Origin: Aromatoleum evansii
GTDB taxonomy: Bacteria > Pseudomonadota > Gammaproteobacteria > Burkholderiales > Rhodocyclaceae
Length of the DNA stretch: 64,000 nt
Direction: 5' to 3'
NCBI RefSeq assembly: GCF_012910805.1
Contig: NZ_WTVK01000006.1
Span: 62,001 to 126,000 of the forward strand
Shown here: positions 1-64,000 of the stretch, in pieces
Numbering within the stretch: position 1 is the stretch's first letter
Layout: every line of letters starts with the position of its first letter
Made by a program: the position numbers and the translations under genes
Notes under the pieces: generated by a model
What the model saw: the letters and a program-made list of their open reading frames with translations, nothing else
Database searches by the model: none
Told to the model about the DNA's origin: nothing

Positions 1-2253
1 ACCCGGATCGTCATCGACGAGCAGCACCCGCCCGGTGAACTCCGCCACCGCCGGCGGCTTCACCGCCTCGCGCCGCAGCCACCTGACGAGCGTCGCGAGC
101 AGGACGTCGCGATCGACGGGCTTCGACAGGTAGTCGTCCATGCCGGCCTCGATGCATTTTTCGCGATCCCCAGTCATCGCGGACGCGGTGAGGGCGATGA
201 TCGGCGTGCGGCGTGCCGGATCCTCGACCAGACGGATGCGGCGCGTCGCCTCGTAGCCGTCCGTACCCGGCATCTGGCAGTCCATCAGGACCAGGTCCGG
301 CCTCCATTCATGCACCAGCGCAACGGCCTCGTCGCCGTTGCGGGCCGCCTGCACGACACAGCCGCCGGCGCGCAGATATTCGCCGAGCACCTCCAGGCTC
401 ACTTCGACATCGTCCGCGAGCAAGACGCGCACACCCGCCAGTCGCGTGGCGACCGCGTGCGGCACCGCTCGCGGCACGGGCGCGGGAAGCGGATCGCCCG
501 GCAGCAGAGGCAGCTCGAACCAGAATGTGCTGCCCCTGCCCTCGTGGCTATTGACTCCGAGTTCGCCGCCCATCAGTCCCACCAGCTGGCGGCAGATCGT
601 CAGCCCCAGGCCGCTGCCGCCGAAGGTGCGGGTGGTCGAAGCGTCGGCCTGCGCGAACTTTTCAAAGATGTGCTCCTGACAATGCCTCGGGATCCCGATC
701 CCGGTGTCGCGCACCTCCACCCGGAGCCGTCCGCCGGCAGCATCCTCCGACTGCCACCCGACGTTCAGGGTCACGCCGCCGGACGGGGTGAACTTCACGG
801 CATTGCCCAGCAGGTTGTCGACCACCTGTCGTATCCGCACCGGATCGCCCTGCAACAGTGGTGGGACGTCCCCGCTCCAGGAGATCCTGAAGCGCAGGTT
901 CTTCCGCCCTGCAGCAGCCTCATGGATCAGCGCGACGTCGCCGAACAGCGAACGCGGCTCGAAACTCTCCGGCCGGATCGCGAGCTTGCCGGCCTCGATG
1001 CGCGAAATGTCGAGAATATCGTTGACGATGTCGAGCAGCTGCCGGGCGCTGTCGTTTGCCAGGCGGACGTACCGGTCCTGCGTGTCGGTCAGGGAAGTGT
1101 GACGCAGCAGATCGAGCACGCCCAGGATGCCTGTAAACGGGGTGCGGATCTCGTGGCTCATGTTGGCGAGAAACTCGCTTTTTGCCCTGCTGCACGCCTC
1201 CGCTCGCTCGCGCGCACCGCGCACTTCGGTTTCGGCGGCCTTGCGCTCGGTGACATCGTCGAAGGTCAATACCACACCGCGACCGAGATCCGCGGGATCG
1301 ATCGCCTTGCACGACAGTGCGCACCAGAACACCTCGCCGCTGCGACGCCGCATCTGCGTTTCCATTCGCAGCACTTCGCCTGCCATGAGCCCGGGCAGCG
1401 CCCGGCTGGCAACCTGTTCGTGGGTTGCCGCATCGGGAAACAGGTCCGCCGTCCTGAGGCCGATCAGGCCGCCTTCCGAATGGCCGAAGATCTCGGCCAT
1501 CTGGCGGTTCGCGCGGGTGATGCGGCGGTCAGCAGGATTGCTCGCGTCCACGTAGGCGATGCCGACGGCGGCCGCATCCAGGGTGGTCTGCTGGACGGCC
1601 TCGAGCTGGTCCTTGGCGCGTCGCAGGCCGAGCTCGGCCCGGCGCGCATGCAGCAGGGCCCAGCCGAGCACCCACATGAGCAGCGCGAAACCCGCGATGA
1701 TCGCGCCGATGATCAGCCGCATGCCGTCCATCCGTTCGGCGAGTTGCGCGTTCAGGGAGGACAGCATGCCCCAGCGGTCGAGTTCGGCCGCCTCGAAATC
1801 GTCCGCGAGCCGGTGCACCTCGACGGTGGCCTTGGCAAGAAGCTGGTCCGCGGACTCGCGGTCGAGGAGCGCGACACGTGATACCGCTTCGTGGATCGGG
1901 GCGATACGGGCAAGCAACTCGCGACGCAATCCGGGAGCCTCATCCAGCCCTTCCGCCCCGTAACTCTCGGCAAGCGCGAGCGCTTCCGCAGCCCGAGCGA
2001 GATGCTCGCTGCGCTTCAGGACGTCGTCGTCGGCACGCTCGATGCGCTCTTGCGCATGGCCCAGGAAGTAGCGCGCCTTCAGCAGCGTGCGCGCACCATG
2101 CACGGCGTTGAAGTTCGCGCCGAGAAACTCCTCGTGCAGGGTATTGAATCGCGCGAAGCCGATGATCAGCATCACGCCCGCCAGGACCGCCACGATGTAG
2201 ATGATGAGCGGCAGGCGCTGCGCGCCCTTCGAATCGTCCTTCAATCTGAACAT
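1..2253 (-). CDS. Hybrid sensor histidine kinase with receiver domains (3' end outside window)
   Basis: The frame is open from an ATG at 2253 to the left edge (751 codons seen); a TAA lies two codons upstream of that ATG, which fixes the start. Visible in order: membrane helix about residues 14-34, an extracytoplasmic or helical sensor stretch, second helix about 178-197, PAS/PAC about 213-330, HisKA with the H-box SHEIRTP (His367), HATPase with DTGIGIP and GGSGLGLTI about 480-590, a receiver domain with phospho-acceptor Asp658 in MDCQMPG and Lys711, then the start of a second receiver (LLVDDDPG) at the edge. It is an inner-membrane phosphorelay kinase of the BarA/TorS architecture. It lies head-to-head with a periplasmic binding protein gene, a possible ligand-presenting partner (inference). 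The signal is unknown. Confidence 0.93.
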   Translation of the reverse strand, partial: MFRLKDDSKGAQRLPLIIYIVAVLAGVMLIIGFARFNTLHEEFLGANFNAVHGARTLLKARYFLGHAQERIERADDDVLKRSEHLARAAEALALAESYGAEGLDEAPGLRRELLARIAPIHEAVSRVALLDRESADQLLAKATVEVHRLADDFEAAELDRWGMLSSLNAQLAERMDGMRLIIGAIIAGFALLMWVLGWALLHARRAELGLRRAKDQLEAVQQTTLDAAAVGIAYVDASNPADRRITRANRQMAEIFGHSEGGLIGLRTADLFPDAATHEQVASRALPGLMAGEVLRMETQMRRRSGEVFWCALSCKAIDPADLGRGVVLTFDDVTERKAAETEVRGARERAEACSRAKSEFLANMSHEIRTPFTGILGVLDLLRHTSLTDTQDRYVRLANDSARQLLDIVNDILDISRIEAGKLAIRPESFEPRSLFGDVALIHEAAAGRKNLRFRISWSGDVPPLLQGDPVRIRQVVDNLLGNAVKFTPSGGVTLNVGWQSEDAAGGRLRVEVRDTGIGIPRHCQEHIFEKFAQADASTTRTFGGSGLGLTICRQLVGLMGGELGVNSHEGRGSTFWFELPLLPGDPLPAPVPRAVPHAVATRLAGVRVLLADDVEVSLEVLGEYLRAGGCVVQAARNGDEAVALVHEWRPDLVLMDCQMPGTDGYEATRRIRLVEDPARRTPIIALTASAMTGDREKCIEAGMDDYLSKPVDRDVLLATLVRWLRREAVKPPAVAEFTGRVLLVDDDPG

Positions 2254-2345
2254 CCCTTATGTTCCGGGCAGGCGCGGAGCTCGCAGGTTGTACCCGGTGA
2301 AAACCCCTTTTATTATCACGGCTATTTTCCGCTCAGGATACCCGG

Positions 2346-3617
2346 ATGGACAATACGCGCGACGCCGGTTTTCAGCCTGCGAAGCCCGCGCGCCTGCCGC
2401 GCCGCATCGGCCTGTTCGCTGCCGCAGCCTTTGGAGCGATGGCCTGCTGCAGCGCCGGGCCGGCCACGGCCGCGATTTCGGACGACGAAGTGCGCGTCGG
2501 ACTCCTCGCGGACATGAGCTCCATCTACGCCAACATTTCCGGCCACGGCTCGGAGACCGCCGCACGGATGGCGATCGAGGATGCCGGAGGGCAGGTCGCC
2601 GGCCGGCCGATCAGGCTTGTCGTCGCCGACCACGGAAACGATGTCGTGCAGGCGGTCGAAACCGCCCGCCGCTGGCTGGACGACGACGGCGTGGATGTGA
2701 TCGCCGACGTTGTCGCCTCGCCCGCAGCACTCGCCGTGCAGGAGCTGAACCGTTCGCGCGGCGCGGTAGTCTTCTACAACGGCGTGATGACTTCCGACCT
2801 CACCGGCTCCGCCTGCGCCCCCACCGGCATTCACTGGATGTACGACGGCTACGCCTTCACGACCGCGATCGGGCGCGAGCTCACGCAGCGCGGGGCGCGT
2901 TCGTGGTATTTCGTCACGGTCGATAACGCGTTCGGCCAGAACGTGCAGGCCGACCTGACCGCAGTGATCGCGGCCAACGGCGGACACGTGATCGGCGCAA
3001 CCCGGCACACGCTCGGGCAGGAGCAGCTCTTCGCCCAGCTCCGTCAGGCCGCACAGTCGGGCGCCGACGTGATCGCACTGGTCAATGCCGGCGACGACAT
3101 GATCCGCGCCGTGCGCCAGAGCTACGACCTGCTCAGCGTCAGCAAGGGCCAGACGGCGCTCGCCGCGGTCGCGACGACGCTCAACGACGTGCACCTGATG
3201 AAGCCCCAACTGGCTCAGGGGCTCAAGCTCGCGCACGCCTTCTACTGGAACCGTGACGCCGAGGCGCGCGCCTGGTCGGAGCGCTTCCGCGCGCGCACCG
3301 GGGCAATGCCGAACGACATGCAGGCCGGGGTGTACTCGGCCCTCACGCATTACTTCAAGGCCGTAGCGGCGAGCGGCAGCGACAAGGGCACGACCGTGGT
3401 GGCGAAGATGCGCGAACTGCCGATCCGCGACCCCATCGTACGCAATGCCAGCCTGCGCGAGGACGGCCGCATGGTGCACGACACCTACCTGATGGAAGTG
3501 AAGAAGCCCGCCGAGATCACCGTCCCGTGGGACTACCTGCGCATCCTGCGCACCATTCCCGCAGAAAAGGCATTCAAGCCGCTCGCCGAGGGCGGCTGCC
3601 CCCTCGTCAAGCACTGA
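2346..3617 (+). CDS. Periplasmic branched-chain amino-acid-type substrate-binding protein
   Basis: 423 aa of the Peripla_BP_6/LivK family. A basic N-terminus and hydrophobic stretch (about residues 18-43, ending ATAA) form an export signal. The mature part begins VRVGLLADMSS, followed by ARMAIEDAGG and the two alternating Rossmann lobes of type I binding proteins. AGGA lies about 7 nt before the ATG. No permease or ATPase of a Liv transporter is adjacent. The only neighbour is the divergent hybrid kinase 92 bp away, so it may serve sensing or an unlinked transporter. Proteins of this subfamily often bind aromatic or short-chain acids; the ligand cannot be read from the sequence. Confidence 0.9.
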   Translation: MDNTRDAGFQPAKPARLPRRIGLFAAAAFGAMACCSAGPATAAISDDEVRVGLLADMSSIYANISGHGSETAARMAIEDAGGQVAGRPIRLVVADHGNDVVQAVETARRWLDDDGVDVIADVVASPAALAVQELNRSRGAVVFYNGVMTSDLTGSACAPTGIHWMYDGYAFTTAIGRELTQRGARSWYFVTVDNAFGQNVQADLTAVIAANGGHVIGATRHTLGQEQLFAQLRQAAQSGADVIALVNAGDDMIRAVRQSYDLLSVSKGQTALAAVATTLNDVHLMKPQLAQGLKLAHAFYWNRDAEARAWSERFRARTGAMPNDMQAGVYSALTHYFKAVAASGSDKGTTVVAKMRELPIRDPIVRNASLREDGRMVHDTYLMEVKKPAEITVPWDYLRILRTIPAEKAFKPLAEGGCPLVKH

Positions 3618-3631
3618 ACGGCGATCAGCTG

Positions 3632-3663
3632 CCCCCGTTACCGCCGCACGGCGGCAACGGGGG
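3632..3663. terminator. Bidirectional hairpin between convergent genes
   Basis: Inverted repeat CCCCCGTT(A)CCGCC-GCAC-GGCGG(C)AACGGGGG, almost perfectly paired, in the 61-bp gap between the binding protein gene and the acetoacetyl-CoA synthetase gene that run toward each other. There is no T-run, so its strength as an intrinsic terminator is uncertain. Confidence 0.6.
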
Positions 3664-3678
3664 GAGCGACTACTGCCG

Positions 3679-5667
<1,989 letters not shown>

Positions 5668-5756
5668 GGGAAGCACCATCCGTTTTAGTGTCACTCCATT
5701 CTATCCTTGCAGCATCACATTGATTATCCCGGCGATCAAATACCTTGCGGGCTGAG

Positions 5757-5783
5757 CCCTTCGACGCGGCTCAGGACGAACGG
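5757..5783. repeat. Interspersed short repeat, copy 1
   Basis: The strand shown reads CCCTTCGAC-GCGG-CTCAGGACGAACGG; its reverse, CCGTTCGTCCTGAG...GTCGAAGGG, is a family of short intergenic repeats I know from many beta- and gammaproteobacterial genomes. A second copy with a longer middle lies at 23011-23060. It sits between the FAH and acetoacetyl-CoA synthetase genes. Confidence 0.65.
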
Positions 5784-5820
5784 AGGTGATTGATCACCGC
5801 CTTGATTGCACCGCACCCGA

Positions 5821-6831
5821 TCAGGAGACGAGCTTCGCGACGGTGTTCTCGATGCGACCGAAGATGCTGCGGCCGGCGGCGTCGAACATCTCGATGCGCA
5901 CGGTGTCGCCGTCGCGCATGAAGGGCGTTGCGGGCTTGCCCTGCTCGATCGTTTCCCAGGTGCGGACTTCGGCGAGGCAGCAGTAGCCCACGCCCCCGTG
6001 CTCGATCGACGAGCCCCACAGGTTGCCGGCCTTGTTCGAGACGGTGCCCGAGCCGATGATCGAGCCGGCTTCAAGTTCGCGCGTCTTCGCGACGTGCGCG
6101 ACGAGCTGGCCGAAGTTGAAGCTCATGTCGACGCCGGCATTCGGCTTGCCGAAGAGGCGCTCGTTGAGATGCACGACGAGCGGCAGATGCACCTTCGCGT
6201 CGCGCCAGGCATCGCCCAGTTCGTCGGGCGTCACCGCGACGGGCGAGAAGGCCGAGGCCGGTTTCGACTGGAAGAAACCGAAGCCCTTCGCGAGCTCGTT
6301 CGGGATCAGGCCGCGCAGCGACACGTCGTTCACCAGCATGACGAGACGGATCGCCTTCGCGGCCTCGTCCGGCGTCGCGCCCATCGGCACGTCGCCGGTC
6401 ACGACCGTGACTTCGGCCTCGAAGTCGATGCCCCAGCTCTCGTCGGCGACGACCTTGTCGCGCGGGCCGATGAAGCTGTCCGAGCCGCCCTGGTACATCA
6501 GCGGGTCGGTGTAGAAGCTCTCCGGCACGTCCGAGTTGCGCGCCTTGCGCACGAGCTCGACGTGGTTCAGGTAGGCCGAGCCGTCTGCCCACTGGTAGGC
6601 GCGCGGCAGCGGCGAATGGCACGCGGCTTCGTCGAAGGGCTGCGCATCGACGGCGCCGCTGTTGAGCGCCTCATACACCTGGCGCAGCTGCGGCTCGCAG
6701 TCGGACCAGTTGTCGAGCGCCGCCTGCAGCGTGCGGGCGATCGCGGGAACGGCGCGGCAGCGGGCGAGATCGCGGCTGACGACGACGAGGGTGCCGTCGC
6801 GCCCGCCTTGCTTGAGGGTCGCGAGTTTCAC
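5821..6831 (-). CDS. Fumarylacetoacetate hydrolase family protein
   Basis: 336 aa. N-terminal FAA-hydrolase extension (about 1-75), then the FAH fold with the acidic metal-site block WGIDFEAEVTVVTGDVP, a lysine-containing FFQSKPASAFSP segment and the GSGTVSNKAGNLWGS loop. FAH enzymes hydrolyse the C-C bond of 2,4-diketo acids, for example fumarylacetoacetate to fumarate and acetoacetate. The start is GTG at 6831 with AAGGAGATG upstream, overlapping the stop of the VOC gene (GTGA), so the two are translationally coupled. The downstream acetoacetyl-CoA synthetase supports acetoacetate as one product (inference). Distinct from the two other FAH genes in the window. Confidence 0.9.
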   Translation of the reverse strand: MKLATLKQGGRDGTLVVVSRDLARCRAVPAIARTLQAALDNWSDCEPQLRQVYEALNSGAVDAQPFDEAACHSPLPRAYQWADGSAYLNHVELVRKARNSDVPESFYTDPLMYQGGSDSFIGPRDKVVADESWGIDFEAEVTVVTGDVPMGATPDEAAKAIRLVMLVNDVSLRGLIPNELAKGFGFFQSKPASAFSPVAVTPDELGDAWRDAKVHLPLVVHLNERLFGKPNAGVDMSFNFGQLVAHVAKTRELEAGSIIGSGTVSNKAGNLWGSSIEHGGVGYCCLAEVRTWETIEQGKPATPFMRDGDTVRIEMFDAAGRSIFGRIENTVAKLVS

Positions 6832-7373
6832 TTGAACATCTCCTTGTAGCGTCCGTCGTGCATCCAGGCGGCGTGCTTCGGCGCGCGCTTAGTCTGCGCC
6901 CATTCTTCCAGCATGTCCCATTTGACCTTGTCGAGCGCCTCCAGCATCTTCGGCGAACCGGTGTTGGCGGCGAGTTCGAGCCGGTGGCCGTTCGGGTCGA
7001 AGAAATAGATCGACTTGAACAGTGCGTGGTCGGTCGGTCCGATCACCTCGATGCCGGCGGCTTCAAGGCGTGCCTTGGCGGCCATCAGCACATCCATCGA
7101 CTCGACCTGCAGCGCGAGGTGCTGCGTCCACGCCGGGGTGTTCTCGTCACGCCCCATCCTAGGACGGGTCGGCAGCTCGAAAAACGCGAGCACGTTGCCC
7201 ATGCCGGCGTCGAGGAAGATGTGCATGTAGGGGTCGGCCTCGCCCGTGGAGGGTACGGCATCCTCGGCGATCGACAGGATCAGCTTCATGTCGAGGTGCT
7301 TCTCGTACCAGCGTGCGGTTACGAGCGCGTCGTGGCAGCGATAGGCCACGTGGTGGATCTTCTGGATCAGCAT
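6828..7373 (-). CDS. VOC-family (glyoxalase/extradiol dioxygenase fold) protein
   Basis: 181 aa from the ATG at 7373, preceded by GGAGA; upstream in-frame sequence belongs to the spacer. Two beta-alpha-beta-beta-beta modules with candidate metal ligands: His8 (KIHHVAYRC), the His in TQHLALQVES, and the Glu of GHRLELAANT. Members are metal-dependent lyases, isomerases or ring-cleaving dioxygenases. At 181 aa it is short for a classical two-domain extradiol dioxygenase. It lies between the monooxygenase/DUF2783 pair and the FAH hydrolase, so a ring-cleavage or isomerisation step is possible, but the reaction is not decided by sequence. Confidence 0.88.
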   Translation of the reverse strand: MLIQKIHHVAYRCHDALVTARWYEKHLDMKLILSIAEDAVPSTGEADPYMHIFLDAGMGNVLAFFELPTRPRMGRDENTPAWTQHLALQVESMDVLMAAKARLEAAGIEVIGPTDHALFKSIYFFDPNGHRLELAANTGSPKMLEALDKVKWDMLEEWAQTKRAPKHAAWMHDGRYKEMFK

Positions 7374-7393
7374 TCCGGTCTCCGTAGCGTTTG

Positions 7394-7618
7394 TCAGGCG
7401 CCTTCGCGCGCGATCTGCATCGCCTCGCGCAGCACCGAGATGTCGCCGATGTGGTTCGCGAGCAGCAGGATCAGGCGCGCATTCACCATCGCGCTCTGCT
7501 CGTCCGTAAGATCGCGGTGGGTGTCGATCAGTGCCTCGTAAAAATCGTCGCCTGGCGAAAAGGCGCGGAAATGGCGTTTGCCGGGTTCGTGCAGGTTCGG
7601 TTGCGTGTTTAGGGCCAT
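7394..7618 (-). CDS. DUF2783 small protein
   Basis: 74 aa, soluble and mostly helical, with the pattern DDFYEALIDTHRDLT...LILLLANHIGD. The start chosen is the ATG at 7618 with GGAGA at correct spacing; another ATG at 7630 overlaps the stop of the monooxygenase (TGATG) but has no ribosome site. DUF2783 genes are known as neighbours of FAD-dependent aromatic monooxygenases, suggesting an accessory or assembly role; no biochemical function is known to me. Confidence 0.85.
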   Translation of the reverse strand: MALNTQPNLHEPGKRHFRAFSPGDDFYEALIDTHRDLTDEQSAMVNARLILLLANHIGDISVLREAMQIAREGA

Positions 7619-7629
7619 GGCAGTCTCCA

Positions 7630-9297
7630 TCAGGCGTTGCAGGTGGCGCGCGCCACGGCGGCACGCACTCGGGCGACGTCCAGCACGCGCCAGCGGGCGG
7701 CCACGTGCTGGTCCGGGCGCAGTAGGTAGCTCGTGCCTTCGCGCAGGTCGTAGCGCTCGCGCACACGGCCCTTTGCGTCGATCAGCGTCTTCAGGCCGGC
7801 CGGCGCGGTTCCACGCTCGGCGACGACTATCGCCTCGACCGGGATCTGCGCGTCGACGAGGCTGCGCAGGGCCTGGGCAGTCGGCGCGTCGAGTGCGCTT
7901 GCGTCCGGGATGTAATGCAACAGTTGGAAGCGGTTCCCGACGGCGCGGAGCAGCCATTGCGTGCCGTCGGCCATCGCGACGGGGGCGTCGTCCATCGGTG
8001 CTCCGGGGATCATGGTGCCGGCGAAGACATCGCTATCGGCCGTGTTCAGGCGCGAACCGACAAGGAAGCTCGGCACCGAGAGGCGCCCGGAATTGACCAG
8101 CGCACGGGCGAACGGGAATTGCTCCGCCAGCCCCAGCACCGCATTGCGGAAGGTCGTGCTCACTGTGCTTTTCGGCGTGATGAAGTCGGTCGAGCGCGTC
8201 GAGTTCATGATGTTCTCGTCGGCGGCGTAGCAGCGCTCCTCCGAATAGGTGTCGAGCAGCGTCGCCGGCGCCTTGCCGTCCATCACGAGCTTGAGCTTCC
8301 ACACGAGGTTGTCGGTGTCCTGGATGCCGGAGTTGGCGCCGCGCGCACCGAAGGGGGAGACCTGATGCGCGGCGTCGCCGACGAAGAGCACGCGGCCGTG
8401 GTTGAAGCTGTTCATGCGACGGCACTGGAAGGTGTAGACGCTGACCCACTCCAGCTCGAATTCGCGATCATCACCCAACATCGCCTTGATGCGCGGGATC
8501 ACCTTTTCCGGCTTCTTCTCTACCTCCGGATCGACGTTCCAGCCGAGCTGAAAATCGATGCGGAACACGTTGTCCGCCTGGCGGTGCAGCAGCACCGACT
8601 GGTTGCGATGGAAAGGCGGGTCGAACCAGAACCAGCGCTCGGTCGGGAAATCCGCCTTCATGACGACGTCGGCGATCAGGAAGCGGTCCATGAAGATCTT
8701 GCCGTCGATGTCCAGGCCGAGCATCGTGCGGATCGGGCTGCGTGCGCCATCGGCGACGATCAGCCAGTCGGCACGCACCGTGTAGGCGCCGTCCGGCGTC
8801 TCGACGCGCAGGGTCGCGCGGTCGTCGGCCGGCGTCACGCCGATCACATTGTTCTTGAAGCGGATCTCGAGGTTCGGCAGCTGGCGTGCGCGCTTGATCA
8901 GGTCGTCTTCGAGGTAGTACTGCTGCAGGTTGATCATGCCCGGCCGGTGGTGGTCCGGCTCGGGGCAGAGGTTGAAGTTGAACACCTCCTCCTCGCGGAA
9001 GAAGGTGCGCCCCACGTTCCACGACACGCCCTTTTGCACCATCTCGTCGGCGCAGCCGAGACGGTCCAGCACTTCCAGCGTGCGCTTCGCGTAGCACACG
9101 CCGCGCGAGCCGATCGACACCGTGTCGTCATTGTCGAGCAGCAGCACGCTCTGGCCTTGCTGGGCGAGGTCGATCGCGGCCGAAAGGCCCACCGGGCCCG
9201 CGCCGACGATCACCACCGGGTAGTAACCCTCTTTACCTTCGGCGATCTCCGGCGGGCGGACGTATTCGAACTTCGGGTACTGGAACGTGCTCAGCAC
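7630..9297 (-). CDS. FAD-dependent aromatic monooxygenase (PheA/TfdB/MhpA type)
   Basis: 555 aa from a GTG at 9297 that has GGAGGAGA seven bases upstream; an in-frame ATG at 9312 overlaps that ribosome site and is less likely. N-terminal Rossmann GAGPVGLS (about residues 32-39), middle DG motif LIVADGARSPIR, second FAD motif GDAAHQVSPFGARG, and a C-terminal thioredoxin-like domain typical of phenol, resorcinol or 3-(3-hydroxyphenyl)propionate hydroxylases. It would hydroxylate a phenolic acid using NAD(P)H and O2. First enzyme of a leftward operon with DUF2783, VOC and FAH genes. The substrate is unknown. Confidence 0.9.
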   Translation of the reverse strand: MLSTFQYPKFEYVRPPEIAEGKEGYYPVVIVGAGPVGLSAAIDLAQQGQSVLLLDNDDTVSIGSRGVCYAKRTLEVLDRLGCADEMVQKGVSWNVGRTFFREEEVFNFNLCPEPDHHRPGMINLQQYYLEDDLIKRARQLPNLEIRFKNNVIGVTPADDRATLRVETPDGAYTVRADWLIVADGARSPIRTMLGLDIDGKIFMDRFLIADVVMKADFPTERWFWFDPPFHRNQSVLLHRQADNVFRIDFQLGWNVDPEVEKKPEKVIPRIKAMLGDDREFELEWVSVYTFQCRRMNSFNHGRVLFVGDAAHQVSPFGARGANSGIQDTDNLVWKLKLVMDGKAPATLLDTYSEERCYAADENIMNSTRSTDFITPKSTVSTTFRNAVLGLAEQFPFARALVNSGRLSVPSFLVGSRLNTADSDVFAGTMIPGAPMDDAPVAMADGTQWLLRAVGNRFQLLHYIPDASALDAPTAQALRSLVDAQIPVEAIVVAERGTAPAGLKTLIDAKGRVRERYDLREGTSYLLRPDQHVAARWRVLDVARVRAAVARATCNA

Positions 9298-9454
9298 GGG
9301 TGTCTCCTCCATGTGTTTCGTCGCTCCGGCGCCGCATCTGGACGTGCGTTGGGCCGGAGTCCTGCACCGGTGAAGGTGCGACTTTGATCGGCTGATTGCT
9401 CAGCCCTGAAAATCGGGGATCGGAGCCGTCAGCGGGCGGACGGCCCCGCAACCA

Positions 9455-10417
9455 TCACTCCTGCAGCGAGTGCCACATCTGCTGGTCGCGCTCGGCGGTC
9501 CAGATGCGCGGATCGCGGATGCCGCTCGCCTCGTCGTGGGCGCGAGTGACATCGAAGGGCAGGCAGTGCTCGTAGATGAAGACCTGGCCGAACTTCGGGT
9601 CCATGTTCTTGCGCGTGTGCGCCATCGTCGCCTTCAGGTCGAAGCCCTGCGCAACCGCCTCCTGCGCACTGCGGTACAGCGTCGAGACGAAGTCGCGCGT
9701 GTAGGCGAGACCGGCATCGACCGCCTCGCGGCCGATCAGCGCGGGGCCGCGGCCCGGGACGAGCTTGTCGAATTTCATCGCGGCGAGCCTGTCGAGCGTC
9801 TGCGGCCAGTCGGCGAGGTAGGCGTCGCCGGTGTAGCAGGCGGCATCGGCCTCGACGAGGTCGCCCGAGAAGCAGATGTTCTGCGACGGCAGATACACGA
9901 TGGTGTCGCCCTTCGTGTGGCCGCGGCCGACCTGCTTGATCTTCACTTCGAGCTTGCCCAACCAGACCGTCATCTCGCCTTCGAAGGTGATCGTCGGCCA
10001 GGTCAGGCCCGGCACGCTCTCGACGGCCTGGAAGAGGCGCGGGAAGCGGCCGATCTCGGAATCCATGTCCTGCTGTCCGCGCTCGACGATCAGGTCCCAG
10101 GTGTCGCGGCTCGCGATGATCTGTTCCAGGCCTTCGCTCTTGTAGCCCGACGCGCCCAGCACGCGCACCGCGTGGTAGTGCGTCAGCACGACGTACTTGA
10201 TCGGCTTGTCGGTGATCTCGCGCACCTTGGCGATCACGCCCTGCGCGGCGACGGGGGTCGCGGTGGCGTCGATGATCATCACGCCGTCGTCGCCGATGAT
10301 CACGCCGGTATTCGGGTCACCCTCGGCCGTGTAGGCATAGGCGTTGTCCGAGAGCTTGTCCCAGCTGATCTTCTTTTCTTCGAGGTCGGCCTGCGAGGCG
10401 AATTTCTTGGTGGTCAT
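9455..10417 (-). CDS. Metallo-beta-lactamase-fold protein with degenerate metal motif
   Basis: 320 aa from the ATG at 10417 (MTTKKFASQ); the longer reading to 10603 runs into regulatory DNA. MBL fold with VLTHYHAVRVLG in place of the usual THxHxDH: His80 and His82 are kept, but the Asp and His are Val84 and Arg85. His167 (GRGHTKGD) and Asp186 (FSGDLVE) are kept, and the last ligand of the usual PGHG is Arg223 (PGRG). This leaves one possible metal site, so the reaction may differ from dinuclear hydrolases. First gene upstream of the monooxygenase operon (157-bp gap), with an inverted repeat 42 bp before its start. Confidence 0.85.
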   Translation of the reverse strand: MTTKKFASQADLEEKKISWDKLSDNAYAYTAEGDPNTGVIIGDDGVMIIDATATPVAAQGVIAKVREITDKPIKYVVLTHYHAVRVLGASGYKSEGLEQIIASRDTWDLIVERGQQDMDSEIGRFPRLFQAVESVPGLTWPTITFEGEMTVWLGKLEVKIKQVGRGHTKGDTIVYLPSQNICFSGDLVEADAACYTGDAYLADWPQTLDRLAAMKFDKLVPGRGPALIGREAVDAGLAYTRDFVSTLYRSAQEAVAQGFDLKATMAHTRKNMDPKFGQVFIYEHCLPFDVTRAHDEASGIRDPRIWTAERDQQMWHSLQE

Positions 10418-10458
10418 GGTTTTGGGGTCTCTGTGGGTGTGGGGGACGATTTGAATCC

Positions 10459-10476
10459 TAGACACAAATTCGTCTA
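10459..10476. promoter_or_regulatory. Inverted repeat upstream of the MBL-fold gene
   Basis: TAGAC-N8-GTCTA, 42 bp before the start of the MBL-fold gene, in the only AT-richer part of this gap. Size and position suit a MarR- or TetR-type operator. No regulator gene is adjacent, so the protein that binds it is unknown. Confidence 0.5.
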
Positions 10477-10564
10477 TGGTCAATTGCTTCGGTATTATCG
10501 AATCGCAGAATGCAGTCACCGCTGACTCGTGCTCCCACTGTCCGCTCGAGGACGTGCGAACGCC

Positions 10565-10585
10565 GATCACTGTTGTAACGTGATC
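10565..10585. promoter_or_regulatory. GATCAC-N9-GTGATC inverted repeat in the 10.4-10.8 kb gap
   Basis: Six-base arms with a nine-base spacer, 148 bp upstream of the MBL-fold start. The surrounding gap 10418-10811 (394 bp) holds no convincing gene; it also contains a small GAGACG-GAG-CGTCTC hairpin at 10613-10627. Operator or hairpin role not decided. Confidence 0.35.
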
Positions 10586-10785
10586 AGCGGTATCGGGTAA
10601 CACAGGGAGAGGGAGACGGAGCGTCTCTCACCGACTGGCGGCAGGACGCCGGCACCGGACGCGGTCACGACCTTCGTCGCGGCAGTCCGGGCGCAAGGAT
10701 GCGCTTTTGACCTCCGACGGCGCGGAGGCAAATCGGAGGATGTTGCGTGTGCAGCCGGGACTTCGGACGCGGGCCCGATCCAGGA

Positions 10786-10803
10786 ACGGATCGTGCCGCG
10801 CAA
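10786..10803 (-). terminator. Possible terminator hairpin after the phasin gene
   Basis: CGATCC-AGGAAC-GGATCG begins 8 bp after the phasin stop codon. The stem is only 6 bp and no T-run follows, so this is weak. Confidence 0.35.
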
Positions 10804-10811
10804 ACTCCGAC

Positions 10812-11300
10812 TCAGGCCGCCTTGTTCAGGTGACGATACTTCGCAACGGACGATGCCCAGGCCTCACCGGCTTCGCCGAATGATCCCGCCGCGGCTGCGG
10901 AAAGATCCCTCAAGCTGCGCTCGAAGAGATTGAACGCCCCTTTCCAGGCTTCCGGCGCCGGGAACGTCATCGCGGGGATGGCAAGCTGATAACCGAGCAG
11001 TCGCGCAGACTCGAGTTGTGCGGCCGTCACCGTCTCGTAGCTATCCTTGGCAAGCGCCAAGGTCTTCTCCAACAGTGACTGCCCTAACGCCAGTGGCAAG
11101 CCGGCCGGGTCAGCGGCGGGTTTTCCGCTTGCGGCGGCTTTCGTCGCCGCAACACACTCCTCGAGCGCTGCGCGCGAAACCGCAAGGGTGCTGCGAGTGA
11201 GATGCTCGGTGCAATCCAGATAGACGCGGGACGATGCCATGAAGGCGTCGACCGTGTTCGCGAAGGATCGCTCAATGCTGGTGTGGGGTTTGGTGGTCAT
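10812..11300 (-). CDS. phaP: Phasin family protein
   Basis: 162 aa from the ATG at 11300, chosen because AAAGGAA lies just upstream; earlier in-frame ATGs lack a site. Amphipathic helical protein with the pattern NTVDAFMASSRVYLDCTEHLTRSTLAVSRAALEECV, typical of the granule-associated phasin family that coats polyhydroxybutyrate inclusions. Monocistronic. It lies next to the operon ending in acetoacetyl-CoA synthetase, whose product is a polyhydroxybutyrate precursor; that link is only by position. Confidence 0.82.
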   Translation of the reverse strand: MTTKPHTSIERSFANTVDAFMASSRVYLDCTEHLTRSTLAVSRAALEECVAATKAAASGKPAADPAGLPLALGQSLLEKTLALAKDSYETVTAAQLESARLLGYQLAIPAMTFPAPEAWKGAFNLFERSLRDLSAAAAGSFGEAGEAWASSVAKYRHLNKAA

Positions 11301-11495
11301 TGTGATTCCTTTCTTGAATCTTCCGGCAACAAGCAACCCTGACATATGACTTGTCATTGATCCTGCTGCTCGGGATGTGCCACTCGCAGGCGGATGCCTG
11401 CGGCGGATTTGGGGGATAAATCGAGTATGGCCCTTTACTACTGCGAGTCCACCATTTGTTTGTAACGCCGGCAGACGGTCGAATCCGCGGCAAGC

Positions 11496-12584
11496 TCAAG
11501 TGTCGGAGACTCGTTTCCGCTTCTGCTCATACATCAATTGATCCGCACGCAGGAGATACTCCGACAGGCTCAGTTCGGAGCTCGGATCACATTGCACGAT
11601 CCCCGTGCTGAATGAGATCCGGTAGGAACAATCCGGCCGCGGCGTGAAGTCTGCGAGGCTCTGTCGTATCCGGGCCTGGAGCACGTCGGGCTGCGAGGTA
11701 TCGATCGTGAACACGGCAAATTCGTCGCCGCCGATGCGGGCAAGGACGTCGGCATCGCGAAAGCACCGCTGCAGTATGCGCGCCACATCTTCGATGAGAT
11801 CATCTCCGACATCGTGCCCATATGCGTCGTTGATCGCCTTCAAGCGATCGATATCGATGAAGACGAGAGCACTTGGCACCCGCTGGCGACGGGAAAGCTT
11901 GAAACTGCGCTCGGCGTGAAGGAAGAAGCCGCGCCGGTTCAGGAGGCCCGTCATCATGTCGGTCACCGAGATCCTGTGGATTTCCTCTTCCACGGAGTCC
12001 CGCCTCAGCAACTCGACCGCATGAAGACGGGCGGCTTCTGCAATCTCGGTCGACTTTGTCTCGATCCGGTCTTCGAGCGTTTTCCGGAAATTGACGTTGC
12101 CGAGTGCGGCTCCCGTGATCTCACCAAGCAGGCGCAAGGTCGGAACCAGCCGTGCGAGTTCCTTGCGGTACCCCTGCCGATACCACACCGACACCAGCGC
12201 CCCCATCGGCCTGACGGGCGGGAACGGATATGCGATCAGGCTTGCGATGCCAAGCGCAGCGAGTTCGTCCTCGCGCATGCCGGAATCCGGTGCAATATCT
12301 GGAAGCAGGATCGGTGTCCGGTCGGCCATTGCGCGTCGCGCAATCCGCAGCAAGGCCGACGCTTCCTGCGTCGGCATGGGCCGTCGGTGATGGCCGAATT
12401 CCGTGACGAACTCGCGCTCGCCGTCATGAACGACCAAGAGGCTCCCGTCCGAATGGAGAAGATCGGGGATGGCCTGCCCCGCAAGTTCGAGGACTTCCCC
12501 GAGGTCGGATGCCTGCAGGAAATCACGTCCAAGGGCAAGGAGACGTCGCAGCACCACGGAGCTCTCCGCCGGTCCCTGTGCCAT
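11496..12584 (-). CDS. GAF-GGDEF diguanylate cyclase
   Basis: 362 aa, no membrane segments, hence cytoplasmic. N-terminal GAF-like sensor about residues 15-165, a short coiled linker, then a GGDEF domain with the intact active motif GGDEF (285-289) and, five residues before it, the inhibitory-site motif RDAD (276-279). It should make cyclic di-GMP from two GTP with product feedback inhibition. No EAL domain. The gene lies 80 bp downstream of the trypsin-like protease gene on the same strand. Confidence 0.93.
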   Translation of the reverse strand: MAQGPAESSVVLRRLLALGRDFLQASDLGEVLELAGQAIPDLLHSDGSLLVVHDGEREFVTEFGHHRRPMPTQEASALLRIARRAMADRTPILLPDIAPDSGMREDELAALGIASLIAYPFPPVRPMGALVSVWYRQGYRKELARLVPTLRLLGEITGAALGNVNFRKTLEDRIETKSTEIAEAARLHAVELLRRDSVEEEIHRISVTDMMTGLLNRRGFFLHAERSFKLSRRQRVPSALVFIDIDRLKAINDAYGHDVGDDLIEDVARILQRCFRDADVLARIGGDEFAVFTIDTSQPDVLQARIRQSLADFTPRPDCSYRISFSTGIVQCDPSSELSLSEYLLRADQLMYEQKRKRVSDT

Positions 12585-12664
12585 CGCAGTTCCCCCTCAA
12601 TGATTGCCCCTCGACGTCGAGCGACAAAGGCCGGTCCGGACTACCCGCCTGCGGCTGCAATGGG

Positions 12665-13396
12665 TCAGGACTTGATCAACGTTAGCAGAATATCCGCGTA
12701 CCAGGCGCAGTTCAGGCCCAGCGCCTCGTCCTGAGCGAGATCGCGCGTCCCGACGTCGAGCCTCGCCGAATGCACACCGAGCAACATCCACGGCAGATCG
12801 CCATAGCTCGCTGGCGGATTGGCCACTCGCATCACCACCGGCGCACCGCTGGTGCCGCGGTGGGTGCGCGCATCGGTCAGGAAATAACCCTCGCCCTTGA
12901 AGCGTAGTCCGAACGACGACGCGACGACTGCGTGGCGCACCACCGGCATGTGATGCAGGGTGTCGTGAAAGCCGAGCGGGAAGCCCACCACCAGCAGCGA
13001 AGTGCCGATTTCGACGCGGTCGAGCAGCCCCGGCAGATGCGCGGGCATAAAGGCGCGGTAAACCAGCTGTGCGGGGAGCGCCCCACGCTCGACTTCGAGA
13101 ACTGCCACGTCGATATTGCCCGCGGCGTCGAATCCCTGGCGCCACAAGGCTCGACCGTTGCGGTACAGCGGCATCGAGAAGCCCGTCGATTCCGCGAGGT
13201 TGTCGGGATTGTTGTGCAGCTCGAGTTCGATGCGGTCCGGGAAGTGCCGGGTCGGCTTGTCGAACAGCACGTGGCGGCTGGTGACGACGAACAAGCGCTG
13301 ATCCATCGCGAAGAAGAACCCGCTCGCATTCGTCAGTGGCCGCTGCCGATCGAAGGTGACGATGGGCACGGTCGTCAGGAGCAAGGATTCGATCAT
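12665..13396 (-). CDS. Cytoplasmic trypsin-like serine peptidase
   Basis: 243 aa from the ATG at 13396 (MIESLLLTTVPIV). A chymotrypsin-fold triad is readable: His42 (VTSRHVLF), Asp96 (NIDVAVLEV) and Ser183 in THRGTSGAPV. There is no signal peptide or PDZ domain, so it is not a DegP/HtrA protein. Similar stand-alone trypsin-like proteins occur in many proteobacteria without known substrates. The upstream reading to 13852 overlaps the nemA gene and is discarded. It may share a transcript with the GGDEF gene downstream. Confidence 0.82.
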   Translation of the reverse strand: MIESLLLTTVPIVTFDRQRPLTNASGFFFAMDQRLFVVTSRHVLFDKPTRHFPDRIELELHNNPDNLAESTGFSMPLYRNGRALWRQGFDAAGNIDVAVLEVERGALPAQLVYRAFMPAHLPGLLDRVEIGTSLLVVGFPLGFHDTLHHMPVVRHAVVASSFGLRFKGEGYFLTDARTHRGTSGAPVVMRVANPPASYGDLPWMLLGVHSARLDVGTRDLAQDEALGLNCAWYADILLTLIKS

Positions 13397-13512
13397 TCGC
13401 AGGGCACCGTCATGGATCCAGGCTGGCCGCCGCCGGACCCGTGCAGCGATTTCGATCGCGAAACGACCGGCGGGCGGATTTCGATCTACTGCAGCATACG
13501 CCACAATGGCCG

Positions 13513-13559
13513 ACGGGCCCGGGCGCGCAGTCTCGATCGAGTGCGCGTCCCGGGCCCGT
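13513..13559 (-). terminator. Strong hairpin downstream of nemA
   Basis: ACGGGCCCGGG/CCCGGGCCCGT arms plus inner CGCGCA/TGCGCG pairing, 19 bp after the reductase stop codon. The rest of the gap 13397-13577 shows nothing else. Confidence 0.65.
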
Positions 13560-13577
13560 CCATGCCGCAAACGCGGA

Positions 13578-14717
13578 TCAGGCCGCGATCGCCTCCAACG
13601 CCGGATAGTCGATGTAGCCTTCCGGGCCGGGCGCGTAAAAGGTCTTGGGGTTCGGCGCGTTGAGCACCGTGTCGTGCCGCAGGCGATGCACGAGATCCGG
13701 GTTCGCGATGAACAGGCGACCGAAGGCCACCGCGTCCGCCCTGCCCGACTCGACCGCGTCGATCGCCATCGCGCGGTCGTAACCGTTGTTCGCGATGTAG
13801 GTGCCCTTGAAGGCCTTGCGCGCCCAGGCGAAGTCGAAGCCCGGCACGTCACGCGGCCCGCCCGTCGCGCCTTCGACGAAATGGATGAACGCGATGCCGC
13901 GCTTGTTCAGTTCCTCGACGAGATAGCCGAAGACCGCCTGCGGCTTGCTGTCCGACAGGTCGTTGGCGGGCGTGACCGGCGACAGGCGGATGCCGACGCG
14001 GCCCGCGCCGATCTCGGCGACCACCGCGTCGATCACTTCGAGCGCGAAGCGCGCGCGGTTCGCGACCGAGCCACCGTACTGGTCGGTGCGCTGGTTGGCA
14101 CCGTCGCGCAGGAACTGGTCGACCAGGTAGCCGTTCGCGCCGTGGATCTCGACGCCGTCGAAACCCGCGCGGATCGCGTTCGCCGCGGCGCGGCGGAATT
14201 CCTGCACGACTTCAGCGATCTCCGCGACGCTCAGCGCACGCGGCACGGGCACTTCCATCTTGCCGTTGCGCGTGTAGGCGACGACGTTCGGCCTGATTGC
14301 CGAGGGGGCGACCGGCTGCGCACCACCGGTGAGATCCGGGTGCGTGACGCGCCCGACGTGCCAGATCTGCGCGACGATCTTCGAGCCGGCTTCATGCACC
14401 GCCTGGGTGATCGGTTTCCAGCCCTCGACCTGTTCGTCCGAGTAGATGCCTGGCGTTGCCATGTAGCCCTTGCCCACGGGCGAGACCTGCGTGCCTTCGC
14501 TGATGATCAGGCCCGCGTTGCTGCGCTGGCGGTAGTACTCGACGTTCATCGGGCTGCCGGGAATGTCGCCGGCGGTCTCATCGGCGCGGCTGCGCGTCAG
14601 CGGCGCCATCACGACGCGGTTGGCGACCTCGATGTCGCCGATGCGTGCGGGCTGGAACAGTTTGCGGGTGTCGGATTCGCCGCCATTGCGGGCGGCCTGC
14701 GGGTGCGGAGCGTTCAT
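13578..14717 (-). CDS. nemA: Alkene reductase, old yellow enzyme family (N-ethylmaleimide reductase type)
   Basis: 379 aa FMN enzyme with a TIM barrel. Seen: KLFQPARIGDIEVANRVVMAPLTRSRAD at the N-terminus, EGTQVSPVGKGY, the substrate-binding HGANGYLVDQF segment, QYGGSVANRARF, and the C-terminal phosphate-binding AFGRLFIANPDL. It reduces activated C=C bonds of electrophiles (maleimides, enones, nitro compounds) with NAD(P)H. AGGA lies nine bases before the ATG. It is divergent from a LysR gene, with two inverted repeats between them. Confidence 0.94.
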   Translation of the reverse strand: MNAPHPQAARNGGESDTRKLFQPARIGDIEVANRVVMAPLTRSRADETAGDIPGSPMNVEYYRQRSNAGLIISEGTQVSPVGKGYMATPGIYSDEQVEGWKPITQAVHEAGSKIVAQIWHVGRVTHPDLTGGAQPVAPSAIRPNVVAYTRNGKMEVPVPRALSVAEIAEVVQEFRRAAANAIRAGFDGVEIHGANGYLVDQFLRDGANQRTDQYGGSVANRARFALEVIDAVVAEIGAGRVGIRLSPVTPANDLSDSKPQAVFGYLVEELNKRGIAFIHFVEGATGGPRDVPGFDFAWARKAFKGTYIANNGYDRAMAIDAVESGRADAVAFGRLFIANPDLVHRLRHDTVLNAPNPKTFYAPGPEGYIDYPALEAIAA

Positions 14718-14753
14718 GCGGGGATGTCCTTCGTTGACTGCAATCGAAAACCG

Positions 14754-14769
14754 GATCAGTCGCCTGATC
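14754..14769. promoter_or_regulatory. Inverted repeat between nemA and its LysR gene
   Basis: GATCAG-TCGC-CTGATC, 37 bp upstream of the nemA start, a plausible activator or repressor site for the divergent LysR regulator. Confidence 0.45.
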
Positions 14770-14830
14770 GACTTGCTGCGATTATGTCCATGCCTGATCC
14801 GATGGAGTAGCCAGCAGTAGTGATAGCATC

Positions 14831-14847
14831 TATTCCCTACAGGAATA
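14831..14847. promoter_or_regulatory. Inverted repeat overlapping the LysR gene leader
   Basis: TATTCC-CTACA-GGAATA, containing a T-N11-A LysR-type core, 14 bp before the LysR start. Position fits autorepression. Confidence 0.5.
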
Positions 14848-14860
14848 CACCGGAGCCGCG

Positions 14861-15835
14861 ATGGACCGCATGCGCCTGATGGAAACCTTCGTCCGCGTCG
14901 TCGAGACGGGCAATTTTTCCGCCGTCGCGCGCGAGGCGCGCACCACCCAGTCGGCCATCAGCAAGCAGGTGCAGGCCCTCGAAGCGCTCGTCGGCGCGCC
15001 GCTGCTCGTGCGCTCGTCGCGCAGCCATTCGCTCACCGAGGCCGGTCAGCTCTACTACGAGCGCTGCCGGCAGGTGCTCGACACGCTGGAGGAAGCGCAC
15101 ATCGAGGTGCGCCGCACCGAGCATGAAGTCGGCGGCGTGCTGCGCGTCGCCGCCCCGGCCGCGTTCGGGCGGCTGCACATCGTGCCGCGCCTGCGCGAGT
15201 TCTACGCGCGCTACCCCCGCCTCAAGCTCGACCTGCAGCTCGACGACGGTTTCACCGACCTCGTCACCGCGGGCATCGATGTCGCCTTCCGCGTCGGCGA
15301 GCTCAAGGACAGCCGCCTCGTCGCCCGCCGCATCGGCACCGCCCACCGCGCCACCCTCGCCTCGCCCGCCTACCTCGAAACCCACGGCGAACCGCAGCAC
15401 CCGGACGAGCTCGCGCAGCACAACTGCCTCATCTACACCGGACTGGCTACGCTCAACGAATGGAACTACCGCGACGGCGAGGAGCGGCCGCACGCCATCC
15501 GTGTCGACGGCAACTTCCAGTCGAACAGCTCGGAAGCGATCCGTCAGGCGACGTGCGAGGGGCTAGGCATCAGCTACTCGCCGCTATGGACCTTCGGCGA
15601 GGACCTGCGCGCCGGCCGCGTGAGAGCCATCCTCACCCGCTACCGCCCGCCCTCGCTGCCGCTCAACGTCGTCTTCCAGCCCGCGCGCCGCCCTTCGCTG
15701 AAGGTGAACAGCTTCGTGAACTACTTTTCGGAAGCGTTCAGCCGCGATCCGGACATCGCGCAGATGCTGACTGCCGACCCGGACACGGCAGATGCGGCCA
15801 CCGACGCCCTGCCGGGTTCCAGACTGCGGAGATGA
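14861..15835 (+). CDS. LysR family transcriptional regulator, divergent from nemA
   Basis: 324 aa. Winged-helix DNA-binding domain about residues 1-60 (FVRVVETGNFSAVAREARTTQSAISKQVQALE), followed by the substrate-binding effector domain about 90-295. The subfamily resembles CrgA-like regulators. CGGAG lies before the ATG. By arrangement it most likely controls nemA and itself; the effector is probably an electrophile or a quinone (inference). Confidence 0.93.
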   Translation: MDRMRLMETFVRVVETGNFSAVAREARTTQSAISKQVQALEALVGAPLLVRSSRSHSLTEAGQLYYERCRQVLDTLEEAHIEVRRTEHEVGGVLRVAAPAAFGRLHIVPRLREFYARYPRLKLDLQLDDGFTDLVTAGIDVAFRVGELKDSRLVARRIGTAHRATLASPAYLETHGEPQHPDELAQHNCLIYTGLATLNEWNYRDGEERPHAIRVDGNFQSNSSEAIRQATCEGLGISYSPLWTFGEDLRAGRVRAILTRYRPPSLPLNVVFQPARRPSLKVNSFVNYFSEAFSRDPDIAQMLTADPDTADAATDALPGSRLRR

Positions 15836-15967
15836 CCGCCCCGACCGGCGCCGCTTGATGACGCCGATTGCCCCGCCCCACACGCCTCGACCGCCCGCTC
15901 ATCACGCTCGACATCGAACCCGCCCGAGTCCCTTGACTTCAAGGGCCCGATGCCGGAACGTCCGCCC

Positions 15968-16645
15968 ATGACGATCCTGACCCGCGAAAAGCTCGTCGAT
16001 GGCAGCTTCCGCAACGGCCTCGACATGCCCTCCGATCTCACCTGGAGCGACGCCGAGCTCGATCTTTCGCTCGCCACGACCCTGCAGGCGCGGCCCGGTG
16101 GCGCGATGTGGATCTTCGCCTATGGCTCACTGATGTGGAACCCGCTCATCGCCTTCGACGAGCAGCGCATCGCGACGCTCGATGGCTGGCATCGCAGCTT
16201 CTGCGTGCGCTCGATTTCCTATCGCGGCACGCCGGAGCGGCCCGGTCGGGTGCTCGCGCTGGAGCCGGGCGGACAAGTCCGGGGCATGGCGCTGCGGCTG
16301 AATGAGGACCAGGCCGCCACCGAACTGCGCCTGCTGTGGGCGCGCGAGATGTGCAGCGGCGTCTACCGTCCGCTGTGGGCGCCGCTCCTCCTCGACGACG
16401 GCCGCACGGTGACGGCGATCGTCTTCGTCGTCAATCCGACGCAGCCGCTCTACGAGCCGGATGCAACGGTTGCGTCGGTCGCCCGGATCGTCGCCGATGC
16501 CGCCGGCGTGGTCGGCTCCAATGCCGACTACGTCCATGCGCTCGACACCGCTCTGGCGGACCGCGGCCTGCGGGATCCGTATATCGAAGCGATCGTCGAC
16601 GAGATCGGGCGCGACAAGGACGGAGCTGCGCAGCCCGGCGCATGA
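15968..16645 (+). CDS. ChaC-like gamma-glutamylcyclotransferase
   Basis: 225 aa from the ATG at 15968 (MTILTREKL); an ATG at 15950 adds six residues and has its own weak site. The substrate-binding signature WIFAYGSLMWNP of the ChaC/GGCT fold is present at about residues 46-57, and the catalytic acid is expected in the RPGRVLALEPGG-to-LWAREM region. ChaC proteins cleave glutathione to 5-oxoproline and Cys-Gly. The gene stands alone 130 bp after the LysR gene. Confidence 0.86.
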   Translation: MTILTREKLVDGSFRNGLDMPSDLTWSDAELDLSLATTLQARPGGAMWIFAYGSLMWNPLIAFDEQRIATLDGWHRSFCVRSISYRGTPERPGRVLALEPGGQVRGMALRLNEDQAATELRLLWAREMCSGVYRPLWAPLLLDDGRTVTAIVFVVNPTQPLYEPDATVASVARIVADAAGVVGSNADYVHALDTALADRGLRDPYIEAIVDEIGRDKDGAAQPGA

Positions 16646-16725
16646 AATCATCGGCATCGTCACGAGGGGCGCTCTGCGTCATCTGTGGGCTTGACGAGCA
16701 GCCGACAAGCGATCGCACCAATATA

Positions 16726-16746
16726 TTGACGTTTACGTCAACGTAA
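16726..16746. promoter_or_regulatory. Overlapping inverted repeats with three in-phase ACGT cores
   Basis: TTGACG-TTTA-CGTCAA (16726-16741) overlaps TTACGT-CA-ACGTAA (16733-16746), giving three ACGT tetramers at a 6-bp period. It lies about 100 bp before the alpha/beta hydrolase start in the 203-bp gap 16646-16848. The pattern recalls TTTACGT-type boxes of MerR-family LiuR regulators of branched-chain acid catabolism; this match is from memory. Confidence 0.55.
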
Positions 16747-16848
16747 TTACAATCATCGGAACAAACAACGCGGGGCACGGCGACTCAGGATTCACCTCCG
16801 GTCGTCCGCGGAATGCACCCAACCAGCCCAACCGAGAGAGCCCTCTAA

Positions 16849-17667
16849 ATGACCGACCTGAACACCCCCGGCATCCATTCCTGCGACCATTGGATCGAGC
16901 ATCCGCAAGGACGGATCTTCGCCCGCTCCTGGACGCCAGCGGGCGCGGCGGGCAACCCCCGACCGCAAAGCCCGATCGTGCTGTTCCACGATTCCCTCGG
17001 TTGTGTCGAGCTTTGGCGCGACTTTCCCGCCGCACTCAGCGCCGCCACCGGACGCCGGGTCCTCGCCTACGACCGGCTGGGCTTCGGCCGTTCCGATCCA
17101 CGCCGCGACCTGCCGGCGCTGGACTTCGTCGCCGACGAAGCAGCAAGCTATTTCCCCATCGTGCGCGAGCAGCTCGGTATCGGGCGATTCGTCGCGTTCG
17201 GGCACAGCGTCGGCGGCGGCATGGCCGTGAACTGCGCGGCCGCCTTCGGCGCGGTGTGCGAAGTGCTGATCACCGAATCGGCGCAGGTCTTTCCCGAAGA
17301 GCGGACGCTGAGCAGCATCGCCGAGGCGAAGGAGCAGTTCCGGGACGACATGCAACTGAAGCGGCTCGAGCGCTATCACGGCGACAAGGCGAGATGGGTT
17401 GTCGATGCCTGGACCGAAAGCTGGCTGCATCCGGAGTTCGCCGCATGGACGCTCGAAGGCGTGCTGCCGCGCGTGACCAGCCCGGTCCTGGCGATCCACG
17501 GCATCCACGACGAATATGGCACCACGACCCATCCGGAAATGATCGGCAACCTCAGTTCCGGGCCGTCGCGCGTCGAGATCCTGCCAGACACCTACCATGT
17601 GCCCCACCGTGAGCGCCCCGCGGTTGTGCTCAATCTGGTGGCCGAGTTTCTCGACTCGATCGGATAG
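16849..17667 (+). CDS. Alpha/beta hydrolase
   Basis: 272 aa, cytoplasmic. Nucleophile elbow GHSVGGG with Ser120, oxyanion region LFHDSLGC, acid in HGIHDEYG and His in TYHVPHRE. The family covers esterases, C-C hydrolases and haloalkane-type enzymes; nothing in the sequence decides the substrate. The ATG at 16849 follows a GAGAG ribosome site. A conspicuous palindromic operator lies upstream, and a terminator hairpin follows. Confidence 0.88.
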   Translation: MTDLNTPGIHSCDHWIEHPQGRIFARSWTPAGAAGNPRPQSPIVLFHDSLGCVELWRDFPAALSAATGRRVLAYDRLGFGRSDPRRDLPALDFVADEAASYFPIVREQLGIGRFVAFGHSVGGGMAVNCAAAFGAVCEVLITESAQVFPEERTLSSIAEAKEQFRDDMQLKRLERYHGDKARWVVDAWTESWLHPEFAAWTLEGVLPRVTSPVLAIHGIHDEYGTTTHPEMIGNLSSGPSRVEILPDTYHVPHRERPAVVLNLVAEFLDSIG

Positions 17668-17682
17668 CGCACAAGAAAGCAG

Positions 17683-17714
17683 GGCGGATGAGCCGCGCAG
17701 CGGCTTCATCCGCC
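17683..17714. terminator. Hairpin between convergent hydrolase and acyl-CoA synthetase genes
   Basis: GGCGGATGA-GCCGC / GCGGC-TTCATCCGCC with a single bulge, in the 86-bp gap between two genes running toward each other. Confidence 0.6.
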
Positions 17715-17753
17715 GAATGCGCAGCTCGTTCCGTCCCGGGACCCGCCGCCCGA

Positions 17754-19319
17754 TTACGTCCGGAACCGCTCCCGCAACTCGCGCTTCAGCAGCTTCCCCG
17801 ACGCGTTGCGCGGCATGTCCTCGACGAAGTACACCCGCTTGGGCACCTTGAACGCGGCCAGATTCTCGCGCACGTGCGCGATCAGCTCGTCGGCGCTCGC
17901 CGTGGCGCCCTGCTTCAAGGCAACCACCGCCGCGACGGCCTCGATCCAACGTTCGTCCGGCAGGCCGATCACCGCGACCTCGCCCACTGCCGGGTGAGTG
18001 TACAGGCACTCTTCCACCTCGCGGCTCGCCACCACCACCCCGCCGGTCTTGATGATGTCCTTGATGCGGTCGGTGATGTAGAGATACCCGCCCTCGTCGA
18101 GGTAGCCGACGTCGCCGGTGCGGAACCAGCCGTCGGCAAACGTGCCGGCCGTCTCTTCCGGCTTGTCCCAGTAGCCGCTCATCAGCTGCGGCGAACGATG
18201 CACGATCTCGCCCATCTCCCCGGGCGCGACGTCCTGCATGTTCACATCGACGATGCGCGTCTCGACGTTGAAGATCGGCCGCCCCGCCGAGGCCGGGCGC
18301 TCTGCGTGCTCCTCGGGACGCAGCACGGTCGCAAGCGGTGCGATCTCGCTCTGGCCGTAGCAGTTGTAGAGCCGCAGCCCCGGCAGGCGCGACGCGAGCT
18401 CCTGCAGCACCGGCACCGGCATGATCGACGCGCCGTAATAGCCCTTCTGCAGCGAGGCGAGGCGCGCCGCGTCGAAACCCGGATGACGCAGGAAGGCGAT
18501 CCACACCGTCGGCGGCGCGAAGAAGGACGTCACGCGCTCGCGCTCGATCAGCTCGAAGCAGCGGTCCGGCTGCGGCGCCTGCACCAGCCGCGTCGTGCCG
18601 CCGACCAGCAGCTGCGGCATCAGGAAGACGTGCATCTGCGCCGAGTGGTAGAGCGGCAAGGCGGCCAGCGAGACGTCCTCGCCGCGGATGTCGGTCGCGA
18701 GCAGCGTGCTCGTGTATTCGGCCAGCAGCGCGCGATGGCTCATCATCGCCCCCTTGGGCGCGGCGGTCGTGCCGGAGGTGTACAAGAGCTGGGCGATGTC
18801 CTCGTCCGTCGTGTCGATGTGCGGCGCCACGTCATCCCCCGCACCCTGCGACCACTCCAGCACGTCCCGCCCGCTGCCGCCGTGCAGCGTCCCGCGCCAT
18901 TCGCAGCCCAGCGTCGGCCCGAGCGCCTCGACGTGCACCGCCATGTCGGCATCGCAGAACAGCGCACGCGCGCCCGACTGGTCGACGATGTAGCGCAGCT
19001 CCGCGTCGAGCAGCGCGTAGTTGATCGGCACATGGATGAGGCCGGCCTTCACGCAGCCCAGCCACAGCAGCACGTAGGCATCGGAATTGCGCCCGTACGC
19101 CGCGACGCGGTCGCCGGCGACGAGGCCCAGCCCCAGCAGCCGGTTGGCCACGCGATTGGCCGCGCGGTCGAGCTCGGCGTAACGCCAGCTGCGCGCCTCG
19201 AAACGCAGCGCCTCGCGCTGCGGGTTGCGGCGCACCGATCGCGCGAATGCATCGCCGATCAGGTTGCGCGCCGCCCGGCGCGCGTTCTGGTTCAGGTCGT
19301 CGATTTTCACGGCACTCAT
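17754..19319 (-). CDS. AMP-dependent acyl-CoA synthetase
   Basis: 521 aa from the ATG at 19319, which has GGAGACGAGAGG upstream; the frame extends further but without support. ANL-superfamily motifs: P-loop LLYTSGTTAAPKG, A5 block YNCYGQSEIAP, hinge TGDVGYLDEGGYLYITDRIKD and C-terminal lysine NASGKLLKREL. It activates a carboxylic acid to its CoA thioester. Third gene of a leftward acyl-CoA dehydrogenase-thiolase-synthetase operon, so the substrate is probably a medium- or branched-chain acid to be beta-oxidised; the chain length cannot be read. Confidence 0.92.
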   Translation of the reverse strand: MSAVKIDDLNQNARRAARNLIGDAFARSVRRNPQREALRFEARSWRYAELDRAANRVANRLLGLGLVAGDRVAAYGRNSDAYVLLWLGCVKAGLIHVPINYALLDAELRYIVDQSGARALFCDADMAVHVEALGPTLGCEWRGTLHGGSGRDVLEWSQGAGDDVAPHIDTTDEDIAQLLYTSGTTAAPKGAMMSHRALLAEYTSTLLATDIRGEDVSLAALPLYHSAQMHVFLMPQLLVGGTTRLVQAPQPDRCFELIERERVTSFFAPPTVWIAFLRHPGFDAARLASLQKGYYGASIMPVPVLQELASRLPGLRLYNCYGQSEIAPLATVLRPEEHAERPASAGRPIFNVETRIVDVNMQDVAPGEMGEIVHRSPQLMSGYWDKPEETAGTFADGWFRTGDVGYLDEGGYLYITDRIKDIIKTGGVVVASREVEECLYTHPAVGEVAVIGLPDERWIEAVAAVVALKQGATASADELIAHVRENLAAFKVPKRVYFVEDMPRNASGKLLKRELRERFRT

Positions 19320-19389
19320 CCTCTCGTCTCCATTCTTGTACCGGGGCCTCGGCTGCACCCCTGTTCGTGTGCTTACTTGCGTCGTCGCT

Positions 19390-20580
19390 TCAGATCCGTT
19401 CGATCACCGTGGCCGTCGCCATGCCGTGGCCGATGCACATCACCTGCAGGCCGAACTGGCCGCCGCGATGCTCCAGGCCGGCGAGCATCTTCGCCATCAG
19501 GCCCGCGCCGGTGCCGCCCAGCGGGTGGCCGTGGGCGATCGCGCCGCCCCACGGGTTGAGCTTGTCGAGGTCCGGCGCAAACTCGCGTGCGAAGCACAGC
19601 GCGACGCTGGCAAAGGCCTCGTTCAGCTCGATCCAGTCGAGGTCGCGGAAAGACAGCCCGGCGATCTCCAGCGCACGGCGCGCGGCGGGGATCACGCCGG
19701 TGAGCTGCATCACCGGGTCGGAACCGACTGCGACGCGCGCACGGAAACGCGCCCGCGGTTTGATGCCGAGCGCCTCGGCGGCCGCGCGGCGCCCCACCAG
19801 CACCGCCGACGCGCCGTCCGACATTTGGCTCGCGTTCGCGGCGGTGACCCCACCTTCGCCCGGCTGACGGAACACCGGCGCCATGCCGCGCATGCGGTCT
19901 ACGTCGATCGATGCGCGGATGCCTTCGTCGTGAGCCAGGGTAATCGCCGCCCCGTCCTTGTCCACACCGTGCACCGGCAGGATCTCGGCGTGCAGGCCGG
20001 CGGCCCGCGCAACTTCGGCGCGGCGATGGCTCTCGATCGCGAATTCGTCCATGTCCGCGCGCGACAGCTTCCACTGCTCGGCGATGCGCTCGGCGCTCTC
20101 CACCTGATGCGGGATCGCGTAGCGGCGCAGGATGTCGGGATGCAAGCCGTCGAAGCCGCGGAAATCGCCCTTGCCCAGCGTCAGGTCGAGGAACATCGGC
20201 ACCCGGCTCATGCTCTCGACGCCGCAGCCGATTGCGAAATCGAGATCGCCCGCCGCCACCGCCTGCGACGCGGCATGCACCGCGAACTGGCTGGAGCCGC
20301 ACATCCTGTTCATCGACACGCCCGGCACCTCGGCCGGCAGGCCTGCCAGCAGCGCCGCCTGGCGGCCGATGTTGGCGCCCTGCTCGCCCGCCTGGCTCAC
20401 GCAGCCCGCGAGCACGTCGCCGACGCGCTCGACCGGCAGGCCGGTGCGCTGCAGAACGCCGCCGATCGCCGTCGCCAGGAGTTCGTCGGGGCGGGTCTCG
20501 CGCAGCGCGCCGCCGCGGCGGCCGAAGGGGGTGCGGACGGCGCCGAGGATCAGCGCTTCATTGGGGTGGGATTGGGTCAT
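19390..20580 (-). CDS. Acetyl-CoA C-acetyltransferase (thiolase)
   Basis: 396 aa from the ATG at 20580, with CAGGAG upstream. Catalytic residues are readable: acyl-accepting Cys94 in NRMCGSSQ, the NEAFASV loop, the His of [15 protein letters not shown] and the C-terminal Cys of MCIGHGMA. It cleaves 3-ketoacyl-CoA with CoA, or condenses acetyl-CoA. 16 bp after the acyl-CoA dehydrogenase and 70 bp before the acyl-CoA synthetase. No enoyl-CoA hydratase or hydroxyacyl dehydrogenase is linked, so the pathway needs unlinked enzymes. Confidence 0.93.
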
Positions 20581-20596
20581 CGATTGCTCCTGTCGT

Positions 20597-21733
20597 TCAA
20601 GCCCGCTGCATTTCCCGGGCGATGATGTTGCGCTGGATCTCGCTCGTGCCTTCGTAGATCTGCAGCACCTTGGCGTCACGGAAGAGTTTTTCCACCGGAT
20701 ACTCGGTCGAGTAGCCCATGCCGCCGAAAATCTGCACCGCCTCGGTCGCGGCCCACATCGCCGCGTCGGCGGCGAAGGCCTTGGCGATCGAAGCCTCGAT
20801 CGTGTTCGGCCGCCCCTGGTCCAGCAGCCACGCCGCCTGGTAGGTGAGCAGGCGCGCCGCCTCGAGCTTCATGCGCATCTCGGCGAGCTTGTGTGCGACC
20901 GCCTGATGCTCGATCAGGCGCCTGCCCATGCTGCGGCGCTCCGTTGCGTAGGCCAGCGCCTCGTCGATGCAGCGCTCGATGAGCCCGACCCCGAAGGCCG
21001 CGACCATGGGCCGCGAGTGGTCGAACACCGCCATCGCAAGCTCGAAGCCGCTGCCCTCCTCGCCCAGCCGGTGGTCCTCGGGCACGAACACCTTGTCGAG
21101 GAAGACCTCGCAGGTCGGCGCGGCGCACTGCCCGAGCTTGCCCAGCGGCTCGCCGACCGACAGCCCCTGGCTTGCGCGCGGCACGATGAAGGCCGTCATG
21201 CCCCGGTGGCCCGCATCCGGTGCGGTCTTGGCGAAGACGACTAGGAACTCGGCGACGTTGGCGTTCGAGATCCAGATCTTGCTGCCCGTCAGCATGTAAC
21301 CGCCGGACACGCGCTCGGCGCGCGTCCGGATACCGGCCACATCCGACCCCGCTCCCGGTTCCGTCATCGCAAAGCTCGCCAGCGCCCCCTGCGCCGCCGC
21401 GGCGAGATAACGCCTGCGCTGCGCCTCGGTGCCCGCAATCACGATCGGCTCGGTGGCCAGCGCATTCACGCACAAGGCAGTGCCGATGCCGAGGCAGCCG
21501 CGGCAGAAGGCTTCGGTCACCAGCACCAGCTCGAGACAGCCCAGACCGCCGCCCCCGACCGATTCCGGCAGATTGATGCCGAGCAGGCCCAGCTCCTGCG
21601 CGCGTTGATGCACCTCGACCGGGAAGGCCTTGCTGCGGTCCGCCTCGGCCGCACGCGGCACGATCTCGCGGTCGGAGAAACGCCGCGCAAGCTCGCGGAT
21701 CTCGCGCTGCTCCGCGTTCAACTGAAAATCCAT
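20597..21733 (-). CDS. Acyl-CoA dehydrogenase
   Basis: 378 aa from the ATG at 21733, with GAGGAGAG directly upstream; the extension to 21805 covers the promoter. FAD-binding signatures [11 protein letters not shown] and the [19 protein letters not shown] segment, with the catalytic glutamate in [10 protein letters not shown] near the C-terminus, as in short/medium-chain and branched-chain enzymes. First gene of the operon. Divergent from the AraC gene, with an inverted repeat between them. Confidence 0.94.
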
Positions 21734-21797
21734 GATCTCTCCTCGAAACCGCCCCCTCGCGGGCGGCGGGCGCATCTGTGCTTTAATTGCCAGAGCG

Positions 21798-21815
21798 TGA
21801 CGCATCGTCGCGTCA
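21798..21815. promoter_or_regulatory. Inverted repeat between acyl-CoA dehydrogenase and AraC genes
   Basis: TGACGC-ATCGTC-GCGTCA, 65 bp upstream of the dehydrogenase start. The divergent AraC gene starts at 21966. The rest of the 232-bp gap is AT-richer promoter DNA. Confidence 0.5.
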
Positions 21816-21965
21816 ATCGCCGCACCGGCAACGGCTTAAATGTTTCAGATGTCTCGATTTGCGATCCATACTATTGCGTATGGTGACGTTTGTAGATGGC
21901 AGAAAACGCCCATCGATTGACATTTTCTGCCACCCATTCGCCGACTCAAGTGGAATCACGAAAGC

Positions 21966-22988
21966 ATGAACCGGCCATCCGTCACCGTTCCGATCCACAT
22001 GATCGGACAGCTCGTCGAGCGGCTCGGAGAGCGCCGGGCGCTCGCCTGGGACTGCATCGCCCGCGCCGGCATCGCACCGGCGCTGCTCGAACAGGAATCG
22101 GCGCGCGTCACCGTCGAACAGTTCGCGCTCTTCTACCGCACGCTCGCGGTCGAACTGGATGACGAGACACCGCTCTTCTTCTCGCGCCCCCTGCGCGCGG
22201 GCACGCTCAAATTCCTGTGCCTGTGCCTGATCGACGCCGCCAACCTGCGCGTCGCGCTGCACCGCTTCTGCGGCTTCTTCCGGCTGATGCTGGACGACCT
22301 GCAGTTCGAGATGCACGACGATGACGGCCTCACGCGCATCGCGCTGGTCGAGCGGACCGACCTAGGCGAGGCACGGGTGCTGATCCTGGAACTCATGCTG
22401 ATGCTCGTGCAGGGCATCGCGTCGTGGATGATCGACCGCAAGCTTCTCTTAGCCCGCGTCGACCTCGCCTACCCGCCCCCGCCGCATGCCGGCGAATACA
22501 TCAACATGTACGCCGGCCCGGCGCGCTTCGACCGCCCGCTCACGGCGCTCCACATCGACCCGATCTTCATGGATGCCCCCGTCCGCCAGGACAAGACCTC
22601 CCTCGCCGCCTTCCTGCGCAGCGCCCCGATGGACTGGATCCACGTCTCGGTAAGCGAACGCCTGGTCACCCACCGCGTGCGCGACCTGCTCGAAGCGCGC
22701 CTCGGCACGCCGCAAACGGTGGAGGACGTCGCCCGCGCCCTGCACATCTCGCCGCGCACCCTCGCCCGCCGCCTCGACGCCGAAGGCACGCACTTCCAGG
22801 CGATCAAGGACGCGCTGCGCCGCGACGTGGCGATCGCGCGCATCTCGCGCTCGGATGAATCCATCGCCAACATCGGGGCCGAGCTGGGCTTCGACGACCC
22901 GGCCGCATTCAACCGGGCATTCCGGCAGTGGACGGGAACACCACCCGGAACTTATCGACGGCGCGGGGCGGATCCGCGCGCGGGTTGA
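21966..22988 (+). CDS. AraC family transcriptional regulator
   Basis: 340 aa of the OruR/ArgR-like group: N-terminal arabinose-binding-type domain about residues 15-205, then two helix-turn-helix units about 230-330 (TVEDVARALHISPRTLARRLDAEGTHFQAIKD and SIANIGAELGFDDPAAFNRAFRQWTG). The arrangement makes it the likely activator of the divergent acyl-CoA dehydrogenase operon; the effector is unknown. Confidence 0.93.
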   Translation: MNRPSVTVPIHMIGQLVERLGERRALAWDCIARAGIAPALLEQESARVTVEQFALFYRTLAVELDDETPLFFSRPLRAGTLKFLCLCLIDAANLRVALHRFCGFFRLMLDDLQFEMHDDDGLTRIALVERTDLGEARVLILELMLMLVQGIASWMIDRKLLLARVDLAYPPPPHAGEYINMYAGPARFDRPLTALHIDPIFMDAPVRQDKTSLAAFLRSAPMDWIHVSVSERLVTHRVRDLLEARLGTPQTVEDVARALHISPRTLARRLDAEGTHFQAIKDALRRDVAIARISRSDESIANIGAELGFDDPAAFNRAFRQWTGTPPGTYRRRGADPRAG

Positions 22989-23010
22989 GCTTCCCGGAAC
23001 ATTGCCACCG

Positions 23011-23060
23011 CCCTTCGACCAGCCTGGCCTGAACCCAGCCCAAGGGCTCAGGACGAACGG
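23011..23060. repeat. Interspersed short repeat, copy 2, with enlarged middle
   Basis: Begins CCCTTCGAC and ends CTCAGGACGAACGG like the copy at 5757-5783, but the ends are 28 bp apart instead of 4. Lies in the gap between the convergent AraC and methyltransferase genes and could also act as a hairpin terminator. Confidence 0.6.
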
Positions 23061-23078
23061 AAGTATTCAATTGCCGGG

Positions 23079-23666
23079 TTAATCATGCGCCGGCCGCCGC
23101 GCCAGGATCCCGAAGTGGTACGGCGCGGCGTCGCCCAGCTCGACCGGCCGGACCGCATCGAACCCGGCCTCGACCATCCAGGCGGCACACTGATCCGGCC
23201 GAGGACGAATCGCCAGGGGCGGACCCCGCGGCGTTTCGATGTCGCTGCGCCAGTGAATCACGGACAGGACGCCGCCCGGCTGCAGGCTTCGATAAGCCTC
23301 GCGCAGCAAGGCGACGGGGTCTTCGATATGCAGCAGGTTGAAGAGCATGGCATGGCCTTGCGAGCCATCCGGTACGCCCGTGCCGTGCTCGACGAAGTCG
23401 CGCAGCTCCGCCCGGATGTTCGATAGACCGGCACTCTGCGCGCGTTGTCGCACCAGGCTCACCATGCCCGGCTCGATGTCGAGTGCGGTTACCAGGCCCC
23501 GTGTCCGGGCGGCAGCAGGCAGGGTGAAGGTACCGTAGCCGCAACCCAACTCCACCAGGTTGCGGCCATCCCCCCGGGCAGGCAGAAGGCGATCCAGGAT
23601 GCGCACGGGGTCGAAGAACGAAGCCCAGTACGCCTCGTCGGGCATGCCGCTTTCGCGTCCTTTCAT
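23079..23666 (-). CDS. Class I SAM-dependent methyltransferase
   Basis: 195 aa. SAM-binding motif I VELGCGYGTFTLP about residues 38-50, acidic residue of motif II in ALDIEPGM, and FNLLHIEDPVALLREAYRSLQPGG as motifs IV-V. The acceptor is unknown. AAGG precedes the ATG at 23666; a second ATG at 23645 is possible. It is followed upstream (31 bp) by the DsrE-like gene on the same strand and so is probably part of the ArsR-rhodanese/DsrE unit. Confidence 0.87.
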   Translation of the reverse strand: MKGRESGMPDEAYWASFFDPVRILDRLLPARGDGRNLVELGCGYGTFTLPAAARTRGLVTALDIEPGMVSLVRQRAQSAGLSNIRAELRDFVEHGTGVPDGSQGHAMLFNLLHIEDPVALLREAYRSLQPGGVLSVIHWRSDIETPRGPPLAIRPRPDQCAAWMVEAGFDAVRPVELGDAAPYHFGILARRPAHD

Positions 23667-23697
23667 GGCTCGACCTTCGATGCTTGGCTCGCGCCGC

Positions 23698-24039
23698 TCA
23701 AAACACCAGCACCTTGTCGGCAGCGGCCGTCCATTCTGCGAGTTCCTTCAGGGTGCTGCGCCGCACGCCTTCGACCAGCTGGTCGTCGCCCAGGCCGCGA
23801 GCGTCCATGCAGGTGCCGCATAGCGCCACCTCGCCCCCCACCATGCGGACCATGTCGCCGGCGTTGTAGTACCCGTCGGGCACTTTCTGGCCGCTCTTGG
23901 CGCAGCCGACCGCGTCCCCCATCAGGAACACGCGAACCGTCTCGCCCTCCATCCTACCCAGCGTACGGGCCAGGCGCAGTGCGTTGTAGCTGCGCTCCGT
24001 TCCGTAGGGTCCATCGTTGAGAATGAACAAGGTGTTCAT
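23698..24039 (-). CDS. DsrE/DsrF-like sulfur-relay family protein
   Basis: 113 aa, cytoplasmic. Pattern NTLFILNDGPYGTERSYNALRLA, then GDAVGCAKSGQ and LCGTCMDARGL. The conserved cysteines fit a sulfur-carrying role like DsrE/YchN proteins. It lies 28 bp downstream of the ArsR-rhodanese fusion gene, which supports a role in persulfide handling (inference). Confidence 0.86.
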   Translation of the reverse strand: MNTLFILNDGPYGTERSYNALRLARTLGRMEGETVRVFLMGDAVGCAKSGQKVPDGYYNAGDMVRMVGGEVALCGTCMDARGLGDDQLVEGVRRSTLKELAEWTAAADKVLVF

Positions 24040-24067
24040 GGCAACCCCCTGGCTTCTGCGTTTGAGT

Positions 24068-24727
24068 TCAGTTCTCGACAGGCAAGCCGTTTGCGCTCCA
24101 CTCGGTCACCCCATCGGAAATCTTGTGCGCACTGAAACCACGCTGCCGCAGCAGTCGGACGGCTTCGTCGGACATCAGGCAGAACGGTCCGCGGCAATAG
24201 GCGACGATTTCCTTCCCGGCCGGCAGCTCGGCCAGCCGTTTTTCGAGTTCGGCGAGCGGCATCGAACGGGCATGCGGGAGGTGCCCGGCGGCATATTCGG
24301 CCTCCGGCCGGACGTCTATGACCACGACGTCGCCGCTGCGGGCCTTGGCAAGCAAGGACTCCCGGCTCTCCGAGGTGAGCGCATCGGGGGCGGCGGCCAT
24401 CCGCTCCAGCGCCACGCGCAGTTCGACCAGATGCTCCTCGGCCACTTCACGGACGTTGAGCCAGAGCCGAGCGACGTCCGGACCGCTCAGCCGGTAATGG
24501 ATGAACTTGCCCTCCCGGCGTGTTTCCACCAGGCGTGCTTCGCGCAGCGCACGCAGATGGGCACTGGCCAGCCGCATGTCGATATGGGCCTGTTCGGCGA
24601 GCAGCTCGACCGTCTTCTCGCCCTGCGCCAGCAATTCGATGAGCTCCAGGCGCTTCGGGCTGGAGATCGCCTTGCCGATGCGGGCGACGTGCTCGTAGAG
24701 GGATGACTTGGTGACAGCCTGATTCAT
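24068..24727 (-). CDS. ArsR-family regulator fused to a rhodanese domain
   Basis: 219 aa from the ATG at 24727. N-terminal winged helix about residues 10-90 (ELLAEQAHIDMRLASAHLRALREARLVETRREG), then a rhodanese domain about 118-215 with DVRPEAEYAAGHLPHA and active-site Cys178 in AYCRGPFC. The metal-site cysteines of classical ArsR repressors are absent, so sensing by persulfidation of the rhodanese cysteine is plausible (inference). First gene of a leftward unit with DsrE and methyltransferase genes; an inverted repeat 7 bp before the start fits autoregulation. Confidence 0.92.
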   Translation of the reverse strand: MNQAVTKSSLYEHVARIGKAISSPKRLELIELLAQGEKTVELLAEQAHIDMRLASAHLRALREARLVETRREGKFIHYRLSGPDVARLWLNVREVAEEHLVELRVALERMAAAPDALTSESRESLLAKARSGDVVVIDVRPEAEYAAGHLPHARSMPLAELEKRLAELPAGKEIVAYCRGPFCLMSDEAVRLLRQRGFSAHKISDGVTEWSANGLPVEN

Positions 24728-24733
24728 ACGCAC

Positions 24734-24753
24734 AATCTAACGATTATTGGATT
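24734..24753. promoter_or_regulatory. Operator-like inverted repeat at the ArsR-rhodanese promoter
   Basis: AATCTAA-CGATTA-TTGGATT, one mismatch in seven paired positions, AT-rich, immediately upstream of the ArsR-rhodanese start, where such repressors usually bind. Confidence 0.6.
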
Positions 24754-24805
24754 GTACGTAAAGCGCTTCAACCGGAGCACACGGTGCTGACCAATAGCTA
24801 CACCG

Positions 24806-25426
24806 TCACCCCTTGCGCAGTTGCGCACACACGAGATCGACCACGTCCGCGTCGATCGTGTGCCCGACCTCCGGCAACAGGTTGAGTCCGACCTCGGCGC
24901 CGATCGACGCGAGGCGGTCCGCCGCGGCGATGCTGTAGCGCGGGTCGATTACCGTGTCGTCCTTGCCGTGAATGAGCTGCACGGCCGTCGCGGGCCGAAC
25001 CCTGGGCGGCTGCGCGAAACGCCCGGCGATCGCGATTACCTGCGAAGCAAGTCGATCGGCGGTCTGGGTCGATTCGAGGGCCATAATCGCGCCCTGCGAG
25101 AAGCCGATCAGGGTCGTCGCGTCCGGCCCGACGCCGGATTGTTTCTGCCAGTCACGCACGGTTTCTACGAAGCGCGGCATCGCGGCGGCGACACGTTCGA
25201 GGCGGTTCTCCTCGGTGACGCCACGCACGGCAAACCACTGCCAGCCGATGCCGAAATCACACGGATCCGGCGATCGCACGCTCACGACGCATGCGGAGGG
25301 ATCGGCGTGCGCAATGGCGTCGGCGAGCGGCAGGAGGTTCTGCGGCGTCGCGCCGACGCCGTGGAACAGCAGCACCAGCCGCCGCGCGGCGGCCGGTTTC
25401 CGGACGAGGACGGTATCGTCGTTCAT
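24806..25426 (-). CDS. ypfH: Serine esterase, YpfH/carboxylesterase-2 type
   Basis: 206 aa. LLFHGVGATPQNLLPLADAI at the N-terminus, nucleophile GFSQGAIMAL at about residues 111-120, Asp in HGKDDTVID and His in EVGHTIDADV: a complete triad of the phospholipase/carboxylesterase family. The physiological ester is unknown. Stands 31 bp downstream of the doxX gene on the same strand and may be cotranscribed. Confidence 0.87.
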   Translation of the reverse strand: MNDDTVLVRKPAAARRLVLLFHGVGATPQNLLPLADAIAHADPSACVVSVRSPDPCDFGIGWQWFAVRGVTEENRLERVAAAMPRFVETVRDWQKQSGVGPDATTLIGFSQGAIMALESTQTADRLASQVIAIAGRFAQPPRVRPATAVQLIHGKDDTVIDPRYSIAAADRLASIGAEVGLNLLPEVGHTIDADVVDLVCAQLRKG

Positions 25427-25457
25427 GTTTGTGTCCCGGTTCAGCTGCGGGAAGGAA

Positions 25458-25910
25458 TCAGTGCTTGTCGTCCGACGATGCCAGCACGGCGTCGAGGGAG
25501 GCCCGGCCCGCGCCGCTGAACGCGAGCGAGATCGAGACCGCGAGCAGCGCCAGGCCGAATTCGTAGCCGTTGTTCTTCATGAACAGCCCGTTGGCCGCAT
25601 GCACGCTGAAGATCGCGACCAGCATCGCGAACGCCAGCACGGCCGACGCGGGGCGCACGAGCAGGCCCACGATCAGCGCGAGGCCGCCGAAGAACTCCGC
25701 GCCGCCCGCCAGCAGGGCCATCAGCTGGCCCGGTGCGAGACCGATCGATTCCATCCACTGCCCCGTGCCCTGCAGGCCGTAGCCGCCGAACCAGCCGAAG
25801 AGTTTCTGCGCGCCATGCGCTGCGAAGATGATGCCGACTGGAATGCGCAGCGCCAGGGGACCCCAGGCGGCTTTGGTAGCGAGAAGGCGATTGACGAAAC
25901 CGTTGCTCAT
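25458..25910 (-). CDS. DoxX family membrane protein
   Basis: 150 aa from the ATG at 25910, with GGAGAAAG upstream. Four hydrophobic helices; the conserved start GIIFAAHGAQKLFGWFGGYG and the segment AGGAEFFGGLALIVGLLVRPAS are typical of the family. DoxX-type proteins are integral membrane proteins implicated in redox or thiol stress. Divergent from the glutathionyl-hydroquinone reductase gene. Confidence 0.9.
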   Translation of the reverse strand: MSNGFVNRLLATKAAWGPLALRIPVGIIFAAHGAQKLFGWFGGYGLQGTGQWMESIGLAPGQLMALLAGGAEFFGGLALIVGLLVRPASAVLAFAMLVAIFSVHAANGLFMKNNGYEFGLALLAVSISLAFSGAGRASLDAVLASSDDKH

Positions 25911-26035
25911 TTTTCTTTCTCCATTGATTGGGGTTGGGGCTGGCCGCATGTCTTCGTACCGCTTGCTGACCGTGGAACGAACTGTACGCGGCGAGACAGT
26001 TGAGTCAAATAGCTCTAATTGAGAATTTATGTTCC

Positions 26036-26053
26036 ATTATTTGCAACAATAAT
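26036..26053. promoter_or_regulatory. Inverted repeat in the doxX/GST divergent promoter region
   Basis: ATTATT-TGCAAC-AATAAT in an AT-rich patch of the 308-bp gap 25911-26218 between the doxX and glutathionyl-hydroquinone reductase genes. It probably marks a shared operator; the regulator is not in the window. Confidence 0.45.
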
Positions 26054-26218
26054 CTTGTGAGAACGATGTCCGCGAAGCACCCGCATTCGTCATCAATGCG
26101 TACGTTTTGTTCTTGTTCGGGCAACAGTCATGCCCCCTCGTCGCTGTTTATCTTCCACGTCGCATCCCATACCTTCTCGCCCATAGGGCAATGCCCACAA
26201 CAGAGAGAGGACAAGAAC

Positions 26219-27199
26219 ATGCTCGTGAATGGCAAATGGGCGGAAAAGTGGCAGCCGGTGCAGCAAAGCGACGCCGACGGGCGCTTCATCCGCCAGCATT
26301 CGGGTTTCCGCGACCGGATCGGCCCCGACAGCGCGAAGGGCTTCGCCGTCGAAGCGGGCCGCTATCAGCTCTACGTCGCCTACATCTGCCCGTGGGCATC
26401 GCGGACACTGATCGCGCTGCACCTGAAGGGACTCGAGAACGTGATCGACGTGTGCGCGGTCGACCCGCGCCTGGGCGATCAGGGCTGGGCCTTCACCGGA
26501 CGCGACGACAGCGACCTCGACCCCGTCAACGGCGCGAGCTACATGCACGAAATCTATACGCTGGCCGACCCGACGCACACCGGCCGCGCGACGGTACCGG
26601 TGCTGTGGGACAAGAAGACCCGCACCATCGTCAATAACGAGTCGTCCGACATCGTCCGCATCTTCGACAAGGACTTCGGCGCCCTTGCGACCGGAGACGT
26701 CGATCTTTGTCCGCCGGAACTGCAGAAGGAGATCGACGCGGTCAACGAGCGCCTGTACATGAGCTTCAACAACGGCGTGTATCGGGCCGGCTTCGCAGGC
26801 ACGCAGAAGGCCTACGAGGAAGCGGTCGCCGACGTGTTCGCGACGCTGGACTGGATGGAAGGCCGCCTCGCACGGGCGGACTGGCTGGTAGGCGACCGGC
26901 TTACCGAGACCGACATCCGCGCCTTCGTGACGCTGGTGCGCTTCGAGCTCGCCTATTACAGCCTGTTCAAGTGCAACCTGCGCCCGCTGTCGGCCTACCC
27001 GGCTGTACGTGCCTACCTCGTGCGCCTGCTGGCGATCCCGGCCTTCGCGGCGAGCGTCCGCCCCGACCACATCAAGGCGGGCTATTACTCGATCAAGGCG
27101 CTCAACCCCACGGGCATCGTTCCCGTCGGCCCCGAACTGGACTACCTCGAAGCGCTGGGCGCCGCACGCGGCGATCGCCCCGCCCGGTCCGCGGCATAG
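26219..27199 (+). CDS. yqjG: Glutathionyl-hydroquinone reductase (Xi-class GST)
   Basis: 326 aa from the ATG at 26219, preceded by AGAGAGG; the long upstream reading is spacer DNA. Xi-class features: active-site Cys57 in YICPWASRTLIA, the NNESSDIVRIF block, and the C-terminal helix domain with SYLYNN-like spacing ending in AGYYSIKALNPTGIVPVGP. The enzyme removes glutathione from glutathionyl-hydroquinones, protecting quinone metabolism. The DoxX/GQR divergent pair suggests response to quinones or electrophiles (inference). A hairpin follows 15 bp after the stop. Confidence 0.93.
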   Translation: MLVNGKWAEKWQPVQQSDADGRFIRQHSGFRDRIGPDSAKGFAVEAGRYQLYVAYICPWASRTLIALHLKGLENVIDVCAVDPRLGDQGWAFTGRDDSDLDPVNGASYMHEIYTLADPTHTGRATVPVLWDKKTRTIVNNESSDIVRIFDKDFGALATGDVDLCPPELQKEIDAVNERLYMSFNNGVYRAGFAGTQKAYEEAVADVFATLDWMEGRLARADWLVGDRLTETDIRAFVTLVRFELAYYSLFKCNLRPLSAYPAVRAYLVRLLAIPAFAASVRPDHIKAGYYSIKALNPTGIVPVGPELDYLEALGAARGDRPARSAA

Positions 27200-27213
27200 G
27201 CGCCGCACGACGC

Positions 27214-27240
27214 GAAGCCGCGCGCCCGGGCCGCGGCTTC
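27214..27240 (+). terminator. Hairpin after the glutathionyl-hydroquinone reductase gene
   Basis: GAAGCCGCG-CGCCCGGGC-CGCGGCTTC, nine-base perfect arms, 15 bp downstream of the stop codon; no T-run. Confidence 0.6.
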
Positions 27241-27323
27241 ACACAGAGTCTTACAAAGCAGTCGTGCGCGACGGTGCACGGTGCCTGCCGGCGGCGCGTT
27301 GACCACTCACAAGGAGGTCAATC

Positions 27324-27503
27324 ATGGCTCGCTTACTTACTGCAATCCTCGTTGCCACGCTGCTCGGCGGCTGTATCGTGCTCCCCGTCGGCCACGGCGG
27401 CTACCGCCACCATGACCATTCCTGGGGCGAACGCCATCATGACGGCGGCCACCGCTACTGGAGCGACCGCGACGGTTCCTGGCGCTATCGCGAACGCCGC
27501 TAA
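27324..27503 (+). CDS. Tiny His/Arg-rich lipoprotein
   Basis: 59 aa, found by reading the sequence around a near-perfect AAGGAGGT ribosome site seven bases before the ATG. N-terminus MARLLTAILVATLLGGCIVLP has a lipobox (LLGGC) placing the lipid on the cysteine at about residue 17. The mature part is rich in His, Gly, Arg, Trp and Tyr and ends SWRYRERR. Small lipoproteins of this kind are known in many Gram-negatives without assigned role. It converges on pqqE, with only 4 bp between the stop codons. Confidence 0.78.
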   Translation: MARLLTAILVATLLGGCIVLPVGHGGYRHHDHSWGERHHDGGHRYWSDRDGSWRYRERR

Positions 27504-27507
27504 GCCT

Positions 27508-28644
27508 TTATCCCTCGCCCGCGGCAAGGCGGCGCGACGCGGCCGGATCCCGAAACACCAGCGGCATCGCCGTGCCCTCGCCCCGCTCGGCTCTCGCCAG
27601 CGCCTCCGTCACCAGGTGGTGGGCTGGCGACTTGTCGCACACGGGGTCGGCCGCCGCCGGGTCGCCCGCCAGCATCCAGGCCTGGCAGCGACAGCCGCCG
27701 AGGTCCTTTTCCTTCTCCGGGCAGGTGCGGCAGGGTTCCTTCATCCAGCCATCGCCGCGGTAGCGGTTGAAGCCTTCCGACTCGTACCAGATCTCGCGCA
27801 CGCCCATCTCGCGCACGTTGGGAAAGGCGAGCCCGGGGAGCATCTTCGCCGTGTGGCACGGCAGCGCGGTGCCGTCGGGCGTCACCGTGAGGAAGACGTT
27901 GCCCCAGCCGTTCATGCACTTCTTCGGGCGGGTCTCGTAATAATCGGGCACGACGAAGAAGATGCGGATGCGATCGCCGTATTTCTCGCGGTATTCGTTG
28001 GTGATGCGCTCGGCACGTTCGAGTTGCTCGCGCGTCGGCAGCAGCTGATCGCGGTTGAGCAGCGCCCACGAGTAGTACTGGTTGTTCGCGAGTTCCAGGT
28101 ATTCCGCGCCGAGCTCGACCGCCATCTCGATGATGCGGTCGATGTAGTCGATGTTCAGGCGATGGATCACGCAGTTCATCACCATCGGCCAGCCGTTGTC
28201 CTTGATCATCGCCGCGACGCGTTGCTTGAGATCGAAGGTGCGGGTGTGCGACAGGAAGTCGTTCAACTCGCGCGTCGAATCCTGGAACGAGAGCTGGATG
28301 TGGTCGAGGCCCGCGGCCTTCAGCGCCGCCGCACGTTCGGGCGTGAGGCCGACGCCGGAGGTCAGGAGATTGGTGTAGAAACCCAGTCGGTGCGCCTCGG
28401 CAACGAGCACTTCGAGGTCGTCACGCTGCATCGGCTCGCCGCCCGAGAAGCCGCACTGCACGCTGCCGGCGGCACGCGCCTCGCGCAGCACGCGCAGCCA
28501 GTCGTCGGTCGACAGCTCCGGCCCGCTCGTCGCGAAATCGACCGGGTTGTAGCAGAAGGCGCAGTGCAGCGGACAGCGGTAGGTCAGCTCCGCCAGCAGC
28601 CACAGCGGCGGGCCCGGCTGCGGCGCGGCATTCGGTCCGGACAT
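27508..28644 (-). CDS. pqqE: PqqA peptide cyclase, radical SAM protein
   Basis: 378 aa from the ATG at 28644 with GGAGGGA upstream. Radical SAM motif CPLHCAFC (Cys24, Cys28, Cys31), then a SPASM domain with KKCMNGWGN and CRTCPEKEKDLGGCRCQA carrying the auxiliary Fe-S clusters. It forms the Glu-Tyr C-C crosslink in PqqA, the first step of pyrroloquinoline quinone synthesis. Last gene of the leftward pqqABCDE operon. No pqqF/G protease gene is present nearby. Confidence 0.97.
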   Translation of the reverse strand: MSGPNAAPQPGPPLWLLAELTYRCPLHCAFCYNPVDFATSGPELSTDDWLRVLREARAAGSVQCGFSGGEPMQRDDLEVLVAEAHRLGFYTNLLTSGVGLTPERAAALKAAGLDHIQLSFQDSTRELNDFLSHTRTFDLKQRVAAMIKDNGWPMVMNCVIHRLNIDYIDRIIEMAVELGAEYLELANNQYYSWALLNRDQLLPTREQLERAERITNEYREKYGDRIRIFFVVPDYYETRPKKCMNGWGNVFLTVTPDGTALPCHTAKMLPGLAFPNVREMGVREIWYESEGFNRYRGDGWMKEPCRTCPEKEKDLGGCRCQAWMLAGDPAAADPVCDKSPAHHLVTEALARAERGEGTAMPLVFRDPAASRRLAAGEG

Positions 28645-28658
28645 CGCGAGTCCCTCCA

Positions 28659-28925
28659 CTACGTTTCGATCCACTGCTGGGCGCGCGCCATCGCGAGGAA
28701 GTTCGCGACGTCGTCGGCAAGCCCGCTTGCGCCGAAGGCATCTTCCAGCTCCGCGACGATCGCCGCCTCCGTGCGGCTACCGTCGCAGCGGCGCAGGATC
28801 TCGCCCGCGCTCTGGTTGAGCTTCACCATCCCTTCAGGATAGAGCAGCACCCAGGCATTCTGTGCCTCTTCCCACTGCAGGCGGAAGCGGCGCGACACGC
28901 GCGGGCCGGGCTCGGCGGCGCTCAT
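28659..28925 (-). CDS. pqqD: PqqD, PqqA peptide chaperone
   Basis: 88 aa from the ATG at 28925, overlapping the pqqC stop by 4 bp (ATGA). RRE-fold pattern [30 protein letters not shown] is typical. It binds the PqqA peptide and presents it to PqqE. 14 bp separate it from the pqqE start. Confidence 0.96.
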
Positions 28926-29701
28926 GCCTTCGGCCCGGTGATCTCGACCCTGCACTCGCTCAGCATGATCGCATCCGCCAGCGCCCACAGCACGTCGAGC
29001 TTGAACTGCAGGATCTCCAGCGCGCGCTCCTGCAGCGCACGGCTGCGGCTGAAGTAGTCGAGCGTGAAGCGCAGGCCGTGGGCGACATCGCGCCGCGCCT
29101 GCGTGAGGCGGTTGCGGAAGTACTGCAGCCCCTCGGTATCCACCCACGGATACATGTCGGGCCAGGTGTCGATGCGCTGCTGGTGGATGTGGGGCGCGAA
29201 GAGCTCGGTCAGGCTCGACGCGATCGCCTCCTGCCACGGACGCTGACGCGCGAAATTGACGTAGGCGTCGACGGCGAAACGCGCCGCCGGCACGACATGA
29301 CGCAGCGAGGTGACGTCGTCGCGCGTCAGCCCCACGGCCTCGCCGAGGCGGATCCAGGCTTCGATGCCGCCCGGATCCTTGATGCCGCCGATCTCGTAAC
29401 CGTCATGATCGAGGATGCGCTGGATCCACTCGCGCCGGATCTCACGGTCCGGGCAGTTCGACATGATCGCGGCGTCCTTCACCGGGATCGCGATCTGGTA
29501 GTAGAAGCGGTTCGCGACCCAGCCCTGCAGCTGCGCGCGCGTGAGCTTCCCCTCGGCCATCATCACGTGGAAGGGATGATGGATGTGGTAGCTCGTGCTC
29601 TTGCCGCGCAGGCGGGCCTCGAACTCCTCGCGGCTCAGCGGCGGCTCGTTGGCCATGCCGGTACGGGCGGCGGCATCCTCGATCGCGACGTCGAAATCCA
29701 T
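28922..29701 (-). CDS. pqqC: Pyrroloquinoline-quinone synthase
   Basis: 259 aa from the ATG at 29701 with GGAAGGAGAG upstream. The helical TENA/PqqC fold is recognisable from [30 protein letters not shown] and [17 protein letters not shown]. It performs the final ring closure and eight-electron oxidation to PQQ without a metal cofactor. Usual length for the family. Confidence 0.97.
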
Positions 29702-29748
29702 GCTTCTCTCTCCTTCCAGTGCCATCCGTCCTGGGACGTGGCGTGCTC

Positions 29749-30663
29749 TCAGAACGACAGCTCCATGCCGTCGAAGGCGAGCTCGATGCCGTGCGCCGCA
29801 AGTTGCGCGCGCTCGGCACTGTCCTCGTCGAGGATGGGGTTCGTGTTGTTGATGTGGATCAGCACCTTGCGGGTGCTGGCGGGCAGACGGTCGAGCCATT
29901 CGATCATCCCGCCCGGCCCCGACTGCGGCAGGTGCCCCATCGCGCGCGAGGTTTTCTGCGAGGCACCGAGGCGGATCATCTCGTCGTCGGTCCACAAGGT
30001 GCCGTCGACGAGCACGCAGTCGGCCATTTGCATCGCGGCCCACACGTGGGCCTCCATCTCGCCCAGCCCCGGCGCGTAGAACACCCGCCGCCCGCTCCTG
30101 GCATCGACGAGCGTCACGCCGATGTTGTCACCGGGCCGCGGACGGTCGCGGTGCGGCGAATACGGCGGCGCGTTGCTCGTGAGTGGCAACGCCTCGAAGC
30201 CGATGCCGGGCGCGCCGTGCATCGCAAAGGCGCCGAAAAGCGGCACCTCCTGCCAGTCGAGGCCGCAGTAATGCGACAGCACGTTGAAGAGCGGATTGCC
30301 GGCCGAGAGGTCTTCCCGCACCGCGGAGGTGCACCACAGCTGGTGCGCGGCGCGGTGCTCGCGCAGCATCAACAGCCCTGTCGTGTGGTCGATCTGCGCG
30401 TCGATCAGCACGATCGCGCGGATCGCCGTATCGCGCAGCGCACGCCCCGGCTGCAGCGCGGGGAACGCTCGGATCTGCTGCAGGACGTCGGGCGAGGCAT
30501 TGAAGAGCACCCAGTTCTCGTCGTCGCCGCTCACCGCGATGGACGACTGCGTGCGTACACTGGCGCGCACGGTTCCGCGCCGCAGGCCGTCGCAATTGCG
30601 GCAGTTGCAGTTCCATTGCGGGAATCCGCCCCCTGCCGCCGAACCGAGCACCCTGATCTTCAC
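29749..30663 (-). CDS. pqqB: PqqB, metallo-beta-lactamase-fold hydroxylase
   Basis: 304 aa starting at GTG 30663 ([17 protein letters not shown]), chosen because AGGAGGTGA lies six bases upstream; the ATG at 30699 would sit before that site. The [17 protein letters not shown] segment and the N-terminal CNCRNC pair are typical of PqqB, thought to hydroxylate the crosslinked Tyr residue. 59 bp from pqqA and 47 bp from pqqC. Confidence 0.96.
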
Positions 30664-30721
30664 GCTCTCACCTCCTCCTGCGACGGCACGAACCCGCATG
30701 TGCGGGCCATGCCGGGGACGC

Positions 30722-30796
30722 TCAGCGCGTCGCGATGTACATCGTGATTTCGAAGCCGAAGCGGAAATCGCAAGCCGAGGGGGTTTCCCATTTCAT
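30722..30796 (-). CDS. pqqA: PqqA, PQQ precursor peptide
   Basis: 24 codons, too short for routine ORF calls: [18 protein letters not shown] followed by MYIATR. Glu16 and Tyr20 have the E-xxx-Y spacing that becomes the PQQ skeleton. AGGAGA precedes the ATG at 30796. It is the first gene of the leftward pqq operon; the 209-bp gap to the divergent pip gene should hold both promoters. Confidence 0.95.
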
Positions 30797-31005
30797 GATG
30801 TGTCTCCTGTGTCGTCGATTGTGGTTCGAGGAAGCGACCGCAGCCTTGTTGCCGGGTCGAAACAGAGGATGCTCCACCTCCTCGCAGTCGCGAATCCAAA
30901 AAGTGGGGAATTTCACCTAGCGATTTTCATGAGACCCAAGGCAGCCCCCGGCGCGTCCCGGCCCGGGCGTATTCCAGGCTCGGGGAATGCGCTAGGATCC
31001 CGTGC

Positions 31006-31989
31006 ATGCAAGCCATCAACCCGCCCTCCGGACCCGCAGCATCGCCGCCTTTCCCGCCCATCGAACCGTGGCAAAGCGGCTGCCTGCCGGTCGGTGACGG
31101 GCATTCGATCCACTTCGAGCAATGCGGCAATCCGCAGGGACTCCCCATGGTCGTGCTGCACGGCGGCCCCGGCAGCGGCTGCTCGCCGCGCATGCGACAG
31201 CTGTTCGATCCCGCGCGCTTCCGCATCGTGTTGTTCGACCAGCGCGGCTGCGGACGCAGCACCCCGCGCGGGGAATGCGCGCACAACACCACGGCCGATC
31301 TCGTCGCCGACATCGAGCGGCTGCGCGGGCATCTTGGCGTGGAGCGCTGGCTCGTGACGGGCGGCTCGTGGGGGGCAGCACTTGCCGTCGCCTATGCCGC
31401 GGCGCATCGGGAAGCCTGCCTCGGTGCGATCCTGCGCGGCATCTTCCTGACCGGCCCTGCGGATCTGGAATGGTTCTTCGTCGGTGCCGGTGCATTGTTC
31501 CCGCAAGTCTGGCAAGCACTCGATGCGGCCACCCCCGGGGATCGGCAGCTTCCCCTGACGGACCGCCTGTTCGATGCGGTGCAGGGAAACGATGCGATCG
31601 TCGCGGCCGAAGCGGTGCGACGCTGGATGCAGTGGGAGGCGACACTCGACAGCGGTTGCCCTGCCCCGCTGCCGGTGTTTCCGGACGCAGACGCGCAGGC
31701 GGCGCTGCTTGCGAAGTACCGGTTGCAGGCGCATTACCTGCGCCGCCACTGCTTCCTTGGCGAGCCGCACCTGCTGGAACTCGCGGCAAGGCTCGGCGGG
31801 CTTCCGGTCGAGATCCTTCACGGCGAGAAGGATCTCGTATGCCGGGTCGAGAATGCGCGGCGCCTGCAGCATGCCGTGCCAGGCAGTCGGCTGCGGATCG
31901 TCGCGGACGCGGGGCACAGTCCCTTCGCGCCGTCGATGCAGCAGGCGCTGACGGACAGCGCCGTACGGTTCCTTCCCACTCAAGGCTGA
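31006..31989 (+). CDS. pip: Proline iminopeptidase
   Basis: 327 aa, alpha/beta hydrolase of peptidase family S33. Oxyanion motif LHGGPGSGCSP, DQRGCGRSTPRG, nucleophile Ser121 in GGSWGAALA, Asp in HGEKDLV and His in AGHSPF. It removes N-terminal proline from peptides. Divergent from pqqA; whether it takes part in PqqA processing is speculative. 111 bp downstream lies a metallopeptidase gene. Confidence 0.93.
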   Translation: MQAINPPSGPAASPPFPPIEPWQSGCLPVGDGHSIHFEQCGNPQGLPMVVLHGGPGSGCSPRMRQLFDPARFRIVLFDQRGCGRSTPRGECAHNTTADLVADIERLRGHLGVERWLVTGGSWGAALAVAYAAAHREACLGAILRGIFLTGPADLEWFFVGAGALFPQVWQALDAATPGDRQLPLTDRLFDAVQGNDAIVAAEAVRRWMQWEATLDSGCPAPLPVFPDADAQAALLAKYRLQAHYLRRHCFLGEPHLLELAARLGGLPVEILHGEKDLVCRVENARRLQHAVPGSRLRIVADAGHSPFAPSMQQALTDSAVRFLPTQG

Positions 31990-32100
31990 AGCAACGCGGC
32001 GAAAGGTCCGGCGGCAGCATGTTGCTCGTAGGCTTGCCGGAGAAGACGGCGCGGGACCGCGTCACCGGTACAATCTCGCCTTCGCGACACCCGACAGCCC

Positions 32101-32568
32101 ATGCGTCCCCGAACCGCCCCCGACTACCTCGCCGACCTGCTGCTGCGCAAGTACCCGCAGGCACACGAGGTGCGAACGGACAAGGCGCTGTACGACTACG
32201 TCCAGGACATCAAGACCGGCCATCTGCGCAACGCGGGACAACTCAGCAAGGTCGCCTTCGACAGCAAGCTGCACGTGATCCAGCACGCCCTCGGCACGCA
32301 CACCCGCGTCTCGCGCGTGCAGGGCGGCAAGCTCAAGGCGAAATGCGAGATCCGCGTCGCGACCGTGTTCCGCGACATGCCGGAAGCCTTCCTGCGCATG
32401 ATCGTCGTGCATGAGCTTGCGCACATCCGCGAGCGCGAGCACGACAAGGCCTTCTACCAGCTGTGCCGGCACATGGAGCCGGATTACCACCAGCTGGAGT
32501 TCGATGTGCGCGCCTACCTCTGTCACCTCGACGCAACGGGCAGACCGCTGTGGTCGGCCACTGCCTGA
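32101..32568 (+). CDS. YgjP-like zinc metallopeptidase
   Basis: 155 aa. Zinc motif VVHELAHIREREHDKAFY: His104, Glu105, His108, with a third ligand in the following helix, as in the M48-like YgjP (DUF45) family. No membrane segments. The stop is 6 bp from the convergent dbpA stop. Substrate unknown. Confidence 0.87.
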   Translation: MRPRTAPDYLADLLLRKYPQAHEVRTDKALYDYVQDIKTGHLRNAGQLSKVAFDSKLHVIQHALGTHTRVSRVQGGKLKAKCEIRVATVFRDMPEAFLRMIVVHELAHIREREHDKAFYQLCRHMEPDYHQLEFDVRAYLCHLDATGRPLWSATA

Positions 32569-32574
32569 ACGGGC

Positions 32575-34032
32575 TCAGTCGGTCAGCGCGCGCACCTTCA
32601 CCGGCCGCCCCTTGAGCCTGCCCGCGGCCAGCCGCCGCACGGCTTCGCCGGCGATGTCGCGCACGACCGCGACATAGGTCGTCTGGTCAGTCACGGTGAT
32701 CTTGCCGACCTGCTCGCGCGTGAATCCGGCCTCGCCCGTCAGCGCACCGAGCACGTCGCCGGGGCGGATCTTGTCCTTGCGCCCGCCGAGGATCTGCAGC
32801 GTCACCATCGGCGGCACCAGCGGCGAATCGTCACCGCTCTGCAAGGAACCCAGGCCGTGCCACTCCGGCTCGATGCCCGTCACCTGCGCGATGGTGGCCA
32901 CGCGGCGCTTGTCAGCCGGGCTGCACAGCGTCAGCGCCCAGCCGTCCTCGTCGGCACGGCCGGTGCGGCCGATGCGGTGGATGTGGACTTCCGGATCCGG
33001 CGTGACGTCGACGTTGATCACCGCCTCGAGTTGCGCGATGTCGAGCCCGCGCGCGGCCACGTCGGTGGCCACGAGCACCGAACAGCTGCGATTGGCGAAC
33101 TGGATCAGCACCTGGTCGCGCTCGCGCTGTTCGAGATCGCCGTGCAGCGTCAGCGCACGGAAACCCTGCTTGTGCAGCGCCTCCACCAGATCCCGGCACT
33201 GCTGCCGGGTGTTGCAGAACGCCAGCGTGCTGACCGGACGGTAGTGCCTGAGCAGCGTGCCCACGGCCTGCAGGCGTTCCTCATGCTTGATCTCGTAGAA
33301 GCGCTGGCGGATCTTGCTGCCCTCGTGCTGCTCGGGCAACTTCACCTGCTGCGGATTGCGCAGGAACTGCTGGGCGAGCCGCTCGATTCCCTCGGGATAG
33401 GTCGCGGAGAACAGCAGGGTCTGGCGCCGCGCCGGGCACCGGCTGGCGACGAACGCGATGTCGTCGTAGAAGCCCATGTCCAGCATGCGATCGGCTTCGT
33501 CGAGCACCAGCGTGTTGAGCGCATCCAGCCTCAGGCTGCCGCGATCGAGGTGATCCATGATGCGCCCCGGCGTACCGACGACGATGTGCGCGCCATGCTC
33601 CAGGCTCGCCCGCTGCGGACGCATCGTCGTGCCTCCGCACAGGGCCAGGATCTTGATGTTGTCGGCAGCTCGCGCGAGACGGCGGATCTCCTGCGTCACC
33701 TGGTCCGCCAGCTCGCGCGTCGGGCACAGCACCATCGCCTGCACCGCGAAGCGGCGCGGATTCAGGTTGGTGAGCAGCGTCAGCGCGAAGGCCGCGGTCT
33801 TGCCGCTGCCGGTCTTCGCCTGCGCGATGAGGTCGTGGCCGGCAAGCGCCAGCGGCAGGCTCGCGGCCTGGATCGGCGTCATCGTCCGGTATTCGAGCTG
33901 CTCCAGTGTCGCCAGCAGCGCCGGCGACAGCGGCAACTCGCCGAACGGCCGCCCGACTAGCGTCGGCCCCGGCGCGGCCGTGGTCGGGTCCGGGGCGGCC
34001 GCATCCGCCTGCGGCGGGGTCGATTCGCTCAT
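32575..34032 (-). CDS. dbpA: ATP-dependent RNA helicase DbpA
   Basis: 485 aa from the ATG at 34032, with GAGGTGAG upstream. DEAD-box motifs in order: Q motif TPIQAASLPLAL, AKTGSGKT, PTRELADQV, TPGRIMDHL, DEAD, SAT, ATDVAARGLDI, HRIGRTGR. The C-terminal RNA-binding domain (TLQILGGRKDKIRPGDVLGALTG) identifies DbpA, which acts on 23S rRNA during 50S assembly. An unclassified gene follows upstream on the same strand. Confidence 0.95.
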   Translation of the reverse strand: MSESTPPQADAAAPDPTTAAPGPTLVGRPFGELPLSPALLATLEQLEYRTMTPIQAASLPLALAGHDLIAQAKTGSGKTAAFALTLLTNLNPRRFAVQAMVLCPTRELADQVTQEIRRLARAADNIKILALCGGTTMRPQRASLEHGAHIVVGTPGRIMDHLDRGSLRLDALNTLVLDEADRMLDMGFYDDIAFVASRCPARRQTLLFSATYPEGIERLAQQFLRNPQQVKLPEQHEGSKIRQRFYEIKHEERLQAVGTLLRHYRPVSTLAFCNTRQQCRDLVEALHKQGFRALTLHGDLEQRERDQVLIQFANRSCSVLVATDVAARGLDIAQLEAVINVDVTPDPEVHIHRIGRTGRADEDGWALTLCSPADKRRVATIAQVTGIEPEWHGLGSLQSGDDSPLVPPMVTLQILGGRKDKIRPGDVLGALTGEAGFTREQVGKITVTDQTTYVAVVRDIAGEAVRRLAAGRLKGRPVKVRALTD

Positions 34033-34046
34033 GCTCACCTCGCGCC

Positions 34047-34538
34047 TCAGCCCTTGCGCCGACGCGCCGCGCTGGCCGGCTTGCGCCAGTGTCCCGCGCG
34101 CTTCCTTTCGGTTTCGACGGTCTTGGGCTTGGGCATCAGCAGGTTCTGGCCCGCCCCTTGTCCCGAAGCGCGGTGTGCAAGGATCGCGGCATTCAGTTGC
34201 TCGGCCGTCGGCACGACCGCGCCCTGCTCGCCCTGCGCGACATGCGCACCGAGCCGCTGCCTGACTTCGAAGATACGCTCGGCCGTATCGGCCTTCTTCG
34301 GCAAGCCGGTGACGATCGCCTGCGAGGCCGCGCTCAGCGTGAAGCGTCCCTCCTCCGCGCAGACGAGGCCGTTCGTCGCCAGGCGTTCGAAAGACTCGGC
34401 CAGCTTCGCCTCGGACGGAATCGCCCCCTGCAGCAGATCGACTGCGGCGATGGCTTCGACAAGCTCGGCGGGGCGCCGCTTCGAAGCGAGCGCCAGGGCA
34501 AGCAACAGGAGTGCGTCAATATCGTGAAGCGGGTGCAT
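34047..34538 (-). CDS. Hypothetical protein upstream of dbpA
   Basis: 163 aa from the ATG at 34538 (MHPLHDIDALLLLALALASKRRPAE). Predicted helical, possibly with a winged-helix-like middle (AKLAESFERLATNGLVCAEEGRFTLS), and a strongly basic tail (PKTVETERKRAGHWRKPASAARRRKG) that could bind nucleic acid. 14 bp upstream of dbpA, so probably cotranscribed. I do not recognise the family. The gap 34539-34713 behind it shows nothing. Confidence 0.75.
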   Translation of the reverse strand: MHPLHDIDALLLLALALASKRRPAELVEAIAAVDLLQGAIPSEAKLAESFERLATNGLVCAEEGRFTLSAASQAIVTGLPKKADTAERIFEVRQRLGAHVAQGEQGAVVPTAEQLNAAILAHRASGQGAGQNLLMPKPKTVETERKRAGHWRKPASAARRRKG

Positions 34539-34713
34539 CGAATACCTTTGGAAAGCGGCGGGGAAATGAATCGGCGAGGAGCGCAGCGTACAACGGCCGC
34601 GATGCGGAAGAGCGCGGCAGACGCCAGAGACCTTCGGCAAGGGCGAGAGTGTAAGCGTTCGGAGCGCGCACGGCGCCAATAAGTTGCGAGCGCCGCAAGC
34701 GCCCCCTACCCCC

Positions 34714-35892
34714 TCAGCGCGGGGGAAAACGCACGCTGTCCGGCCCGATCCGTGTCATCTCCGGGCAGCCCAGCAGCGCCAACGTTCGATCCATCTCCGA
34801 ACGCAGGATCTCCAGCGCCCGCGCCACGCCCGGCCTGCCCGCCGCCGCGAGGCCGTACAGCGTCGCCCGTCCCGACATCGCCGCATCCGCCCCCAGTGCG
34901 CGCGCCTTGACGAAATCGCTGCCGCGCCGCAGGCCGCTATCGATGACCAGCGTCATCTCCGGCCCCGCCGCCTCGCGGATCTCGGGCAGCACCTCGATCG
35001 GTGCAACGCAGGTGTCGAGCTGGCGGCCACCGTGATTGGTGACGACGAGGCCGTCCACGCCCAGCTGCTTTGCGCGCAGCGCGTCGTCCGGGCGCAGGAT
35101 GCCCTTCACGAGCAGCTTGCGCGGCCACAGCTCGCGCAGCCACGCCACATCGTCCCAGTTCAGCGATGGGTCCATCTGGCTCGACAGGAAGGTCGCCGCG
35201 TTGCGCGCGCTGTCCTGCCCCGGCGGCAGGAAATCGCCGAGATTGCGGAAGCGCGGCATGCCGTGCGGGATCAGCACGTCGAAGAGCCAGCGCCAGCGCG
35301 TCGCGACATCGACCAGGTTGTCGACGTTGAGCTTCATCGGCGCGCGGTAGTTGCGCCGGTCCCACTCGCGATTGCCGAAGGCCGCGACGTCGGTCGTCAG
35401 CACGATCGCCTCGGAGCCCGCAACTTCGGCGCGTTTGACGACGCCGGCGAGGTTCTCGCGGTCCTTGAAGGGATAGATCTGCATCCAGTGGCGCACCCCG
35501 GTTTCGACAATGCGCTCCAGCGACACCGTCGACACCATGCTCTGGCACATCGGGATGCCGGCATCGCGCGCCGCCTCGGCGAGCATCAGGTCCCCCTCGT
35601 GCGACAGCAGGCCGTTGAAGCCGGTCGGCGCGATGATCGCCGGCATCGCGATGCGGCTGCCGAACAGTTCGCAGCCGAGGTCGCGCTCCGACACGTCGAC
35701 CAGCGTGCGCGGCTGGAAGGTCACCGCGTCGAAGCTCGCGCGGTTCTGGCGCAGCGTCACTTCGTCATCCGCGCCGCCGTCGAGGTATTCGAAACAGAAA
35801 TTGGGGATGCGCGCCGCGGCCATCGCACGCAGTTCGACGATATTCTGGGCGCGACGCGGATCGCCGCCCCGGTAGAGTTTGCGCATCGGCAT
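34714..35892 (-). CDS. FMN-dependent alpha-hydroxy-acid oxidase/dehydrogenase
   Basis: 392 aa from the ATG at 35892 (MPMRKLYRGGD); TTG 35907 and ATG 35886 are alternatives. TIM barrel with YLDGGADDE, IIAPTGFNGLLS, the active-site pair in VTNHGGRQLD (His base and Arg) and the phosphate site DSGLRRGSDFVKA. Family members oxidise L-lactate, glycolate or mandelate. Part of the uncharacterised 34.7-43.4 kb catabolic region, but a terminator separates it from the amidohydrolase gene, so it must have its own promoter or depend on read-through. Substrate unknown. Confidence 0.9.
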   Translation of the reverse strand: MPMRKLYRGGDPRRAQNIVELRAMAAARIPNFCFEYLDGGADDEVTLRQNRASFDAVTFQPRTLVDVSERDLGCELFGSRIAMPAIIAPTGFNGLLSHEGDLMLAEAARDAGIPMCQSMVSTVSLERIVETGVRHWMQIYPFKDRENLAGVVKRAEVAGSEAIVLTTDVAAFGNREWDRRNYRAPMKLNVDNLVDVATRWRWLFDVLIPHGMPRFRNLGDFLPPGQDSARNAATFLSSQMDPSLNWDDVAWLRELWPRKLLVKGILRPDDALRAKQLGVDGLVVTNHGGRQLDTCVAPIEVLPEIREAAGPEMTLVIDSGLRRGSDFVKARALGADAAMSGRATLYGLAAAGRPGVARALEILRSEMDRTLALLGCPEMTRIGPDSVRFPPR

Positions 35893-35910
35893 CGCGCCCG
35901 TTCCCAAAGC

Positions 35911-35946
35911 AAAAAAGTCCGCCCCACGATACCGGAGGCGGACTTT
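35911..35946 (-). terminator. Rho-independent terminator of the amidohydrolase gene
   Basis: On the minus strand AAAGTCCGCC, a 13-nt loop, GGCGGACTTT, then further T residues: a textbook intrinsic terminator about 78 bp downstream of the dihydropyrimidinase-like gene and just before the hydroxyacid oxidase start. Confidence 0.85.
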
Positions 35947-36024
35947 GCTTGCCAGTCGTCCATCATGATACGGAACGCTCCACGCGCGGCACGCGACGAT
36001 GAATCGCGCGCGCCGGGCTGCGGT

Positions 36025-37464
36025 TCACCCTTCCCGCACCAGCCTGCGCTCGCTCTTCGGCCGCGCCGGCAGCGGCTTCGAGCATTCGAGGAAGCGTCCA
36101 CGTCCCTTCTGCGCCTGCGCCCTGCCCCCCACCCACACGACCTCGCCGCGCGAGATCGTCACGCCCGGCCAAGCCCTCAGATGCATGCCCTCGTAGGGCG
36201 TGTAATCGACGTTGTGGTGCAGCATCTCGTTGCGGACCGTCACATCGACATCGGTGTCCCAGATCACGATATCCGCATCGCAGCCCACCGCGATACTGCC
36301 CTTGCGCGGATACAGGCCATACAGGCGCGCGACGTTGGTCGAGGTCAGCGCGACGAAGCTCTGCGGATCGATGCGCCCCGTGAGCACGCCCTCCGAGAAC
36401 AGCAGCGCCATGCGCGTCTCCAGCCCCGGGATGCCGTTCGGGATCTGGTCGAAGGACGCATCCTCGCCCGCCGCCTTCTTGCCCTGCGGATCGTCGAAGC
36501 GGAAGGGCGCGTGGTCCGACGAGAAGACCTGGAACACGCCGTTCTCCAGCCCGTCCCACACCACCTTCTGGTTGGCCTTGTCGCGCGGCGGCGGGCTGCA
36601 CACGCACTTCGCGCCGTGCAGGTCGTCGCCCTCGAGGTGCTCGCTGGTCAGGAACAGGTACTGCGGGCAGGTCTCGCCGTACACCTGCAGGCCGCGTCCC
36701 TGCGCCCAGCGGATCTGCTCGACCGCCTCGCGGCCGGACACATGCACGATCAGCACCGGCACGTCGACGAGCTCGGACAGCGAGATCGCCCGATGTGTCG
36801 CCTCGCGCTCGACCAGCATCGGCCGCGATGCCGCGTGAAAGCGCGGCGCGGTGTGGCCGGCCGCGAGCAGCTGCTCGGTGAGCCACGCGATGCAGTCGGT
36901 ATTCTCGGCGTGGATCATCACCATCGCCCCCTCGCGCCGCGCCACCGCGAGCGTCTCGAGGATCTGGCGGTCGTTGAGCTTGAGGTCGTCGTAGGTCATG
37001 TAGATCTTGAACGACGTGTAGCCTTCCTTGATCAGCTCCGGCAGTTCGCGCTGCAACACGTCGGGGGTGGGGTCGCTGACGATCAGGTGGAAGGCGTAGT
37101 CGATCACCGCCTTGTCCCCTGCGCGCGCGTGGTAGTCATCCACCGCCGCACGCAGCGACTGGCCCTTGAACTGGCACGCGAAGGGCAGCACCGTCGTCGT
37201 GCCGCCGCAGGCCGCCGAGAGCGTGCCGCTGTAGAAGTCGTCGGCCATCTTCGTGCCGTCGTTCATCGGCTGGTCGAGGTGGCAGTGCCCGTCGATGCCA
37301 CCCGGCATCACGTAGCGTCCGGCCGCGTCGATTTCCTCGCGACCGGCGGGCAGATTCCTGCCCAGCGCGGCGATCACGCCGTCGCGCACACCGATGTCGC
37401 AATCGAACTCATCCGCCGCCGTCACGACGTGGGCGTTGCGCACCACCAGGTCGAAACTGTCCAT
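36025..37464 (-). CDS. Dihydropyrimidinase/D-hydantoinase-type amidohydrolase
   Basis: 479 aa from the ATG at 37464, with GGAGA seven bases upstream; a 538-aa reading extends over the promoter. All dinuclear-site ligands are visible: His60 and His62 (GHCHLD), carboxylated Lys153 (TSFKIYMTY), His185 (MIHAEN), His241 (IVHVSG) and Asp317 (SSDHAPF). The enzyme opens cyclic amide rings such as dihydrouracil or 5-substituted hydantoins. No carbamoylase or dihydropyrimidine dehydrogenase gene is adjacent, so a standard pyrimidine pathway is not evident. The promoter carries a TTGTCGACAA box shared with the neighbouring unit. Confidence 0.93.
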   Translation of the reverse strand: MDSFDLVVRNAHVVTAADEFDCDIGVRDGVIAALGRNLPAGREEIDAAGRYVMPGGIDGHCHLDQPMNDGTKMADDFYSGTLSAACGGTTTVLPFACQFKGQSLRAAVDDYHARAGDKAVIDYAFHLIVSDPTPDVLQRELPELIKEGYTSFKIYMTYDDLKLNDRQILETLAVARREGAMVMIHAENTDCIAWLTEQLLAAGHTAPRFHAASRPMLVEREATHRAISLSELVDVPVLIVHVSGREAVEQIRWAQGRGLQVYGETCPQYLFLTSEHLEGDDLHGAKCVCSPPPRDKANQKVVWDGLENGVFQVFSSDHAPFRFDDPQGKKAAGEDASFDQIPNGIPGLETRMALLFSEGVLTGRIDPQSFVALTSTNVARLYGLYPRKGSIAVGCDADIVIWDTDVDVTVRNEMLHHNVDYTPYEGMHLRAWPGVTISRGEVVWVGGRAQAQKGRGRFLECSKPLPARPKSERRLVREG

Positions 37465-37551
37465 TGTTGTCTCCATATTTATCGGGGTCTGGCCGGCGAA
37501 TGCGATCTCCACTGTTGGGAACGACACGCCTGTCCAATATAAATCTGTATT

Positions 37552-37561
37552 TTGTCGACAA
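37552..37561. promoter_or_regulatory. FCD-GntR operator, copy 1
   Basis: TTGTCGACAA inside TTTTGTCGACAATT, in the gap between the amidohydrolase (start 37464) and GntR gene 1 (start 37785). It fits the TNGTNNNACNA pattern of FadR-subfamily regulators and differs by one base from the box at 39381. The remaining gap (37465-37784, 320 bp) has no gene. Confidence 0.7.
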
Positions 37562-37784
37562 TTTATCGATGTTTTATTAGACACGCAAGCAAAATTCATC
37601 GACCACGACCGACCCAGACAAGGCAGATCGGACTTGCGCACAAGGAAGCCAGTAGCTCGAACGTCGACTCAATAGCTTCGAAATGCAGACAGGCCGTGGA
37701 CTTTTCTTGCCGCTCCATCCGCGCGAATCGTAGAATTCGGGCTTCGGCCCGGCTTTGCGGGCCCCTCAGGCGCAGGACGACAGG

Positions 37785-38540
37785 ATGGAAAAAAAGACGG
37801 TCAAACAGCGCGGCAGCCGCGCATCGTCGCCCGCCCCCTTGCACGATGAACGGCCGGCGAACGAGGGCGAAGGCGGTGCGTCGGACCAGGAGATCTACGA
37901 GCGCATCATCACGTCGATCATGGAGCACCGCCTGCCGCCGGGCACCAAGCTCGGCGAGGACAAGCTCGCGAAGATCTTCGGCGCGAGCCGCGCACGCGTG
38001 CGCCAGGTGCTCGCGCGCCTCGCGCTGGAGCGCGTGGTCGTGCTGCACCCGAACCGCGGGGCCTTCGTCGCCGAGCCCACCGTGGAGGAAGCGCGCGAGG
38101 TCTTCGAAGTCCGTCGCCCGCTCGAAGCGCTGGTCGTACACCGCATCGTCGCGAAGAAGGACCCGGCGATCGTCGCCCGCCTGCGCGCCCACGTCGCAGC
38201 CGAGGAAGCCGCCCGCGCCGCGCGCGACCGCCGCGCCATCATCCGCCTCTCGGGCGAATACCACGTGCTGCTCGCGGAGCTCTCCGGCAGCACCCTGGCC
38301 GCGCGCCTGATGCATGAACTGGCGTCCCTCACCTGCCTCATCATCTTCCTCTACGACGCCCCTTCCGTGCCCGCCTGCCGCGACCAGGAGCATTCCGAGA
38401 TCACGCAGGCGCTCGCCGACGGCGACGAGGCCGCCGCGATCCGCCTGATGACCGAGCATCTCGAGCACGTCGAGGCCTGCCTCGACCTTTCGCGCGGCCG
38501 CCCCGAGGAACTCGACCTGGAAGCCGCGCTGGCCGGCTGA
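37785..38540 (+). CDS. GntR family regulator, FCD subfamily, copy 1
   Basis: 251 aa from the ATG at 37785. Winged helix about residues 40-105 (IYERIITSIMEHRLPPGTKLGEDKLAKIFGASRARVRQVLARL), followed by the all-helical FCD effector domain with HIS/ASP ligands in GEYHVLLAELSG and EHSEITQAL. Closely similar to the convergent GntR gene 2: both contain PNRGAFVAEPTVEEAREVFE. Divergent from the amidohydrolase gene, which it likely controls. Confidence 0.93.
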   Translation: MEKKTVKQRGSRASSPAPLHDERPANEGEGGASDQEIYERIITSIMEHRLPPGTKLGEDKLAKIFGASRARVRQVLARLALERVVVLHPNRGAFVAEPTVEEAREVFEVRRPLEALVVHRIVAKKDPAIVARLRAHVAAEEAARAARDRRAIIRLSGEYHVLLAELSGSTLAARLMHELASLTCLIIFLYDAPSVPACRDQEHSEITQALADGDEAAAIRLMTEHLEHVEACLDLSRGRPEELDLEAALAG

Positions 38541-38553
38541 GTTCGCTTCCCCG

Positions 38554-39330
38554 TCAGGAGAAGATCCGCTCCAGGTCGTCGTCCTCCTGCGCGGCGAGGC
38601 TGATGTCGAGCGACTGCTCGACGTGGTCGAGGTGATGCAGCATCAGCGCGGCGGCGGTCTCCCCGTCGCGTTTTGCAAAGGCCTCCACCAGGCGACTGTG
38701 CTCGTCTTCCGGACACGCCCGCCCCACGGGCGAGTCGTACAGGATGATGATCAGGCAGGTCAGCAGCGTCAGCTCGCGCATCTGCCGTGCGAGTATCGCG
38801 TTGCCGGCCATCTCCGCGATCTCGAGGTGGAACTCGCCCGACAGCCGGATCACCTGCTGGCGGTCGCGCTGCGCACGCGCCTTCTCCTCGGCAAGGACCA
38901 GCTCGCGCAGCCGCGCGAGCTGCGCGGGCGTCGCCGACAAGGCCAGCTTGCGCGCCAGCGCCGGCTCGATCAGCCGCCGCGCCTCGAACACCTCGCGCGC
39001 CTCCTCCACCGTGGGCTCGGCGACGAAGGCGCCGCGGTTCGGCACCAGTGTCACGACCATCTCGTGCGACAGGCGCGCCAGCACCTGCCGGATCATCGCC
39101 CGGCTCGCGCCGAACACCGCCGCCAACCGCTCCTCGACGAGCTTGCGGCCCGGCGCGAGGCGATGCTCGATGATCGCCGCAAGGATGCGGCGATAGATCG
39201 CCTCCGCGTCCGCACCCGCTGCTGCCTTCGACCGGCGCTCCTGCCCGAGACGCACCACCTTCGCGTCGCGGACGTCCTGCGGGCGCTCTCGCGCGCCCGA
39301 ACCATTCTGAACCATCTGTCGAGCCCCCAT
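38554..39330 (-). CDS. GntR family regulator, FCD subfamily, copy 2
   Basis: 258 aa from the ATG at 39330; ATG 39315 is an alternative. Same architecture as copy 1: winged helix (IYRRILAAIIEHRLAPGRKLVEERLAAVFGASRAMIRQVLARL) and FCD domain (GEFHLEIAEMAGN, EHSRLVEAF). Its stop is 13 bp from that of copy 1; tail-to-tail paralogues probably arose by inverted duplication. Divergent from the MFS carrier operon, whose promoter holds the second operator copy. Confidence 0.93.
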   Translation of the reverse strand: MGARQMVQNGSGARERPQDVRDAKVVRLGQERRSKAAAGADAEAIYRRILAAIIEHRLAPGRKLVEERLAAVFGASRAMIRQVLARLSHEMVVTLVPNRGAFVAEPTVEEAREVFEARRLIEPALARKLALSATPAQLARLRELVLAEEKARAQRDRQQVIRLSGEFHLEIAEMAGNAILARQMRELTLLTCLIIILYDSPVGRACPEDEHSRLVEAFAKRDGETAAALMLHHLDHVEQSLDISLAAQEDDDLERIFS

Positions 39331-39380
39331 TCCGCCCTCTCATCGGGTGCAAATTCATTGTTAGCGAACTATAAACTTTT

Positions 39381-39390
39381 TTGTCTACAA
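39381..39390. promoter_or_regulatory. FCD-GntR operator, copy 2
   Basis: TTGTCTACAA inside TTTTGTCTACAATT, in the 308-bp gap between GntR gene 2 and the MFS gene (39331-39638). One base different from the copy at 37552, extending to 14 matching positions otherwise. Confidence 0.7.
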
Positions 39391-39638
39391 TTCGTTGACT
39401 TCATGTTGGCAGCAGCCCTATAGTTCATCGCACGACGGTAACGAGTCATTCCCGAACGGCGATCTATCCGGTCGACACTTCGGGCCTGAACCGGCAACCA
39501 GAAAAAGAAATGGTGCGAGGCCGCGATCCGGCACTCGCTCCCCGTAGGCGGCATCAAGCCCTTTGGAGGCGCCGGCACGGTCACATGGTCGTGGCGGGAT
39601 AGCCAAAACTCATCCAAGCTGTGGAAAGGAGACACCAC

Positions 39639-40949
39639 ATGAAAGCTGAAATCGCCCTCGACCGGGCGGCAGCCGTACCGGAAACGCAGACGAAGGTCCG
39701 CTGGCGGATCTTCCTGATGATGCTGTTCCTCATCTCGATCAACTACATCGACCGGGCCTCGCTGTCGGTCGCGATGCCGATGATCGCCGCGGAATTCGAC
39801 ATCGGGCCCGCGACGCAGGGCCTGCTGCTGAGCTCCTTCTTCTGGACCTACGCCTTCATGCAGATCCCGGGCGGCATGCTCGCGGACAAGTACGGCCCGC
39901 GCCACGTCATTGCGGGCGCCACCCTCGGCTGGGGCTTCTTCCAGGCGATCGCGGGGGTCTGTACCGGCTGGGTCAGCCTGCTGATCACGCGCCTGGGCCT
40001 CGGCGCCGCCGAAGCGCCGATCTACCCTGCGGGCGGCAAGCTCAACGCCATCTGGATGACGCAGAACGAACGCGGTCGCGGCGCGACCCTGCTCGACGGC
40101 GGCGCCCCGCTGGGCGCGGCGCTCGGCGCGATCCTGATCTCGGGCCTGATCGCCGTGATGGGATCGTGGCGCGCAGCCTTCGTGATCGCCGGCGTCGGCA
40201 CCGTGATCGCCGGTTTTTGGGCCTGGTCCTACATCCGCAACCATCCGCGCGAGCATCCGGGGGTCAATGACGCCGAGGCCGACTACATCGAGGAAGCGCA
40301 CGCGAAGGAACTCGCGGCATCGCCGAAGGTGACCAGCGGCAAGATCATGGAATTCTTCCGCTACCGCTCGGTGTGGGGCATGTTCTTCGGCTGGATGTGC
40401 TTCAACGCGCTGTTCTACGGCCTGCTGACCTGGATGCCCAACTACCTGTCCAAGCAGCACGGCTTCGACATCAAGCAGATGGGCGGCGCGGTGTTCATCA
40501 TGTTCTTCGCCGGCTTCGTCGGCGAGCTGATCGGCGGCTGGATCGCCGACAAGTGGAAGGAAAAGGGTGCCTCGCAGGGCAAGGTGCTGCGCACGCTGTT
40601 CGGGATCGCATCGATCATCGCCACCGTGTCGATCTACAGCGTCGCGAAGATCACCGATCCCGTCACCGTCGTCGTGATGCTCTCGGTCACGCTGTTCTTC
40701 CTGCGCTGGTGCGGCCTGTTCTGGTGCGTCCCGTCCATCCTCGGCACGCGCAACCGCGTCGGCTTCCTCGGCGGCGTGATGAACCTGGGCGGCAACTGCG
40801 CGGGCATCGGCGTGCCCATCCTCGTCGGCCTCATCGTCCAGGCGACCGGCTCGTACTACATGGCGCTGATGCTGTTCGCCGCCGCCGGCGCCGGCCTGTT
40901 CATCTGCTCGACGATGCTGATCGACTACGACAAAAAGATCCCGGTCTGA
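39639..40949 (+). CDS. MFS transporter, anion:cation symporter type
   Basis: 436 aa from the ATG at 39639, with GGAAAGGAGA upstream. About 12 membrane helices; signature NYIDRASLSVAMPMIAAEF in helix 1, GGMLADKYGPRHV between helices 2 and 3, and GGWIADKWKEKG in the second half. The ACS family imports organic anions such as glucarate, galactonate, phthalate and tartronate analogues by proton symport. First gene of a rightward operon with two racemase-fold enzymes and an FAH hydrolase. Confidence 0.93.
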   Translation: MKAEIALDRAAAVPETQTKVRWRIFLMMLFLISINYIDRASLSVAMPMIAAEFDIGPATQGLLLSSFFWTYAFMQIPGGMLADKYGPRHVIAGATLGWGFFQAIAGVCTGWVSLLITRLGLGAAEAPIYPAGGKLNAIWMTQNERGRGATLLDGGAPLGAALGAILISGLIAVMGSWRAAFVIAGVGTVIAGFWAWSYIRNHPREHPGVNDAEADYIEEAHAKELAASPKVTSGKIMEFFRYRSVWGMFFGWMCFNALFYGLLTWMPNYLSKQHGFDIKQMGGAVFIMFFAGFVGELIGGWIADKWKEKGASQGKVLRTLFGIASIIATVSIYSVAKITDPVTVVVMLSVTLFFLRWCGLFWCVPSILGTRNRVGFLGGVMNLGGNCAGIGVPILVGLIVQATGSYYMALMLFAAAGAGLFICSTMLIDYDKKIPV

Positions 40950-41024
40950 TCTCCCCCCGGGGCGCCGCGGTCATCCCTGCCGCGGTGCCCCACCCTCCCC
41001 GACCGGACGCCAACGAGAATTCCC

Positions 41025-41753
41025 ATGAGCAAACGCATTCGCCTGGGCGTGCTGACGCCCTCCTCCAACACCTCCCTCGAACCGCTGACCAGCGCCATCG
41101 TCGCCGAAGTGCCCGGCGTATCGGCCCACTTCTCGCGTTTCACCGTCACCGAAATCTCGCTCAAGGACCAGGCCCTCGGCCAGTTCGACGACACGAAGAT
41201 CCTCGAAGCGGCAAAACTGCTCGCCGACGCCCATGTCGACTCGATCGGCTGGAGCGGCACCTCCTCCGGCTGGCTCGGTTTCGAGCGCGACGTGCAATTG
41301 TGCCGCCGCATCACCGAAGTGACCGGCATCCCCGCGACGACCTCGGTGCTCGCGCTGAACGAGATCCTCGCCAAGACCGGCACGAAGAAGCTCGGCCTCG
41401 CGACCCCCTACGTGCCCGATGTGCAGGCGCGCATCGTCGCCAACTACGCGACGCTCGGCATAGAGGTGCCGTCCGAGCAGCACCTCGGCATCAGCGTCAA
41501 TTTCGACTTCGCCGAAGTCGCCGAGGACACGCTGCGCACGATGGTGCGCGAAGTCGCCAAATCCCGCCCCGAAGCGATCACGACCTTCTGCACCAACCTG
41601 CGCGCCGCCCAGCTCGCCGACGAGCTCGAAGCCGAAACCGGCATCCCGCTCTACGACACGGTCTCGACCGTCGTGTGGAAGCAGTTGCGCATGGCCGGCA
41701 TCGACACGCGCACGATCAAGGGCTGGGGTCGCCTGTTCCGCGAAGTGGCCTAA
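41025..41753 (+). CDS. Arylmalonate decarboxylase/maleate isomerase-like enzyme
   Basis: 242 aa of the Asp/Glu racemase superfamily. In maleate isomerases two cysteines act; here the first position is Gly78 in WSGTSSGW while the second is Cys189 (TTFCTNLRA), and Tyr129 lies in ATPYVPDV. G-T-S plus a single late cysteine and this tyrosine is the arrangement of arylmalonate decarboxylase (Gly74-Thr75-Ser76, Tyr126, Cys188). Thus a decarboxylase of a disubstituted malonate or an isomerase is possible. ATG at 41025; 75 bp after the MFS gene. Confidence 0.87.
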   Translation: MSKRIRLGVLTPSSNTSLEPLTSAIVAEVPGVSAHFSRFTVTEISLKDQALGQFDDTKILEAAKLLADAHVDSIGWSGTSSGWLGFERDVQLCRRITEVTGIPATTSVLALNEILAKTGTKKLGLATPYVPDVQARIVANYATLGIEVPSEQHLGISVNFDFAEVAEDTLRTMVREVAKSRPEAITTFCTNLRAAQLADELEAETGIPLYDTVSTVVWKQLRMAGIDTRTIKGWGRLFREVA

Positions 41754-41775
41754 AGTGAAATCGGATGAATCGAAA

Positions 41776-42519
41776 ATGAAAATCCTGCTGCTGAATCCCA
41801 ACACCTCGCAGAGCGTCACCGACCGCATCGCCAACGCGGCGAAGGGGGTGGCCGGCGCGCGCACCGAACTCGTCACCGCGACCGCTCCGCGCGGCGTGCC
41901 CTACATCGCGACCCGCGCCGAAGCCGTGATCGGCGGCGCCGTCGCGCTCGAGATGCTGGCCGAGATGCACACCGGCGTCGACGCGGCGGTGATCGCCGCC
42001 TTCGGCGACCCCGGCCTCGGCGGCGCACGCGAACTCTTCCCGATCCCGGTGATCGGACTGGCCGAAGCGGGCATGCTGACCGCGTGCATGCTCGGCAAGC
42101 GCTTCGCGATCGTGACCTTCTCGCAATCGCTGGAGCCCTGGTACCACGAATGCGTTGCGTGGCACGGCCTGCGCGAGCGCTGCGCCGGCGTGCGCGCACT
42201 GGGCGGCAGTTTCCGCTCGATCTCGGACGTACAGGACGAAAAGGAAGCGCTGCTGGTCGAACTCGCGCAGCAGGCGGTGAACGAGGACGGCGCCGACGTG
42301 GTCGTGCTCGCCGGTGCGCCGCTCGCGGGGCTCGCCCGCCGCGTACGCGACCGCATCCCGGTGCCGGTCGTCGACTGCGTCGAGGCTGCGGTCAAGCAGG
42401 CGGAAACGCTGGTCGCGCTGAATCCGCGCAAGGCCGTTCAGGGCACCTTCGCACGTCCCGGCGCGAAGCCCTGCGTCGGCATCGCCGAGCCGCTAGCGCG
42501 CTGGATCAACCATGAGTGA
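41776..42519 (+). CDS. Asp/Glu/hydantoin racemase-family protein lacking catalytic cysteines
   Basis: 247 aa from the ATG at 41776 (MKILLLNPNTSQSVTDRI); GTG 41755 adds seven residues. The fold is that of hydantoin racemase, but the first cysteine position (CFGDPG) is Ala75 in AAFGDPGLGG and the second (LGC) is Gly180 in VLAGAPLAGLA. Without the two-cysteine proton relay, racemase activity of the usual kind is unlikely. Remaining Cys104, Cys126 and Cys136 do not align with them. 22 bp after the preceding gene. Confidence 0.88.
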   Translation: MKILLLNPNTSQSVTDRIANAAKGVAGARTELVTATAPRGVPYIATRAEAVIGGAVALEMLAEMHTGVDAAVIAAFGDPGLGGARELFPIPVIGLAEAGMLTACMLGKRFAIVTFSQSLEPWYHECVAWHGLRERCAGVRALGGSFRSISDVQDEKEALLVELAQQAVNEDGADVVVLAGAPLAGLARRVRDRIPVPVVDCVEAAVKQAETLVALNPRKAVQGTFARPGAKPCVGIAEPLARWINHE

Positions 42520-42564
42520 GGCCCGTCGCGCGGACGCGCGCAGCCTCCTCGCCCTTCAAGGAGA

Positions 42565-43413
42565 ATGGCTGTGAAACTCGTTCGCTTCGGAGCTCCCGGC
42601 ACGGAGCTCCCCGGTCTGATCGACGCCGAAGGCAGGATCCGCGACCTGTCGGGCGTGCTGCCCGACATCAACGGCGCGGCCCTGTCGCCGTCCAGCCTCG
42701 CGCGGCTGCGCGGACTCGATCCGCAAAGCCTTCCCGTCGTTCCGGCCGGGACCCGACTCGGGGCGCCGCTCACGGGCATCGGCAAGATCGTGTGCATCGG
42801 CCTGAACTATGCCGATCACGCGCGCGAAGCCAACCTGCCGATCCCGCAGGAACCGATCATGTTCATGAAGGCGCAGACCGCGATCTGCGGCCCGAACGAC
42901 GCGATCGTCCTGCCACCCGGCTCGGAGAAGACCGACTGGGAACTCGAACTGGTGATCGCGATCGGCACGACGGCGCGACGCGTGGCGGTCGGCGACGCTC
43001 TCGGCCACGTCGCCGGCTACCTGGCCGGGCTGGACATGTCCGAGCGCTATTGGCAGCTCGAGCGCGGCGGGCAATGGACCAAGGGCAAGAGCTTCGACAC
43101 CTTCGCACCCATCGGCCCGTGGCTCGCAACCGCCGACGAGCTCCGCAGCCCCGGCGAGCTGGCGATGCAGCTCGCCGTCAACGGCGAGCGCATGCAGGAC
43201 AGCAACACCGCCAACATGATCTTCAGCCCCGCGCAGATCATCAGCTACGTCAGCGGCGTGATGACGCTGGAGCCGGGCGACCTCATCTTCACCGGCACCC
43301 CCGCTGGTGTCGGCATGGGCATGACGCCGCCGCGCTACCTGCGTGCGGGCGATCGCGTCGACGCGTCGATAGCAGGGCTGGGCGACCAGCAGCACGCAGT
43401 CGTCGCCGACTGA
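42565..43413 (+). CDS. FAH-family hydrolase (2-hydroxyhepta-dienedioate isomerase/decarboxylase-like)
   Basis: 282 aa. N-terminal strand-rich segment VKLVRFGAPGTELPGLID, then the FAH core: CIGLNYADHAREANLPIPQEPIMFMKA, metal-site acids in KTDWELELVIAIG, TKGKSFDTFAPIGPWL and GDLIFTGTPAGVGMG. The group includes 2,4-diketo-L-rhamnonate hydrolases, ureidoglycolate lyase-like proteins and acylpyruvases. Last gene of the MFS operon, 45 bp after the racemase-like gene. Substrate unknown. Confidence 0.9.
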   Translation: MAVKLVRFGAPGTELPGLIDAEGRIRDLSGVLPDINGAALSPSSLARLRGLDPQSLPVVPAGTRLGAPLTGIGKIVCIGLNYADHAREANLPIPQEPIMFMKAQTAICGPNDAIVLPPGSEKTDWELELVIAIGTTARRVAVGDALGHVAGYLAGLDMSERYWQLERGGQWTKGKSFDTFAPIGPWLATADELRSPGELAMQLAVNGERMQDSNTANMIFSPAQIISYVSGVMTLEPGDLIFTGTPAGVGMGMTPPRYLRAGDRVDASIAGLGDQQHAVVAD

Positions 43414-43463
43414 GCGTACCGAGCATCAATCGCCACGCCGTGAGCGCGGCGGCGATTTTCCCT

Positions 43464-43538
43464 GTGGGAGCGGCTTCAGCCGCGAAGCAGCGTTTCCGCC
43501 GGAAGTGAGGCCCCATTCGCGGCTGAAGCCGCTCCCAC
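43464..43538. repeat. REPIN-like pair of inverted palindromic repeats
   Basis: Two perfect 23-bp copies in opposite orientation (43464-43486 and 43516-43538), 29 bp apart. Each begins or ends GTGGGAG and has the internal palindrome GCGGCT-TC-AGCCGC. The layout is that of the REP doublets (REPINs) of pseudomonads and relatives. Lies in the 194-bp gap between convergent FAH and korB genes, where it may also stop transcription. Confidence 0.8.
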
Positions 43539-43607
43539 GGACGGGGCCTCGCAGGAAGTTACTCCCGCACGGCCGCTACTGCGGCCTTATGCCACCGGTG
43601 ACGCCGC

Positions 43608-44663
43608 TCAGCGCAGCATCGCGTTGAGCGCCTCGAGCGCCTTGCTGCCCGGGCACAGGTAGGCATCGCCCAACTGGTTCAGCGGCTTCTCCACCGTATT
43701 GAGGTGGGTGTGCATGTCCTGCCCGCTGCTGTCGACGTACAGCAGTCCGGTCACGATCTCGCCCAGCGCCTGACGCTCCTGCAGGTGGTTCATCGCACCG
43801 ATGCGGTCCGAAGGGTCGTAGTCGACGCCCACCTTGCGCAGGTGCAGGATCGACCCGTCGTGCTGCACGACGCGGCGCAGGCTGCCCGGCGGGTAGGAGG
43901 CCTCGATCTGCGCCTTGGGCAGGATCACGTCGATGCGGTTCACCGCCGCGTTGTGCTCGCGCACGTAGTCGTAGCTCTTCGTCGACCCGCTGTGGTTGTT
44001 GAAGGTCACGCAGGGGCTGATGACATCGATGAAGGCGGGCCCGCCGTGGCGCAGCGCGCCCTTAATGAGCGGCACGAGCTGTTCCTTGTCGCCCGAGAAG
44101 CTGCGGGCGACATAGGTGGCGCCCAGTTGCAGCGCGAGCGCGGCGAGATCGATCGGGTTGTCGCTGTTGATGACGCCCTTCTTGCTCTTCGAGCCCTTGT
44201 CCGCGGTCGCCGAGAACTGCCCCTTGGTGAGGCCGTACACGCCGTTGTTCTCGACGATGTAGGTCATGTTCACGCCGCGGCGCATCGCGTGGGCGAACTG
44301 GCCGATGCCGATCGAGGCCGAGTCGCCGTCGCCGGAAACTCCCAGGTACAGCAGGTTGCGGTTGGCGAGCGCCGCCCCGGTGAGCACCGAGGGCATGCGC
44401 CCATGCACCGAGTTGAAGCCGTGCGAGTTGCCGAGGAAGTAGTCCGGCGTCTTCGACGAGCAACCAATGCCGGAGAGCTTGGCGACCTTGTGCGGTTCGA
44501 TGTCGAGGTCGAAGCAGGCCTGCACGACCGCGGCGCTGATCGAGTCGTGGCCGCAGCCGGCGCACAGCGTCGAGATCGCGCCCTCGTAGTCGCGGCGGGT
44601 GTAGCCGAGCGCGTTGCGCGGCGCGTCGGCCGCGAGGAGCTTGGGTTTGGCGAGATAGGTCAT
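43608..44663 (-). CDS. korB: 2-Oxoacid:acceptor oxidoreductase, beta subunit (2-oxoglutarate type)
   Basis: 351 aa from the ATG at 44663, overlapping the korA stop by 4 bp. Thiamine-diphosphate motif GDGDSASIGIGQFAHAM to NNGVYGLTKGQ, and cluster cysteines in CAGCGHD, GIGCSS and a later SPCVTFNNHSG. Together with KorA it oxidises 2-oxoglutarate to succinyl-CoA and CO2 with reduction of ferredoxin; in Azoarcus evansii and Thauera this supplies electrons for benzoyl-CoA reductase. Confidence 0.94.
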   Translation of the reverse strand: MTYLAKPKLLAADAPRNALGYTRRDYEGAISTLCAGCGHDSISAAVVQACFDLDIEPHKVAKLSGIGCSSKTPDYFLGNSHGFNSVHGRMPSVLTGAALANRNLLYLGVSGDGDSASIGIGQFAHAMRRGVNMTYIVENNGVYGLTKGQFSATADKGSKSKKGVINSDNPIDLAALALQLGATYVARSFSGDKEQLVPLIKGALRHGGPAFIDVISPCVTFNNHSGSTKSYDYVREHNAAVNRIDVILPKAQIEASYPPGSLRRVVQHDGSILHLRKVGVDYDPSDRIGAMNHLQERQALGEIVTGLLYVDSSGQDMHTHLNTVEKPLNQLGDAYLCPGSKALEALNAMLR

Positions 44664-46516
44664 GAGGCCACCTTGCGCTGGGGTTGTCCGATGGGGCTCA
44701 CCTTGCGGTCGTTCAGGGCGTCGGCGATCTTGCCGGCGATGAAGCGCGCCGTGATCGGCGAACCGTCGTAGTGCAGCACGCGCACGAGCTTCTTCGGATC
44801 GATCTCGCCTTCGTTGACCAGCAGCGTGCGCAGCTGCGCGCTCTCGTTCTGCTCGACGACAAACACCGCGTCGCGCTCGGCGATGAACTGCATCACCGCG
44901 TCGCTGAAGGGGAAGCCGCGTACACGCAGCGTATCGACGTGGATGCCGTCGGCCGCGAGCAACGCGCTGGCCTCGGCCATCGCGGGCGCCGTGGAGCCGT
45001 AGTAGATGACGCCGACGTGTGTGGGCTGCTCCGCCTTCGTCAGGATCGGCGCCGGCACGAGATCCTTGGCTGTGTTGAACTTCCGGCGCAGGCGCTCCAT
45101 GTTGTACACGTAGTCGGTGCCGACCTCGCTGTACTTCGCATACGGGTTGCGCGTGGTGCCGCGCGTGAAGTACGCGCCCCGAGTCGGATGGGTGCCCGGG
45201 ATGGTGCGGTACGGAATGCCGTCGCCGTCGACATCGAGGTAGCGGCCGAAGTCCTTGCCGGCCTCGAGCTCGTCGTAGGTCATGAGCTTGCCGCGGTCGT
45301 AGCGCCGGCTGTCGTCCCAGTCGAACGGAGCACAGAGCTGATCGTTCATGCCGATATCCAGATCCGACATCACGAACACCGGCGTCTGCAGCCGCTCGGC
45401 CAGATCGAAGGCCTGCGCGGTGAGGCTGAAGCACTCGTAGGCGTCCTGCGGGAACAGCAGCACATGGCGCGTGTCGCCGTGCGAGGCGTAGGCGCAATTG
45501 AGCAGGTCCGACTGCTGTGTGCGCGTGGGCATGCCCGTCGAGGGGCTGCCGCGCTGCACGTCGACGATCACCGCGGGAATCTCGGCGAAGTACGCCAGAC
45601 CGAAGAATTCCTGCATCAGCGAGATGCCCGGCCCCGAGGTCGCGGTAAAGGCGCGCGCGCCGTTCCAGCCGGCGCCGATGACCATGCCGATGGAGGCGAG
45701 CTCGTCCTCGGCCTGCACGATGGCGTAGCGTGCTCGGCCGTTGTCGGGATCGGTGCGGAACTTGCGGCAGTAGCTCGAGAAGGCTTCGATGACCGAGGTC
45801 GAGGGCGTGATCGGATACCAGCCCGCGACGGTGGCGCCGCCGAACACGGCACCGAGGCCGCAGGCGCTGTTGCCGTCGATCATGATGCGGTCGCCCACCG
45901 CGTCGGCGCGCTTCACCCGGAGCCCGATGGGGCACGGCAGGTGCTGCCGCGCGTAGTCGTAACCCAGGCGCAACGCATTGACGTTGGCCTTGATGAGCTG
46001 GTCCTTGCCGCGGTAACGGTCGACGATGAGCTGCTCAGCCGCGGCGAACTCCATGTCGAGCAGCGCAATCAGGGCACCGACGTACATGATGTTCTTGAAC
46101 AGCTGGCGCTGGCGCGCGTCCTCGTATTCCGCATTGCACATCGCGGTGAGCGGGATGCCCAGCACGGTGATGTCCTCACGGAACTTCGACGGCGGGAGCG
46201 GCTTGGTCGAGTCGTAGAAGAGATAGCCGCCGCGGTCGATCGCGGCAAGGTCGCGGTCCCAGGTCTGCGGGTTCATCGCGACCATCATGTCGCAACCGCC
46301 GCGCGCACCGAGCCAGCCGGCTTCCGAGACGCGCACCTCGTACCACGTGGGCAGGCCCTGGATGTTAGACGGAAAGATGTTGCGCGGGGCCACCGGCACG
46401 CCCATGCGAATGATCGCGCGCGCGAAGAGTTCGTTGGCCGAGGCGGAGCCCGAGCCGTTGACGTTCGCGAACTTGATCACGAAGTCGTTGGTGTGTTGAA
46501 TCGCTGGGGTAGTCAT
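44660..46516 (-). CDS. korA: 2-Oxoacid:acceptor oxidoreductase, fused gamma-alpha subunit
   Basis: 618 aa. N-terminal gamma domain about residues 12-200 (FANVNGSGSASANELFARAI), then the pyrimidine-binding alpha domain from about 215 (CGLGAVFGGATVAGWYPITPSTS, TSGPGISLMQEFFGLAYFAEIPAVIVDVQRGSPSTG), and domain II to the end. The gamma-alpha fusion is the usual form in this family. Starts 2 bp after the korC stop region, forming a tight operon korC-korA-korB. Confidence 0.94.
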   Translation of the reverse strand: MTTPAIQHTNDFVIKFANVNGSGSASANELFARAIIRMGVPVAPRNIFPSNIQGLPTWYEVRVSEAGWLGARGGCDMMVAMNPQTWDRDLAAIDRGGYLFYDSTKPLPPSKFREDITVLGIPLTAMCNAEYEDARQRQLFKNIMYVGALIALLDMEFAAAEQLIVDRYRGKDQLIKANVNALRLGYDYARQHLPCPIGLRVKRADAVGDRIMIDGNSACGLGAVFGGATVAGWYPITPSTSVIEAFSSYCRKFRTDPDNGRARYAIVQAEDELASIGMVIGAGWNGARAFTATSGPGISLMQEFFGLAYFAEIPAVIVDVQRGSPSTGMPTRTQQSDLLNCAYASHGDTRHVLLFPQDAYECFSLTAQAFDLAERLQTPVFVMSDLDIGMNDQLCAPFDWDDSRRYDRGKLMTYDELEAGKDFGRYLDVDGDGIPYRTIPGTHPTRGAYFTRGTTRNPYAKYSEVGTDYVYNMERLRRKFNTAKDLVPAPILTKAEQPTHVGVIYYGSTAPAMAEASALLAADGIHVDTLRVRGFPFSDAVMQFIAERDAVFVVEQNESAQLRTLLVNEGEIDPKKLVRVLHYDGSPITARFIAGKIADALNDRKVSPIGQPQRKVAS

Positions 46517-46517
46517 C

Positions 46518-48296
46518 TCAAACCTCCGCGCCGGCTTGCGCGATGTTCACCTCGAATTTCTGCATGTCCCAGGCGCCCGTGGGACAACGTTCGGCACACA
46601 TGCCGCAGTGCAGGCAGACGTTCTCGTCCTTGACCATCACGCGCCCGGTCTTGAGCCCCTCGGCGAGGTACAGCGCCTGCTCCCGCTCGCGCGACGGCGC
46701 CTTGAGGCGGCCGCGCAGCTCGTCTTCCTCGCCGTTCTGCGTGAAGGTGATGCATTCGGTGGGACAGATATCGACACAGGCGTCGCATTCGATGCACAGC
46801 TTGGGCTTGAACACGGTGGCGACGTCGCAGTTGAGGCAGCGGGCCGTCTCCGCACAGGCGAGCTTGAAGTCGTAGCCGAGTTCGAACTCCGACTTGATGT
46901 CCTTCAATGCCTCCTCGATCGACCTCACCGGCACCTTGCGGCGCGCGTCTTCCGACACCTGGTTGTCGTAGCTCCACTCGTGGATGCCCATCTTCTGGCT
47001 CACGAGGTTCATCGTCGCCGGCGGCCGCTGCGTCAGCGGCAGCTTGCGGCAGAAGAGATCGATCGAGATCGCGGCCTCGTGGCCCTGCGCGACCGCGGTG
47101 ATGATGTTCTTCGGCCCGAGCGCCGCATCGCCGCCGAAGAACACGCGCGGCAGCGTCGATTGCAGCGTCTGCGGATTCAGCACCGGCAGACCCCAGCGGT
47201 CGAAGTCGAGGCCGATGTCGCGCTCGATCCACGGGAAGGCGTTTTCCTGGCCGATGGCGATGAGGACGTCGTCGCATTCCATATGCACGTCCGGCTCGCC
47301 GGTCGGCACCAGCGAACGACGGCCCTGGTCGTCGTATTCGGCGCGCACCTTCTCGAACAGCACGCCGGTGAGGCGCCCGTTGCCATGCGTGAAGGCCTTC
47401 TGCACGAGGTAGTTGTGGATGGGGATGCCTTCGTGCAGCGCGTCCTCCTTCTCCCACGGCGAGGCCTTCATCTCCTCGAAGCCGCTGCGCACCACCACCC
47501 GCACGTCCTCGCCACCGAGGCGGCGCGCCGAGCGGCAACAGTCCATCGCGGTGTTGCCACCGCCGAGCACGATCACGCGCTTGCCGATCGAGGTGACGTG
47601 GCCGAAGGCGACGTTCGCAAGCCAGTCGATGCCGACGTGGATGTGCGCCGCGGCCTGGTTGCGTCCCGGCAGGTCGGCGTCGCGCCCACGAGGGGCGCCG
47701 GTGCCTACGAAAACGGCGTCCCAGTCCTGCGCCAGCACTTCGCGCAGGCTGCCGATCCAGTGATTGCGGCGCACTTCGACGCCCAGCGCCTCGATGTAGC
47801 CGCACTCCTCGTCGATGACGCTGTCGGGCAGGCGGAACTTCGGGATCTGGCTGCGCATCATGCCGCCGGGCGACGAGCCGCTGTCGAACACCGTGACCTG
47901 GTAGCCCTGCACCGCCAGGTCGCGCGCCACCGTCAGCGAGGCCGGCCCGCCGCCGATGCACGCGATGCGCTTGCCATTCTTCTTCTCGGGCGGCCGCGGC
48001 AGGCGGTCGTGGATGTCATCCTTGAAGTCGGCCGCGACACGCTTGAGGCGACAGATCGCGACCGGCTCCTTGTCGACGCGCCCGCGCCGACAGGCCGGCT
48101 CGCACGGACGGTCGCACACCCGTCCGAGAATCCCCGGAAAGACGTTGGAGCGCCAGTTGATCATGTACGCAGTGGAGAAATCACCCGCTGCGATCTGCCG
48201 GATGTATTCAGGCACGGGCGTGTGGGCCGGACAGGCCCACTGACAGTCGACGACCTTGTGCAGGTAATCGGGGTTGCTGATGTCGGTCGGTTTCAA
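46518..48296 (-). CDS. korC: NAD(P)H:acceptor oxidoreductase subunit of the 2-oxoglutarate complex, FAD and Fe-S
   Basis: 592 aa starting at a TTG (48296) with AGGAAGGA eight bases upstream; the frame stays open to 48374 but no ATG there has a site. N-terminal cysteine-rich domain (VDCQWACPAH, CDRPCEPAC) and FAD/NAD(P) folds (GGGPASL, GGGNTAMD) as in the glutamate synthase small subunit, then a C-terminal two-cluster ferredoxin: CIECDACVDICP and CLHCGMCAERCP. It passes electrons between KorAB and NADP/ferredoxin, as in the 2-oxoglutarate:NADP oxidoreductase of Azoarcus evansii. Confidence 0.92.
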   Translation of the reverse strand: MKPTDISNPDYLHKVVDCQWACPAHTPVPEYIRQIAAGDFSTAYMINWRSNVFPGILGRVCDRPCEPACRRGRVDKEPVAICRLKRVAADFKDDIHDRLPRPPEKKNGKRIACIGGGPASLTVARDLAVQGYQVTVFDSGSSPGGMMRSQIPKFRLPDSVIDEECGYIEALGVEVRRNHWIGSLREVLAQDWDAVFVGTGAPRGRDADLPGRNQAAAHIHVGIDWLANVAFGHVTSIGKRVIVLGGGNTAMDCCRSARRLGGEDVRVVVRSGFEEMKASPWEKEDALHEGIPIHNYLVQKAFTHGNGRLTGVLFEKVRAEYDDQGRRSLVPTGEPDVHMECDDVLIAIGQENAFPWIERDIGLDFDRWGLPVLNPQTLQSTLPRVFFGGDAALGPKNIITAVAQGHEAAISIDLFCRKLPLTQRPPATMNLVSQKMGIHEWSYDNQVSEDARRKVPVRSIEEALKDIKSEFELGYDFKLACAETARCLNCDVATVFKPKLCIECDACVDICPTECITFTQNGEEDELRGRLKAPSREREQALYLAEGLKTGRVMVKDENVCLHCGMCAERCPTGAWDMQKFEVNIAQAGAEV

Positions 48297-48350
48297 GTGC
48301 GTCCTTCCTGTCTCGGGAAAAGCGTGCGTATGAACGCGCCAATCAATACA

Positions 48351-48402
48351 TGCATCATTGTGCACAAACTGCACTCAAATGCACGCTGCACTGCAACATG
48401 CA
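48351..48402. promoter_or_regulatory. Seven-fold TGCA cluster upstream of korCAB (BzdR/BoxR-type operator)
   Basis: TGCA begins at 48351, 48361, 48370, 48380, 48387, 48392 and 48399; two copies form larger palindromes (CATGCAT, TTGTGCACAA at 48358-48367). BzdR of Azoarcus sp. CIB is known to bind TGCA direct repeats that form part of longer palindromes. Located 55-106 bp upstream of the korC start. The rest of the 304-bp gap 48297-48600 holds no gene. Confidence 0.7.
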
Positions 48403-48600
48403 TCATCCGATTCCATGCGCAATGAGCAATCGTACATTTTCCGGACAATTCCCGTATCACACCTGCGTCTCTTGTCGCATTTCCGGACAAGTTTTGCGGT
48501 GGCCACGGCCCAGGGCCGCGGACTTCAGGAACGGTTCACCTTCGCTTTCGCAGAATGTGTCCCATGCCACCCCGGCATGCATCGGAAACAGGAGACCGCC

Positions 48601-48882
48601 ATGAACATCCGTCACTTCACCCTCGCCGCTGCCGCCCTGCTGATCGGAACCAGCGCTTTCGCCGACCCAACGTGCACGGCCGCCGCGAAGGATCCGCAGC
48701 CCGCCGCAAACTCGATGCGGACGTTGGTCGATGCAGGCTTCAAGTTCCAGAAAGCGAAGGTCACCAAGAGTGACTGCTACGAACTGAAGGGAACGAACAC
48801 CGTCGGCGACCGCGTCGAGATCTATCTCAACCCAGCAGACGGCACCAACGTCAAGACCGAGACCAAGCACAACAAAAGCTGA
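48601..48882 (+). CDS. PepSY-like small periplasmic protein
   Basis: 93 aa. Signal peptide MNIRHFTLAAAALLIGTSAFA ending AFA at about residue 21; the mature 72-residue part reads MRTLVDAGFKFQKAKVTKSD to VEIYLNPADGTNV, a PepSY-type alpha/beta pattern, with two cysteines (CTAAAK, DCYELKG) that could form a disulfide. AGGAGA precedes the ATG. Role unknown. Confidence 0.82.
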   Translation: MNIRHFTLAAAALLIGTSAFADPTCTAAAKDPQPAANSMRTLVDAGFKFQKAKVTKSDCYELKGTNTVGDRVEIYLNPADGTNVKTETKHNKS

Positions 48883-48915
48883 GCCCGTAAAGGGCCGGTG
48901 GTGCGGACGAATGCC

Positions 48916-49989
48916 TCAGGCCGCCCCACCCTCGACGGGACAGCCTTCGGCGCGCCACCGCAGCATGCCGCCGGCGAGGTTGGCCACCTCGCCGAATCCC
49001 GCCCTCTGCAACAGCACGACGGCCTGGGCCGAGCGCGCGCCCGAGCGGCACACGGCGACCACGGGCCGCGCCTTGTCGATCTCGCCGCTGCGTGCGGCGA
49101 GCTGATCGAGCGGAATGAGTTTCGCACCGCCGATGTGGCCGAGCGAGCCGTCGAACTCGTCGGGCTGACGCACATCGATCACCTGCACCCTGGCCCCCGC
49201 CTCCTCCAGCACGTGCGGCTGGATTTCCCAGATGCCGCCGAAGGTGAAGGTGAGCGGCGCCCACGTCGGATCGCCCGCACCGACCAGGCCTTCAGCCGGA
49301 CGTCCGCAGTTCAGGTTGGCCGGCACGGCGACGTCGATCTGCTTCGGGTGCGGCAGCCCGAGGTTCTTCATGTAGCCCGCAAAATCGTCCGCGCTGCTGT
49401 CGCCACCGATGCGTGGGTTCCAGTTGCGTTCCTCGTCCACGCTGGTGACGGTTAGCCCGCGGTAGTCGTGCGCCGGATACAGCAGGCAGCGGCCGGGCAG
49501 CGAGAAGATCTGCTCGTGCACCGAGCGGTACATCGTCCCCGCGTCGCCCTGCTGGAAATCGGTGCGGCCGCAGCCACGGATCAGCAGGCAGTCGCCGGTG
49601 AAGGCCATCGACTGGTCGTCCAGCACGTAGGTGAGGCAGCCGTTCGTGTGCCCGGGCGTCGCACGCACCTCGAGATGGCGCCCGCCGAACGCGATGCGAT
49701 CGCCGTGTTCGAGCAGCCGGTCCGCGCCGTGTGCGCCGCTGCGGCAGGACAAGGCGATGCGGCTGCCGGTGCGCTGCCGCAGCAGCCATGCGCCGGTCAC
49801 GTGGTCCGCATGCACGTGCGTTTCCAGCGTCCAGCGCAGGCTCAGGCGCAGTTCGTGGAGCAGCGCGGCATCGCGCCGCACCTGCTCGAAGACCGGGTCG
49901 ATGAGGAGCGCGTCGCCACTCAGGGCATCGCCCAGCAGGTAGGTGTAGGTCGAGGACGGCGCATCGAAGAGTTGCCGGAATATCAGCAT
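48916..49989 (-). CDS. Persulfide dioxygenase-rhodanese fusion protein
   Basis: 357 aa, with AGGGAGGAAA upstream of the ATG. N-terminal ETHE1-like domain about 1-235: THVHADH (His58, His60, Asp62, His63), His114 (ATPGHTNG) and Asp133 (TGDCL); spacing of His58-His114-Asp133 equals that of the iron ligands of ETHE1. C-terminal rhodanese about 255-350 with active Cys314 in AVCRSGARS. It oxidises glutathione persulfide to sulfite and transfers sulfane sulfur, detoxifying sulfide. Confidence 0.94.
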   Translation of the reverse strand: MLIFRQLFDAPSSTYTYLLGDALSGDALLIDPVFEQVRRDAALLHELRLSLRWTLETHVHADHVTGAWLLRQRTGSRIALSCRSGAHGADRLLEHGDRIAFGGRHLEVRATPGHTNGCLTYVLDDQSMAFTGDCLLIRGCGRTDFQQGDAGTMYRSVHEQIFSLPGRCLLYPAHDYRGLTVTSVDEERNWNPRIGGDSSADDFAGYMKNLGLPHPKQIDVAVPANLNCGRPAEGLVGAGDPTWAPLTFTFGGIWEIQPHVLEEAGARVQVIDVRQPDEFDGSLGHIGGAKLIPLDQLAARSGEIDKARPVVAVCRSGARSAQAVVLLQRAGFGEVANLAGGMLRWRAEGCPVEGGAA

Positions 49990-50031
49990 GCTGTTTCCTC
50001 CCTGTCGTTCTTGTCCGGCGCAGCGGGCAAA

Positions 50032-50065
50032 CCGCCGCGGGCATCGTCTTCGATTGCCGCGGCGG
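50032..50065 (-). terminator. Hairpin downstream of the DnrO-like gene 1
   Basis: CCGCCGCGG, 16-nt loop, CCGCGGCGG; perfect nine-base arms, 47 bp after the stop codon of the gene at 50112. Confidence 0.55.
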
Positions 50066-50111
50066 AGGGAGGTTCAGCATGCCACCCGGCACGGCCGGGC
50101 GATAGCGTCGC

Positions 50112-50621
50112 TCAGTGGCCGGCCTGGACGGGCTTCCAGCCCGGATGGTCGAAGTACTGGCCGTAGTTGTTGAGGGCATTGACGATATGGACGACGCCCT
50201 TGCTGCGGTCACCGGCAGCCTGCTTGCCACCGACGACTCCGGCGCCGTCCGCCAGCTCCGCGATGACGTTGTGCAGCACCGCGTCGGCTTCCGGCGCGAG
50301 CTTGCAGTTGCCGACGATGTAGGCGAGTTGCTCGTCGACCGCCTTGCCCATCGCCTCGTACTGCGCCGTCGTAAACCGGCCACCGTGAATCGCGTGGAGC
50401 TTCGGCTCGACGTTCGCACGGATCTTCACCATCCCCTCGCGCAGCGGTGCATCGGTCTGCCATTTGCTGCCCGCATTGAGCTTGAGCGCCGGCGCGTTCG
50501 CGCCGTGGTTGTGGGCGTCCGCAGCGAACGCCTGGGGTGCCCCGGCCAGTGCCGCGGCGGTGATCGCGCAGGCGGTGAATAGTCCTCTTGCCGATACAGT
50601 CCTCATCATCCGAATCCTCAT
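50112..50621 (-). CDS. Small exported protein, DnrO-like (copy 1)
   Basis: 169 aa. Signal peptide about 1-33 (GLFTACAITAAALAGAPQAFA). The mature part is helical and His-rich at its start (ADAHNHG), contains VGNCKLAPEADAVLHNVIAELADGA, and ends in ALNNYGQYFDHPGWKP. The last motif is shared with the neighbouring gene at 50720. AGGA lies before the ATG at 50621. Such proteins are annotated DnrO-like in denitrifying betaproteobacteria; function not established. Confidence 0.82.
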   Translation of the reverse strand: MRIRMMRTVSARGLFTACAITAAALAGAPQAFAADAHNHGANAPALKLNAGSKWQTDAPLREGMVKIRANVEPKLHAIHGGRFTTAQYEAMGKAVDEQLAYIVGNCKLAPEADAVLHNVIAELADGAGVVGGKQAAGDRSKGVVHIVNALNNYGQYFDHPGWKPVQAGH

Positions 50622-50719
50622 TTAACATCCTTGATTGAATTGCGCGGCATCCCGCCGCCCGGATACTGCGGACGCCCGCACGGTCGTGACGGCGTCCGCC
50701 AATTGGCGCGACAAACCCG

Positions 50720-51220
50720 TCACCGCGCCGAAACTTCCAGCGTTTCGTCCAATGCGCGCCACCCCGGATGGGCGAACATCGTCCCGTACAGATTCAGTGC
50801 CTGGACGACCTTAAGCAGCCCCATGCGGCGCGCATCGGCGTGGGCAGCACGCTGCATCAGCGCGATGCCATCTGCCATTTCCACGAGCAGCATGTGCAGG
50901 TGGCGCGATGCAACTCCATCCTTTGTGCAGCACGCGATCATCGCGGCGACGCGCAATTCGAACGTGTGACCCAGCTCGGCTAGCCGCACCGCGTCCGTCG
51001 CCGCCTGCGTTCGCGGCGACGCGTTCGCGTCGATCGCGGCGCGCATGTCGTCGATGCCGCTGCGCACACGCTCGTCGGGGCGCCAGTTGCGGGCGGCTTC
51101 GGCCGTGATTGGAGCGAGGTTTGCGGGGACGAACGCTGCGGAACCAGATGTGGCCGCGACGACGGTGGAAGCAAGGGCAAGCGCCGTGGCGACGGCAGGC
51201 ACGACCAGGTTCGGGCGCAT
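50720..51220 (-). CDS. Small exported protein, DnrO-like (copy 2)
   Basis: 166 aa. Signal peptide about 1-28 (ATALALASTVVAATSGSAA). The mature part has CCTKDGVASRHLHMLLVEMADGIAL and ends ALNLYGTMFAHPGWRAL, the same L-N-x-Y-G-x-x-F-x-H-P-G-W pattern as copy 1, so the two are diverged tandem duplicates. 98 bp separate them. Confidence 0.8.
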   Translation of the reverse strand: MRPNLVVPAVATALALASTVVAATSGSAAFVPANLAPITAEAARNWRPDERVRSGIDDMRAAIDANASPRTQAATDAVRLAELGHTFELRVAAMIACCTKDGVASRHLHMLLVEMADGIALMQRAAHADARRMGLLKVVQALNLYGTMFAHPGWRALDETLEVSAR

Positions 51221-51364
51221 GGGTGATCTCCTGAGTGTTCAGGCCCTTACCCTATGCCTCTGAAGATGAACACAAACTGAATGAAATCATGCCAGCGCGG
51301 CCCCAACCTCACCTGCTAGATTGAATCAGAGGGAGCCTTCACTGCCAGTTGCAGGAGAATCGCC

Positions 51365-51787
51365 ATGACCAATCGCTACATTTCCGAGATCGTTCGCGAG
51401 CAGGATCCGCTGATGCTGCCGCCCGATGCGTCGGTCGCACAGGCTTGCGAGCGCATGTGCGCGCGTCACGTCGGTGCGGTGCTGGTTGCCGACAGGGCGC
51501 ATCACCTGCTCGGCATCTTCACGGGACGCGACGCGGTGCGCGCGCTGGGACGGGGCTGTGACGCCAGGCACACCCACCTCGACGCGGTGATGACGACGGG
51601 CCCGGCGACGATCAGGCCAGACGCCCACGCGATCGACGCGTTGCGACTGATGAGCGACGGGGGCTTCCGTCACCTTCCCGTCGTGGAAAAGGGAAAGGTG
51701 ATCGCGATCGTCGCGCGCTCGGATTTCGAAGGCCTCGAGCTGGATCGCTTCGAGGAGGAGAAGGCGCTGTGGGAGCACATCGGCTGA
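51365..51787 (+). CDS. Tandem CBS-domain protein
   Basis: 140 aa, soluble. Two CBS units about residues 12-65 and 75-130 (VADRAHHLLGIFTGRDAVRALG; MSDGGFRHLPVVEKGKVIAIVARSDF). CBS pairs bind adenine nucleotides and regulate partners; there is no fused domain here. AGGAGA upstream of the ATG. Followed by a strong hairpin shared with the convergent hemerythrin gene. Confidence 0.9.
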   Translation: MTNRYISEIVREQDPLMLPPDASVAQACERMCARHVGAVLVADRAHHLLGIFTGRDAVRALGRGCDARHTHLDAVMTTGPATIRPDAHAIDALRLMSDGGFRHLPVVEKGKVIAIVARSDFEGLELDRFEEEKALWEHIG

Positions 51788-51801
51788 GGTGCCGGCAGCT
51801 C

Positions 51802-51838
51802 CCGGGCAGCGGCGGCGCGATACGCCGCCGCTGCCCGG
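51802..51838. terminator. 16-bp perfect hairpin between CBS and hemerythrin genes
   Basis: CCGGGCAGCGGCGGCG, loop CGATA, exact complement, followed by CCTTTC; fills the 55-bp gap between two convergent genes and should stop both transcripts. Confidence 0.75.
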
Positions 51839-51842
51839 CCTT

Positions 51843-52385
51843 TCAGATGTAGGTCGCGGGCTTCTTCGGTGCGTGGCGCATGTGCAGCGACAGCCCCAGC
51901 GCGGCCATATGGAGCGAGTTGCGGCCGAGAATGGTCTGCGAAAGGGGCAGGAACTCCTTCTCCTCGAAGTCGGCATGCGCACGGTAGCGCGTCACCAGGC
52001 GCTCGACCTCGGCAGCGTCGAGGTGGCTGTCCTGCCCCTTCGCGACGCGCTTGAGCTCGGATTCGAGGCGTTTCCAGATCGTCTCGAGTTCGCGGTGCTC
52101 GTCGGTGAGGCGCTTGGCGAGCGCCTGCACCTTGTCGTGCTCGGCGCCCTTCTCCGCGCTCTGCAGCACTGCCGGGAAGAGCTCGCGCTCTTCATCGAGA
52201 TGGTGCTCGAAGATCGCCTCGCGGAAGAATTCCAGCGCGGTCGCGGCGATCTCCCGCGCGCGGGCGGCGGGATCGAGCAGTGCAGGCAGCTCGCCCAGCA
52301 TGTCCAGCTTCTTCAGGATGCCGGAGTGGCAATCGGAGAAGTCGTGGAGCGGTTCCTTCTTGGCAGCATCAGACGGGGTCGTCAT
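51843..52385 (-). CDS. Hemerythrin-domain protein
   Basis: 180 aa, four-helix bundle. Candidate di-iron ligands: His in DCHSGILKKLD, HHLDEERELFP, LTDEHRELE and HADFEEKEFLPL. Such proteins bind O2 or NO or store iron; in denitrifiers they often respond to nitrosative stress. AGGGGA precedes the ATG at 52385. Confidence 0.87.
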   Translation of the reverse strand: MTTPSDAAKKEPLHDFSDCHSGILKKLDMLGELPALLDPAARAREIAATALEFFREAIFEHHLDEERELFPAVLQSAEKGAEHDKVQALAKRLTDEHRELETIWKRLESELKRVAKGQDSHLDAAEVERLVTRYRAHADFEEKEFLPLSQTILGRNSLHMAALGLSLHMRHAPKKPATYI

Positions 52386-52422
52386 GTGGGTATCCCCTGT
52401 GTTCGTTGTGTCGTCAGGCGGC

Positions 52423-53700
52423 TCATTTGCCGTTCATCATGGCCGGCAGCCAGGTCGAGATCTCAGGTACGGCGGCGATCGCGACGAGCACCATCATCAC
52501 CGCTGCAAGGAAGGGAATCGTCGCGGCGAAGAGCGCCCCCATGCGGATGTCGGCCTGCACCATGGCGATGTAGAGGCCCGGGCCGACCGGCGGCGTGACG
52601 AGGCCGATCACCGTCGCGACCGTGCACACGACCCCGAAATGGATCGGATCGATGCCGAGGCTGGTCACGACCGGCATCAGCAGCGGCACGACGACGATCA
52701 GCACGCTGATGCTCTCGAGGAACATGCCGAGAACCAGCATCAGCACGATCACCAGCAGCAGGAACACGAAGGGCGAATCGGTCAGGTTCTTCATATACTC
52801 GACGACGAGATCGGGCACGCTCTGGAAGGCGAGCACCCAGCTCAGGACCGAGGCCGCGGCGATGAGGCCGGTGATGGTCGCGGTGTTGGTGCCGACGTCG
52901 AAGAGGATCTTGCCCAGATCGCGGACGCCGATCTCGCGATAGACGAAGCCCAACACAAGCGCCATGACCGCGGCAATGGCGCCCGATTCGGTCGGCGTCA
53001 TCACGCCGGCCATGATGCCGCCGATGACGACGAGCGGAATCAGCGCCGGGACCAGGCCTTCGAGCAGAACCTTCACCGAGGCCGAGCGATCGCCGCGCTC
53101 GCCCGCGGGCAGGCCGGGACCGAAGATGCCGAAGCACATGATTACGAGCGCGAGCGCCGCGACGATCAGAAGGCCGGGGAGGATGCCGGCGATGAACAGC
53201 GGCGCAATGGGCTGCACCGCGACCACGCCGTAGATGATCATCAGCATCGACGGCGGGATGATCGGGCCCAGCAGGCCCGCCGACACCGTGACGGCGCCGG
53301 AGAACGCGCGGTTGTAACCGGTGCGCTCCATCGCCGGGATCATCACCTTGCTCATCACGCCGATCTGCGCGACCGCCGAGCCGAGGATGGACGCGGCCAT
53401 CGCGTTGGTGAAGAGGTTGGCGTAAGCCAGCCCGCCCTTCATGCTGCCGACCAGCACCTCGGCGACGGCGATGAGGCGTTGCGTGAGGCCCGCCTTGTTC
53501 ATGATCTCGCCGACCAGCAGGAACAGCGGGATCGCGAGCAGGCTGTTGATCTCGAGCGCGCCGTAGAGCTGGATGGGGATCGAATCGTACAGCACCGCGA
53601 GGTCGTTGGTGGCCATGAACACGACCGCGGCGATGAGGATGGTGCCGACGATGGGCAGGCCCGCGAAGAGCAGGCCGAAGAAGACGATCAGGGTGATCAT
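52423..53700 (-). CDS. dctM: TRAP transporter large permease
   Basis: 425 aa from the ATG at 53700, overlapping the (frameshifted) dctQ stop by 4 bp. About 12 helices with the DctM signatures LLVGEIMNKAGLTQRLI, LGSAVAQIGVMSKVMIPAMER, GPIIPPSMLMIIYG and GVVCTVATVIGLVTPPVGPGLY. It uses the sodium gradient to import an organic acid delivered by DctP. Last gene of the gentisate operon, so 3-hydroxybenzoate or gentisate is the probable cargo. Confidence 0.94.
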   Translation of the reverse strand: MITLIVFFGLLFAGLPIVGTILIAAVVFMATNDLAVLYDSIPIQLYGALEINSLLAIPLFLLVGEIMNKAGLTQRLIAVAEVLVGSMKGGLAYANLFTNAMAASILGSAVAQIGVMSKVMIPAMERTGYNRAFSGAVTVSAGLLGPIIPPSMLMIIYGVVAVQPIAPLFIAGILPGLLIVAALALVIMCFGIFGPGLPAGERGDRSASVKVLLEGLVPALIPLVVIGGIMAGVMTPTESGAIAAVMALVLGFVYREIGVRDLGKILFDVGTNTATITGLIAAASVLSWVLAFQSVPDLVVEYMKNLTDSPFVFLLLVIVLMLVLGMFLESISVLIVVVPLLMPVVTSLGIDPIHFGVVCTVATVIGLVTPPVGPGLYIAMVQADIRMGALFAATIPFLAAVMMVLVAIAAVPEISTWLPAMMNGK

Positions 53701-54196
53701 TTGACGGCTCCCTTGAGGGCAGCGCGGGCGTCGCGCAGGATGGCGGCGAACTGGTGCCAGGCCATCACCGCCATCGCAGCGGGAGCACCGAGTAGTTGTA
53801 CCAGCGGGGCAGCTGGGTGGTCGCGCCAAGCTCGACGCGCACCTCGGGACGGCTGACCCAGTCGAGGCCGAGCCAGCACACGAAGGCGAACAGGCCCAGC
53901 ATGACCAGCCCCAGCACCGCGAGCAGCGCGTGACGCGCGCGCGGACGCAGTGCCTGCGGCAGGAAGTCGATGGTGACGAGCTGGCCGTGATGCACCAGCA
54001 GCGACAGGCCGAAGAGGGTCGCGAAGACGAGGAGCTGCACCGAGATTTCCTCGGCCCAGAAGATCGGGGCACTGAAGAAATAACGCATGAACACCTGCGC
54101 GACCATGATGCAGGCGATCGTGGCCGTGAGCGCGATCACCAGGCCGCGCTCGATCGCGGCGAGGCCTTTGTCGGCCTTCTGAATGTGAGCAAACAT
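53697..54196 (-). pseudogene. dctQ: TRAP transporter small permease, one-base frameshift
   Basis: Reading from the ATG at 54196 gives a normal DctQ protein with four helices (FWAEEISVQLLVFATLFGLSLLVHHGQLV) to NYSVLPL, then out-of-frame RWR and a stop at 53765. In the next frame the sequence continues AMAVMAWHQFAAILRDARAALKGAVK and stops at 53697, overlapping dctM by 4 bp as expected. Inserting one C in the plus strand near 53776 (one G in the coding strand) restores a 166-aa protein. Either a recent mutation or a sequencing error. Confidence 0.88.
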
Positions 54197-54295
54197 CGGA
54201 TGGGTTCCCGTGTGGGGCGCGGCGAAGCGGAACGGCCCTCCCGGGCGGTTCCGCGCGTCGCTATGTGATGTCGATGAGTGTCCCGGAGGAGCGGA

Positions 54296-55270
54296 TCAGA
54301 GATCCTTCGCCTGCTTGTAGAAGTCGGCGATCAGCGGGTTCTTCGCGACGTACTGGTCGCGCACCTTGCCGCCCACCGCCTGGAAGGAGGCGATGTCGGC
54401 CTTCACGATGTTCGCGCCGTCGGCCTTTGCCTTCGCCAGGTTGGCCACGTCGGCGTCGATCGCGGTCTTGTAGCCCCACTGCTCGGCCTCCGCGACGACC
54501 TTGGCGATCATGTCGCGCTCGGCCTGGCTGCGGGTATCCCACCACTTCTTCGATACCACGATCACGGCCGGGAAGGCCATGTGGCCGGTGAGCGTCAGGT
54601 TCGGGGCCTGCTGGTGGAACTTGAGGCCGACCAGCGCGTCGAGGTCGATGTCGACCGCATCGAGCAGCTTGGTGGTCAGCGACGGCGCGACTTCGGACAG
54701 CGGCATCGCCGTCGGCGCGGCGCCGTTGGCGTTCCACCAGTCGTTGTACACGGGGCTGGGGAAGGAGCGGATCTTCTTGTTCGCGAGATCCTTCGCCGAG
54801 GCGACCGGCTGCACCGACAAAACGTGGCGCATGCCCGCGAAGGTGTAGCCGAGCCCGATCAGGCCGTGCTGCTCCAGGCGCTTGAGCATCTCCTTCGCGG
54901 CGGGCGTCTTCGCGGCGCGCGTGGCGTGCGCGACGTCCTTGAACACGTAGGGCAGCGACCAGCCGAGGAAGGACTCCTCGCGGTTGGAGAGCCCGCCGAC
55001 GGTGAACACGCCGAACTGTTGCGCGCCGGCCTGCATCAGGTTGATCATCTGCCCTTCGTTGCCGAGCTTCTGCAGCGGGCTCACGGCGATCTTCATCTTG
55101 CCGCCGGAGGCGGTCGCGAGATCGGCCGAGATCTTCTCCGACACCTGGTGCCACACATGGGTCGGCGGGGTGATGTGGCCGAGCTTGAGCGCCTGGGCCT
55201 GGGCACCGACCGCTGCGACGGACAGGGTGACGCCGGCAACCAGGGCGCGAACCATCTTCTTGATTTGCAT
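54296..55270 (-). CDS. dctP: TRAP transporter solute-binding protein
   Basis: 324 aa from the ATG at 55270, with GAGGAGA upstream. Signal peptide about 1-22 (MVRALVAGVTLSVAAVGAQA). DctP fold: LKLGHITPPTHVWHQVSEKI at the start, IRSFPSPVYNDWWNANGAAPTAMP, and the carboxylate-binding Arg in the KIRSFPSP region. Periplasmic. Lies between the maleylpyruvate isomerase and dctQ genes, supporting an aromatic acid ligand. Confidence 0.94.
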   Translation of the reverse strand: MQIKKMVRALVAGVTLSVAAVGAQAQALKLGHITPPTHVWHQVSEKISADLATASGGKMKIAVSPLQKLGNEGQMINLMQAGAQQFGVFTVGGLSNREESFLGWSLPYVFKDVAHATRAAKTPAAKEMLKRLEQHGLIGLGYTFAGMRHVLSVQPVASAKDLANKKIRSFPSPVYNDWWNANGAAPTAMPLSEVAPSLTTKLLDAVDIDLDALVGLKFHQQAPNLTLTGHMAFPAVIVVSKKWWDTRSQAERDMIAKVVAEAEQWGYKTAIDADVANLAKAKADGANIVKADIASFQAVGGKVRDQYVAKNPLIADFYKQAKDL

Positions 55271-55322
55271 TTCAGTCTCCTCGGGGTAACTGCTGTAACT
55301 GCTCGTTATCGGAATAAGGGGC

Positions 55323-55979
55323 TCACTTCGCGTCCGGCTGCAGGGCGGGGGCAGCGCGACGGAAGGCGTCGAGCTCGCCGCAGGCGCGGTCGATCGCAAC
55401 GATGTTGGGATACGGCGTCAGGTCGACATTGAAGCGGCGGGCGCTCTCGACCTGCGGGATCAGATACACGTCGGCAATCGTCGGCGCGTTGCCGAAGCAG
55501 AAGGCCCCGCGCGACGTGTCGGCCGCGAGCAGCGCTTCCAGGGCGTCGAAGCCGGCCGTGATCCAGGTGCCGCACCACGCCAGCACCGCCGCCTCGTCGC
55601 AGCCCAGGCTCTTGCGCAGGTATTCGAGGATGCGGCGGTTGTTGATCGGGTGGATGTCGCAGCCGACGATCGCCGCCAGCGCGCGCACGCGGGCGCGCTC
55701 CTCGGCGTTCGCGGGCAGCAGCGCGGGCGTCGGGTAACGCTCTTCGAGCCACTCGATGATCGCCGGCGACTGGATCAGCGTGAGGTCGCCCTCAGTTGCC
55801 TCCAACGTCAGCGCCGGCACCAGCGCCTGCGGATTCACCGCCTTGAAGGCGGCACCGAGGTGCTCCTCGGTGCGGAGATCCACCGGCACGTACTCGTAGT
55901 CGATGCCCTTCAGGTTCAGCGCGATGCGCAGGCGGTGCGAGGTGCCGCTGCGGAAGAAGTTGTAGAGCTTCATCGACAT
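55323..55979 (-). CDS. nagL: Maleylpyruvate isomerase, zeta-class GST
   Basis: 218 aa from the ATG at 55979. Zeta-class N-terminal domain MKLYNFFRSGTSHRLRIALNLKG, IQSPAIIEWLEERYPTP, and C-terminal IVGCDIHPINNRRILEYL. It isomerises maleylpyruvate to fumarylpyruvate using glutathione, the step between gentisate dioxygenase and fumarylpyruvate hydrolase. 8 bp after the hydroxylase gene. Confidence 0.92.
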   Translation of the reverse strand: MSMKLYNFFRSGTSHRLRIALNLKGIDYEYVPVDLRTEEHLGAAFKAVNPQALVPALTLEATEGDLTLIQSPAIIEWLEERYPTPALLPANAEERARVRALAAIVGCDIHPINNRRILEYLRKSLGCDEAAVLAWCGTWITAGFDALEALLAADTSRGAFCFGNAPTIADVYLIPQVESARRFNVDLTPYPNIVAIDRACGELDAFRRAAPALQPDAK

Positions 55980-55987
55980 TTTCCCGC

Positions 55988-57184
55988 TCAGTCCTTGGCG
56001 AGGCAGTTGTCGACATTCCAGCCGTACAGCCACTCCATCGCGTCGTAGAAGCGCTCCGGCGTGCGGCCCTTCCACAGGTCGTTGCGCACCAGGCGCTCGA
56101 CGCCCTTGGCGTGGTAGATGCGGCCCATCTCGCGCGAGGACAGCACGATGCGCGCGGTACGGGCGATGCGCGAGCGCTGGTAGAGATCGAAGGCCTTCTC
56201 GAAGTCATTGCCATTGACGCGCAGCGCTTCGCCCAGCGTCACGGCATCTTCGAGCGCCATGCAGGCACCCTGTGCCATGTACTGCGTCGTCGGGTGCGCG
56301 GCGTCGCCCAAGAGCGTCACGCGGCCGAAGGACCACTGGCCGATCGGCTCGCGGTCGGCGGTCGCCCAGCGCTTCCAGCTCTTCGGCAGGTCGATCAGCT
56401 GGCGCGCCTTCGGGCAGATGCCCTGAAAGTAGCTCTGCACCTCCTCGCGGCTGCCTTCGGTGACGCCCCACTCTTCCTTCTCGCGGCTATGGAAGGTCAC
56501 GACGACGTTGTACTGCTCGCCGCCGCGCAGCGGGTAATGCACGAGGTGGCAGTTCGGGCCGACCCAGATGCTCGCGGCATTCCACTGCAGGTTCTCGGGG
56601 AAGTCCTTCTTGTCGATCACGGCGCGATAGACGACATGGCCGGTCACGCGCGCCGGGTCATTGACGTATTGCGTCCGCACGACCGACTTCACGCCGTCCG
56701 CACCGATCAGCGCGACGCCGCGGAAGGCGTTGCCGTGCTGGTCATACACCGTGACGCCGTTCGCATCCTGCTCGACGCGCTGGACGTGGGTCGAGGTGCG
56801 GAATTCGACGCGACCGGTTTCCTGCGCGCCTTCGAGCAGCGACAGATGCACGTCCACGCGGTGAATCACCGCGTACGGGTTGCCGAAGCGCTTGCGAAAG
56901 GCCTCGCCGGTGGGGATGCGGCCGACGAGGGTCTCGTCGAGCGCGTCGTGCATGACCATCTCGTCGGTATACACCGCGCGGCCGCGGGCCTTCTCGCCGA
57001 CACCCAGGGCGTCGAAGGCGTGGAAGGCGTTGGGGCCGAGCTGGATGCCGGCGCCGATCTCGCCGATCTCGGCCGCCTGCTCCAGCACCAGCACCTGGAA
57101 GCCCTGGCGCACCAGCGCGAGTGCGGCTGCGAGGCCGCCGATGCCGCCGCCGGCGACGATTACGGGAAGTTGTTGCTCGGTCAT
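55988..57184 (-). CDS. 3-Hydroxybenzoate 6-monooxygenase
   Basis: 398 aa from the ATG at 57184, preceded by GGAGGAGA. GGGIGG FAD motif about residues 12-17, the DG motif ALIGADGVKSVVR, and GDAAHPTTQYMAQGACMALEDA. Length and motifs match the 3HB6H/XlnD/NagX group that converts 3-hydroxybenzoate to gentisate with NADH and O2. Operon context with gentisate dioxygenase makes this assignment strong, although salicylate 5-hydroxylation substitutes are not excluded. Confidence 0.9.
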   Translation of the reverse strand: MTEQQLPVIVAGGGIGGLAAALALVRQGFQVLVLEQAAEIGEIGAGIQLGPNAFHAFDALGVGEKARGRAVYTDEMVMHDALDETLVGRIPTGEAFRKRFGNPYAVIHRVDVHLSLLEGAQETGRVEFRTSTHVQRVEQDANGVTVYDQHGNAFRGVALIGADGVKSVVRTQYVNDPARVTGHVVYRAVIDKKDFPENLQWNAASIWVGPNCHLVHYPLRGGEQYNVVVTFHSREKEEWGVTEGSREEVQSYFQGICPKARQLIDLPKSWKRWATADREPIGQWSFGRVTLLGDAAHPTTQYMAQGACMALEDAVTLGEALRVNGNDFEKAFDLYQRSRIARTARIVLSSREMGRIYHAKGVERLVRNDLWKGRTPERFYDAMEWLYGWNVDNCLAKD

Positions 57185-57244
57185 GTGTGTCTCCTCCATC
57201 TCGTTCAGTGGCGGCGGAACGGCACGCGCTCCGCCGGCGATTCC

Positions 57245-57955
57245 TTACTCGGCCGCGCCGATCGTCAGCTCGATGTCGCCGACCTGGTCGACGTGGCCGG
57301 TGATGCGGTCACCGCTCTTCACCGCGCCGACACCTTCCGGCGTGCCGGTGTAGATCAGGTCGCCCGGCTCGAGGTGATAGAACTTCGACAGGTCGGCGAT
57401 CAGCTCGGGGATGCTCCAGATCAGCTGCGACAGGTCAGCGGTCTGACGGGTCTCGCCATTCACCTGCAGGTTGATCGCACCCGTGCCGAGCACGCCGAGA
57501 TTGCCGATCGGCACGATCTCGGTGCACACCGCAGACAGTTCGAAGTCCTTGCCCAGATCCCACGGACGGCCCTGCTCGCGGGCCACCAGCTGCAGGTCGC
57601 GGCGGGTCATGTCGAGGCCCGCGGCATAGCCGTAGATCAGTTTTTCAGCATCGGCCTCGGCGACGCGGAAGCCCGGCGCACCGATCGCGACGACCAACTC
57701 CATCTCGTAGTGGTAGTTCGAGGTGCCGGTCGGGTACGGCACGGTCGCGCCGGATTCAACCAGGGTCGAGGCCGCCTTCGTGAAATAGAAAGGCTGGGCG
57801 GTGGCCTTGTCGACCGGACGCCCCATCTCGACGGCATGGGCGTGGTAGTTGCGGCCGACGCAGAAGATGCGCTTCACCGGGTAGCGGGCTTCGATGCCTT
57901 TTACCGGCAGGGAATAGACCGGCGAGGGCGGGAAGAGGTATTGGGTGTCGGACAT
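57245..57955 (-). CDS. nagK: Fumarylpyruvate hydrolase
   Basis: 236 aa, FAH fold. IFCVGRNYHAHAVEMG near residue 30, metal-site acids in NYHYEMELVVAIG, QGRPWDLGKDFE and GDLIYTGTPEGVGAV. It cleaves fumarylpyruvate to fumarate and pyruvate, the last step of the glutathione-dependent gentisate pathway. Single-domain short form (about 235 aa), unlike the FAH at 5821. Confidence 0.93.
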   Translation of the reverse strand: MSDTQYLFPPSPVYSLPVKGIEARYPVKRIFCVGRNYHAHAVEMGRPVDKATAQPFYFTKAASTLVESGATVPYPTGTSNYHYEMELVVAIGAPGFRVAEADAEKLIYGYAAGLDMTRRDLQLVAREQGRPWDLGKDFELSAVCTEIVPIGNLGVLGTGAINLQVNGETRQTADLSQLIWSIPELIADLSKFYHLEPGDLIYTGTPEGVGAVKSGDRITGHVDQVGDIELTIGAAE

Positions 57956-58074
57956 TTGTTTAGTCTCTCGATGTCAGGACTTCGATAAGCCTGGTTGCAA
58001 TTAAGAAAGTTGGAGCGCTGCGCGCCTGCTCCCTCCCCTTCATGGGGGAGGAACACGGCCGGCAACGGAATCCA

Positions 58075-59115
58075 TCAGGCGCGCACTTCGTAGACGCCCA
58101 GCTTCTTGTGCAGCGGGCTTTCGTCGGCCACGAAGATGAAGGCCGGCTCGCTCGCGGAGCGGTTCTTCAGCGTCACCGGCGTATAGCCCGGTGCGCAGCA
58201 GGTATCCGCCGGCGACAGCGCGAAGCGGCTGGCCTCGATCGCGACCTCGGCGCTGCCCTCGATCAAGTGGAACACCATCGCCGGCGAGCGCGCGGGCAGG
58301 TTCAGCGTCTCGCCCGGGCGCAGCATCAGGGCGGAGAAACCGAGGATGTTCTGGCAGTCGGAGCCGTTCTCAGGATTCACATAGGCGACCTGCACAGCCT
58401 CGACGTCCGGTTGCGACTCGGCCAGGCTCAGCAGCGCGGCGCGGGCATCGGCCCAGGGGTAACGCAGCATCGGGTAGCGGCGCGCGCTGCCGCGCGAGAA
58501 CACCGGCGAGGGCACGATACCGCCGCGGACGTAGCTGCGCTCGAGGCGCGTGCCGGTCACCTGCTGCTCCTTGCCTTCGACCGCATAGGACGTTTCCGTG
58601 TAATACACCAGCGGCAGGTCCAACACGTCGAGCCACACCACCGGCTCCTTGCCGTCGTGGCCATGCTCGTGCCACAGGCCGGTCGGAGTCAGGATCAGGT
58701 CGCCGCGGCTCATCGGGCACTTCTCGCCGTCGACCGTCGTATAGGCGCCCTCGCCTTCGACAATCATGCGCACCGCGTTCGGGGTATGCTTGTGCGACGG
58801 CGCCCACTCGCCCGGCAGCAGCAGCTGCATGCCGAGGTAGATCGCCGCGCTCGCCTGCATCTTCTCCAGCCCGTGGCCGGGGTTGGCGAGCACCAGCACG
58901 CGGCGCTCCGCCTTTTCGATCGGGGTGAATTCGCCAGCCTGCAGCAGCAGCGGGCGCAACGCCTCGTATGACCACATCACCGGCTGCGTACGACGCGAAG
59001 GCGTGCCCGGGGGCAGCACCGCGCGCAGGCTGGGCCACAGCGGCACCAGGTTCTGTGCGCCGAGGGACTCGCGGTAGGCGAGCGGCAGATCTTCGAGACG
59101 ACCAAGTTCCTGCAT
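58075..59115 (-). CDS. nagI: Gentisate 1,2-dioxygenase
   Basis: 346 aa from the ATG at 59115, with GGAGGAG upstream. Bicupin; iron ligands His108 and His110 (PSHKHTPNAV) and His149 (GLWHEHG) have the 2/39 spacing of known gentisate dioxygenases (His119, His121, His160). Opens gentisate to maleylpyruvate with O2. First gene of the leftward operon, divergent from the LysR regulator. The gap between it and the hydrolase gene is 119 bp. Confidence 0.95.
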   Translation of the reverse strand: MQELGRLEDLPLAYRESLGAQNLVPLWPSLRAVLPPGTPSRRTQPVMWSYEALRPLLLQAGEFTPIEKAERRVLVLANPGHGLEKMQASAAIYLGMQLLLPGEWAPSHKHTPNAVRMIVEGEGAYTTVDGEKCPMSRGDLILTPTGLWHEHGHDGKEPVVWLDVLDLPLVYYTETSYAVEGKEQQVTGTRLERSYVRGGIVPSPVFSRGSARRYPMLRYPWADARAALLSLAESQPDVEAVQVAYVNPENGSDCQNILGFSALMLRPGETLNLPARSPAMVFHLIEGSAEVAIEASRFALSPADTCCAPGYTPVTLKNRSASEPAFIFVADESPLHKKLGVYEVRA

Positions 59116-59207
59116 TCCTGACTCCTCCATCGGGATATCGCCGCCGGCTAGGTGAAAAACCTTTGCGCTAAATCAAAGCGTGCAGCGATTCGTTGTGATG
59201 GAGCGCA

Positions 59208-59225
59208 ATTTATCGATCGATAAAT
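59208..59225. promoter_or_regulatory. 18-bp perfect palindrome in the LysR-gentisate promoter region
   Basis: ATTTATCGATCGATAAAT, 93 bp upstream of the gentisate dioxygenase start and 60 bp before the LysR start. It contains T-N11-A cores and is the likely main LysR site. Confidence 0.65.
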
Positions 59226-59257
59226 ATTCCGTCGAGGCAATGCATGGAATAATATGA

Positions 59258-59272
59258 ATTCGAATTTCGAAT
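59258..59272. promoter_or_regulatory. Second palindrome next to the LysR start
   Basis: ATTCGAA-T-TTCGAAT, perfect seven-base arms, 13 bp before the LysR ATG; probably used in autoregulation. Confidence 0.55.
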
Positions 59273-59284
59273 AATAATCGCGCG

Positions 59285-60211
59285 ATGAACACCCCCGAGC
59301 TTCGCCTGCTGCAAGTCTTCGATGCGATCCACAAGACCCGGAGCGTGAGCCGTGCCGCGGAGTTGCTGGAACTGGGCCAACCCGCCGTCAGCATCGCGCT
59401 CGGCAAGCTGCGCGAGCATTTCTCGGATCCCCTGTTCGTACGCACCTCGAGCGGCATGGAGCCGACGCCGCTCGCCGACGAGCTGGTGCAGCCGATCCGC
59501 CATGCGCTCGATGCATTCGACGCGGCGCTGGGCCACCGCAGCAGCTTCGACCCCGCCACGTCGGAGCGGAGCTTCCGCATCTGCATGACGGACATTACCC
59601 ACCTGGTGCTGCTGCCTCGCCTGTGGGGCCAACTGCGCGCCACCGCGCCGGGCATCCGGATCCAGATCTCGCCGCTGGACGACGACACCGGCCGCAAGCT
59701 GGAAGCGGGCGAAGCCGACCTTGCCGTCGGCTTCATTCCCGCGCTGGAAGCGGGCTTCTATCAGCAGGCGCTCTTCCGCCAGCAGTACGTGTGTCTCGCC
59801 AGCGCCGACCACCCACGCATCCATGGGGGTCTGACGCGCGAACAGTTCGAGGCGGAAGACCACGCCGTCTTCCGCACCACCGGCACGGGTCACCAAGTGA
59901 TCGAGCAGGAAATCGCCCGCCAGGGCATCAAACGCCGCATCGTGCTCGACATCCCGAACTTCCTCGGAGCGGCCTTCGTCGTCGAGCACACCGACCTGCT
60001 GATGACCGTGCCGCGCAGGCTGGGGGAACTGCTGCGCGGTCGCGGCGAATTCAGCGTCCTGCCCGTGCCCTTCCCGCTACCCGATTACACGATCAAGCAG
60101 CACTGGCACGCGCGCTTCCACCACGACCCGGGCAATCGCTGGCTGCGCAGCCTGATCGCCAGCCTGATGTCCGAATCCGGCCTGCGGCCGCAGGAAGGCG
60201 ACGGCCGCTAG
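59285..60211 (+). CDS. LysR family regulator of the gentisate operon
   Basis: 308 aa. Winged helix about residues 1-62 (LRLLQVFDAIHKTRSVSRAAELLELGQPAVSIALGKLREHF), effector domain about 90-300. It is of the NahR/NagR/LinR group, matching a salicylate- or benzoate-type inducer. Its last 4 bp overlap the stop of the convergent DUF364 gene. Confidence 0.94.
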   Translation: MNTPELRLLQVFDAIHKTRSVSRAAELLELGQPAVSIALGKLREHFSDPLFVRTSSGMEPTPLADELVQPIRHALDAFDAALGHRSSFDPATSERSFRICMTDITHLVLLPRLWGQLRATAPGIRIQISPLDDDTGRKLEAGEADLAVGFIPALEAGFYQQALFRQQYVCLASADHPRIHGGLTREQFEAEDHAVFRTTGTGHQVIEQEIARQGIKRRIVLDIPNFLGAAFVVEHTDLLMTVPRRLGELLRGRGEFSVLPVPFPLPDYTIKQHWHARFHHDPGNRWLRSLIASLMSESGLRPQEGDGR

Positions 60212-61047
60212 ATTCGAGCGAGCAAAGCCTCGAAACCCGGATACACGTCCGCCGCAATGGCGAACTTGCGTGCGTACGCACCGCGTTCGCCGCCGCTGCG
60301 CAGCGCATCGACAAAGCCCTCCCGATCATGCACCCAGCTTCCGCCCACCAGCGTCACACCACGGGCGAACAGCGCGTCGGGCAGGCAACCCGCGCTCGGC
60401 CCGATCATCGCGAACCAGCGCGCGTCGCCGCAGAAGCCCAGCATGTGGTCGAGGGTGTCGTTGAGCAGCAGCGTGCTGGTCGACAGCACCTTGCGGCAAC
60501 CCGCCAGCTCCGCCGGATCGAGCGTCACGCGATAGCCATCCCGGTCGCCGGCCAATTCCGCCTTCAGCTCCACCACCGTGAGCTGCGCGCCGCACTTCAG
60601 GATGCGGCCGAGGAGGGGCGTAAACAGGCCTATCATGCCGATGCGCTCGCCCGGCTGCAGGTCCAGACCGCCGATCGAATCGGCGCTGGTATCCGGCCGG
60701 TACCCGGCGCGGTCGAAGAAGCAGCGCGTCACGGCGTTCGCAGCGGCGAAACCGAGCGTGCGCAGGATGCCGCTGCCGCCCGCGTAGGCACGGGCGAGTT
60801 CGAGCGCATCTGCCCCTGCGAGGGCAAAACCGTCCTCCCCGGCGCGCATGCGCGCCAGCGTGTCGTCGAGCAGCACGTAGGACAGCCCCAGCGAACCGTC
60901 CTCGAGCTCCAGCGCGCAGAACTCCCCGCGGTCGCCCGGTAGCGGATCGACGCTGGCCGGCGGCAGATGCAGCGCGCGCACCCGCGGCAGGGGTCCGCGT
61001 GCGGCGATGCGTTCGAGTTGAGCGAGGTAGGTTTCGGCAAAGTTCAT
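60208..61047 (-). CDS. DUF364 protein, putative metal chelation
   Basis: 279 aa. N-terminal enolase-like segment, then a Rossmann-type domain (RIGMIGLFTPLLGRILKCGAQLTVVELK, STLLLNDTLDHML, WFAMIGPSAGCLPDALFARG). DUF364 (heavy-metal chelation domain) proteins are linked to metal-centre biogenesis in other genomes. It lies 14 bp downstream of the VWA protein gene and so belongs to the VWA/AAA+ operon. Confidence 0.85.
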   Translation of the reverse strand: MNFAETYLAQLERIAARGPLPRVRALHLPPASVDPLPGDRGEFCALELEDGSLGLSYVLLDDTLARMRAGEDGFALAGADALELARAYAGGSGILRTLGFAAANAVTRCFFDRAGYRPDTSADSIGGLDLQPGERIGMIGLFTPLLGRILKCGAQLTVVELKAELAGDRDGYRVTLDPAELAGCRKVLSTSTLLLNDTLDHMLGFCGDARWFAMIGPSAGCLPDALFARGVTLVGGSWVHDREGFVDALRSGGERGAYARKFAIAADVYPGFEALLARI

Positions 61048-61061
61048 GCGGAATTCTCCGT

Positions 61062-62624
61062 CTAAGGATCGCCCCGGCGCCGGCCCGCGCGCACTGCGGC
61101 GGAAGCCGTCGCCCCGGAGATCGTGGCATCTCGGTTCGCCTGCGTGCGCAGCGCCCCGGGGAAGAAGCGCGCGGTGAGGCTGTTCGATTCGAGCGGCGAA
61201 TCCGTGTCGACGCCGCCATAGCGGCGCCAGTCGCGCACCCAGAAGATGTCGTCGGCCACTTCGAGGAAGCCGATCGTCTCGCGGTCGCCCACCAGCACCC
61301 CCTGCACGCGCAGTCCGCGCTCGCGGCGCATCGTGCGCAGGCGGGCGGCAAGATCAGGCGTCGCCCCGAACTCGCCATCGGACACGAGCACCAGGTCGGC
61401 CTGCTGCCAGCGCGCCTCCTCCAGCTTCGCCAGCGCCGCCTCGATCGGCCCGCACACGTCGGTGCCGCCGCGAAAAGCCTGGCCGAGGAAGCGGGCGAGC
61501 CGTCCGATGCCCTCGGCGTCGACCGGCAGCGTCATCCCGACAATTTCGCCCGGACCGCCGAAGCTGAACACGTGGCATGTACGTTTCTGCGCGTGAGCCG
61601 TGCGCACCGCCTCCAGCACCGCCGCCTTGGCGACCGCCTCGGCGCCACCGCGCATCGACCCGGAGGTGTCGACGCACAGCAGCATCGGCCCCATCTCGAG
61701 GCGCTTCCGCGGCTGCGGGCGCGGCGTCGGACGCTGCACGGCCTCCTCGTGCCGACGGATCTCCTGCATGCGGTCGTCGTCCTCGTAGCACAGCAGCGTC
61801 CGCTCCGCGCGCCGGGCATGCCAGACGAGCCGCAAGCGGGGGTGTCCGAGCAGCATCGCCTCGGCCGGCAACATGCGCGCGATGCGATCGGCGCGGTGGA
61901 TCCCGCGCGTCTCGCCGGGCATGTCGGGAACGCGCACGGTGCTGCGTTCCGCGCGATGTGCGGTCGCCTCCTCGATCACCTGCACGGTGACGCGCCCAGC
62001 TTCGTCCGGCTCGTCCGTCTCCGCCGCGCGCCCGAGGCGCCGGATCAGCGCCGCGAGTTCGGGCAGGCGCTCGAGCAGCCGGCGGATGCGCACGACCTCC
62101 TGCCAGCCCTCGCTGCGCAGCAGCCCGCGGATGCGGTCCCAGCGCGTGCTCTTGGCGTCGTCGGGGATCATGCCGAAGACGTCCGCCAGCTCGTCCATGT
62201 CGCCGCAACGGTCCTGCCAGTCGGCGGCAAAGGCGTCGACGGCCATCCCGACCGCCCGCGCCTCGTCCGCACCGCGGTCGAGATAATCGACGATGAAATC
62301 GACATGGAAGAGGATGCTCATCAACACGGTGTCGGCGAGCTCGCCCTCATCCCGACAATAGCGCGCGAGGTCGAGGCCCTGCATCGCCTCGACCAGCCCG
62401 CGCGCGATCGCGGGCGGGGGCCAGCGCCACGCCTCGAACGGCGGCAGCCGGCCCGAGACGAGCGCCGCACGCAGCTCCGCAAGGGCCGCAAGCCGCGCCT
62501 CCACGCAGCCCTGCGCGTTCGTCAGCCCGCCCAGCCACAAGCCGCGCACGAGTCCGTCCAGCGCCGCGAGCCGGCTTTCCTGCAGCGCGAAGAGCAGCGG
62601 CGCGGGACCGGCAGGAGCGTTCAT
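61062..62624 (-). CDS. VWA-domain protein, partner of MoxR AAA+ ATPase (ViaA-like)
   Basis: 520 aa from the ATG at 62624. N-terminal helical region about 1-310 and a C-terminal von Willebrand A domain with MIDAS LLCVDTSGSMRGG at about residue 325, followed by FRGGTDVCGPIEAAL and LVSDGEFGATPDL. The combination with a MoxR ATPase is that of ViaA-RavA and of CbbO/NorD metal-insertion pairs. Starts 7 bp after the ATPase stop. Confidence 0.9.
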   Translation of the reverse strand: MNAPAGPAPLLFALQESRLAALDGLVRGLWLGGLTNAQGCVEARLAALAELRAALVSGRLPPFEAWRWPPPAIARGLVEAMQGLDLARYCRDEGELADTVLMSILFHVDFIVDYLDRGADEARAVGMAVDAFAADWQDRCGDMDELADVFGMIPDDAKSTRWDRIRGLLRSEGWQEVVRIRRLLERLPELAALIRRLGRAAETDEPDEAGRVTVQVIEEATAHRAERSTVRVPDMPGETRGIHRADRIARMLPAEAMLLGHPRLRLVWHARRAERTLLCYEDDDRMQEIRRHEEAVQRPTPRPQPRKRLEMGPMLLCVDTSGSMRGGAEAVAKAAVLEAVRTAHAQKRTCHVFSFGGPGEIVGMTLPVDAEGIGRLARFLGQAFRGGTDVCGPIEAALAKLEEARWQQADLVLVSDGEFGATPDLAARLRTMRRERGLRVQGVLVGDRETIGFLEVADDIFWVRDWRRYGGVDTDSPLESNSLTARFFPGALRTQANRDATISGATASAAVRAGRRRGDP

Positions 62625-62631
62625 GCGCACT

Positions 62632-64000
62632 TCAGGCGGAAGAAAGCGGTTCGTGCAGCACGGGCGCAGGAGCCTCGCCGCCTTCGCCCGCCGGCAGACG
62701 CGGCAGCGCCTCGAAGCCGGCGCGTGCCGCGAGAATCCGCTCGCGCAGATCCGCCAGCACGCGCGCCGTCCCCGCGAGGCTCCCGTCCGCACGCCCCGCG
62801 AGCCCGGCATCCAGCCACAGGCTGCGAGATCGGTATTCGGCCAGGTCGCGACGCCGCGCGGCGAGCTCCGCCGCGTATGCATCGAGGCGCGCGACCAGCT
62901 CGTCGATCTGTCGCGTGCGCGCGCCGATGTGCGCCGGCCCGTAGCGGCGCTGCCGCGTGTGCGTCAGGCGCAGCGCCTGCGCCCCGCCCTTGGCGTCGCC
63001 GATCTCGTCGGCGAGATCGCCTGCGGAGAATCGCAGCCGGCCGCTCTCGTCGTAGTCGAGGTCGTTGGCATTGCGCTCGGCCTGCAGCTGCGCCTCGAAG
63101 GCCTCGACGACGCGCGTGACGCGCGGCGGCGCGAACGCCTCGCGTACCCCGAGCCGCGCGCACAGCCAGTCACCCAGCGCGGCCTGGCGCGGCGCGTCCG
63201 GCGCCGTGCACCAAGGCAGCAACAGCAGATCCCACAAGGACACGGCCCCCCGCCCCTCGCTCGCCGCAGCGACGCGCAACAGGCGCGCCGCCTTCACCCA
63301 GCGGCGGTCCGACACGTACACCGCTGCCGCGCCAAGATGTGCGCGCAACTCGGCGAACATCGCCGTCACTTCGGCAGGCAGCACCACCTGCCCTGCCACG
63401 GTATCGAGCGCGGCGAGATCGGCGGCGCCGAGCGCCTCCGCATGCCCTGGCGCCTGCCAGGCCCGCGACGGATCGGCACCCAGCAACTCCGTGAAACCGT
63501 CCGCACTCACCGGCGCAACCGTCACCCGCAGCAGGAAGCGGTCGAAGAACGCCTCCGCGACCTCATCCTCGGGCACTTCGTTCGTCGCGCCGATCGCGCT
63601 GATCAACGGACAGCGCTGCCGCCCCGCGCCGTTGTCGAATTCACGCTCGTTGAGCAGCGTCAGCAGCGCGTTGAGGATGGCGCTGTTGGCCTTGAACACC
63701 TCGTCGATGAAGGCGATCGACGCGTCGGGCAGGAAACCCGCCGTGTGGCGTTCGTAGCGATCCTGCTCGAGCGCCTGGATCGACAACGGCCCGAAGAGCT
63801 CCTCCGGCACCGAGAAGCGCGTCAGCAGACGCTCGAAGTAGCGCGCGTCGCGAAAGGCGAGATGCAGTCGGCGCGCAAGCTCGCTCTTCGCGGTGCCCGG
63901 CGGGCCGATCAGCAGGGTATGTTCGCCGGCGAGCGCCGCGAGCAGCGCGAGGCGCACGACATGGGAACGCTCGACGAGACCGTGCTCCAGCGTTGCAACG
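62632..64000 (-). CDS. MoxR/RavA-type AAA+ ATPase (5' end outside window)
   Basis: At least 456 codons, open to the right edge; the residues before the Walker A run ATLEHGLVERSHVVRLALLA, matching the RavA N-terminus, so the GTG at 63957 is not the start. Walker A LIGPPGTAKSELARRL, Walker B IAFIDEVFKANSAILNALL, sensor 1 GATNEVP, arginine finger FFDRFLLR, then a C-terminal segment with a coiled helix region. It is a chaperone-like ATPase working with the VWA protein downstream. Confidence 0.92.
   Translation of the reverse strand, partial: VATLEHGLVERSHVVRLALLAALAGEHTLLIGPPGTAKSELARRLHLAFRDARYFERLLTRFSVPEELFGPLSIQALEQDRYERHTAGFLPDASIAFIDEVFKANSAILNALLTLLNEREFDNGAGRQRCPLISAIGATNEVPEDEVAEAFFDRFLLRVTVAPVSADGFTELLGADPSRAWQAPGHAEALGAADLAALDTVAGQVVLPAEVTAMFAELRAHLGAAAVYVSDRRWVKAARLLRVAAASEGRGAVSLWDLLLLPWCTAPDAPRQAALGDWLCARLGVREAFAPPRVTRVVEAFEAQLQAERNANDLDYDESGRLRFSAGDLADEIGDAKGGAQALRLTHTRQRRYGPAHIGARTRQIDELVARLDAYAAELAARRRDLAEYRSRSLWLDAGLAGRADGSLAGTARVLADLRERILAARAGFEALPRLPAGEGGEAPAPVLHEPLSSA

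Follow-up and report, generated by a model that had tools for sequence, protein, structure and literature searches.

Clusters for hydantoin utilization (hyu) combine a D-hydantoinase, a hydantoin racemase, an N-carbamoylase and a transporter. The locus analyzed here, part of a 64,000-nucleotide stretch of Aromatoleum evansii DNA (the window), resembles them in that a hydantoinase, which would open a cyclic ureide ring, has a racemase-fold protein and a carrier for near neighbors, yet it does not show their defining features: it has the hydantoinase (HydA), but no clustered N-carbamoyl amino acid hydrolase and no two-cysteine racemase, since its racemase-like protein (RAC) lacks both catalytic cysteines, and it encodes in addition AMD, a member of the EutA/maleate isomerase/arylmalonate decarboxylase group. 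To our knowledge, the arylmalonate decarboxylase (AMDase) group has no known natural role. In AMDase, Gly74 specifically replaces the second cysteine and Cys188 is the proton donor (PMC4996985, Table 4). Section 13 of the same source reports MR/MLE, TTT, TRAP and ABC genes as AMDase neighbors and names no hydantoinase there (PMC4996985), whereas AMD has a hydantoinase for a neighbor.

All eight genes named in the original prediction were found in the window as it described them (Table 1).

Table 1. Genes and palindromic sites of the locus, in window positions. The start used for HydA is later than that of the longest open reading frame.
Feature	Position	Strand	Family model or sequence
FMN dehydrogenase (FMNdh)	34714-35907	-	PF01070
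HydA, cyclic amidohydrolase, dihydropyrimidinase/D-hydantoinase family; core	36025-37476	-	NF009941, TIGR02033 above cut-off
GntR1, FCD-type GntR regulator, divergent to HydA	37785-38540 (ORF start possibly 37755)	+	PF00392 + PF07729
GntR2, second FCD-type GntR regulator, divergent to MFS	38554-39330	-	PF00392 + PF07729
MFS transporter	39639-40949 (ORF start possibly 39621)	+	PF07690
AMD, one-cysteine member of EutA/maleate isomerase/arylmalonate decarboxylase group; core	41025-41753	+	PF17645, 81 bits
RAC, hydantoin/allantoin-racemase-like; frequent partner	41776-42519 (ORF start possibly 41755)	+	PF01177, 170 bits
FAH, FAH-fold hydrolase; recurring partner	42565-43413	+	PF01557
Palindrome site 1, HydA/GntR1 divergent region	37550-37564	.	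TTTTGTCGACAATTT
Palindrome site 2, GntR2/MFS divergent region	39379-39393	.	TTTTGTCTACAATTC

The limits of the module emerged from comparison with related genomes. In genome G002 (locus L197), the counterparts of window positions 34,638-35,974 and 43,605-50,686 align as blocks 47 bases apart, so that HydA through FAH are wholly absent. In G002 and in G013 (L198), both module-free genomes of the same genus, FMNdh adjoins KorB; conversely, HydA through FAH are present without FMNdh or Kor in the MAG L031 and in G014 (L196), a member of the same genus in which the module is located elsewhere. FMNdh is therefore not a member. Judged from these alignments, the mobile unit is HydA, GntR1, GntR2, MFS, AMD, RAC and FAH (about 35,975-43,604), and the comparison supports seven genes that move together in the genus. 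The predicted set of eight thus stands for these seven, with FMNdh a neighbor by insertion. In L196 and L031 FAH travels as part of the module, and GntR1 occurs in all seven module copies compared and is retained in a remnant (L199). The laboratory strain A. tolulyticum ATCC 51758 (L027) is one of the other carriers of the module. A script found no target-site duplication at the module ends, in that the two junction stretches share no 9-14 base words. KorCAB was rejected as a module member: KorA is present in 16 of 17 genomes of the genus, module-free ones included.

Both divergent promoter regions carry what is, by sequence, a common operator-like site. Two palindromes (allowing ≤2 mismatches) occur in the window against 0.02 expected; site 1 is an exact match and site 2 has two mismatches to site 1. 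The sequence TTGTCGACAA recurs at the HydA/GntR1 divergent region in L027, L029, L030 and L031, and at the GntR2/MFS divergent region in L027, L030 and L031, with L029 one base off; no GntR2 was found in either L029 or L030. Both FCD-type GntR regulators probably respond to the substrate or to a pathway intermediate and act through these candidate TTGTCGACAA operators.

AMD and HydA co-occur well beyond this genus. Among 399 genomes of the order, 13 carry AMD and 12 of these also have HydA (hypergeometric 2e-14), while all eight order genomes with HydA at ≥66% identity, among the matches listed, carry AMD (9e-14). The two genes lie within 10 kb of each other in half of the 12 order genomes with both (G000, G404, G475, G590, G655, G692), and among the remaining six, four have a HydA of a more distant type (54-58%). 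One of nine close HydA copies, that of G590, has an in-frame TGA. RAC was present on 18 of 35 fetched stretches bearing both HydA and AMD, a count in which some stretches are cut by contig ends and a partial RAC in L069 was filtered out; the remaining 17 lack it, so that not every version of the pathway needs it. In plasmid records, which include near-identical strains, AMD lies within 10 kb in 18 of 20 RAC records, and HydA is found within 6 kb in the remaining two. At E≤1e-25 the RAC count takes in ordinary racemases, and a class-wide search at E≤1e-40 returned the source genome only (1/274). The RAC relative fetched from the AMD genome G590 (L107) has both cysteines, and a RAC lacking them occurs without AMD in eight genomes of one genus. 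AMD with HydA, and RAC with AMD, co-occur more than chance. The original prediction, which offered conserved co-occurrence as its check and would have fallen had the genes not been kept together, is borne out for the AMD-HydA pair and, by a looser standard, for RAC; FAH, its other proposed partner, is recurring without being constant.

Short operons were seen in Paraburkholderia largidicola (GntR, MFS-AMD-hydA-RAC) and Arthrobacter sp. ZXY-2 (MFS-GntR-RAC-hydA-AMD), MFS also lies beside AMD in L034-L038 and L166, and FAH lies beside AMD, MFS and GntR genes in L146. AMD relatives without HydA make up 23 of 64 loci, where they accompany an NCS2 permease and a deaminase-like enzyme. In one further case without HydA, an AMD relative that lacks the cysteine sits beside sugar-acid-like genes.

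HydA exceeds the cut-offs of NF009941 (814 bits, cut-off 647) and TIGR02033 (566 bits, cut-off 393). Against the PDB dihydropyrimidinase 3sfw it scores 417 bits and aligns at the HxH, Lys, His, His and Asp positions, which we take to be metal ligands. It is the sole hydantoinase above cut-off in the genome. Most of the HydA copies gathered for comparison had been reached through AMD. No protein of the genome reaches the cut-off of the carbamoylase model TIGR01879, and the three CN_hydrolase (PF00795) proteins all lie on other contigs. The view of these genes as uncharacterized and catabolic, acting on a cyclic amide or ureide whose ring the hydantoinase opens, is supported. The carbamoylase, CN_hydrolase and hydantoinase results speak against plain uracil or hydantoin use, and we rejected the uracil route on the missing TIGR01879 match.

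In AMD, PSSNT, G78-T79 and C189-T190-N191 are invariant in 16 aligned sequences and S80 is kept in 14; of 17 plasmid loci examined, 16 retain the glycine and one cysteine. Its profile scores 76 bits against a maleate isomerase structure and 71 bits against an AMDase structure. N15, Y129 and N159 align with the PSSN, PY and DN motifs of maleate isomerase 2xec, positions that presumably bind carboxylate, so that AMD shares PSSN, PY and Asn159 with maleate isomerases (MaiA/NicE). Those enzymes have two catalytic cysteines, however, whereas AMD has the invariant Gly78 at the first and Cys189 at the second. The first is, we assume, the nucleophile, and a glycine in its place argues against a maleate-isomerase mechanism. 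The predicted step, in which an intermediate would be decarboxylated or isomerized, is thereby narrowed, isomerization being disfavored. EutA of ectoine use is likewise close: the CT.LRA motif of AMD matches an EutA-like protein of G009, a genome of the same genus. AMD scores 75 bits against the EutA model TIGR02990 (cut-off 318) and the module has no eut genes; the G009 protein has both cysteines, scores 235 bits, also below 318, and lies beside an EutB above cut-off. Maleate isomerase and EutA were both rejected as the identity of AMD on the missing first cysteine.

AMDase (PF17645/NF052327) is like AMD in having a glycine at the first cysteine position and one C-terminal cysteine; the signature Gly74-Thr75-Ser76 with a single Cys188 is present in AMD, and AMDase Tyr126 aligns with Y129. 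The two differ in that AMD reaches 68 bits against NF052327 (cut-off 225; five other AMD-family members, 55-97 bits), has T190 for Gly189 and TTFCTNL for ILLSCGGL, and diverges in the region of the hydrophobic pocket residues. Because these motifs are not conserved, decarboxylation by AMD rests on the Gly/Cys pattern, from which we propose that AMD is a cofactor-free one-cysteine decarboxylase.

RAC shows homology along almost all of its length to the allantoin racemase KpAllR (3qvj, 123 bits). Cys79 and Cys184, described as the catalytic pair of 3qvj (PMC12661438), align with Ala and Gly in RAC. Linked RAC copies read AAFGDPGL and LAGAPLAG at these positions, and all eight plasmid copies examined lack both cysteines. 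The label "cysteine-less" in the original prediction holds at the two catalytic positions, while other cysteines are present. With the catalytic pair missing, RAC should be unable to act as a two-base racemase, and ordinary hydantoin racemase was rejected as its identity; in certain forms of the pathway its role is probably that of a lyase, hydrolase or tautomerase. By sequence comparison, AMD and RAC each belong to a sharply defined subfamily.

The nearest model for the MFS carrier is TIGR00893 (247 bits, below its cut-off of 395), presumably of the anion:cation symporter type, and the carrier likely imports an organic anion. FAH shows full-length homology to 2,4-didehydro-3-deoxy-L-rhamnonate hydrolase (NF053535), yet its 381 bits fall below the cut-off of 500, and no other module gene indicates a rhamnonate pathway.

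Taken together, the seven-gene set looks like an undescribed route for import and breakdown of a small nitrogen-containing ring compound. We put at about even the chance that positions 35,975-43,604 form a mobile, co-regulated catabolic module with one anionic cyclic ureide or imide as its substrate. The MFS carrier would take up the anion and HydA would hydrolyze the ring amide. AMD, whose dicarboxylate site resembles that of maleate isomerase but which has the C-terminal cysteine only, would then catalyze cofactor-free decarboxylation, Cys189 protonating the resulting enediolate as in AMDase. RAC would bind a related intermediate without two-base racemase chemistry, and FAH would finish the conversion to a central metabolite.

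Other accounts distribute the steps differently. HydA could act as an imidase on a maleimide-type ring, with an amidase or RAC removing the amide and AMD turning the maleate-type product into fumarate. Amidase genes, and PuuE-like enzymes of the polysaccharide-deacetylase family, do recur beside AMD and HydA, and the fact that AMD scores as well against maleate isomerase as against AMDase, together with its kept PSSN, PY and N positions, fits this route; Gly78, however, removes the presumed nucleophile, and an amidase is absent from both the window module and the L166 operon, which leaves the route rather unlikely. Distinctly doubtful is a pterin-, purine- or aminopyrimidine-type route, in which a deaminase would act on an N-heterocycle, hydrolases would open it, AMD would act on a shared late intermediate and the window would hold the later half. 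AMD lies elsewhere beside a xanthine-permease-like carrier and an amidohydrolase with 2paj, which we take to be isoxanthopterin deaminase, as its best solved relative (E 1.1e-134); a UbiD-family decarboxylase is present in 22 of 23 such loci of Burkholderia, Paraburkholderia and Caballeronia, and AMD also occurs beside other amidohydrolases together with HydA. Yet the window module has no deaminase, and its carrier is, by its sub-cut-off nearest model, of the organic-anion type.

Ordinary hydantoin utilization, in which a hydantoin racemase and D-hydantoinase would yield N-carbamoyl amino acids for a carbamoylase encoded elsewhere, draws on the D-hydantoinase score of HydA, on hydantoin and allantoin racemases as the best solved relatives of RAC, and on the three CN_hydrolase-family candidates. 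It is very improbable given the cysteines missing from RAC and the genome's lack of a TIGR01879 match, and a seemingly classical type exists separately in L157, where a HydA homolog (56%) is followed first by a member of the nitrilase superfamily, with N-carbamoylputrescine amidase as best model at a sub-cut-off 128 bits, and then by a two-cysteine racemase-like protein. We give almost no credence to a single pathway of all eight genes ending in 2-hydroxyacid oxidation. FMNdh does share the strand of HydA, follows it after 117-132 bases according to which FMNdh start is taken, and is kept next to the module in six Aromatoleum-type loci (the window, L027, L029, L030, L194, L195), but the predicted oxidase step is contradicted by the empty sites in G002 and G013 and the FMNdh-free modules in G014 and L031. 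Experiments on the gene set should exclude FMNdh.

A narrower form of the decarboxylase reading is tentative and, on balance, improbable: AMD would carry out AMDase-type chemistry physiologically, as a cofactor-free one-cysteine decarboxylase of a polar malonate that HydA makes from a ring with a carbonyl next to a carboxyl group. Going by gene content and general chemistry, a fitting substrate would be a 5-carboxy-hydantoin such as alloxanate (5-hydroxyhydantoin-5-carboxylate). HydA would convert alloxanate to ureidohydroxymalonate and AMD would convert that to ureidoglycolate, which RAC or FAH would split into urea and glyoxylate. If so, RAC would be a racemase fold that lost both cysteines and thereby became a lyase or hydrolase.

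Among the matches listed in open-licence PubMed Central (titles and abstract beginnings), no description of an AMD-HydA-RAC operon was found. The module pairs AMD, a sister subfamily that shares the Gly/Cys signature of AMDase, with a defined ring-opening enzyme. As short AMD and HydA operons occur in Aromatoleum, Paraburkholderia, Cupriavidus, Klebsiella plasmids and Arthrobacter, the question of a natural role can be tested with few purified enzymes. The module also points to a subfamily of racemase-fold proteins without the catalytic cysteines; the plasmid records compared label its members "racemase family proteins".

The seven-gene module, consisting of HydA (a hydantoinase), the regulators GntR1 and GntR2, an MFS carrier, AMD (a protein of the EutA/maleate isomerase/arylmalonate decarboxylase group), RAC (hydantoin/allantoin-racemase-like) and FAH (a FAH-fold hydrolase), is a real, mobile, catabolic unit in which the AMD-HydA pair is conserved and RAC often travels along. 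All eight genes of the original prediction, these seven and an FMN dehydrogenase (FMNdh), are present where it placed them in this genome (5.94 Mb, 330 contigs), and among the papers listed by our searches of open-licence PubMed Central literature none describes a pathway for the module. HydA matched both the PRK13404 and the D-hydantoinase models of NCBIfam above cut-off. AMD reached 75 bits against EutA and 68 bits against arylmalonate decarboxylase (AMDase), both far under cut-off; RAC matched only the broad PF01177 family and no NCBIfam model, and FAH scored under the cut-off of its best-matching model. The module is built from known superfamilies, with two parts in distinctive subfamilies that are probably new. 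The nearest named relatives of AMD are from Aromatoleum tolulyticum, A. toluolicum, Azoarcus sp. Aa7 and A. toluclasticum. Gaps are short between MFS and AMD (75 bases), AMD and RAC (1 base as ORFs, 22 with a later RAC start) and RAC and FAH (45 bases), and MFS-AMD-RAC-FAH therefore looks like a single transcript. A long inverted repeat at 43464-43538 (GTGGGAGCGGCTTCAGCCGCGAA ... TTCGCGGCTGAAGCCGCTCCCAC), in the gap separating FAH from the convergent KorB gene, resembles a REP-type element or a bidirectional terminator.

Features in and around the module, and loci of a second AMD-bearing cluster
Feature	Position or loci	Strand	Remark
Palindrome TTTTGTCGACAATTT	37550-37564		HydA/GntR1 divergent region
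Second palindrome, two mismatches to TTTTGTCGACAATTT	39379-39393		GntR2/MFS region
KorB, KorA, FAD/4Fe-4S glutamate-synthase-like subunit	43608-48374		2-oxoacid:acceptor oxidoreductase set
pqqC and pqqB	28922-30699	-	TIGR02111 and TIGR02108 above cut-off
Second AMD cluster	L039, L040, L042-L058, L060, L064, L068, L085; L171		L171: Caballeronia NK8, annotated example

The transferable unit runs from HydA to FAH, and the FMN 2-hydroxyacid oxidase (FMNdh), which had been predicted to belong to the set, lies outside it. In G002, a genus genome without AMD, blocks matching 34638-35974 and 43605-50686 of the window are separated by only 47 bases, so FMNdh adjoins KorB there; G013 likewise lacks AMD and shows this arrangement. 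The empty-site comparison covered these two among the module-free genus genomes, which further include G004, G006, G007, G008 and G011. Six loci with both flanks (the window, L027, L029, L030, L194 and L195) have the module lying between FMNdh and KorB. In G014 the complete order HydA-GntR1-GntR2-MFS-AMD-RAC-FAH occurs at another site, with no FMNdh or Kor genes across the 20 kb read and the genome's own FMNdh and KorCAB located elsewhere, and the metagenome-assembled L031 likewise carries the module without either. Across the genus, AMD is found at no less than 93% identity in 8 of 17 genomes (window counted) and at 65% in one further; FMNdh reaches at least 80% in 11, and KorA is present in 16. 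G015 (L199) retains a remnant: GntR1 and FAH remain, together with a piece of GntR2 and the end of RAC, while HydA, MFS, AMD and most of RAC are gone. A search for common words of 9 to 14 bases at both module junctions found none.

The order was sampled evenly with 399 genomes, of which 13 carry AMD at E<=1e-60, 29 carry HydA at E<=1e-120 and 40 carry RAC-like proteins at E<=1e-25. HydA was present in 12 of the 13 AMD genomes and a RAC-like protein in 10, and AMD occurred in all eight genomes with HydA of at least 66% identity among the matches listed (hypergeometric 2e-14, 8e-9 and 9e-14, respectively, relatedness and genome size being ignored). AMD and HydA lay within 10 kb of each other in half of the 12 genomes having both (G000, the window's own, G404, G475, G590, G655 and G692), the close HydA of G590 being interrupted by an in-frame TGA. 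In G573 and G619 the two are separated and HydA and RAC are still together; in G409, G443, G450 and G481, HydA is of a 54-58% type on a different contig from AMD.

Among 72,556 plasmid records, which include several near-identical strains, RAC was found in 20, AMD in 46 and HydA in 124 (60 of these matches listed). AMD lay within 10 kb of RAC in 18 of the 20 RAC records; the other two, from Allorhizobium and Paraburkholderia PREW-6R (judged from the first of its AMD places, the one listed), have HydA no more than 6 kb away. Annotated orders include MFS-GntR-RAC-hydA-AMD in Arthrobacter ZXY-2, GntR, MFS-AMD-hydA-RAC in Paraburkholderia largidicola, and AMD-hydA-FAH with RAC 6 kb off in Klebsiella; further examples are Defluviimonas, Methylobacterium nodulans, Salipiger and Diaphorobacter. 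Azospirillum argentinense and Paracoccus carry AMD and hydA with no RAC, and AMD stands without annotated hydA on the stretches from B. glumae, Caballeronia NK8, Leptolyngbya, S. meliloti HM006, Rhizobium johnstonii, Ensifer and A. ramasamyi. RAC was present on 18 of 35 fetched stretches bearing both HydA and AMD. Of 64 AMD loci, 18 had HydA at 59% or above, and only L027, L029, L030 and L031 held HydA, MFS, AMD, RAC and FAH together (L028 is cut by a contig end). FAH-fold proteins are recurring partners: L146 has a close homologue (59%), and members of the MhpD/hydratase type occur in L138, L140, L158/L174, L159 and L168. The Klebsiella modules (L158, L174) are carried by IncFIB/MOBH plasmids and have RND efflux genes close by; in L158 a silE prediction lies about 8 kb past the module.

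AMD Gly78 and Cys189 were retained in 16 of 16 aligned sequences, and the Gly and Cys in 16 of 17 plasmid loci examined (46 records in all). The exception, Ensifer L172, has neither residue at the aligned positions, no HydA, and sugar-acid-like neighbours. In a profile alignment with maleate isomerase 2xec, the first catalytic Cys of the isomerase aligned with AMD Gly78 and the second fell at or beside Cys189; its PSSN, PY and DN motifs aligned with AMD N15, Y129 and N159. Compared with the AMDase criteria in Table 4 of PMC4996985 (Gly74, Thr75, Cys188, Tyr126, Gly189 and pocket motifs), AMD has the first four and differs at Gly189 and in the pocket motifs. The EutA-like protein of G009 scored 235 bits (cut-off 318) and keeps both cysteines. 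Its gene (L018) adjoins an above-cut-off EutB and a TRAP permease, in what is probably an ectoine-use locus.

Main-type RAC carries AAFGDPG(L/V/I/M) and (L/I/V/M)(A/G)GAPL(A/S)G where racemases have ACFGDPGL and LGCAGM, with neither cysteine; this pattern covers the full main-type copies aligned and those from AMD genomes. It also holds in eight of eight plasmid copies examined (20 records in all), among them that of Arthrobacter and two near-identical ones from Klebsiella. A second type is linked as well (Pseudacidovorax loci, L078 and G692); it has VSLD(S/T)AL and LAGA(A/V), again with no Cys. Of the 10 RAC-like proteins of AMD genomes, all but that of G475 were typed: G000, G443, G573, G619 and G655 have the Cys-less main type and G450 and G692 the second; the best match of G481 has one Cys, and the protein of G590 has both. 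PF01177-like ORFs close to AMD in L149 and L153 lack the first-position Cys and carry a Cys that precedes the second position by one residue, and two-Cys proteins occur within the same sample (L107-L109, L111, L112, L115, L116, L118-L120).

A parallel arrangement occurs in seven genomes of one genus in the order (G048, G367, G410, G518, G548, G578 and G606), in which AMD was not found at E<=1e-60. Their Cys-less RAC (AAFGDPGV/VGGGPLAG) stands opposite a second PF01177-like protein (AGFGNVGI, LACAGLCG) in which Gly occupies the first position and Cys the second. HydA (about 57%) adjoins this pair in G048, G548, G578 and G606; in G662 too a HydA lies next to a Cys-less RAC. Thus, Cys-less and one-Cys racemase-fold proteins occur beside a hydantoinase with another one-Cys protein replacing AMD. 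Facing pairs of a Cys-less and a one-C-terminal-Cys protein of this fold, with no AMD and in several genomes next to a hydantoinase, are those of L150, L155 and L097-L103.

A passage in PMC12661438 describes a two-Cys mechanism for allantoin racemase. From its family membership, HydA would open a ring. AMD is a candidate decarboxylase, as it has the Gly/Cys pattern of AMDase and lacks the first Cys, which a two-base isomerase or racemase needs. AMD relatives also occur in another cluster, in 23 of the 64 loci, where families of two LysR regulators, CobW, an NCS2 permease (xanthine-permease-like) and a 2paj-like deaminase are found in 23 each, UbiD and Amidohydro_2 in 22 each, and UbiX in 11; its amidohydrolase is closest to 2paj. 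AMD chemistry thus has a place in more than one route, and that of the second cluster may be an undescribed pathway for a pteridine or nucleobase.

The two palindromes of the module have no other match at up to two mismatches in the 64 kb (shuffle mean 0.02), and their form agrees with FCD-type GntR operators. Exact TTGTCGACAA occurs at both places in L027, L030 and L031 and at one in L029. The 64 AMD loci (1.22 Mb) contain 28 TTGTNNACAA sites in total, and one such site falls in each of 12 gene-start windows (310 bases; AMD, HydA or MFS), versus 0.73 expected from density. These represent 11 distinct sites, that of L086 being counted for two genes, and four close relatives of the window supply seven of the 11.
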